Shown: one piece after another, positions 1 to 64,000 of the stretch
Numbering within the stretch: position 1 is the first letter of the stretch
Layout of the letters: each line of letters begins with the position of its first letter
Assembly: GCA_030710605.1 (NCBI GenBank)
Contig: CP092877.1
Coordinates: 71,569,524 to 71,633,523, forward strand
Origin: Cordylochernes scorpioides
Taxonomy: Eukaryota > Arthropoda > Arachnida > Pseudoscorpiones > Chernetidae
Direction of reading: 5' to 3'
DNA length: 64,000 bases
Made by a program: the position numbers and the translations under genes
Notes under the pieces: generated by a model
Told to the model about the DNA's origin: nothing
Databases searched by the model: none
Seen by the model: only the letters and a program-made list of their open reading frames with translations

Positions 1-287
1 TCAGACTTTTCAGGAATCCATCAATGTTTTACTAGACTATGGAAATATGCAAAAAGGCAGTGCCCCCTACGGCCAACCTGATAGGCTTAGTGAAGTTGAC
101 CAAGTTAACACAAGAGATAACTGATGGACTCTGGACATTTCTCAATCTTGTTTATTATCTTCACCGTGGGCGAAATGTTTATTTTTCTTCTTCTCTCTTA
201 AATCTTTAAGACAGGAGAAAGAGAGAGAATCTTTTTCTTGAAGGAGTTTAGAAGATTTTGTTTTTTAAAATACAAAACTCTAGAGAT

Positions 288-309
288 CACACACACACAC
301 ACACACACA
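288..309. repeat. (CA)n microsatellite
   Basis: About eleven CA units. The remainder of 1-640 is AT-rich with no coding signal I recognise. Confidence 0.9.
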
Positions 310-654
310 TTCTTGTTTCCAAAAAGAGAGAAATTCACATAAATAAAGAAAATAACATTTATTACACATAACGGAGATCTAGCTTTTTTTTCTAAATTCT
401 TAATATCTCCAGGCATATGACCCACATGAGTACAAGAGGTTTTTTACAAAACGGTACCTAATTTTATATAAATTTTTGCTTCTTCATTTTAGAAAATATC
501 TCAAATAATAATGACTATTATTTATTTAAGTAACCCAGGTTCCTGGAGCGTACTAATAATGACTACGGTATTAAATTAGTGACAATGGTGTAGTATTTGA
601 GTAAACTGAAGCCTCATTGTAATCATAATGGTAAATAGCGGGACGTTAGGGTGG

Positions 655-865
655 TATACTCATGGACAAGACTTGAGAAAGTTTCCTATTTTAATGTCGC
701 CGGTCTTCTATTTTTTTTTTTTTTTTAAGGAGACAGCGGTTGTTCACACTTGTTTATCTCGTGTGTCTTCAAATAAAGGTCACTGTAATATCTTTCAGAA
801 TTATTATCTGTATCCCGATATATAAATGCTAAAAGGTACAACTTCCTTAAGTTTTGTCCATGAGT
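655..865. repeat. Dispersed repeat with GACAAARCTT inverted ends
   Basis: Begins near CTCATGGACAAGACTTGAG and ends near TTAAGTTTTGTCCATGAG, so the ends are inverted repeats. The interior (GTGTCTTCAATAAAGGTCAC motif) recurs at 46255-46440 and, inverted, at 44640-44900. MITE-like; no coding capacity. Confidence 0.6.
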
Positions 866-1871
866 GTAATTTGAACAGCTACTTCACGACACATTTAGTC
901 ATATATGGATCATGAAAATTTACAAAAAAAAATAACGAAAATTTGTGTAGAGGCTATATAACCAAACAAATGTACTATTTTTAATATCCTGAAAATAGAG
1001 GTTATCTGGCCGGTATTCATATTTCTGTGAAAAAGAGACACTTCGGCCAGTCTTTAATGCGACAAGAAGGATATCCAAATGGCACGTGTGAGGTTTTTTT
1101 CTGCCAATTGTTTAGTAAAATATCTTCTAAACAGTTTTAGAAAGAGGCGTGAGTCATATTTTTCGGATTCTAGGCTATTCAAATGCACCAGTGCTTATGT
1201 ATTTATTAGGATAATAAAAATATTATCTATATACTTTGTTTGGCTCTGTGAAAAATATATATCTCTCAAATATTTATTTACGTATCTCTAAATAAGTTAG
1301 AGTTGATCAATACAATTTTATATAAAGAGAGAATATGAAAAGGCAAAAAAGATAATAACTCGAAACTTGCGAGATATGTAGTCAAGGATTTAAAAAGTTA
1401 GATGGGCAATAAATAAAATCAAATTAGGAAATTTTAAGGAAAGCGGGGGGGGAGGAAAATGTGTGTTCAAAAACAAATATTTAAATGGTTAGGTTCGTAT
1501 CCAAGGGCATTCGGATTTCGTACAAGGTTCAATAAAGCTGAACCTTCCGTGGAAAATACAAGAAGGAAGGCTGCCTACATAGACAGACTCCTAGAGGAAA
1601 TTCTACAAAGTAGAGTATTTTGTATAAAGGTCAATCAGGTCTTAACTAAAGACAGTAGGCCGATGGGTGAAACGTGCCTTTTACTGGTGGATAAGACACA
1701 GGTTTTCGAGCATGATTCTTTTCTACTGAGTAAAGAGAGGAAACACCTTGGTAACGACATCTGAAAAAAAGTCAGATGTGAAAGATCCTCAATAAAGGAA
1801 ACAGTAAGTCTAGGAAATGATAAAATTACTTGAAAACTTTCTCCATAGATTGTATAAACGATAAAGAAGAG
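866..1871. other. Intergenic, no gene recognised
   Basis: AT-rich. A short piece at 1005-1050 resembles the GGCCGGNATTCAT...CTTCGGCCAG tail seen in the palindromes at 3259 and 18742. The open frame at 1459-1764 shows no recognisable domain. Confidence 0.5.
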
Positions 1872-2159
1872 TAAGGAGAAAAGATTTTTATTCAATTAAA
1901 CTTGTGACAAGCTTTCGGGCAGTCACGCCCTTCAACAGGTAATAAAAAGAATAATTGACTATTAAAATAGGAAAAAAAACTGAGCTTTAAACAAAAATGA
2001 TACAACTGCAGCCTGGCCGCGAGAAAACGTGAATTTTTGTTTAAAGCTCAGTTTGTTTTCCTATTTTAATAGTCAATTATTCTTTTTATTACCTGTTGAA
2101 GGGCGTGACTGCCCGAAAGCTTGTCACAAGTTTAATTGAATAAAAATCTTTTCTCCTTA
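1872..2159. repeat. Foldback with 126-bp arms carrying a hammerhead-like motif
   Basis: Arms 1872-1997 and 2034-2159 are almost perfect inverted repeats around a 36-bp spacer. Each arm carries CTGTTGA-A-GGGC..GCCC-GAAA (right-arm copy 2093-2118), a hammerhead-like core. It resembles a head-to-head pair of Penelope-like terminal sequences. Confidence 0.75.
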
Positions 2160-3243
2160 ATCTAGGAAATGATCTTACTCATCAACTCAATGAATGAAGC
2201 TTATAGCTAGAATATGTAATTATCATTTTTGGCAATATGTTACTTATATATATTGTAGCAAATATTATCTATACAGACCTTTCTGCAATGATAAAAATTA
2301 TTTGATGAGAAGGTTTGGCTCACCAGTGGTGAATTCTTTCAGTGTGGTTTCACCAAATTATAATCAATAAATATTTCGGCAAAAATAATAATTACATATT
2401 TTATCGCTAGATGGCAATTGAATTTATAATTAGTATTATCTAGGAGAAACTCAAAAACGGTGTTTCTCAATAGTGGCTCCGCCCCATGACCTGGAGGATG
2501 CAGATATCTCTTAGATTCCCTTTTTTTACAATTTGATACATATAAATACTGTACATTCTGAATAAATTATTTTATAGAATTGTCATGGCGACAATGATAA
2601 ATACACCTTCCCTGTTACAAATCTTAGAATTTTTTCATGCAGCATATAATGTAGCCGAGCAACAAGATGAGCATCCCATTTGTAGAGTTCAAGAGATGTT
2701 GGGGAGGCGCAAATGTAGATAGCAGGGGGCAAGATGTTTGGCAGGTCGAGAGGACAGGAATCAGTTTGAGGTAAATACTGGTAGAAAATGGTTAACAGAA
2801 ACACAAATACAGGTTCATGGAAATTTGATCGAAGCAAGGATGGTTCCATTAGCTAGATTAAATCCAGGGTCAGGCACACTCAGAAGAGTTGACATCACGG
2901 TGTTTGAGGGTCTGATTATGGATCAGAAGTTTCAAAGTTTGAATCATAGCTGACTCGTTTTCTAATAGTTGTTGGGCTTATCTTCCGTATCGCATTTTTG
3001 TTTCTTAATTTTGTGACATAATTAGGAAGATAGAAAGAGAGAGAAACAACGTTTTTTGCTTGTTTGTTATTGCACAAGTATGTGTACTCTGATAAAAGTT
3101 TACAACTAATTGGGAAAATGAAAATCTACTTTTGCAGTCACAATAAGAATTTTGTCTTAAGTTGCTTAGGAATGTAGCGTTTTCTATTGCTGAATACAGT
3201 TTAAAAATGTTTTTATAATTTCTCTCTCTCTCTCTCGCAATTA
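2160..3243. other. Intergenic, decayed repeats only
   Basis: 2310-2350 shows a decayed version of the GGCTCATCAGTGGTGAA motif found in the small TIR elements at 7430 and 40913. A (TC)n run lies near 3220. No gene recognised. Confidence 0.45.
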
Positions 3244-3258
3244 AACTACTTAGTGTAT

Positions 3259-3357
3259 CGTAAAGATAAAGGCTGCCTGGCCGGCATTCATAGTTCTTCA
3301 AATTAAAGATACTTCGGCCAGTAAAGATTTACTGGCCGAAGTGTATTTTATTTGAAG
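3259..3357. mobile_element. Short Penelope-type foldback with 15-bp target duplication
   Basis: AACTACTTAGTGTAT occurs at 3244-3258 and 3358-3372. The 99-bp insert starts with the reverse complement of the tail seen at about 18930-18995 (CTGGCCGAAG .. GCCGGCCAGGCAGC) and then turns back on itself, with arms at about 3291-3325 and 3328-3362. Confidence 0.7.
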
Positions 3358-3372
3358 AACTACTTAGTGTAT

Positions 3373-4176
3373 ATACGATTAGTTAACTACTACAACCTTT
3401 TTTTTTTCTTTGATGGTTCATCCCTACGATCTCATAAAAAAATATTTTTCTATAAACTACTTATAGTATAGTAACACGTGTCTTAAGCAGCTTCACTCAG
3501 GAAACTAAGAAATCCGTGAGTATCACAGGTTGTATCTTAACATAGGTACAAATATATGTACTGGGTAATTATAGGACCATGTGGCTTTAACTTCATAAAA
3601 TAGGTTTTTACTTAAGCCAGTTTTTACTCTATATGTAAGCTGTTATATGAAAACTCATTTTTGAATTTACTTTGATATAATGAAATTATAGAAAGGCAAG
3701 TCGCTTTCATGAAATCACTTTCAAAACAAATTCTATCTCTACTATTAAACTAAAGTTTGTCTGTCGCATCAACTCCTCTTTAACTTCGAATAGTGGGGAC
3801 GTAGTATTTTTACAGTTGATTGTTGGGTGCAATTTCTAAGTCACACTGTCGCATTTTCTACTTTTGATTTTGAAGTGGTAGTGACAATTAAATTTAGCGT
3901 GGTACATGATTTAGCAATGATATATCGAACACAAAGCTTTATTAAGACCACCGGTCTTATACAGATTCACCAGAGGCAGAAATAATAGATTGAGCTCCTA
4001 TACTCCGAGCACTGCAACACCAAACAACAGCCTCCTGGTCCGACACATGTCCAATGGCCACACGTTCCTTCGTGCATACGTCATGGTTAGCGATTCACTG
4101 AACTAGTGTGGAATCAGCCGCGTTTTTAGCATTGATATATCATTAGATATAATTAATGATACTAATGATGATAATA
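3373..4176. other. Intergenic DNA before the Tc1-like element
   Basis: AT-rich with no gene. 3935-3980 (CTTTATTAAGA..GGTCTTATACAGATTC) is repeated at 19035-19080. Confidence 0.45.
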
Positions 4177-5596
4177 CACTGCGTGACATTGAAAATGGAA
4201 CACCAAGAAATAGTGGCCAGAAAATTATGCAAATTTCAGGGTAGACGCGCCTAACCGAGTTATGCAAATGATGTAAAATGCGCAGCTCTCGTGCGCACAT
4301 GGAGTAAGATATAAGGGAAGGAACTTGCAGAAAGGACAGTATTCGTGTCGTTATTTCTTCAAGGAAAATCATTGTATAAATTTTGTTCTTGTGTCAAAAG
4401 ACACGTGTAATAACAGAGAATGCCAGGTCATCGTAAACGGAGGCAGTTCAAGCAGACAGACGCTTTTACGAGGGGCATGGTGATCGGACTGAAAAGGGCA
4501 GGTTGATCCATACGTCAAATCGCAGCTGATACACACCTTGGTGCGTCCACGGTGCACCGACTGTGGAGAAGATGGTTGGAACAAGGAAATGTGGCAATTT
4601 ATAGGAATGTCGGTGCAACCAGAGTGACGTCCAGCACGTGTGTATCGGCGTATCCTTCGACAAGCAGTGGCGGCCCCACAAGCCACTTGTACCGCCATCC
4701 TGCAACATGTGCAAGACACCCTAGATCATTCCATCTCGACCAGAACCATTTCCCGTCGATTGGTTGCTAATGGCTTGCACTCATGCCGTCCGCTAAGAAG
4801 ACTGCCATTGACCCCACCGAATAGGCGCCAACGTTTGGAATGGTGCCGGGCTAGATTGACGTGGATGACGGAATGGCACAGGGTCGTGTTCTCAGATGAG
4901 TCGCGTTTCTGCTTGTCCAGTGATAGTCGCCGTGTACGCGTGTGGCGTCGACGTGGAGAAAGGTCCAATCCGGCAGCAATTGTGGAACGCCCCACCGTGC
5001 GACAACGTGGAATCATGGTTTGGGGCGCAATCGCGTATGATTCCAGGTCACCTTTACTTCGTATTCAGGGCACTATGACGGCCCAACGATACGTTGATGA
5101 TGTGCTGCGACCGGTGACACTCCCCTACCTTAAGGGGGTACCCAATGCCCTTTATCAGCAGGATAACGCCCGACCGCACACTGCTCGCATTAGCCAACAA
5201 GCTCTGCAAGATGTACAGATGCTTCCCTGGCCACCGTACTCTCCTGATCTCTCACCAATCGAGCACGTCTGGGACATCATTGGACGCCGTTTGCATGCCT
5301 TGCCACAGCCGCGTTCAGAAGACGAACTGTGGCAAATGGTTGAGAGGGAATGGAGAGCCATCCCTCAGGACGCCATCCGTACTTTGATTGATTCTCTACC
5401 TAGACGTGTTGCTGCGTGCATCGCCGTCCGCGGTGGTCCTACTTGCTACTAAGCCGACGCCGTTCTCGCTCTGTATTATGACTATCATTTTGAAATAAAG
5501 ATCACTTATTGTTCGTCCCTGTCTCTCTCTGTCTGCCGAGTTTCATCACTTTCTGGCCACTATTTCATGGTGTTCCATTTTCAATGTCACGCAGTG
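4177..5596 (+). mobile_element. Tc1-like DNA transposon, full length but decayed
   Basis: Terminal inverted repeats of about 47 bp (CACTGCGTGACATTGAAAAT...) at 4177-4223 and 5550-5596, flanked by the TA duplication typical of Tc1/mariner (4175-4176 and 5597-5598). Total 1420 bp with one transposase gene inside. Confidence 0.93.
4420..5455 (+). pseudogene. Tc1-like transposase, broken
   Basis: Cut-and-paste transposase of the IS630/Tc1/mariner superfamily. The frame opens with ATG at 4420, meets TGA at 4504-4506 where Trp would be expected (before SIRQIA), continues through the helix-turn-helix (THLGASTVHRLWRRW), then shifts by one near 4625-4640. From there it is open to 5452. The catalytic Asp (VFSDESRF), second Asp (YQQDNARPHTA) and Glu (SPDLSPIEHVW) are all present. 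The spacing between the second Asp and the Glu is 32 residues rather than the 34 of classic Tc1. One stop plus one frameshift imply a dead copy. Confidence 0.88.
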
Positions 5597-5599
5597 TAT

Positions 5600-6042
5600 A
5601 AATAATAATAAAAACGGCTTTCGAGAATAAGTTTCTTGCCTAAAGATAATTTCAGAGCCATATATTATCTGAAACGTTGCAATGACGCTAGAATATGGTT
5701 GAAATTATTGATAGATTTCAGTTTTTACTGTAACTTTAGCTGAAGGAAAAATACCCATAACCTTAGGTAAAAAAAACTGACTCTGTTTATTAAAGTAAAA
5801 GTTCACATTGAGGATGAAGTAGTTTGCGCGAACAAAAGTAAATGTGAAATACTGCTTTCATTTTTATTTAGCGATAGTATTATTTTAAATTTTAATAATC
5901 GAAAAATAAAAAAGACAATAATGGTAATTATTTAAAACAAATATATTGTTAGTCAAACATTCATTCCAAGTGTGAAGTTGGTTCATCAGGCTTATTTTTA
6001 ATATTTGGCACATACTTATTCCAACATTATAAATGTGTAAAT
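5600..6042. other. Intergenic, nothing recognised
   Basis: AT-rich sequence on the right flank of the Tc1-like element; no coding, RNA or repeat signal that I can support. Confidence 0.4.
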
Positions 6043-6670
6043 TTATATATATAAAAATGAATGTTTGTATGTTTGTATGTCCGGTATACAAATTCGCAGT
6101 AGTTCACTAATTCAAACCAAAATTTCCATACATAGGTAAAAAATAACGGGGATGACGATAGGCTATTTTAAAAAATATATAAATCAATTATTAAAACTAT
6201 ATATTCAAATTATTCAACTTGGCTCACGAGCAGCGCCCTCTAGAACGCTCAGGCGACCTGCCGGCGGCGCGCGCCCGTTGGCTGCCGGCGAGCACGTGAC
6301 TTCCCTGTGCGCGCGCATGGCGGGCGGTCGCGTGGAACAGTCCTCGCCGACAGCCATGCGCGCGCACAGGGAAGTCACCTGCTCGCCGGCAGCCAACGGG
6401 CGCGCGCCGCCGGCAGGTCGCCTGAGCGTTCTAGACGAGAAGCTTTTTCTTAATTACAATGCAAGCCTTAACTATATTTACAGGTTTTCTAATTTATAAC
6501 TATTTCACATATTTACATATATATTTTCATTTTTTGCTATAACTGATCTAATTCGCCGTTTAAAATAACGACTCTTGCTATATTTGCTATGTTTTATTTT
6601 CTTATGTTTATGTGTTTGAATAATACATTTAATCGTGTAAACCTGGGCGTTGCCCGGGTCATTCGTCTAG
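6043..6670 (+). mobile_element. Helitron-like non-autonomous element
   Basis: The 3' end is a GGGCGTTGCCC hairpin, then GGTCATTCGT, then CTAG followed by host T, the arrangement of Helitron ends. The 5' side (TATATATAAAAATGAATGTTTGTATG) is a common Helitron-type start, but the exact first base is uncertain. Related ends occur at 41515 and 46743. No Rep/helicase gene is present. Confidence 0.6.
6239..6435. repeat. GC-rich 83-bp palindrome inside the Helitron-like element
   Basis: Arms 6239-6321 and 6353-6435, near perfect, spaced by 31 bp, from TCTAGAACGCTCAGGCGACC to its complement. They are strikingly GC-rich in an AT-rich region. Open frames on both strands only reflect the symmetry and are not taken as genes. 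Confidence 0.9.
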
Positions 6671-7414
6671 TATGTTATAAACGCGATGTTTATACAATGA
6701 TGTTTTTTTCTGTAGAATAATTTAAAATAATAACTCTCTTTCTAAATGATTTATAATATTTTCCTCAAGAAAATCAAATATATTGTAGCAAAGTATTTAT
6801 AATTTTTTTTTATTAACCTATTATTTTTATTTTGATGTTCATATATATTCATTACTCTGCGTAAACTTCCCTCATTGCTTCTCTTGTATTTTATCAATTA
6901 TAAATGGTCCCTGTACCGTAAATAATAAGTATATTTACCCCTGAAGACCTGTAGAACATTCCCAAGAAAAAAATTAGCCTGGAGACATCTGGTAAACTGG
7001 ATGTCTGCTGCCACCAGTAGACGAGAAGTCTAAAGACTAACCCTATAGTTGGCGACTTTAGTACATGGCTCCAAGAATCCAGGATACCTCAAGAGATAAA
7101 GAGTACCTTAAATAAATTGCTGTGTCATCCTGAAGTTTGTCTTTCCTAATTTTCTATGTTACAATATTGATGTCTAATGCTGTGCATATATAGAAGCTAG
7201 TTAATTAGTACTTTGGGATAATATTATTGATGGTCCCAATTATCATCTATTTATGTCAGTTGTTTATAATTCATATTTTAGGGGTTCATTAGTGTCATTT
7301 TCAGTTCTGAACCAATAGAATTAACTGGCTTCTACTCTATTGTCAAGTCGAAAATGAAGAAAGATGAAGTGATAGATAATTTCATTTCTATAAACGAAAA
7401 ACACAGTCATTTAC
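6671..7414. other. Intergenic, nothing recognised
   Basis: AT-rich sequence with no domain, RNA gene or clear repeat. Confidence 0.4.
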
Positions 7415-7429
7415 ATAAACATATATTAT

Positions 7430-7688
7430 AAAACTATTTTAGAGGCGTAATATTATTTTTAAAATAAAACAATTTCTACTGTCCTTACTGCGATGGAAAA
7501 ATTAAAGGGAGGGCCTGGCTCATCAGTGGTGAACCCTCCCAGCGGTTTCGCCAGTTTAATCTACCATACCGCTGTTATATTGCATTTTTTGGAACTTCCT
7601 TTTATAGTGATACTGTTGTAAAAAGAATATTACGCCTCTAAAATAGTTTTATAATTTGATAACAGATGGCGCGCTAGTGCATCGTAAT
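7430..7688 (+). mobile_element. 259-bp TIR element with 15-bp target duplication
   Basis: ATAAACATATATTAT lies on both sides (7415-7429 and 7689-7703). Inverted repeats of about 29 bp (AAAACTATTTTAGAGGCG; overlapping the duplication) end at 7654; a non-palindromic tail (GATAACAGATGGCGCGCTAG) follows to 7688. A second copy is at 40913. No coding capacity. Confidence 0.75.
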
Positions 7689-7769
7689 ATAAACATATAT
7701 TATTTACTTAGTTAACAAAGTTTGAATACTAGGCGATTCTTGAGACATTCTCAACAGTTTGTGTTTTCT

Positions 7770-9125
7770 CTTGATAGTGTGGACATGCTGGATCAGAAAT
7801 TTATTTTATTCTGGTCATGTCGGTTTGAACATATTTATGTCTTAATAAGAGGATTGTAGTTGATGTTCCTAGGTGCATTTTCTTGAGGTTCTTTTTAAAA
7901 TGGCCTGGAGTGGTCGAAGATTTTCTCAGATGTCTGGGTATATAGCCAGTGGGGAATATATCTGTCTTTAGTTGATGGGTAAATTGTTTGCTATGTTTTA
8001 TTGCCAGCTTCTTTGGAGGCTATGTAAAATATGAAGGAATGTTAAATTTAGCAGCCATATTTTGGCAGTCTGGTTCACACGTTCATTTTTTCTTCAATTT
8101 TTTTTGTGACCTGGTACCCAGCAGAGTTGGATGTCTTTATTAGTTGAAGGACCATTTATGATTTGGGATATATAGAGAGAACGTGAGATTTCTGGGCTGT
8201 ATATGGCTACCATTCCTGCCAGGCAGTCGGACGCTATATATAAATATATCAGGAATGTTGAGGTTGTCGCACGATTTCAGTCCATGAAAGATGACTACAA
8301 GTTCAACTTGGAAGGATGTGCATTCAAGAAGTTTGACCGAAATTAGAATATAAGTGCTGAGATAGGATTACAGCTGCTCGACGCCATTTTCAGACTATGA
8401 TACATCTGTAAAGAATATTATTGCATTGTCTAGTAAATCTAAACTGTAGTTTAGTACCCTTCTGTGCGTAAGGTATGTTACAGATGATGATAATCAGGGC
8501 TGGTTTAGAATTTTTCTTCTTAAGAAATCTATGGTATTTGAGGTGGGCTTTGAGAGAGAGAGAGATTTCTAGATCTATGGGAGAGGTATCCATTGAATAA
8601 TACAGCTGGGATTTTTGCCAAACAGGGTACTCCTCTAATTATTAGCTTCGCGAGCTTGGGGCTTAAGATAGAAGCTCGTTTTCACCATATCTTCGCCCTG
8701 TACACATTTAGGTTAATAGAGTCAATGTGTTAAATTTTATTTTTATTCAGACGAGAAACTTAAGCCAAAGCTTTGTCAATTTGGGGAGGAGTATCCAGTG
8801 ACATCTTTTAGATTGTTGTTTAGGTGGGTTATAGAAGTTCTTGTTTGATCAAATTTAATGCCTAGTATCTTTATGGTTTTGCTGAGAAGGATAGGCTGGG
8901 ATAGGTTTTATTTATATCCCAAGGGTGTTCCTTTGACTTTGGTTTATCCAGAGGAACTGGTAAGCTTTTGCTTTCTTGGTATTGAGAGTTAGCCCATGAG
9001 CAGATGCACAGTCACCAAAGCTTTGCTGAAGCGGAGGTAGACAAGCTCAGGTGTTTATCATCTAAGGGTGAAGTCGTCTTCAAATCAAACAAGTTTGCTT
9101 CTGATTGGTCTGGGAATGGTAGTAG
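7770..9125 (-). pseudogene. Decayed non-LTR retrotransposon (RT end plus RNase H)
   Basis: Reading the minus strand from about 9125, shattered frames give EDDFTL (decayed YADD), an LTLNTKKAK-like block, KILGIKFDQTRTSITHLN, then near 8230 SDCLAGMVAIYS and near 8115 CWVPGHK, the usual RNase H blocks of I-superfamily LINEs. Many stops and frameshifts show an old copy. The clade cannot be fixed further. Confidence 0.7.
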
Positions 9126-9563
9126 GAAATTGTTGTTAAATTAACAGAGCATGAATAAATATTTTTACATTATATCAATTAAAATATGTTTATATGGTAT
9201 ATATAAAATATAAATTATCAAATTAAATAGTCTTTCTTAGATAAATTATCTTTAAGAAGTTATCAAATAAATTATTGATAAGTTTTTTAATTGCATTTTT
9301 TCTAAGTAAATAGTGTTTAAATTCTTCAGCTGAATTTATATCTTCTTAAAAATCAAATTTAATTGTATTTTGAATAATTTAGATTCAATTAAATATACTT
9401 GAATTTTTATTTTAAGAGTTCGTAACGTTTTATAAATTAATTATTCAGTGATAATATGACCCTTATCATCATGTTGCCCTTGCTGTTATTTGGTACCAAA
9501 TAACCTACGGGAGAATTTTTATATTTGGTACATAAATATAGATTGTTTTTTTCGAACGAAAAA
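9126..9563. other. Presumed 5' region of the Rieske gene
   Basis: Very AT-rich; no TATA box or initiator can be called with confidence. Confidence 0.35.
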
Positions 9564-9765
9564 ATGTTATCGAATGCTATTAAGACCGCATCTTTAGGGA
9601 AAGCAACTAATATTGTGATTGCTAATCAAGCTGAACCCGTTATTAGAAACATACCAAGGATTGCTAAAAATGTTAAGTTACCTGTGTCACCTTTGGCCTT
9701 AACTCCTTATTCCCTCAACAAATCCTTGGCTTCTTTTACCCTAAGACCCGCTGGTGTACTTGGAG
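9564..9765 (+). CDS. UQCRFS1: Rieske protein exon 1
   Basis: Encodes residues 1-67 plus the first base of codon 68: mitochondrial presequence and linker. Donor is GAG|GTTAGT. The 130 bp upstream are AT-rich and show no promoter motif I can defend. Confidence 0.92.
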
Positions 9766-12700
9766 GTTAGTATATACATTTAAATTGCAAAAATGTGCGC
9801 ATCACTTTCAGGCCTATATACTTGAATATTATTCTAATACCTCTAATTTCTTATCTACTCAAAGTAACTTTTATGAATAGACAATTTTTAGATTATCTAA
9901 ATAATTATTAACAGATCTAATTATATATTAAACAATATACATATTTTATGCCTTTTTTTTGTAATACATATTTATATTTGAAAAATTGATTGTTTATAAA
10001 ATTGTTTTGAATTTTTTAAAAAGAAATCCTCCACCTATTTCTATTATATTTATTTTGTCTATTTATTATAATAATAATTAAAAAAAAGCATCCACAAAGC
10101 CTTTTATATAATTAACAACAAAAGATACTGAATTGTTTACATTAAATTCTAACCTAGATTTAGCAAGCTCTATTTTTCCCTTTGTCATGGAACTATATTA
10201 ATTAAATGAAAGTTATCTAGCACTAATGATTGTGCTTATTGTTTTAACTTTAAAAAGCCACTTTTTTTTAAAAATGTGTTTTTATCATAAATGGCCAGAT
10301 TAGATAGAATATTGATGCCTTTTTTTTATATATAAATAAAATTAACTTAAAAAAAAAAGATATTGAACATATTCTGTTATGATATAAAATTGCCATATAT
10401 ATCATAGTAATTGTTTGTTATGATACCAATATAAATTTAAATTTTACAATTTACTTCCTCCTAGAAGAAATAGCAGATTCTACAGTTGGAAAAGCAATAA
10501 ATGAAGTTTTTTTTTTTTTGCTTATCCCTAGTACACGTGGTACAAGCCATGATAATCATGGTGGGTAGTTAGCGACTGCTTTTACTGTAAGTGCACCACA
10601 TGTCTACACATGTGAAAAGCAGTTCGACTTTGCACTTACAAATGTGCCAGAGCCCCGTTTGGTTACTTGCACTCGCTGGTGGGGTCGCCCACTTTTAGAT
10701 TATACAGTTAAACCTGTTTATAGCGCCCCCTCTAAATTACACCTTCCTCTCTATAGCGCCCTATTTTAAATACGTAGTACGATGCGATTTACATTAAAAG
10801 TGACCTGTCTATAGCACCCTATTTTGGTGAGTCCCAAGAGGGGGCGACAGGTTTAACTGTAATTTTGCCTGTTGAAGAGCAAGAGCTCGCGGTGTTTATT
10901 TAATAAAGAAACATATTGTGAAAGGTTTCTTGAATAAGTTTATAGTTAAAGGGATCTTACTGCAAGGAAGGTGTTTGAATTTCAAAAACAGTCAGACTCA
11001 GAGAGAAAATAGAGGTAACCCGGGCTCCTGGAGCATAAATCGCCAACTACCCGGGTTGTACAGCTACAGTCTAGAGGAGAAGTCTAGTCATGGGGGGGGG
11101 GGGGAGATTGCTGAGGTGAACCAAGTAACCAGGTAGTTCCAGGCCAGCAGGGAGTCAGGAAGTAGGGGCAGGGCTGAAGTCTTGTACTCCAAGCAGAAGG
11201 GCTGTCTGTAGCCTGTGTAGCATAAAAGCTGGACTCATTGATTTGAACTATAGAAGCATGAATAGTGTGTGATGTTTTGGTAACAATCCTGTTACTGAAA
11301 TGTCGCAATATTTATTTGGATTTGATCTTATTACCTTTTTTTTACTATAGAAGCTAATTTTTAGGTGACCGTTAATGAAAGTTTTCAGGAAAATTTTAAT
11401 AGGACTGCTCCTGTAATTCCATTAAATCTCCGATGAAAGGTCCATCCTCATTGTTATATATTATCCCCATCAAGAGGTGTTCCTACAGAACAATAGTGTT
11501 TACACTGAGTTCTGTTAAACAATGACTGGAAGATATGGAAAAGTAGAGTTGAATCTCTCATGAAAGACCATCTAAAACATGGCTAAACTCCGTATCTCCT
11601 AGATGTGATCTTTTATTAGAGACTCTGTCATGTCAGGCTAGGTCTTGAGGTGTCTTTCAACGGAAACAAGTCCGATGAGAGACTGGGTTTTATCATGTTT
11701 CTCATTGTAGACCACTGTAAATACTCCGAGTTTTACTTGGGAATATTTGTTTTCTTATACCTTTACCTACCTAGAAGAACAATATATAGATATAAAGAAA
11801 GTGCAGGGGGTCGGTGGAAGGCTGGTTAAACCGTTTGGTTTTTGACCACTAGGACCCGGGTTCGATTTCCTCATTGGACACTTTTGTCTGTTTAAAAAAA
11901 AAAAATGCTCCAATGGCCCCCCGATTCTTGCAAAAGTCCAACCCCACCAGCGAGTGCAAGTAACCAAACGGGGCTCTGGCATTTGTAAGTGCAAAGTCGA
12001 ACTGCTTTTCACATGTGTAGACATGTGGTGCGCTTACAGTAAAAAGCAGTCGCTAACTACCCACCATGATTATCATGGCCTATACCACGTGTACTAGGGA
12101 TAAGCAAAAAAAAAAAGAAAGTGCAAACCAAATATTGATTGTGTGGAAACCTTCAACCTATCTTGGAAGCATTCTAAGAATGGAAGATGTAAAAGAAGAT
12201 CAGAATTGCAAAGGCTAAAGATATTTTTAGATAACTAAGGAGCTGCTTCTTCTTTCTATTCCGGCTTAATTGGCCATTTAGAGCAAGGTCTTCTAACCCC
12301 CATGGCAGACTTCCAGTGACAAAGGACCCTAGGATCTGGAAGCAAAGATGTCTCGCAGGAAAATACTAAGGAACTGCTGAGAAAGGATTTAAGTATGGAA
12401 CTAAAGAAAAGGATGCTTGAATGTGTTTTCAGTTATATAATAATCTTTGTTTTCACATAACTCTGCATATACCACAATAAAAAGCTAAAGATTCTAAAAG
12501 AGTAATCGACAAAATGCTATCTGAAATTAAAATTTTTTTTTTTAGGAAATTCAAAAAACAGTATATCAATTCAGAAAACTCCCATCTCCGCCTTTGATGG
12601 TCCCAAGCCCGAATAATAAAGAGGAGAGGGAGCAGTAACAAGCTCTTTAAAAAACCTGGGCTCAGCTAGCTCACTGATAATACCCTGTAAGGGACCTTAT

Positions 12701-15700
12701 CCAGGGATACAAGAGTGTTTGTACTCCATGTTAGGAGCGGCTGCACATGGCGTCTGTTCCTCATGTCAGAAGTGGTAATTTATATTGTAGCTAAGTCAGC
12801 CTGCTACTGAGTAGTGCTCCCAGTTTTAATGACAACAGACTACTTCACCCAATCATGACAGTTGTAAAGTAACAAAGCAGAGAGAACTCCCACATTATTT
12901 ACAAGAACAGCTCGGGTCAATCAACTTGTTGGTCAACCAGTTGGTCACTTGTGTGGATGGTATATTGGGGTGACAAAGATTTCAATGGAGTGTACAGCCT
13001 TCTAAATAAAATTATAAAAAGGAAGTTGGCAAGATATGTACTCTAAGAATCATCAGGATTGACTATACCTTGAAGAATGAAGAAAGAGCTAGACCTAATC
13101 TAATAGATTGGTTAATCTAATAAACTGAAAGGGGGTCGGTGGAAGATGGTTTAAACCGTTGGTTTTCGACCACTACGACCTGGGTTCAATTCCCACATTG
13201 GCACTTTTTTCTGTTTAAAAAAAAAAAAAGCTCCAATGGCCCCCGATTCTCGCAAAAGTCCAACCCCACCAGTGAGTGCAAGTAATCAAACGAAGCAATG
13301 GCACATTTGTAAGTGCAAAAGTCGAACTGCTTTTCATATGTGTAGACATATGGTGCACTTACAGTAAAAGCATTCGTCAACCTCTACCCACCATGATTAT
13401 CATGACCTGTACCACGTGTACTAGAGATAAGCAAAAAAAAAAAATAAACTAAAGGTCTGGGATTAGATGTGAAGAAAATTGCACAGACCAGGATGAAATG
13501 GTACGCTGTGATGGCCAACCTCTGTGATGAGGAACCTTAACTACCAAGGTTAGATTTAGGGATAGTAGATGGGAATAAGGTTAAATGTGCCTTTACTACT
13601 ATGGATTTGGTAACCATGTTTCTATGTGGTAGACCTGCTCAATTCAAGGGAAAGACACTATGCAACATGGTGCTCTGGTATCATGGGTGAAGCCAAGGCT
13701 ATCAGGCTCGGGGGAATGATTGAGGTGAGAAGCTGATCCTCACACAAAAAAAAAGTATTTATCAAAATCTCAACATAAAAGAGGAAGTATGTAACCCTAT
13801 CTCTCAATATATCAACAACCATAAGAACACTCAATTACCAAAAAGAGCAGGTTTAATTTATGAAGTGAAATGTGAAAAATGTGACCAATGCTATGTAGGA
13901 CAAACATCCAGAACTTTAAAAGAAAGAATGGAAAACCATGAATATGCTCTAAAACGGAATAAAATTGAGAATTCTGCACTTGTAGAACATAGAAAAATAA
14001 CAGGGCATAATAATTTTAACCTAATTGCTAAGGTATAATTTGGATACAAATAGGTAAATTTAGTACTTTTTTCTGAAGATACTAACAATGCTGTTTACCA
14101 AAACATCACAAATAGTATATATTTGGATGTGGTCTTGTTACCTTATATTATTTGAAATATATATAATAATATTTTTCAGAGAAAAATGCTCTATAGTATT
14201 GAATTTTTTTCTCCGCTAAAGAGCAGCTTCATATTAAACCGCTCAAAAAATGTTCAGAGTTTACAGATGTTGGTCAAAATGGGTTGTACCAACCATGGGC
14301 AAATGTAGCCGAGAGACTCTTGACAAAATCTACTTTAAAAATAAAAGAAAATGCTATAAATATTGTATATAAATCCTTTTACGATTCATTAGAACCTCCA
14401 TAAGAGGACTCCTCTTTACAAAGGACACTGGCTCTGCAACTAGGTTTTGTCCTTTATAGGGAGGTTCTACTGTATATGTTTCTTTAATTCTATAAATAGA
14501 TAATAAAAGAAACAAAGGATTATAACTTTTACATATAGCTTACTAAATACACTCTTTAATTTCATAAATGTCCATAAAACAACATTTGTTAATTTAGGAC
14601 CGGCATGATGTGCCAATTAATGAAGGTATTTCTCCCAGATGCCATCCTGAATACTCAAGGATTGGACACACCTTGTATGTTTGAACCAGGGGATCTCTGG
14701 GATATTTGCATATCTCTCCATATTTACATCCCTGTGTTGCCCAGGTAGCCAACAAGTCCGGCTGGCCCACACTGACATCAAGATCCCGGACTACTCCTAC
14801 TACAGGAGCAAGGATAATAATAATCCCAACAAGGCTACGGACAGGGAGAGTCAGGCCCGCAAGAATGTGATCAACTATGGCGCTACTGCAGGTGAGTCCC
14901 CCCGCACCGCATTGCTGTGACCTCCACACCAACATAGTAATAAGAAACAAATGTTTTCCTTTCATCTATGGACAATGACTTTCCAGAATTGTTGCAAGGT
15001 TTTCCCACTATATGTACTAAGTGCAATTCTCAACCTGCAACCCCAAAACACATTATTGACTGTATTGACTCATCCATTGATGAGCTTTACTCTTCCCCAG
15101 CAGACACCATCAACAAGCTTTACAAGCTTGATACCTTAATATGATTGAGTGGAGATGAAGAAGACAAATGTTTTCCCAAACCCAATCAATTATTTGAAAA
15201 AGTGGAAGAGTGTACTGGACTCAGGTGGATACATATCTCCTGATTATGTAACTAAAAGTTGCTGATGGCTTGTGTCCTCTGTCAGAATATATATCAATTA
15301 ATCATTCATTTTTAATTCTTCCAGAATTGGTCAAATACCCTTTCTGGATTCATAAAAAAAAAAAAAAAAGGGGGGTCGGTGGAAGGCTGGGTAAACCGTT
15401 TGGTTTTCGACCACTAGGACCCGGCTTCGATTCCCGCATTGGGCACTTTTTTATATTTAAAAAAAAAATGCTCCAATGGCCCCCGATTCTTGCAAAAGTC
15501 CAACCCCACCAGCGAGTGCAAGTAACCAAACGGGGCTCTGGCATTTGTAAGTGCAAAGTCGAACTGCTTTTCACATGTGTAGACATGTGGTGCGCTTACA
15601 GTAAAAGCAGTCGCTAACTACCCACCATGATTATCATGGCCTGTACCACGTGTACTAGGGATAAGCAAAAAAAAAAAAAAATAATAAAAAAAAAAAGCTA

Positions 15701-18700
15701 ACCATGTATGTACGCACAACGAAATGTTTTCCTTGCAGAATTCACCGAAGTCATCATGTCCATCACTAGAGACATCCAACACAAAGAAAAGATCCTTACA
15801 GGCAGGCAACAAACAAAGATGTCATATTGGGTAAAGAAATACCAGTTCCCGCAGTCCGCAGCCTTTCCAAACAATTCATCTAATGGAATAGTTAACTTGT
15901 CCTCGATTCCCTTATCGGAAAAGGAGGAAAGGGTGTTAGCATTGGGGTTACATTACGTTCCTCCCGACAAGCCCGACATACCCAGGTTAATAGCAGGAGT
16001 GGAAGGTGCACTCAAAAACCTCAACCATATGGAAACCCTCAGGATTAGACACGCAGTTACCCAGGTCTTGCGCAGGCCCTATCACTCAGTATCATATGCC
16101 CGGGATCATCGCTCCCTCATCCAGAAGCTAAAAAAGAATAGTTCGCTGGTAATCACCAAAGCAGACAAGGGAAACCAGACGGTGTTGATGGATAGAGCTG
16201 ATTACGAAGGAAAAATGATGAACATACTCGTGGACACATCCACTTTTACGAACATCTCAACATCTGCGAAAGACGCCATGATCAAGGGCTACAAGTCATC
16301 ACTTAGGAACTTGATGAAGGCGAAGCAGATCACCAGGGCACAATTAACTCAGTTCACCGGTTCCCTCACACGGGATGCGTACATATATGGTGCTCCAAAA
16401 ATACACAAGCCTGCTGTACCACTCCGACCCATCATCGCATACCACCTCTCCCCGGCTCACACCTTAGCTAAATATCTGGCCCAACTATTATCCCCTATCA
16501 TGAGGAACAATCCTAACCAGTACAACATCACACACCCACCCAGTTTCGTTCAGGAGATCACACAAATGCAGCTACCCGCACATCACACTATGGTTTCATT
16601 TGATGTCACAGCGCTATACCTCTCCCTTCCACACGCCCTCATTTTAAACAAATTACAGTCATTTCTCGAGTCAGCAGGTATTCAAGACCAAACAATAACC
16701 CTGATAACCCAGCTAACGTCCTTATGTCTTTCCATTAGCACCTTTACGTTTAACCACCAGCATTATAAACAGATCAGAGGCACCCCAATGGGCAGTCCTC
16801 TTTCATCCATAGTCGCTGAAGTCGTGATGGGGTCCTTGGACCAGTGGATCAATCAGATGCATTCTTCCGACATCCATTATTGGAGGAGGTATGTGGACGA
16901 CATCTTCTGCATAATCAAACCGAATGAGCTCCAACCTATTCTTAACACTCTACATTCCTTTCACGCAGACATCAAATTCACATACGAAACAGAAACAAAC
17001 CTTGTATTGCCATTTCTGGACATCCTCATTATCCGCACTCCACACAGATTGCACACAGCAGTTTATTACAAAAAGAATATCCCACCCCTATACACCCATT
17101 TCTCCTCCAATAGCCCGATAGCCTATAAAGTAAATACAGTCAGGACTTTAACCAAAAGAATACATACGCATTGCTCATTACCTATATTCAAAGCCATAGA
17201 AAAAAACAGAATTACCACCCTTCTAACCACTGCAGGATACCCAAGAAAATTCATAGATAAACACACGTTTGATCCCACTGCTCCGAGGACCTCCACGACT
17301 TATAGAGCAGTCTGCTATCTTCCATATTCCACGTTCTCTGTTGCCATTTCCAGAATCCTTCGCCCATATGGCATCCAAGTTTATTTTAACAGCCCTCCCA
17401 ATCTTGCTGCCCTCCTCAGGAATCCTATCACCAAAGCAGACGCACCCAACAATCCCATCCACTCCACCGGAGCAGTATACGCGGTTTCTTGCCAGGATTG
17501 CCCAGCCTCCTATGTGGGAGAGACTGGCAGAACCGCGTATATCAGAATCACCGAACACAAACGAAATATAAACAATAGAGACCCGAAATCACTTATATAC
17601 CAACATATTTCAAACACTGGCCATAACTTCAACTTAGATCATCCTAAAATCCTATATCAGCACATAAACAATAAGCAGCACAGATTGGTACTGGAATCCA
17701 TCATATCAACACAAACAAACAGCATAAATAGAAAAATAGATCTACCGGAAATATATCATATCATATCTCAATAGTTATACCGTGATATACTCGGGTGTGT
17801 GGTCGGGTGGAGTGGACCCCAGCTTGGTTTTTCTGTGTTGAGATGTTTTAAAATTTTACTGGTTTTAAATGTTACGAAATTTTAAAGTGTCACACGGCTT
17901 ACATACAGTGAATATCATTATTTTACTTAACTTTTATCGTATTTAACAGTTTTTGCCATAATTCCATCTAAATTTTAAAAATCTATAAGTTCATTTACAT
18001 AGTTTTATTTTTATATTATTTTTATAGTCATAATTCCTATTTCTATTTTATTACGTTTGAAATATCACCCGCATGTAAATTAATATGTTGTATATAATGG
18101 CTCAAGCGCGCTTATACCCTGTTAGTGTAGTCATACTAGCCACGCCTGTGGAAGAACCGAAAGGTTCGAAAGCTTGCAAAAGTATAATAAAAGAGGCTCC
18201 TCCGCAAAACTTTGGATTCGTTGTGCGTTTATACTGTTTATACGGAGTTTACCTGTATAACCATGTATGTGTTTTGGGCTTTTGGCCCTCATTAGTGTGG
18301 TGCATGCTGTACCTCAACAACCAAAAAAAATTCAGGCATCCTGAAAATAATGAAATAGGTATTTAAGGCCAGGAGTACGTGAGAACATCAAACAACATGT
18401 ATGTGGTTAGCTTTTCTTGATTAATGAAGAATGGGTAATTCTGTAATAATTAAAAGTCAGCAGTTGATATTTATTCTGATAGATGGCTAAGCCATCAGCA
18501 ACTTTTAGTTGCACAATCAGGAGATGCCTTTTTCTATAAACTATTGCCATAGCTTTATTGGATACCTTTGGAAGGCTGGTCACATCTTGAGGAGCCTGAG
18601 GTGGTGTAAATTTTACAAGAGATATAAGTGAAGACCACCCCTAGGTGGTGACATGAATTATTAAGTATGGTAACAACACCTATTTAGAAAATGGATTACA

Positions 18701-20598
18701 TATATTCTCAATTTAAAACCAAGGCAAGCTTACCATGATGATTCAAATAGAAGATACTTCGGCCATTAAATCTTTTTTATTGTCTCGACGTTTCAACAAA
18801 AATCTTTTGTCCTTGTCAGGAGCGAACAAAAATCAAAGCATTTTTAACGCTTTGCCAAATCTTTTGATTTTTGTTCGCTCCTGATGAGGACAAAAGATTT
18901 TTGTTGAAACGTCGAGACAATAAAAAAGATTTACTGGCCGAAGTATCTTTAATTTGAAGAACTATGGATGCCGGCCAGGCAGCTTCTATCTTTACAATAA
19001 ATCTGATTATTCACAATTAGTTATCACACATATACACAAAAACTTTATTAAGATCCCTGGTCTTATACAGATTCCAGGAAAGGAGGAGAGTGTCTGCAAA
19101 TTAGTTTAAAAGTATTTACATATTGGCACAGAGGGAGGGAGCGAGTTTCAGGCCGCTCAGTCTCAGCGCCCAAAGTCGACAGCAGTCCTATGATTAGCTA
19201 TCATTTCAGATGAATCAGTCCTAAGGCCTGTGTGCATCCTCAGGTTCTCCTTCAAGATGAAAATCCATAGTATAAAGTAGCCGTAAAAGCCATAGTAGCA
19301 GCTTCAGGATATCTTCTTGATCTAGCAGCATGTGTTGAGAATTTCTGTGGCAAAAAATAATGTGGTGGTTTTTTCCCCCTCTTTGCCTTCAGCATCCATT
19401 TACCATTAACCTTATAGTAGGTTCATCTGCCTACAGAAGCAAGTTTGCAACTTGATTGACAAATCTTCTTCCTCCATATTGAGTTGGAGACTACTTGGTC
19501 CCTACCTAGCTTAGTACATACTAGAATTTTATTCAAAAATGCTCCAATGTACCCCTATTCTTGCAAAAGACCAACCCCACCAGCGAGTGCAAGTAACCAA
19601 ACTGAGCTCTGGCATATTTATTTGTAAGTGCAAAGTCTAACTGCTTTTCTCATGTGTAGACATGTGGTGCACTTACAGTAAAAGCAATCGCCTTCTACCC
19701 ACCATGTTTATCATGGTCTGTACCACGTGTACTAGGGATAAGCAAAAAAAAAAAAGAATTTTATTCTGGACCTGTTTTAAATCTAGTGTGCTTTAAATTG
19801 AGACATAACTGCAATATGTACAGTAACCCCCCCCCCCCCCCCTGTAAAGGACAGCTAGTTGCAGAGTCAAAGTGTCCTTTAGGGAGAGATGTCCTCTTAC
19901 CAGTGAGTTTCTAAATAGTAAAAATGGTCATTTTGACAATAAAAACTGTCTTTTGTAGAGAGGTGTCCTCTTGTGGAGGTTCTACTGTATTGTGTTGGCC
20001 ACCAGTTGTGTCACTACACCTTCTAAAACATGAGGTAGCAAGTATCATGAGACCTATACCTACAATTGGTTTTAAAGGAGCATTCTGTGAAGGATTGACA
20101 GAAGCCTGACCTCTGTTGTGTGTATTGACAGTTGCTGGTATGGCTATGACCATCGGAGCCAAGAACATGCTCTACAAGGTGGGAGACTACTGGAACATGG
20201 GAGCTGATGCTGTGGCTTTGGCCAACATTGAGGTTAACCTCAACGACATCCCTGAAGGCCAGTACATGTTGGCTAAGTGGCGGGAGAGGCCCATCTTCAT
20301 CCGCCACCGTACAGCTGCAGAAATCTCCAGGGAAGCTGCCGTCAATGTCAGCACCCTTCGTGATCCGCAGGAAGATGCAGAGCGTGTGAAGAACCCCGAG
20401 TGGCTGGTGGTGTTGGCTATCTGCACCCACCTAGGTTGTGTCCCCATCTCCAACTCCGGGGACTTCGGAGGCTTCTTCTGCCCCTGCCACGGCTCCCACT
20501 ACGACGCCTCAGGGAGGATCCGCAAAGGCCCCGCCCCCTTGAACCTGGAAATCCCACCCCATTCCTTCCCTGAGCCAGGAATCCTGCGTGTCGGCTAA
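9564..20598 (+). CDS. UQCRFS1: Rieske iron-sulfur protein of mitochondrial complex III (3 exons)
   Basis: Catalytic subunit of the cytochrome bc1 complex; its 2Fe-2S cluster carries electrons from ubiquinol to cytochrome c1 at the inner mitochondrial membrane. Exons 9564-9765, 14745-14891 and 20132-20598 join through two phase-1 introns with GT..AG ends to give 271 aa, close to the usual animal length of about 230-275. The ATG at 9564 is chosen because it begins a basic, hydroxylated presequence-like N-terminus. Residues 109-126 form the single membrane segment. The Rieske fold carries CTHLGC (214-219) and CPCHGS (233-238): cluster ligands Cys214, His216, Cys233 and His236, with the Cys219-Cys235 disulfide. 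No frameshift or stop was seen. The introns (about 5 kb each) are packed with SINEs, MITEs and Penelope-like sequence. The gene converges on DPM1. Confidence 0.96.
10508..10687 (-). mobile_element. tRNA-derived SINE, 3' portion
   Basis: Minus-strand copy of the family described at 11806; the tRNA-like head is absent and the copy stops at GGTGGGGTCG, next to the MITE at 10705. Confidence 0.85.
10705..10859. mobile_element. 155-bp MITE with TA duplication
   Basis: TIR CAGTTAAACCTGT / ACAGGTTTAACTG, flanked by TA at 10703-10704 and 10860-10861. Interior repeats TATAGCGCCC. Type is consistent with Tc1/mariner/pogo. Confidence 0.75.
11806..12113 (+). mobile_element. tRNA-derived SINE, full length
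   Basis: Head GGGGGTCGGTGGAAGGCTGG .. GGGTTCGATTTCC carries an A-box-like region and a B box (GGTTCRANTCC) of RNA polymerase III. A conserved body follows (CAATGGCCCC.., AGTGCAAAGTCGAACTGC.., ACCATGATTATCATGGCC) and the tail is AAGCAAAAAAA. Target duplication AAAGAAAGTGCA at 11794-11805 and 12114-12125. Ten copies, full or partial, occur in this window. Confidence 0.9.
12585..12850 (+). repeat. Dispersed repeat family (CTGGGTTCAGCTGGCCCGGC type)
   Basis: About 270-340 bp, beginning near CTCCGCCTTTG and containing CTGTAAGGGCTCC, CTCCATGTTAGGAGCGGCTG and GGCGTCTGTTCC. Five copies occur: here, 21160, 22890, 37122 and 42303. No coding signal; origin unknown. Confidence 0.7.
13131..13440 (+). mobile_element. 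tRNA-derived SINE, full length
   Basis: Same family as 11806. Flanks AATAAACTGAAAG and AATAAACTAAAG look like a slightly diverged target duplication. Confidence 0.85.
13755..14038 (+). pseudogene. Penelope-like element fragment (GIY-YIG end)
   Basis: The open stretch to TAA at 14036 reads [20 protein letters not shown], then [11 protein letters not shown] and TGHNNFN: the GIY-YIG endonuclease typical of Penelope-like retroelements and parallel to the end of the copy at 15712. The reverse transcriptase part is absent. A degenerate hammerhead-like motif (CTGAAGA at 14073) follows 35 bp later. Confidence 0.8.
14390..14473. mobile_element. pogo-like MITE fragment
   Basis: Ends in GGGAGGTTCTACTGTA and contains AAAGGACAC; short relative of the element at 23346. 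Confidence 0.6.
14745..14891 (+). CDS. UQCRFS1: Rieske protein exon 2
   Basis: Encodes residues 68(part)-116: the [14 protein letters not shown] segment typical of the mature N-terminus and the start of the membrane helix. Acceptor TTGCCCAG|GT, donor CAG|GTGAGT; both junctions are phase 1, so the frame is kept. Confidence 0.93.
15371..15690 (+). mobile_element. tRNA-derived SINE, full length
   Basis: Same family as 11806, with a good B box (GGCTTCGATTCCCG). The long A-rich tail runs up to the Penelope-like insertion at 15712. Confidence 0.85.
15756..17774 (+). CDS. Penelope-like reverse transcriptase with GIY-YIG endonuclease
   Basis: Copies element RNA at a nick made by the GIY-YIG nuclease. 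The frame is open from 15708, but the ATG at 15708 lies in host target DNA; the first ATG inside the element is 15756. Counting from 15708 (688 codons): fingers with [10 protein letters not shown] (about 150), YGAPKIHKP (about 225), [11 protein letters not shown] (about 300), [10 protein letters not shown] (about 360), catalytic YVDD at 395-398, then the GIY-YIG core VYAV (590) .. SYVG (602) and TEHKRN. No stop or frameshift. Full Penelope proteins usually have about 750-850 residues, so an N-terminal part is missing. Confidence 0.92.
   Translation: MSITRDIQHKEKILTGRQQTKMSYWVKKYQFPQSAAFPNNSSNGIVNLSSIPLSEKEERVLALGLHYVPPDKPDIPRLIAGVEGALKNLNHMETLRIRHAVTQVLRRPYHSVSYARDHRSLIQKLKKNSSLVITKADKGNQTVLMDRADYEGKMMNILVDTSTFTNISTSAKDAMIKGYKSSLRNLMKAKQITRAQLTQFTGSLTRDAYIYGAPKIHKPAVPLRPIIAYHLSPAHTLAKYLAQLLSPIMRNNPNQYNITHPPSFVQEITQMQLPAHHTMVSFDVTALYLSLPHALILNKLQSFLESAGIQDQTITLITQLTSLCLSISTFTFNHQHYKQIRGTPMGSPLSSIVAEVVMGSLDQWINQMHSSDIHYWRRYVDDIFCIIKPNELQPILNTLHSFHADIKFTYETETNLVLPFLDILIIRTPHRLHTAVYYKKNIPPLYTHFSSNSPIAYKVNTVRTLTKRIHTHCSLPIFKAIEKNRITTLLTTAGYPRKFIDKHTFDPTAPRTSTTYRAVCYLPYSTFSVAISRILRPYGIQVYFNSPPNLAALLRNPITKADAPNNPIHSTGAVYAVSCQDCPASYVGETGRTAYIRITEHKRNINNRDPKSLIYQHISNTGHNFNLDHPKILYQHINNKQHRLVLESIISTQTNSINRKIDLPEIYHIISQ
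18146..18171 (+). ncRNA. Hammerhead-like motif in the 3' region of the Penelope-like element
   Basis: CTGTGGA, one extra A, perfect 5-bp stem GAACC/GGTTC with GAAA loop, then GAAAGC. This matches the CTGNNGA..stem II..GAAA core except for the extra base. Hammerhead ribozymes are known in Penelope-like elements. I could not locate the cleavage-site strand with certainty, so self-cleavage is an inference. Confidence 0.45.
18410..18525. repeat. Foldback MITE (AAGTTGCTGATGGCTTGCGC family)
   Basis: Right end GATGGCTAAGCCATCAGCAACTTTTAGTTGCAC is inverted relative to the left ends of relatives at 20936 and 45236; the left side here is degraded. Confidence 0.55.
18742..18958. repeat. Foldback with about 96-bp arms and hammerhead-like motif
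   Basis: Arms 18742-18837 and 18863-18958 around a 25-bp spacer. The right arm has CTGATGA-G-(GACAAAAGATTTTTGTT)-GAAAC at 18881-18910; the left arm carries the inverse with changes in the CTGATGA box. The tail (CTGGCCGAAG .. GGCCGGCCAGGCAGC) to about 18998 is the sequence also found in the insertion at 3259. Confidence 0.75.
19535..19756 (+). mobile_element. tRNA-derived SINE, 5' truncated
   Basis: Body and tail of the SINE family without the tRNA-like head, in Rieske intron 2. Confidence 0.8.
19821..19987. mobile_element. pogo-like MITE
   Basis: Starts CAGTAACCCC next to a C-run and ends GGAGGTTCTACTG, flanked by TA on both sides; interior GTAAAGGACA as in 23346. Confidence 0.7.
20132..20598 (+). 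CDS. UQCRFS1: Rieske protein exon 3
   Basis: Encodes residues 117(part)-271 and the TAA stop: the rest of the membrane helix, the hinge and the whole Rieske cluster-binding domain. Acceptor is TTGACAG|TT. GC content is clearly above the surrounding DNA, as expected for a conserved exon. Confidence 0.96.
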
Positions 20599-20641
20599 AC
20601 TCCTCCTAGATACCTTTGGTTGTTGACTTGGCAGCAACATA

Positions 20642-20647
20642 ATTAAA
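20642..20647 (+). promoter_or_regulatory. Possible polyadenylation signal (ATTAAA) of the Rieske gene
   Basis: ATTAAA lies 43 nt after the Rieske stop codon. It is a common variant of AATAAA, but in AT-rich DNA chance occurrence is likely. Confidence 0.35.
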
Positions 20648-20935
20648 TAACTTAACCAGGACTCTGTTGTTGTTCTTTGCCCATATTATAGCCAGTTTCT
20701 TTGGCTTATAGTTGAGGAAAATAGCACAAAAGTGAGGACTTTTACTGTGATTAAGAGGGTGGATAAATTAAGAAAAAAATCGTGGAAATAAGTTTCTATT
20801 GGCTAACACTATCTGTGGGAATAATGCCTAAATACCTGTTCCATAATTTTTCAGGATGCCCCAAAGACCAGCTTTATTTGGTTGTTGAGCTACAGCTTGT
20901 ACCATGCTGATGAGGTCAACAGCCCGAAATGCATA

Positions 20936-21072
20936 CGTGGTTAGCTTTTCTTGATTAATCAAGAAATGGCATTTGGTTGATTGTTGAATAATTGATAATC
21001 AACAAATAATTGATATTTATTCAATAGTTGGCGCAAGCCACAGCAACTTTTAGTTTCTTGATCTGGAGATGC
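20936..21072. repeat. Foldback MITE copy 2
   Basis: Same family as 45236; TATTTATTCAATAGTTGGCGCAAGCC followed by AGCAACTTTTAGTT. Confidence 0.55.
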
Positions 21073-21159
21073 CTTTTTTTTTTTCATATATTTTAGAAGT
21101 TTCCTTTGCACGCCATGTTATATATATAATGATGGTTTATATCTCTTCTTCTTTCTTAT

Positions 21160-21460
21160 CTCCACACTGGGTGAAGTAGAATGCGTCTGCCTTTGTCATT
21201 AAGACTGGGAGCACTACTCAGTGGCAGGCTGACTTAGCTCCAAAATAAATGGCCGCCTCTGACATGAGAACAGACGCCATGTGCAGCTGCTCCTAACATG
21301 GAGTACAAATGCTGCTCATCCTGTATCCCTGGATTAGGAGCCCTTACAGGGTACTATCAGCCGGGCCAGCTGAACCCAGGTTTTATTGAGCTTGTTACTG
21401 CTTCCCCTCTTCCTTTTTCATCCGGGCTTGGGACCGGCAAGGGCGGAGTTATTTATATCT
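21160..21460 (-). repeat. Dispersed repeat family copy
   Basis: Minus-strand copy of the family at 12585. Confidence 0.7.
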
Positions 21461-21603
21461 GATTATTCAACAATAAACACAAGGTAATAAGACCAAATCC
21501 AAATAATTGGTCTTATTACCTTGTGTTTATAATCTATAATCCAAATTGTGCCTTATCAATATTCAACAATAAGTTATTCCCAAAAACACTGAAGTAAACT
21601 AAA

Positions 21604-22492
21604 CTCATAGAATTTGTATAATCTTTACACAATTGGGGATAAGAAACAGCAACATTCTCAGCAGTAATAGTCTTCAACTCTACATCTTATTTACATATAA
21701 CTTATGGGAAATAACTTGGAGATTGTTTCATCATAACACTGTATTCATTTACATATACCTAACAGCCAATAGGAAAGAAAAAAAGGGTCAGATGTTTATA
21801 ATAATAAATGTTTATTTAAAAGCTGGGAATATCCTGAATGATCACATGAGCATTTTAGATTGTATCTAAAGGGGATCGGTGGAAGGATGGTCTAAACCGT
21901 TGTTTTTCGACCGCTACAACCTAGGTTCGATTCCCGCATTGGGTACTTTTTTTTTTTCTGATAAAAAAAAAATGATCCAATGGCCCTCAATTCTTGCAAA
22001 AGTCCAACAGCAAGTGCAAGTAACCAAACGGGGCTCTGGCACATTTGTAAGTGCAAAGTCAATCTGCTTTTCATATATGTAGACATGTGGTGTACTTACA
22101 GTAAAAGCAGTCGCCTACTTCTACCTACCATGATTATCATGGCCACGTGTACTTGGGATAAGCAAAAAAGATTGTATCTAAACTCTAAAAATTATTTAGA
22201 GGATTCTCCTATCCCACGGCCACTAGATGGCACTCTGCCATCTAAAATGCTCATACGATCATTCAGGATATTCCCAGCTTTAAAAAAAAAAAATATTATA
22301 AACACCTGACCCTTTTTTTCTTTCCTATTGGCTGTTAGGTATATGTAAATGAATACAGTGTTATGATGAAACAATCTCCAAGTTATTTCCCATAAGTTAT
22401 ATGTAAATAAGATGTAGAGTTGAAGACTATTACTGCTGAGAATGTTGCTGTTTCTTATCCCCATTGTGTAAAGATTATACAAATTCCATGAG
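21604..22492. repeat. Large inverted duplication (arms about 255 bp)
   Basis: 21604-21857 (AACTCATAGAATTTGTATAA .. GAGCATTTTAGA) is repeated in inverse at about 22235-22492. A SINE occupies most of the spacer. Confidence 0.8.
21871..22168 (+). mobile_element. tRNA-derived SINE, full length, 14-bp duplication
   Basis: Flanked by AGATTGTATCTAAA at 21857-21870 and 22169-22182. B box GGTTCGATTCC is intact. It sits in the spacer of the large inverted duplication 21604-22492. Confidence 0.92.
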
Positions 22493-22496
22493 TCTA

Positions 22497-22720
22497 TGCT
22501 CCTCGAGCTGTTTGATGATAAGCAGCATCCTCTCCCAAAAGTCCTGTTTAGTACATCTAATGCAAGCCAAAATGTGTTCTGGAGCTGTAGGTGCCAAGCT
22601 ATATTATGGACAAGTGTGGTAGATTTTGTTGTTATTTTCTATCTTCAATTGCTTGAGATGGCCTGTTCTAAATGTTGTTGCTGAGAATTGTAGCTGGTTA
22701 AAATAGATGCCCTGATGGGA
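22497..22720 (-). pseudogene. LINE C-terminal fragment
   Basis: The minus strand reads, in pieces, APEHILxCIRCTKQDxWERP and LLIIKQLEEHELMEFV, a zinc-finger-like C-terminal block of non-LTR retrotransposons. Repeated at 23690 and 36420. Confidence 0.55.
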
Positions 22721-22889
22721 GATTGGAATTAAAAAGAAATGTAATATCTTATAATGTGGTATATATATAATATTAGATAATATATATATAAAAAGACATT
22801 TTTTGTGGATTGAATAAAAAGATCTCCATCCATCCAATTCAATCAATCCAAAATATGCCTTTGGGTTTATCTAAAGATTTCTTCTTTCT

Positions 22890-23240
22890 TATCTCCACTC
22901 AATCATATTAGGGTGTCAAGCTTGTAGAGCTTGAAATTTTTGATGGTGTGGGTGAAGTAGAATGTGTCTGCCTTTGTCATCATGACTGGGAGCACTACTC
23001 AGTAACAGCCCAACTTATCTCCAAAAGAAATGGCCGCCTCTGACATGAGGAACAGACACCATGTGCAGCCACTCCTAACATGGAGTACAAATGCAGCTCA
23101 TCCTGTATCCCTGGATTAGGAGCCCTTACAGGGTACTATCAGCCGGGCCAGCTAAGCCCAGGTTTTTTAGTGAGCTTGTTACTACTCCCCCTCCTCCTTT
23201 TTCATCCGGGCTTGGGATCGCCAAAGGCGGAGTTATCAAA
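22890..23240 (-). repeat. Dispersed repeat family copy
   Basis: Minus-strand copy of the family at 12585; extends through CTCAATCATATTAGGGTGTC, a segment also near 15140 and 37440. Confidence 0.7.
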
Positions 23241-23345
23241 AGATTTAAATATGGATTGCTCTATTTTCAGAACAATATATATAATACCAATAAGATAAAT
23301 TATAACTATATTTGTTAGCAAATTTAAAACAAGAGGTTTTTAATA

Positions 23346-23570
23346 CAGTAGAACCTCTCTGTAAAGGACACCTAGTTGCAGAGTCAAAGTGTCCTTTAAA
23401 AAGAGATGTCCTCTTAACAGAGAGCTGCTAAATAGTAAAAATGATAATTTTGACAATGAAAACTGTCCTTTATAGAAAGGTTTCTCTAGCGTGTCTTCTC
23501 ATAGGCACTTCTTCCCTAAAGGACACTTTGGCTCAGCAAATAAGACTTCCTTCACAGGGAGGTTCTACTG
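23346..23570. mobile_element. pogo-like MITE, complete
   Basis: TIR CAGTAGAACCTCTCTGT / ACAGGGAGGTTCTACTG, flanked by TA (23344-23345 and 23571-23572). Interior GTAAAGGACACC and GTGTCCTTTA repeats. No transposase. Confidence 0.82.
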
Positions 23571-23689
23571 TACAATTTACTGGGAATGTGTTTTTTTTTT
23601 CAATAGTATCCTCAAATATTTATAATAAATTATTATGTACCTTGGTTGAAACAATTCTCTTATCAATATTTTTTAAAATCTGGGTTTGA

Positions 23690-24060
23690 CAGTTGTTGTT
23701 GTTGTTTCTTATCCCCTTGTGTAAAGATTACACAAATTCCATGAGTTCATGCTCCTCGAGCTGTTTTATGATGAGCAGTGGCCTCTCCCAAAGGTCCTGT
23801 TTAGTACATCTAATGCAAGGCAAAATGTGTTCTGGAGCTGCAGGTGCCAAGCTACATTTTGGGCAAGTGGGGTAGATTTTGTTGTTATTTTTCTATCTTC
23901 AATGGTTTGAGATGGCCTGTTCTAAATCTTGTTAGTGTTGTTTGATGCTGTCTGAGGTTCAGAGCTCCTCCTGGGTTCACTCCACTGTACCAGCTGTGCT
24001 TAGGTGGGATTCTCCAGTTCTTATTTATTTTTGTTTTGGCTACTGTTTCTATTTCTTTAA
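23690..24060 (-). pseudogene. LINE C-terminal fragment
   Basis: Minus strand: block LAPAAPEHILPCIRCTK, then RPLLIIKQLEEHELMEFV; extends upstream into an RNase-H-tail-like stretch. Stops and frameshifts throughout. Confidence 0.55.
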
Positions 24061-24199
24061 AAGTAAGGGTTTGACAGTGATCACAGAGTGAAAAAAAAAA
24101 AAAAAAATCTTCAATTCTGTCAGAGTGTAATTTGGGATTGGCTATTTATATATATCTAGTAACTACAACAGTGAAAGAGTCCGCTGCAGAGAGAAAACA

Positions 24200-24205
24200 T
24201 TTATT
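24200..24205 (-). promoter_or_regulatory. Polyadenylation signal AATAAA of DPM1
   Basis: AATAAA on the minus strand, 10 nt after the DPM1 stop codon; it would give a very short 3' UTR. Confidence 0.6.
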
Positions 24206-24215
24206 CAGATGGTCA

Positions 24216-45942
<21,727 letters not shown>

Positions 45943-46049
45943 TCAACTTTCACAAAAATAAATTTGAATTGAAACTATATTTATCATTATATTCTTTTAA
46001 CAAAATAAAATTATTTCCTACTTGTCCTTTCTGTGATAGAAACATTATT

Positions 46050-46105
46050 GGGAGGATGGGGGGCCTGGCTCATCAGTGGTGAACCCTCCCAGTGGTTTTG
46101 CCAGT
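46050..46105 (+). repeat. Fragment of the 7430/40913 TIR element family
   Basis: GGCCTGGCTCATCAGTGGTG plus AACCCTCCCAG matches the element interior; the termini are not recognisable. Confidence 0.55.
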
Positions 46106-46254
46106 GTAATATTGTATTGGGCTACTCTGCTTATATAAAGTTTTATAAATTTATAAAAAATCTGTTACTTCCGAGGAATTCTTTTAATAATAGTTTTCAT
46201 AATTACCACAACCAGGAATTCCTATAAAGTTTCAAATATACACTTATTAACAAA

Positions 46255-46435
46255 GCTTGAGGAAGTGGAAAGTCTTTGATGAAGCTGGTCAACTTTTTTT
46301 TTTTTTAAGGAGACAGGTTGTTCACACATGGTTATCTCGTGTGTCTTCAATAAAGGTCACTGTAATATCTTTCATAGTTATTGCTTGAATCCCGATATAC
46401 ATGCTAAATGGTACAACTTCCTCAAGCTTTGTCCA
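46255..46435. repeat. Dispersed repeat with GACAAARCTT inverted ends, copy 3
   Basis: Same family as 655-865. It directly abuts the 5' end of the Helitron-like element at 46436. Confidence 0.55.
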
Positions 46436-46743
46436 TTCATATACAGTTATCAGCGTCATAATCAATTCTGTCACCGTTTGCTTTTGTGAATGGAATAAAT
46501 ACCCAAATATGGCCATTTCTCATAACCATAGGTGGTTCAGTGGTAGAATGCTTGCCTGCCATGTGGGCGGCCCGGGTTCAATTCCCGGCCGATGCATTTT
46601 TTTTTTTTTACAATTTTTAAAACTCATTTATATATTATACAAGAATGATATCCACGGCGCCAATTTATAATTGTAACAAATAGTATTTGAATAAAATCAT
46701 TTAATCGGGTAAAACCCGGGCGTTGCCCGGGTCATTCGGCTAG
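46436..46743 (+). mobile_element. Helitron-like element carrying a tRNA-Gly-like sequence
   Basis: 5' end TTCATATACAGTTATCAGCG matches the copy at 40734; 3' end GGGCGTTGCCC hairpin, GGTCATTCGG, CTAG then T. The interior is a 71-nt tRNA-Gly-like sequence with a T-run. Confidence 0.65.
46526..46596 (+). tRNA. tRNA-Gly(GCC)-like sequence, probably pseudo
   Basis: 71 nt with GGTGGTTCAGTGGTAGAATG (D arm, A box), anticodon loop CTGCCAT (GCC) and a TPsiC arm GGGTTCAATTCCC (B box), followed by a long T-run as Pol III terminator. The acceptor stem has mismatches at two of seven pairs (CCATAGG against CCGATGC), arguing against a normal functional tRNA. It sits inside a Helitron-like element. Confidence 0.7.
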
Positions 46744-46924
46744 TGAGTGTATAAAAATAGAATAGCTCAGTACAATATTAGAGTAAATAGGGAAGATTAA
46801 GTTGGCCAAACTGCTGGGAAGGTTCATCATTGCCAAGCTAAGCTCTCCCAATTACAGTCTAACCTCATCAAATCAACACCCTGAAAGATCAGAGCTTTCA
46901 GTTGAATTAAAGTAAATGTTAAGG

Positions 46925-47085
46925 GACAATTTGGGATTATAGATTATAAACATAAGGTAATAAGACCAAATCCAAATAAATAAACATTCAGTACTTTCGT
47001 CTGATGATGGTAACAACACTGTTAGCGAAACTTCACACACTATTTATTTATTTGGATTTGGTCTTATTACCTTTTGTTTAAAGTA
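46925..47085. repeat. Penelope-type repeat with hammerhead-like motif
   Basis: Outer arms CATAAGGTAATAAGACCAAA and inverse. The interior keeps the non-palindromic CTGATGA-T-GGTAAC..GTTAGC-GAAAC at 47001-47031. Confidence 0.7.
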
Positions 47086-47216
47086 AGTGTTGAATTAAAG
47101 TTGGTTAGATGATTTCATTAAAAAATATTTACTGCTAGTGGACATTTTTTCTAGAAGATAACCAATATATAATTCAAGTAATATTTTTATAAGATACTGT
47201 GTTATTTATTTTATTT

Positions 47217-47519
47217 TTTTTGCTTATCCCTAGTACACGTGGTACAGACCATGATAATCATGGTGGGTAAAAGAAGGCGACTGCTTTTACTGTAAGTACA
47301 CCACATGTCTACACATGTGAAAAACAGTTCAACTTTGCACTTACAAATGTGCCAGAGCCCCGTTTAGTTACTTGCACTCGCTGGTGGGGTTGGACTTTTG
47401 CAAGATTCGGGGGCCATTGGAGCATTTTTTTTAAATAAGAAAAAAAGTGCCCAATGCGGGAATCGAACCCGGGTCGTAGTAGTCGAAACCCAAACGGTTT
47501 AACCAGCCTTCCACCGACC
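47217..47519 (-). mobile_element. tRNA-derived SINE, full length
   Basis: Minus-strand copy with head, B box and A-rich tail; short TTATTTTA-like flanks are consistent with a target duplication. Confidence 0.87.
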
Positions 47520-49072
<1,553 letters not shown>

Positions 49073-49077
49073 ATAAT

Positions 49078-49453
49078 TATTGCGATTTCACCGCCACTCT
49101 GTGTTGTGACGACGATCTAAATTCTATAGAGGTAGTCACTCACCTCTATTCTTGGTCGGCGGGGTTGAAGGTTCAAAGTTAAGGCGTCGTTGTTTATAAC
49201 ACTTTTAAAATATACGACGAAAACAGGAGGGAAAACTATATTTATTACAATTTAAGAAATAAGTAAAGTATTATTTAAATATTTACACTAAAAGATATTT
49301 ATAAAAAGAGAATCGTAGATCAGGGCAAATTCTAGTGTTCGAAAAAGTTGTTTACAAGTTCTTCCTCTATTGTTTCCTCATTTTACCGCTGCATCCCCGT
49401 GGCCGCTTCCGCCGGCTTCCCATTGGCTGCTTCGGACGTCTTCTTTTCCAACA
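49078..49453 (-). repeat. 3' LTR of the BEL/Pao element
   Basis: Identical to the 5' LTR by eye. Its first about 70 bp encode the C-terminus of the polyprotein. Confidence 0.94.
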
Positions 49454-52400
49454 TTTCTCCCACCTTTGAGTTGGCGTCTCGACGACTCAAACATGGAAAG
49501 GAAAAGTTCAGTAGATCCAATCGGTTGGGTCTCTTGATGGGCCGTCCGTAACTTGACACAACATTCGGGGTATCAATGTGATGTTGCTCTTGTTGTAAAG
49601 TCAAAGGGTCCTCTTCAGTTGTCAATCGAACTTCTTGTGTGGGAGATCGCTCCGTTAGAGGGTCTCGACATCTTATCTCGGGCGTTATCTCTAAATTGTA
49701 GAGTTTTTGAATAGGTCGTATTTTATCACCTGATGAAGTTTTCACTTTCGCAACCCTCACAAGTCCGTCTTTTCCTGGATAGAGTTGGATTATTCTGGCT
49801 AACGGCCAGTGTAGTCTCTTTAAACTCTCTTGTCCAATGAGTACCATGTCTCCCACCTTGAATGGTATGGTAGTCTTCAGGCGTCTCGTTTCTTGTCTCA
49901 GGAATCCAAAATATTCGATACGAAATCGTTCTCTAAGATCTTCTCGTACACGTTTGATATATTGATATTTGCGGGAGAGGGTCTGGTTATCAATCAAGTC
50001 CAGGTCTGGAACGCCAACCTCTCTGACCTCATGTAAGAACAACGAAGGTGTCAATGGAGCGAGATCCTCACTTTCTTCAGTTAGGTAGGTCAGTGGGCGT
50101 GTGTTCATCAAGCTTTCGACGTCACACATCACCGTGGAAAGTTCTTCATATCCCAAGGAGGTTTGACCGAGAATCCTAAAGAGCAATTGTTTCATCATTC
50201 CAATCAAACGCTCCCACCATCCACCCCACCAAGGAGCACCAGGCGGTATGAATTTCCAAGTGATGTTTTTCAATGTGGGATCACATTTTAATCTCGAAAA
50301 ATCAATCTTCTTTAAAGCATTAGCCATACCTTTGAAATTAGTCCCATTATCCGAATACACAATCAATGGTCGGCCTCTTCGAGCAATAAATCGGCGGAAA
50401 GCTTGGAGGAAGGCTTCCATAGACAAAGATGTCACAAGTTCCAGATGAACTCCTCTATACACTGCACATGTGAAGATGACAATCCATGCTTTCTTCTTAT
50501 TCTTTAAGATAAGATGTCCAGTTAGATCAACTCCTACTATTTCGAAAACTGCAGCATCTCGTACTCTGTCTTCTGGTAATGATGTTGACTCGACGGTAGC
50601 TGGTGTCACGGTGAATCGTTTACAGCGAATGCATTGATTGATGATCTTCTTGACGGTTTTCCTGGATCTTAGTATCCAATAGTTTTCTCTCAGAATACCG
50701 AGGAGAGTTTGTAGACCGGCGTGCCCGTGGGTTTCATGGTTCCACCTGATGAGCAAAGAAACCAAAAAGTGATCTGAGGGCAATAAAATGGGCATTCTAA
50801 AATTAGCAAAATCTTCTCTTCTGCAAATTTTAGTTTTTATTCTCAAAATCCCTGAAGAGTCTACTAGCAACTTAAAGCCTTGTAGTTTCTTATCTTCATG
50901 CCCTGAAAACGATTCTCTCTGGATAAGTCTTATCAGTATTATTTCTGACTTAGTGATTTCCTCTGTACTGAGATCTTCTGAAATTATCTTTCTTCTATCA
51001 ATCTTGGCGTTGTTGAAGAATCTGTATATCCAGGCGGTGATTCGTACTATTCTCAAAAAATGGGAATAACGTCCAAATAAATTTTCATTTTCTCTTGTCG
51101 TACACAAGGTGTTCAGGATGGTCTTGCGCCTTTCAGAATAAACAATCTCCAAATCAGGGATAATGGTTGATTTGGGCCACTCTTCTTGGGATACCTTTAA
51201 CCATGCAGGTCCCTCCCACCATCTTGTCTCCTTAAGTGATTCTGCTGAACATCCCCGAGATGGGAGGTCTGCCGGGTTTAATCGGCCTGGTATGTGGCGC
51301 CAAGATTCGGGGGAGCTAAGATTATGAATTTCCTTAACACGGTTCATCACAAAGGCTGCCCAGTTGTCTTCCCTTTGGATCCAACAGAGAGCATTGGTCG
51401 AATCGGTCCAATAAAATCTTGGAATTTCCTCAAATTCCAGATCTTGTATGACGTTAGCTGCCAAACGAGCTCCAATCAGACAAGCCAAAAGCTCCAATCT
51501 TGGGATGGTGAGTTTCTTCAGTGGAGCTACTCGTGTTCGAGCCTGTATCAATTGGATGTCCACTCTATCTTCCTTTTCAATGCGGAGGAAAATACAGGTT
51601 GCATAGGCAAACTGACTGGCGTCGCAAAAGATGTGGAGAGTGGTTTTCTCTACATAGGAGTCCTTAAAACAAAGCCATCTAGGAATTTCTATGTTAGGCA
51701 AGTGTTTCAGTTTGCTAAACCACTTCCAAAATCTTTGTACTAAACATCCAGGTAGGACTTCGTCCCATGTCAACTTCTGTATCCAAGTTTCCTGTAATAT
51801 CAGCTTGGGAATTAAAGTCACAGGACAAGCAACTCCTAATGGATCAAATATCTTGCTCGCTATTGAAAGTACTTTTCTCTTGGTGGTTGGTCCAATTAAT
51901 TCAAAATCTTCCAAACCAATTGTCAGTGTGTCTCTATCAGTATTCCATGTTATTCCTAAAATGTTCACTTCCTTATTCAGTTGGTTCATAAGAGAAAAGT
52001 CTGTAGCGTTACTCACCCAATCTCGGAGATTGAAACAAGCTGTAGAGAGCAGTTCAGTAGATTCTTTCACGAATTTCTCCGTTTCTTCAACATTCTGAAA
52101 ACTGGATAAACAATTGTCAACATAAAAGGATGATTTCAACTGTTCAGCTGTGATTTTTAAATGTTCAGGAGCCTTATCTAAGTGGAGAGATAAGGTAGCC
52201 TTTAAAAGATACGGACTAGTGGTAATTCCAAAAACAACCCTTTTATGTCGATACGTGATTAATCTTCCGTCTTCTGTGTGCCACAGGAATCGTAAATAAT
52301 CTCGGTCTTCTTCTTTTATTCCAATTTGTAAAAATGCTTTCTCAATATCGGAAGAGACACCAACTTCATATTTCCGGAATTTATTTAAAAGTCTTGGTAT

Positions 52401-54740
52401 AATTTCTATCAAATTGGGTCCCTTATCCAGACAGTCATTCAGGGAAAGTTTACCTCTCTTCCGGGCCGACGCATTGAATACTGGCCGTATTCTAGAAGTT
52501 TGACTGTTCCTTTTATACACTGGTCGATGTGGCAGGTAGTGTACACCATCTAGTTTATCCTCTCTGGCATACTCGATTATCCCCTGTTTCATCCATTCTT
52601 CAAAGATTTGTCCATACTCTTTCATGTCTCCAACTTCTTCAAGTTTTCTTCTTACAGACCTTAGTTGGTTTTCGGCTAGATCTTTATTCGAAGGAATCCT
52701 TTCCTTGTCTTGCACCCAGGGTAGAGCTACCTCATAGCGCCCCTCGATATCTCGCGTCGTGGTGTGGGCGAAATGTTCCTCCATTTCAGCTTGTAATGAC
52801 TGAGTCTTCTTCTCAACCTCCGCGTCAGAGACTCCAACTGCATCTAATTTCCACAAGTTTTCTAGATCCAAAGATAGAAGTGTGGTCACGCAAAGGGAGC
52901 TGATGTCATCTCTCACCTCCGTTGGAGGAATCTTTCCCATCACAGTCCATCCTAGTTTGGTACGGATTGCCACCAGTCCAGTTGAGATCCTTCTCTGATC
53001 ATCAGTTAGCAATCTCCCGGCGATGTCCGCGCCTATAAGGACTTCTATACGGTCTCTCATCAAATCAGACACGTCGAGTTCTTCACTCCCTTCTAAAAAT
53101 GATCTTGGACACACCGGAGGTATGCTTCCACAGATAAGGGGTTGACCTAGTGCTTCAAACTCACAGCGATAGGAATTATTGATGTCAGATAAATGAATGG
53201 TATAGACCTCATGTTCAACTACGTCGGTACTCGATCCTCCAAACAAGGAATGCCGGAAGAACTCTCTCCTTGATTGTTCGTATTCCATTTCCATTGCTGT
53301 GCTATGTAAAATATATGATCTTTGGGATCCGGTGTCTATTATAGCCCGTGCCGTCTTCTCCGTTCTGTTCCCTTTAAGGGTCACTCTCAAAGTAGGCAAC
53401 AAGACGTCTGGGGAGGTTGATAAGTTGGCGAGAGTTTCATCTTGCACTGTTGGAGACTTAGAAGTTCCACCTCGATCTAAAATCTGTTTTGTGCACATGA
53501 CATCCAGGTGGGAAGACATGTTGCAGATCGAACACCGGACTACATTTCTGCAAAATTTACTTAAATGGGAAGGCCGAAGACATTTAAAACAAACGCCTTT
53601 TTTCTTCATGAGTGATCTCTTTTCGTTTAAACTCATATTAGCTGCAAAGTCACACTTAGGGCTTCCATGGTTGTCTTTACCACAAAATACACATTCATTC
53701 GATTTGTGAACTGAATTCAAAAGTTCTGAAGCTGTCGCAATTGGTTTTTCATTGTAGAATCTTGTCTTTGGATGTTTGTTTACTAAATTAGGTTTAGAAG
53801 TTGATTCATTCCCGGTACCGATTTCGTTTCTAAAACTCTTCTCCCGTGCAGTTAATTGTCTTTCCAGAAAGGTAATCAAGTCATTAATTACATAACCTGT
53901 CGGGAGTTCTTTGTTCAATTCCAAATTAAGGTCTGCAGGTAGAAGCTTTATTATTATCGGGCACAACAGTTGTCCGTAAACATCAATGGACACGTTTAGT
54001 GACTCGAGACTTCTTATTTGAACACAAAGGTTGTCAAAAAGTTCGCGGAAGGTTCTTACATCGTTTGACGTTTTGAGTGGTCTCATTGACAACAAATTGT
54101 TCATATGTCGGCTAATCAAAATGTCTTCCCGTCCAAATCTGTCTTTAAGCAATTTTATAGCTTTCTCATAATTGTCCGCAGATAAAGCGAAACCTTCGAC
54201 TGTGTTTAGTGCAGTTCCGCCGAGATGTGACTTCAGATAGTTAAATTTATCGATCGGGTTCAGTGAGTTGTTCTGGTGAATAGCTGCATCAAAAGAATTC
54301 CAGAACGTCAGCCAATCACTAAAGTTTCCATAAAATTTCGATATCATCAATTTCGGAAGTTTCACAGTCGTGCAGGAAGGTACATAATGTCTCATTTCAT
54401 TTTCATCTATTCGTGAGTTCGAATTCGGTATATTTTCGCCATGAAAATCTGATTGGCGAATCTTTTTATTTGCCCTAAATCTCCAAGTAATATATTTCTC
54501 TCGATATTCCTCTACGCCCTGTAATTCCTTCTCTAAATCGTCAGTTTCAAGAAGCGTTTCTATTTCGTGATCCACTAATTTAAGTTCGTTAAATGATTCA
54601 TTTAATTGTTCTAATAATTCTTCAAGATCAATTCTAATTAGCGTGTCAAGTCCACTTTCAATCTTATTGCATGTTTTCGTTAAATATGATCTGTTAATAG
54701 CACGCTTCTTTTTTAAACGTAGAATTAATTCTTCCGCCAT
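49383..54740 (-). CDS. BEL/Pao gag-pol polyprotein
   Basis: 1785 codons, no interruption. In order: coiled N-terminus; Gag-like domain (LPKLMISKFYGNFSDWLTFW, about 125-260); three zinc knuckles with CVFCGKDNH, CFKCLRPSHLSKFC and CSICNMSSH (about 350-420); Pao-type protease with IDTGSQRSYI (about 468); RT with YVDN (about 874) in the position of YVDD, a form common in this superfamily; RNase H with IFCDASQ (about 1037); HHCC finger H..HAGL..CIRCKRF; integrase with GVDLTGH (about 1405), YSDNGTNF (about 1463) and WWERL Glu (about 1510); C-terminal KVGDMVLIG domain. The final 23 codons lie in the 3' LTR. Confidence 0.96.
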   Translation of the reverse strand: MAEELILRLKKKRAINRSYLTKTCNKIESGLDTLIRIDLEELLEQLNESFNELKLVDHEIETLLETDDLEKELQGVEEYREKYITWRFRANKKIRQSDFHGENIPNSNSRIDENEMRHYVPSCTTVKLPKLMISKFYGNFSDWLTFWNSFDAAIHQNNSLNPIDKFNYLKSHLGGTALNTVEGFALSADNYEKAIKLLKDRFGREDILISRHMNNLLSMRPLKTSNDVRTFRELFDNLCVQIRSLESLNVSIDVYGQLLCPIIIKLLPADLNLELNKELPTGYVINDLITFLERQLTAREKSFRNEIGTGNESTSKPNLVNKHPKTRFYNEKPIATASELLNSVHKSNECVFCGKDNHGSPKCDFAANMSLNEKRSLMKKKGVCFKCLRPSHLSKFCRNVVRCSICNMSSHLDVMCTKQILDRGGTSKSPTVQDETLANLSTSPDVLLPTLRVTLKGNRTEKTARAIIDTGSQRSYILHSTAMEMEYEQSRREFFRHSLFGGSSTDVVEHEVYTIHLSDINNSYRCEFEALGQPLICGSIPPVCPRSFLEGSEELDVSDLMRDRIEVLIGADIAGRLLTDDQRRISTGLVAIRTKLGWTVMGKIPPTEVRDDISSLCVTTLLSLDLENLWKLDAVGVSDAEVEKKTQSLQAEMEEHFAHTTTRDIEGRYEVALPWVQDKERIPSNKDLAENQLRSVRRKLEEVGDMKEYGQIFEEWMKQGIIEYAREDKLDGVHYLPHRPVYKRNSQTSRIRPVFNASARKRGKLSLNDCLDKGPNLIEIIPRLLNKFRKYEVGVSSDIEKAFLQIGIKEEDRDYLRFLWHTEDGRLITYRHKRVVFGITTSPYLLKATLSLHLDKAPEHLKITAEQLKSSFYVDNCLSSFQNVEETEKFVKESTELLSTACFNLRDWVSNATDFSLMNQLNKEVNILGITWNTDRDTLTIGLEDFELIGPTTKRKVLSIASKIFDPLGVACPVTLIPKLILQETWIQKLTWDEVLPGCLVQRFWKWFSKLKHLPNIEIPRWLCFKDSYVEKTTLHIFCDASQFAYATCIFLRIEKEDRVDIQLIQARTRVAPLKKLTIPRLELLACLIGARLAANVIQDLEFEEIPRFYWTDSTNALCWIQREDNWAAFVMNRVKEIHNLSSPESWRHIPGRLNPADLPSRGCSAESLKETRWWEGPAWLKVSQEEWPKSTIIPDLEIVYSERRKTILNTLCTTRENENLFGRYSHFLRIVRITAWIYRFFNNAKIDRRKIISEDLSTEEITKSEIILIRLIQRESFSGHEDKKLQGFKLLVDSSGILRIKTKICRREDFANFRMPILLPSDHFLVSLLIRWNHETHGHAGLQTLLGILRENYWILRSRKTVKKIINQCIRCKRFTVTPATVESTSLPEDRVRDAAVFEIVGVDLTGHLILKNKKKAWIVIFTCAVYRGVHLELVTSLSMEAFLQAFRRFIARRGRPLIVYSDNGTNFKGMANALKKIDFSRLKCDPTLKNITWKFIPPGAPWWGGWWERLIGMMKQLLFRILGQTSLGYEELSTVMCDVESLMNTRPLTYLTEESEDLAPLTPSLFLHEVREVGVPDLDLIDNQTLSRKYQYIKRVREDLRERFRIEYFGFLRQETRRLKTTIPFKVGDMVLIGQESLKRLHWPLARIIQLYPGKDGLVRVAKVKTSSGDKIRPIQKLYNLEITPEIRCRDPLTERSPTQEVRLTTEEDPLTLQQEQHHIDTPNVVSSYGRPIKRPNRLDLLNFSFPCLSRRDANSKVGEMLEKKTSEAANGKPAEAATGMQR

Positions 54741-54859
54741 CTTGTAAACAAAGCAGCAAGTAGGGTTAGCAAGCGAGTTCCAAAATGGTCAGCTAAAAAT
54801 GTTTTTTTTTTTTTCTTTCTAGAATTTACCTTCAACTGTCCCGGCTGGGATGCCAAAAA
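54741..54859 (-). other. BEL/Pao leader with primer-binding site
   Basis: Between the 5' LTR and the ATG. TGGCATCCCAGCCGGGAC, starting five bases after the LTR, is the likely primer-binding site; I do not assign the tRNA. Confidence 0.6.
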
Positions 54860-55235
54860 TATTGCGATTTCACCGCCACTCTGTGTTGTGACGACGATCT
54901 AAATTCTATAGAGGTAGTCACTCACCTCTATTCTTGGTCGGCGGGGTTGAAGGTTCAAAGTTAAGGCGTCGTTGTTTATAACACTTTTAAAATATACGAC
55001 GAAAACAGGAGGGAAAACTATATTTATTACAATTTAAGAAATAAGTAAAGTATTATTTAAATATTTACACTAAAAGATATTTATAAAAAGAGAATCGTAG
55101 ATCAGGGCAAATTCTAGTGTTCGAAAAAGTTGTTTACAAGTTCTTCCTCTATTGTTTCCTCATTTTACCGCTGCATCCCCGTGGCCGCTTCCGCCGGCTT
55201 CCCATTGGCTGCTTCGGACGTCTTCTTTTCCAACA
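54860..55235 (-). repeat. 5' LTR of the BEL/Pao element
   Basis: Reads TGTTGGAAAAGAAGACGTCC on the element strand and ends CGCAATA. Confidence 0.94.
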
Positions 55236-55240
55236 ATAAT

Positions 55241-56104
55241 ATTAAAAATATGAAAATTAAAAATGAAAAGTTATAAAATCAAAAATTTCAATTAAAAATA
55301 GAAAATTTTATTCAACCCTATTTGTAGAATTTTAAAAAGCTTTTTATAGTTTAGTATACTAGAATTTTAGCTTGCCAGCACCATTTTCTATTTTGTCAAA
55401 TTTTTAGATATTGAAAGCTTTTCAACTTATATTTATATATTTTAATCCATTAAACTCATGCATATATATATTTAAAATAATTACACTTTATTAAGAAGGA
55501 TTGTCAATTTTGATATGTAGCTTATATAAAATTCCAACAAATAGATATAGTTCGCTCTAGACTTTGCCCTCCATCATGTTATTATGACTCAATTATATTC
55601 TGGCTGTACTGATGATACAACAACATTCAAATGCTTGACTACACAAGAAAAAAAATCACTATAGTGTAGTGGCTTAATTCAAATTAAATAATAAAACACA
55701 TGAAAATTTTTTCTACTTTTATTTAAAGATTTTAGGCGACTCTCTGTTGCCATTTACAAAGATGAAGCTTTAATAGCATATTAATCAGTTGTGGATTTAT
55801 TATGGTTAAATAATAATAGTATTCATACATAAAATTCAGAATATATTAACGTCATTTTTATTTTAAACTTGAAAATGGTGAAAGAAAGTCACATAAGGTA
55901 ATTAAAAGTAGAAAACAAAACATATTTTATATACAATTTAGACAGAAGGTTTAGGGTTCAATTCTCAGACAATTCTATTTTGAAAAACTTTGTGAAAAAA
56001 AAATTTGACAGTTTCAATTTTCTACGCGATAAAAAATTAATATGATATATTTTATTTGCACACTATTTTCTTTATAATGAAATTTGGAAGTTCCATTTGG
56101 TCCA
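55241..56104. other. AT-rich DNA between two LTR elements
   Basis: No gene, RNA or repeat recognised. Confidence 0.4.
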
Positions 56105-56108
56105 TATA

Positions 56109-56402
56109 TGTGACAATATAATAATAAGGTGGGGAAAGAGAAATAAGGACACCACAAGTTTGGAAGAGGAATCCCAGACAACCAGAGAGAGAGAGAGACG
56201 GGCCCGGCCAGGCCACCGCCGGGCGGCCGTTTGTGTCGAACACAATCCTCAACTGACTTAATAGTCCCGAGAACTCCGGGCCCCTCTGGTCGCTCCTTGG
56301 AATGTCGCTGGTGTCTCAAATGACCGGACTTTAGCTGCCCGTATCTCTCTTGGTTGACTGTAGGTTTGCTTTATTATTCCAGGAAGAGTATATATTATGA
56401 CA
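56109..56402 (+). repeat. 5' LTR of the non-autonomous element
   Basis: 294 bp; includes a GAGAGAGAGAGA run and GGGCGGCCGTTTGTGTCGAA. About 97% like the 3' copy, with a 5-bp indel. Confidence 0.85.
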
Positions 56403-56883
56403 TATGGCCCCGTTGAAAAAGGCTGAACATGGTTTGAGTATACATAAAGCTGGAGAAGCCAGGAATAAGGAAAATAATTTTATAGTTAAAATTAATTAAG
56501 GTTACGGTGACATAGTTTTATGTAAATAAAATATTGTATAGTACACAAGTAAATATTATTTACAAGCAGTTTTACAACACCGGAGAGTTTGATATTTAAG
56601 GGAATTTTTGATAATTTCAAAGTTATAAAAGGCTATATACAATAACAACTAATGTATTATAAGGGAAATGTTATTGATAGGTGTCAATAAGGAGAAGAAG
56701 AGTCGCATACATATGATGAAAATATTGAGCCATTAAGACTGGGGAACTCTACATTTTGAGATATGTTTTCAGGCGGACATGGCAAGGGGAAGACTGGGCA
56801 TGGGTTTTCTATGCTATAGATGTAGAGTACGAGAAATGAGGTTGAGGCTGGAAATTGCGTGAGCTCAGGACTGAGGTAAATAT

Positions 56884-57229
56884 TGTTACATCATGATTAA
56901 TGGCGTATTTCTTATATTATTTTTAATATATTTTAAATTTAAATTATATATTTATTTATTTATTTTTATATAAAATATTCTATGATATTTATTTAAAACA
57001 GATTATTTAGATTATCATCATTTGTATTTAGGTACACGTGTGACTTCACTGCTCTCTTTGATGTGAGAAAATAAATAAAGGATCCTGGAGGCTACTTAAA
57101 GTAGACTTATCTCATTATTCCCTTATATAAATTTGTAGGATTGTTGAAACACGCTCTGGTAAGATGCAAGACCCAGCACAGGAGAGAATCATGGCTGAAG
57201 AGTCTGCCAAGCCGCAACCTGGTGCAACA
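56884..57229 (+). repeat. 5' LTR of Gypsy element 2
   Basis: TGTTACATCATG .. GGTGCAACA. The gag frame opens inside it at 57164 or 57191. Confidence 0.92.
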
Positions 57230-58254
57230 ATTGGTGGAGATGCTAGTTCCGACCCAGTTGTCCTGAATCCCAACATCGACATCCCCAAGTATGATGGAAC
57301 GGAAGACCCTCGCCCATGGATTGAATCTCTTGAAGAAATTGGCTTCATGTACCATTGGGCAGACTACATTATCTCTCGTTATGCTGCCATGAATATGATT
57401 GGTAGCGCCAAAACCTGGCTGAACCTACACAAGATAAGTTTCACCAGCTGGGGAAATTTCAAGAGCCGCCTAATTGAGGATTTTGCCTCAGACGCCAACA
57501 AAGAAGAAATGAAGATGAGACTAAACAGGATGCAACAGTGGAATGAACCTGCAATCAGGTTCGCAGAGGATATCCTTGTACTGTGCAACAAGGTCGACCC
57601 CCAAATGGAAGAAGAGACAAAAAAACTGGGTTATTGGAGGGTTAAAGAAAGAATACTCTTTTGCCCTTCACCTAAACCCTCCTAAAAATACCAATGAACT
57701 TCTAGAAATTTGTAAAAAGCTGGATTTGTTCGAAAAGAATTACAAAGAACGTGCAGAAAAATCAAGACCACGCTTGGACCACGCTCGCCTCGTCCCCATC
57801 ATCAAGAGCAATGGAAGAATGCTACGTCGTTCAGAAGACCATATCAGAACACCTCCAAGCCCCAGGCCCCCACTCCGAGGTACTACCAGAACAAGCCTCT
57901 GCCCCAGGTATCTGCCCCTAGACGATCTTACACTCCCAATCCTGAGCCAAAACCGGTCTACCCAAGTAAAACATACAATAAGAATCCAAATTCAAATAGG
58001 AATAGGACAGAAGACGGGAGACCAATATGTTTCAAGTGTAACAAGCCAGGACACGTAGCGCGGTATTGCAGAGTCAAGTTTGTGAGGATCGTAGAAGAGG
58101 ACCCCTCAGTTTCCCAAGACAAGAGTCAAGAAAATCTTCAAATGGACGAAAGAAAAGATTATACACGGCCTCGCCTCTATGCGGATGTTTGTAATGACAC
58201 ACAAACGAATATTCCTACACGGAATAGATATTCTGTGTTGGAAGATTTAAACTA
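57164..58254 (+). pseudogene. Gypsy element 2 gag, frameshifted
   Basis: Begins in the LTR (ATG at 57164; second ATG at 57191). Capsid-like IPKYDGTEDPRPWIESLEEI and WNEPAIRFAEDIL. An A7 run near 57618-57625 shifts the frame (continuing NWVIGGLKKEYSFALHL); a second shift near 57785-57800 is needed to reach YQNTSKPQAPTPRYYQN and the CCHC knuckle CFKCNKPGHVARYC near 58029. The stop at 58252 follows a Tyr/Asn-rich tail. Confidence 0.8.
57232..57243 (+). other. Primer-binding site of Gypsy element 2
   Basis: TGGTGGAGATGC two bases after the LTR; complementary to a tRNA ending GCATCTCCACCA, a 3' end I associate with tRNA-Ala. The site is also translated as part of gag. Confidence 0.6.
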
Positions 58255-58311
58255 AGTGTCGCGCCTGATTCCTTCAATCAAAGCAAGTCGACCATAAATG
58301 GAATTAGAAAG

Positions 58312-58614
58312 TTGGACCCTAGGTACAAAATTAATATTAATGTGGACAAGATAGAGTTATGCGAAGCTTTGATTGATACAGGCGCCGATCTTTCAGTGGT
58401 CGACCTAAGGACAGCACTTTTTGCTGGCCGTGAAATAAATAGTCTCACTAAAACATGTTCAGGACCCGATGGGAAAAAATTAGATATGGTAGGTAGCATT
58501 ATTTTAGGTTTAAAAATTGATGACACTGAATTATCCCACGAATTTGTAGTAATGGACGCGCATCTACGAACTCTTATTCTTGGACGAGATTTCCTTAAAA
58601 AAAATGAATGCTAA
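58312..58614 (+). CDS. Gypsy element 2 aspartic protease
   Basis: About 100 codons with EALIDTGADLSVV (active-site DTG) and LILGRDFL. It leaves frame at an A8 run (58598-58605) before the linker to RT. Confidence 0.8.
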   Translation: MDPRYKININVDKIELCEALIDTGADLSVVDLRTALFAGREINSLTKTCSGPDGKKLDMVGSIILGLKIDDTELSHEFVVMDAHLRTLILGRDFLKKNEC

Positions 58615-58733
58615 AATTGATTGTAAACGAGAAACGATAAAATATAATTTGATGAGTAATCATGACGTAAGCAATTATGATCTAAAAAATAAAGAGCACT
58701 ACAGATACCGTTATACCTAAACTATCTATTAAA

Positions 58734-60032
58734 TTGATTAGGGCCTCGATAGACGCAGAGGATGGGGAATATGTCATCGAAGAGAACAACAAAATGACTC
58801 AAACAAATGGTCTTCGATTGGCAAGAAGTTTGCTTACTGTCACGGATAAGAAAACTCATATCTGGATAGCGAACCCTTATCCTCGACCTTTAAAAATCAT
58901 GAAAGACCAAACATTGGCTTATGGAAGTCTTCCTGCAGAGGTAAATTTTATAGAGAATATAGAGAAGCAGAATGAAAATGACGAAATACAATTTCAAATA
59001 AACAAAAATTTATTTTTTAAAGAACAAGAGAGGTTAAAACAAATTTTGGCCAAGTATACTGATTTGTTCTCATCGAGGTTAGGCAGGACCAATTTGGCAA
59101 AACATCAGATTCATACAGAAGACGCAAAACCGATAAAGCACAAGCCTTACAGGGTAAGTGCTAAGGAACGAACCATCATAAAGGATCAAATAGACGAGAT
59201 GCTTGAAGAAGGAATAATTAGACCATCTTCAAGTCCCTGGTCCTTTCCCGTTATATTGGTCAAAAAACGAGATGGCAAATACAGATTTTGTGTGGATTAC
59301 AGGAAATTAAATGAAGTAACAGTGAAGGATGTTTATCCAATCCCAAGAATTGATGATGTAATGGATTCTCTCCAAGGATCCAAGTACTTCTCAGCAATAG
59401 ATCTCAAATCGGGATATTGGCAAGTCGAAATTGAAGAGAGAGACAAAGAGAAGACGGCTTTCACTACGGCACATGGGTTATATGAATTCAACGTGATGCC
59501 TTTTGGACTTTGTAACGCGCCTGCTACCTTTGAGAGAAATATGGAGAATATGCTTGGAAATCTGAGATGGCAAATTTGTTTGTGTTATCTGGATGATGTT
59601 ATCATATATAGCCCGGATTTTCCAACGCACCTCAAAAGACTCGAAGCTGTTTTTAGATGTTTTCGTGAATCTAATTTAAGATTAAACGACAAAAAAAGCC
59701 GATTTGTTTTTGAAGAATTGGAGATTCTCGGCTATATAACGAGCAAACATGGTATAAAACCCGAGGAACATAACATCAAAGCTATCAGAAATTTTCCTCG
59801 GCCCACAAAGGTCAAAGAAGTACAATCATTTTTGGGAATGTGCTCATATTATAGAAAATTTATCAAAGATTTCTCAAAAATTGCTGACCCTTTGACCAAC
59901 CTTATTAAAAAAAGTATCATTTACCTGGACAGAAAGGCAAGAGGAAGCGTTTCAAACCCTAAAAACAGCACTATTAAGTCCACCAATCTTAGGGCACTTC
60001 AATCCAAATGCGCCTACTTATATTCATACTGA
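58734..60032 (+). CDS. Gypsy element 2 reverse transcriptase
   Basis: RT blocks [40 protein letters not shown] and catalytic YLDD (near 59587), then [11 protein letters not shown]. The linker upstream appears shifted near 58700. The frame is lost at an A7 run near 59908-59914; the tail to 60032 is out of frame. Confidence 0.85.
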
Positions 60033-60495
60033 TGCGTCCAACATCAGCATAGGTGCAACTCTTGTCCAAGACATCGGTGGTGAAGAGAAGGTGATCTCAT
60101 ATTTGAGTCGTACCCTGAGTAAAGCGGAGCAAAATTATTCAACCACTGAAAAAGAATGTCTGGCCGTTGTCTGGTCAATGTCAAAATTACGACCCTACCT
60201 TTATGGAAGACACTTTAAAATAGTAACAGACCATCACGCCTTATGCTGGCTCAAAAACTTGAAGGATCCAACAGGTCGATTGGCAAGATGGGCATTGAAA
60301 ATTCAAGAATATGACTTCGATATAATACATAAATCGGGAAAGAAGCATCTGGACGCCGATGGCTTATCTAGGGGACCCTTACCAGAAACTGATTGGGATG
60401 AGGATTTTGAAAGGCTATTTTTAAATCAAATAACAGACGAAGAGGATAAATTTATCGAAAGTGTTAAGAAAAACCTTAATGGAAGCAGGCGATAA
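59915..60495 (+). CDS. Gypsy element 2 RNase H
   Basis: Continues pol after the shift: [41 protein letters not shown] and a [12 protein letters not shown]-type end. In-frame TAA at 60493-60495 separates it from the integrase, which continues in the same frame. Confidence 0.82.
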
Positions 60496-61692
60496 ATTGC
60501 GCAAAACTTTAAAGAAGAAGATGGATGCCTCTTTAAGAAAAACCCGAACCCTGAAGGCAGGGCGTGGTTGCTTGTGGTTCCAGAGAAGAAAAAGAGAGAA
60601 ATTATGAAAGAATATCACAATCATATGTCGAATGGCCATCTGGGCGTCGCCAGAACCATGTACCGAATAAAGAGTAAATACTTTTGGCCATCCATGCTAA
60701 AGGATGTCTCAGAATTCGTTAAGACGTGTCACCTTTGCCAAAGTAGAAAAGGCTCAAACCAATTACCTTCTGGACTACTACAGCCCATACCCCCAGCCAA
60801 CTTTCTTTTCGAAAGAATTGGAATTGACTTTGTTGGTTCACTGCCATCTACGAAAAACAGGAAAAAATGGATAATCGTTCTGACGGACTACTACACTAGA
60901 TATGCAGAAACAAGAGCAGTCTCGGAAGCAACAGTGAAAGAAGTTTCTAAATTTCTAGTAGAGGATATTTTTCTCCGGCACGGAGCCCCACAATATCTTA
61001 TTGGTGACAGAGGCTCTCAATTTACCAGTAATTTAATGAAAGAGGTGATGAAAACGTGCAAGATTAAACATTGCTTCACAACGAGCTATCATCCCCAGAC
61101 TAATGGATTGACAGAGCGGTTAAATAGAACATTGATCAATATGCTCAGTATGTGTGTGAACACTGATCAGAAGAATTGGGACGAAATACTCCCATTCATC
61201 ACTCACGCTTACAATACTACAATTCAGGAAACCACAGGATATTCTCCCTTTTTCCTGATGTTTGGAAGAGAACCCACGTCTCTTTTGGACGACAGGAATA
61301 TCTCGGTGGACATTGACAAGGATGATTATGATGAATACATAAAACATCACTTAGACAAAATAAACAGAACAAGAAAATTAGTTATTAACAACACGATAAA
61401 GACTCAAGAAAGAATGAAAAACAACTATGACAAGAAACACATGGAAAGAAGCTACGAACCAGGAGAATTAGTAGCAGTTTGGACACCAATTAGGAAAATA
61501 GGAAAGTGTGAGAAACTACTGAGAAAATATTTTGGCCCTTATAGAATATTAAAGAAGCTGTCCAACGTAAATTACTTAATTGAACCAAAAGATAATCCTG
61601 GCCAAGACCCATTGATTGTCCATGTCTCAAGAATTAAACCCTATTTTGAAAGAATTGATGAGGTCAATCACGAGGACGTGACGACCTCTTGA
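60496..61692 (+). CDS. Gypsy element 2 integrase
   Basis: Open frame directly following the TAA. HHCC finger H..H..CHLCQ; core GIDFVGSLP, IGDRGSQFTS and Glu of LTERLNRT; C-terminal ELVAVWTPIR and YFGPYRI. Ends 10 nt before the 3' LTR. Confidence 0.87.
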   Translation: MAQNFKEEDGCLFKKNPNPEGRAWLLVVPEKKKREIMKEYHNHMSNGHLGVARTMYRIKSKYFWPSMLKDVSEFVKTCHLCQSRKGSNQLPSGLLQPIPPANFLFERIGIDFVGSLPSTKNRKKWIIVLTDYYTRYAETRAVSEATVKEVSKFLVEDIFLRHGAPQYLIGDRGSQFTSNLMKEVMKTCKIKHCFTTSYHPQTNGLTERLNRTLINMLSMCVNTDQKNWDEILPFITHAYNTTIQETTGYSPFFLMFGREPTSLLDDRNISVDIDKDDYDEYIKHHLDKINRTRKLVINNTIKTQERMKNNYDKKHMERSYEPGELVAVWTPIRKIGKCEKLLRKYFGPYRILKKLSNVNYLIEPKDNPGQDPLIVHVSRIKPYFERIDEVNHEDVTTS

Positions 61693-61702
61693 GAGGGGGA
61701 AG

Positions 61703-62044
61703 TGTTACATCATGATTAATGGCGTATTTCTTATATTATTTTTAATATATTTTAAATTTAAATTATATATTTATTTATTTTTATATAAAATATTATATGA
61801 TATTTATTTAAAACAGATTATTTAGATTATCATCATTTGTATTTAGGTACACGTGTGACTTCACTGCTCTCTTTGATGTGAGAAAATAAATAAAGGATCC
61901 TGGAGGCTACTTAAAGTAGACTTATCTCATTATTCCCTTATATAAATTTGTAGGATGGTTGAAACACGCTCTGGTAAGATGCAAGACCCAGCACAGGAGA
62001 GAATCATGGCTGAAGAGTCTGCCAAGCCGCAACCTGGTGCAACA
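61703..62044 (+). repeat. 3' LTR of Gypsy element 2
   Basis: Matches 56884-57229 apart from one 4-bp indel and about two substitutions. Confidence 0.92.
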
Positions 62045-62048
62045 ATAT

Positions 62049-63593
62049 AGAACTACATACAATGTTAGAAATTTGGCGAACAGAGCGAGGGGAAACTTGC
62101 TTTGGGCCATTCTACCTTATCTATGCAGTTACTCGTGTAGCGAGTCAGAGGAGAAAAGTCCCGTGTGTAGGTGAGGAAGTCGCATGGACTTATAGTTAAT
62201 TTGAGAAGATAAAATAGTTCGAGATACAAAGGTAAAATATAGACGAACAGAGCGAGGGGAAACTTGCTTTGGGCCTTTCTACCTTAATTATTTCGATACT
62301 AAGAGACTCTAGTAGTTTTAACTAATTGAAGAAAAGTGTGCGCGCACAGTGCCAAAAATTGGGACGAGGACGGCGTTGTCCTTTACAATTTACAAGCTTT
62401 TCGTACACGAGGTGTTTGAACCGTCGTGGGAGCTTGTGCGAGGAGTTGATTTCGCGACGGGTTGAACGTAAAACCCATGTTTGCGCGAAGTGATGACGGA
62501 CCGGACAAAATCAGCGACGATATTTAACGTACCTCCGTGGGAAATATCGGACGTAGGTTATATCGTGCTGGTAAGGACAAGGGACATACATAAATTGGAA
62601 GACAGGGTCCGTGTGGCGAACGTGTGGCGCGAGGGGAAGGAGCGAACTGTGCCGCTCGATGAAGATTGTTCAAGTGCGAACAAAAAGGAGTTGAAAAACA
62701 TCTAGAAGTTAGTCAATCTGCATCCTGTGACGAACATACCAGTGGCTAGATGATGTGGGTCGGTGGATATGCTTGAGAAAAACTACAAAATATATTATCA
62801 TAAATCAAGGGTGAAGATTAGAATTTTGAAATGGTAATATAGTAGTTCGATAATTGATTAATTAATAATTCTATAGAAGGTCATGGGCTGGTAGAAGGTT
62901 GACAAGTTATAAGGATGAGTGGGACATTCAGGGGAAGATTAATAAAGGTTACTAAAGGTTGGTTGTAAGCAATAGTCGATTAGAGCCAGCAATTACAAGT
63001 AGGTTGAGGTCACATACAGAGTAGTAAAAATGTTCAGGTACTGGAGCACTGTTAATAGGGGTGGAGGAATAAATGGAACTAAACTAATTATAGGAAATAT
63101 TGGCATCAGAGTTTACAAGGAATGACTTCTTTGAAGAATGAATGGTAGGGGTAAAGCAAATGCACTTACAGATTATGTTGGTTTAAAGCGAAATAGATTC
63201 ATTGAGTTCATTGAGTGAGGGTTCTGTCTGTAGATACTGTACGGGCCAGTGTTGTCCGCCACAGTAGTGGCAGGGAAATGGCGGAGTCCATGGTGGTGGG
63301 AGGTGTCCTGCTCTGGCACGGCGATCGTTCTTGGGCAGATTTAGTGCTGGGAGAAGGGTGCGGCAGCTTCATCTCCGTCGTAGGTGATCACTTCTTCAGG
63401 GTAGCGGTTCAAAAGTTCGCGAGGAAGGGGGTGAGAGCTCGAAGAGAAGTGGCTACAGTTGAGTTGGTTGTAAATATTGTGGAACTTGATTGTGGGTTTG
63501 TCCGATCATCGTGGTCTTGCTTCTTGTTTTCTTCATACTCTGTTATATGAGGAATTTGCTTCCCGGCCAGGTCTTATCCTGTCGACTTTTTAA
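62049..63593 (+). other. Internal region (right part) of the non-autonomous LTR element
   Basis: Contains a direct repeat GAACAGAGCGAGGGGAAACT at about 62078 and 62244 and a GC-richer stretch from 62340. Frames at 62481-62705 and 63215-63550 show no domain. Confidence 0.5.
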
Positions 63594-63882
63594 TGTGACA
63601 ATATAATAATAAGGTGGGGAAAGAGAAATAAGGACACCACAAGTTTGAAAGAGGAATCCCAGACAACCAGAGAGAGAGAGAGACGGGCTCGGCAACCGCC
63701 GGGCGGCCGTTTGTGTCGAACACAATCCTCAACTGACTTAATAGTCCCGAGAACTCCGTGCCCCTCTGGTCGCCCCTTGGAATGTCGCTGGTGTCTCAAA
63801 TGACCGGACTTTAGCTGCCCGTCTCTCTCTGGGTTGACTGTAGGTTTGCTTTATTATTCCAGGAAGAGTATATATTATGACA
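63594..63882 (+). repeat. 3' LTR of the non-autonomous element
   Basis: 289 bp; several substitutions and a 5-bp deletion relative to 56109-56402. Confidence 0.85.
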
Positions 63883-64000
63883 TATATACATTCATTTTAT
63901 ATCTTATTAGATAACATGTGACATCTACTCGCCCAATATAGAGCTGAGCCAACAACACCAACAAGCAAACTATATATAACTTGCAGCTGTGGTTTCGCCT

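Follow-up and report, generated by a model that had tools for sequence, protein, structure and literature searches.

The hammerhead-like cores that recur in a 64,000-nucleotide stretch of the Cordylochernes scorpioides genome (hereafter, the window) are very probably minimal type I hammerheads, which reside in the end repeats of Penelope-like elements (PLEs) and in short non-coding elements, and which carry a one-base variant of the core. The standard hammerhead core, among the best mapped of all ribozymes, reads C3 U4 G5 A6 N7 G8 A9 ... G12 A13 A14, with a conserved A6. Relative to it, the families with one inserted base (insert-1) add a base after A9 and, in 5 of 11 subfamilies, bear a U at position 6 (U6). 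Our data support the view that one extra base after A9 is a conserved variant, found in thousands of copies and often accompanied by a second core change.

To delineate the units, we scanned both strands of the 64-kb window for CTGNNGA, a single base, a stem of 4 bp or longer and GAAA, in that order. This strict pattern gave six matches, compared with 0.47 +/- 0.62 (maximum 2) in 30 order-3 Markov sequences: 2093, 18146, 18881 and 41542 on the + strand, 1938-1913 on the - strand (an inverted copy of 2093), and 63579, which is probably a chance match. With loops limited to 3-12 nt, the window gave five matches, in each of which precisely one base is inserted; insert lengths of 0 and 2-6 gave none, and the chance level is about 0.2-0.3 per insert length. 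A covariance model was trained on the 2093, 18146, 18881 and 41542 units, among others, and the window contains the following units:

18138..18183, + strand: family 1 unit in a PLE 3' end, covariance-model match (training sequence); core CTGTGGA (U6), inserted A at 18153, stem II 18154-18167, GAAA 18168-18171, GCTT 18172-18175, predicted cleavage after 18175
2085..2130, + strand: family 2 unit, found by the strict scan and the covariance model (training sequence); core CTGTTGA (U6), inserted A at 2100, stem GGGC/GCCC, GAAA 2115-2118, GCTT
1901..1946, - strand: inverted head-to-head partner of the family 2 unit (scan, repeat match, covariance model)
18873..18921, + strand: family 6 (B) unit, covariance-model match (training sequence); core CTGATGA, inserted G at 18888, stem II 18889-18905, GAAA 18906-18909, CGTC 18910-18913
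18779..18827, - strand: inverted head-to-head partner of the family 6 unit, covariance model E 3.7e-5
41534..41583, + strand: family 7 (A) unit, covariance-model match (training sequence); core CTGAAGA, inserted T at 41549, stem GGTAAC/GTTACC, GAAA 41568-41571, TGTC
46993..47042, + strand: family 7 unit with one stem II mismatch, covariance model E 2.7e-4
43505..43588, + strand: decayed family 7 unit (repeat match), covariance model E 0.93
43588..43731, no strand assigned: decayed family 7 inverted pair, arms 43663-43588 and 43679-43717 (repeat match)
14062..14117, + strand: decayed family 7 unit (repeat family D6), directly 3' of an endonuclease fragment
39993..40039, + strand: decayed unit near 40003, core CTGAGGA, judged by eye
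35831..35875, - strand: additional unit, covariance model E 3.6e-5

All five sites that an earlier sequence-only reading had called clear (2093, 18146, 18881, 41542 and 47001) are present where it had placed them, the last being missed by the strict scan owing to its mismatch. The weaker sites of that reading, 14073, 40003 and 43516, do exist but are decayed: 14073 and 40003 have no covariance-model match at E<=10 in the window, and at 40003 stem I (ATTCCC/GGGAAT) is retained when stem II and G12 are gone, as judged by eye. Its proposal that the units might be a variant or a dead relative is accordingly divided, the families being better read as a variant and these three single copies being decayed. 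Its several subfamilies also stand, with the restriction that 14073, 41542, 43516 and 47001 are copies of one family. It had further described the core as CTGNNGA plus an insert only, and overlooked that 2093 and 18146 lack the conserved A6 as well. In the covariance-model search that it had suggested, the Rfam hammerhead models gave nothing above cut-off and no match at E<=10 in the window; the model built on these units finds 47001 and misses 14073 and 40003. Besides the 35831 and 18779 units, which the reading did not mention, the same model added a weaker match at 10861-10896 (E 0.0089); in the decayed inverted pair, it gave E 0.058 for 43679-43717 and 2.1 for the other arm. The TGTC of the 41542 unit is CGTC in most family 7 copies examined, and stem I of the family 6 unit combines CTC/GAG with a distal A/T helix. 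The miRNA-like Rfam matches at 18776-18924 are the signal of the inverted pair.

Other repeats of the window include three LTR-type elements (25422-30759, 49075-55156 and 56949-62046), which are probably recent insertions since the reported stretches of their end repeats are 99-100% identical, and two tandem copies of a 373-bp unit, 78% alike (38490-39239). A type-P1 twister model gave sub-threshold matches (31-39 bits, cut-off 67) at 21401-21455 (-), 37118-37172 (+), 23185-23239 (-) and 42311-42359 (+), four places that apparently sit in copies of one repeat.

The single inserted base, which the sequence-only reading had noted in all clear cases, recurs across subfamilies: 10 of them, with seven different stem starts, have exactly one, as does the decayed 40003 unit, and its letter varies, being T in families 7 and 10, G for the most part in family 6 and A in the majority of families. 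U6 characterizes families 1, 2, 3, 5 and 11, and A6 families 4, 6, 7, 8, 9 and 10. In 50 kb from five blindly picked places of the genome, the strict scan returned six one-insert and three no-insert units, and none with 2-6 inserted bases; in 297 kb, mostly fetched with PLE queries, raw matches with 0, 1, 2 and 3 inserted bases numbered 8, 117, 1 and 2, with about 0.5-1 expected by chance per insert length, so that those with two and three are at chance level. Because units with zero and one inserted base are abundant and those with 2-6 are absent or at chance level, the genome contains two discrete classes, no-insert and one-insert. No-insert units, for example CTGAYGA-GGGC-CAACA-GCCC-GAAACGCGT, combine the standard core with a longer palindromic stem III, and three of them elsewhere in the genome score 24-26 bits with the HH9 model, against a cut-off of 52. 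Five no-insert hammerheads with an exact 338-bp spacing form a retrozyme-like tandem array at C1:5965536-5966911.

Genome-wide (2.62 Gb, 24 contigs), we counted 33,122 insert-0/A6, 194 insert-0/U6, 236 insert-1/A6, 14,696 insert-1/U6 and 84 insert-1/C6 matches, all of a single stem class, GGGC/GCCC with loops of 4-6, and representing copies rather than independent events; the association between insert and U6 for this stem has an odds ratio of about 10,600. The low C6 count could reflect only young families. Among the insert-1/U6 matches listed, family 2's exact unit is found, all but two have A as the insert, any of the four letters can stand at base 7 and about 30 loop sequences occur (by eye); since base 7 and the loops vary in this way, the combination of U6 and insert is common to many subfamilies. 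The association is a linkage within lineages, not a series of independent events, and it fits a rule in which U6 needs the insert and not the reverse, the insert being possible with A6 because families 4, 6, 7, 8, 9 and 10 have both.

These counts bear on two simpler explanations. It could be argued that an AT-rich, repeat-rich genome yields such hairpins by chance, and one of the six window matches, 63579, does look accidental, and the weak sites have E values of 0.9 or worse; however, the Markov controls reach only 0.2-0.5 in the window and the reversed pattern gave 0 in all five genome-wide searches, which refutes a chance origin for the families and leaves this explanation with next to no probability overall. 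Alternatively, the units could have arisen by decay from canonical hammerheads, with the extra base as a frequent mutation. Many single copies are indeed degraded, and many of the insert-1/A6 matches listed look, by eye, like no-insert families that gained a G, but such decay hardly accounts for six one-insert units and none with 2-6 in the random 50 kb, nor for an insert found in 10 subfamilies with seven stem starts and in a young family, and we hold it to be very improbable.

The conserved variant also has hammerhead pairing in stems I and II. Pairing was assessed on 11 subfamilies from the window and from fetched loci, chosen by motif (core, one base, stem II, GAAA) and leaving out L039 (a family 1 relative), within-family variants and insert-0 families; stem II pairing and most core letters were search criteria, and stem I was not. 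Over the 11 subfamilies, which for this comparison include the 40003 unit, drawn from the weaker sites of the sequence-only reading and with a stem I that had already been seen by eye, 29 of 33 positions in the first three pairs of stem I are paired, compared with a permuted mean of 19.4 +/- 2.1 (0 of 20,000 permutations reach 29), and pair 2 is standard in 11/11, with four pair types. Restricted to the six subfamilies outside the window, the count is 16 of 18 pairs, with 230 of 20,000 permutations as good. In an alignment of 10 subfamilies, from which the 40003 unit is left out, 94.4% of cells are paired versus 69.6% when shuffled, with 23 two-sided changes versus 5.9, and the covariation score is 0.775 versus 0.035-0.168 when the partner strand is slid. 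Stem II has changes on both sides in 4/4 pairs, pairing there having been a search criterion. The suggestion of the sequence-only reading that pairing is kept rather than letters is thus borne out by compensatory changes in stems I and II across subfamilies. In minimum-energy folds of single units, stems I and II form together in about 8 of 10, and other pairings are favoured in families 1 and 2; in family 2, GTGAC/GTCAC is a candidate contact between loop II and stem I.

After GAAA, most units continue with CGTC, GCTT, GCTA or GCTC, that is, a self-complementary ACGU or AGCU and then C, U or A. U16.1 is invariant in the 10 subfamilies, and complementary 15.2-16.2, U16.1 and H17, none of them searched for, occur jointly in 129 of 147 one-insert units, which provides an NUH cleavage triplet next to the stem III step; the pattern is missing in the other 18, and most of the 147 are copies of a few families, with overlapping loci counted twice. 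We infer that stem III would consist of two base pairs without a loop and would be formable only between two units, because one RNA cannot close a self-complementary ACGU or AGCU that lacks a loop.

The association with PLEs rests on the following features of the window:

15702..17774, + strand: PLE open frame of 690 aa, reverse transcriptase (RVT_1 5.3e-13) and weak C-end GIY-YIG
13724..14038, + strand: PLE GIY-YIG endonuclease fragment (Pfam GIY-YIG 23.0 bits, cut-off 22.6)
18234..18260, + strand: optional 27-bp 3' tail of family 1, from the 3' ends of 51 arms

A distance of 372 bp separates the 15702 frame from the 18146 unit on its 3' side. The GIY-YIG of this frame scores 12.3 bits (E 0.22), below the 22.6 cut-off, and the frame is probably 5'-truncated because those of many relatives are longer, about 795-810 aa. 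It matches 64 scored places genome-wide at 92-100% identity, many without stops, and at some places PLE frames stand in tandem, 2.83-2.84 kb apart. When the best 30 copies of family 1 were aligned, the core was changed in one (L017) and U6 was fixed in the best copies; U6 is thus carried by a young PLE with intact frames. The 13724-14038 fragment, 40% identical to the 15702 frame over 58 aa, belongs to another PLE. The claim that the cores lie beside Penelope-like sequence holds for 18146 (frame 15702-17774) and for 14073 (fragment 13724-14038). Elsewhere in the genome, a unit at L061:4532 lies 201 bp 3' of a PLE frame 43% identical to that of the window (RVT_1 2.3e-11; GIY-YIG 21.0 bits, E 4.2e-4, slightly below the 22.6 cut-off). 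Reverse transcriptase and GIY-YIG are thus found in one frame, and tandem frames and inverted end copies are found as well, with preferred 3' ends 27-32 bp apart where PLEs are expected to have pseudo-LTRs with an optional tail of 30-40 bp; the identification as PLE hammerheads, in several subfamilies at PLE ends, is upheld. At another locus (L084), a single family 7 unit sits inside the endonuclease part of a PLE frame resembling window 13724-14038, with about 24 bp of target missing (by eye).

Families 1 and 6 each have two preferred 3' ends, 27-32 bp apart, which agrees with the PLE tail situated between two start sites of reverse transcription (PMC11167929). Counting from query start 18060, the 51 arms of family 1 end at 173-175 (13 arms), at 201-203 (33) or elsewhere (5), so that arms stop near 18232-18234 or 18260-18262; the 53 arms of family 6 end at 152-156 (24), at 122-124 (14) or elsewhere (15), the upper ends piling up there as the query itself ends at 156. 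In these counts loci L065-L067 repeat L004, L005 and L015, and some arms figure twice. An apparent decayed no-insert hammerhead element (18277-18440) abuts the PLE 3' end at 18260 in inverted orientation (by eye).

The units are also frequently paired. Family 2 arms 1868-1998 and 2033-2163 are 98% complementary, family 6 arms 18733-18843 and 18857-18967 90%, and inverted copies of PLE ends were found at fetched loci; 21 of 24 unit pairs less than 400 bp apart are head to head, overlapping loci being counted twice and insert-0 units included. Family 7 forms foldbacks, identified by repeat comparison (no strand assigned):

40235..40348: family 7 foldback, centre in stem II
41862-41979, 42201-42310 and 43355-43472: similar family 7 foldbacks
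36901-37083: family 7 foldback adjoining a U6 snRNA piece

Scanning for palindromes centred on stem II returned four places, of which L051:32 is an artefact at a sequence edge and the other three are family 7 copies in the window; the less perfect copies at 40235 and 42201 were missed. The arms of family 7 have their 3' end in common and vary in 5' truncation (unit positions 4-72), as given by BLAST ends, which may slip a few bases, in 20 loci chosen as top matches to the full unit, a choice that favours full-length arms.

Short, palindromic and present in high copy number, such foldbacks could be MITE-like DNA transposons unrelated to PLEs, with hairpins by accident. We find this improbable, since the tail pattern of PLEs is seen in the family 6 arms, family 7 arms combine a common 3' end with variable 5' truncations, and one decayed family 7 copy is found downstream of a PLE endonuclease fragment. 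We favour, instead, the view that inverted pairs and palindromes would be products of PLE insertion, in which 5'-truncated copies are joined head to head, and that the short non-coding elements with these units are probably mobilised by PLE proteins. Both ends of the break would be extended on element RNA and then joined, as the PAc protein of Anolis cuts and extends both strands (PMC11167929); in the family 7 palindromes (40235-40348 and others), both arms would have stopped within or near stem II. The idea that the palindromes arose only by snap-back at the stem II hairpin was rejected because the truncation points vary (positions 4-72). Within the foldback at 36901-37083, 36957-37059 (-) is U6 snRNA-like (55.6 bits), as would result from a template switch between PLE RNA and U6 snRNA during reverse transcription.

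What, then, may the fold be for? In the mechanism that we propose, two units would pair through the ACGU/AGCU stem III into a full fold and cleave after the following C or U, possibly with the PLE protein as a helper, and their role would be to cut tandem PLE transcripts. Hammerhead cleavage was also considered as the source of the 5' ends of inserted copies and was rejected: of the truncated arms of family 7, 31 in all, not one begins where the cleavage product is predicted to have its 5' end (unit position 49), and the arm that comes closest, starting at 51, adjoins the U6 snRNA piece. Cleavage, if it occurs, would therefore leave no clear trace in the insertions.

It is conceivable, in this regard, that the fold is kept without cleavage and that, in the branch with U6 and insert, it serves the PLE protein as a landmark for binding or reverse transcription. 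The fixation of U6 in the best copies of a young family whose frames are intact, family 7 insertions with no clear sign of cleaved templates, and the Anolis PLE hammerhead, which cleaves only with its protein and whose catalytic mutants insert normally (PMC11167929), are in line with such a role. Yet a landmark need keep neither U16.1, invariant in 10 subfamilies, nor H17, which fits in 129 of the 147 units (no proof comes from the remaining invariant core letters, which were search criteria), and we deem a non-cleaving fold unlikely, if worth retaining, and would assign most of the remaining probability to cleavage that may be slow, dimeric or protein-helped. U6 units may be weak or dead, because A6 is conserved and its natural replacement by C depresses activity in Mg2+ (PMC3088659, PMC7151607); with Mg2+ such an A6C hammerhead performs poorly, and with Mn2+ well (PMC7151607). 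As a tentative and somewhat doubtful proposal, U6 with the inserted A would be a rewired core, in which either the insert compensates for the loss of A6 or the fold serves a non-cleavage job in insertion.

Minimal type I hammerheads of PLEs are said to have been described in Cervera and de la Pena 2014 and Lunse et al. 2017. In the accessible parts of the other literature searched, outside these two papers, neither an insert nor U6 is mentioned for PLE hammerheads; both may already be in these two papers, and we make no claim that they are unpublished. Prior knowledge covers PLE hammerheads as such, their action as dimers, the tails and the inverted ends.

The hammerhead of chrysanthemum chlorotic mottle viroid reportedly retains A6. 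Its plus-strand form is active and likewise has an additional A after A9, before stem II; as far as the consulted sections of PMC3705267 go, this A lowers the rate moderately, U there raises it and C or G is harmful. It differs in being a viroid RNA with loop contacts, and in that A10 to G is harmful (PMC3705267, same sections), when family 6 mostly has a G. The Bcep176 hammerhead also has a natural change of A6, but to C6 rather than U6, works better with Mn2+ than Mg2+, and has no insert after A9 mentioned in the portions available (PMC3088659, PMC7151607).

Also comparable are the minimal type I PLE hammerheads, which the available excerpts describe as PLE end repeats, tandem or dispersed, in thousands of copies, thought to be dimeric and with a reduced stem III (PMC6155905, PMC7761336, PMC7229834), the first two papers referring to motifs without helix III that may work as dimers. 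Anolis PAc similarly has a PLE hammerhead with stems I and II, a tail between two reverse-transcription start sites, and two DNA strands cut and extended (PMC11167929); its unit overlaps the frame start, whereas units of the window type lie 3' of frames (tandem copies also precede the next frame). Metazoan non-LTR retrozymes (PMC7229834, in part) resemble some insert-0/A6 units, which occur in short tandem copies with 338-bp spacing, but insert-1 units lie in PLE ends, often as head-to-head pairs. The Penelope elements of Adineta vaga share head-to-head inverted end repeats, a junction palindrome and a 31-bp tail; the word hammerhead is absent from that paper (PMC3846280), where self-priming on an antisense template is proposed.

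These observations bear on the purpose of PLE hammerheads, since a young PLE keeps the fold when family 7 insertions bear no clear trace of cleaved templates. If the insert does compensate for the loss of A6, this would be a catalytic core of a kind for which the literature examined holds no test. More than 14,000 natural units of one stem class, in which U6 nearly always comes with an insert after A9, constitute a covariation within the core itself, which can be tested in vitro.
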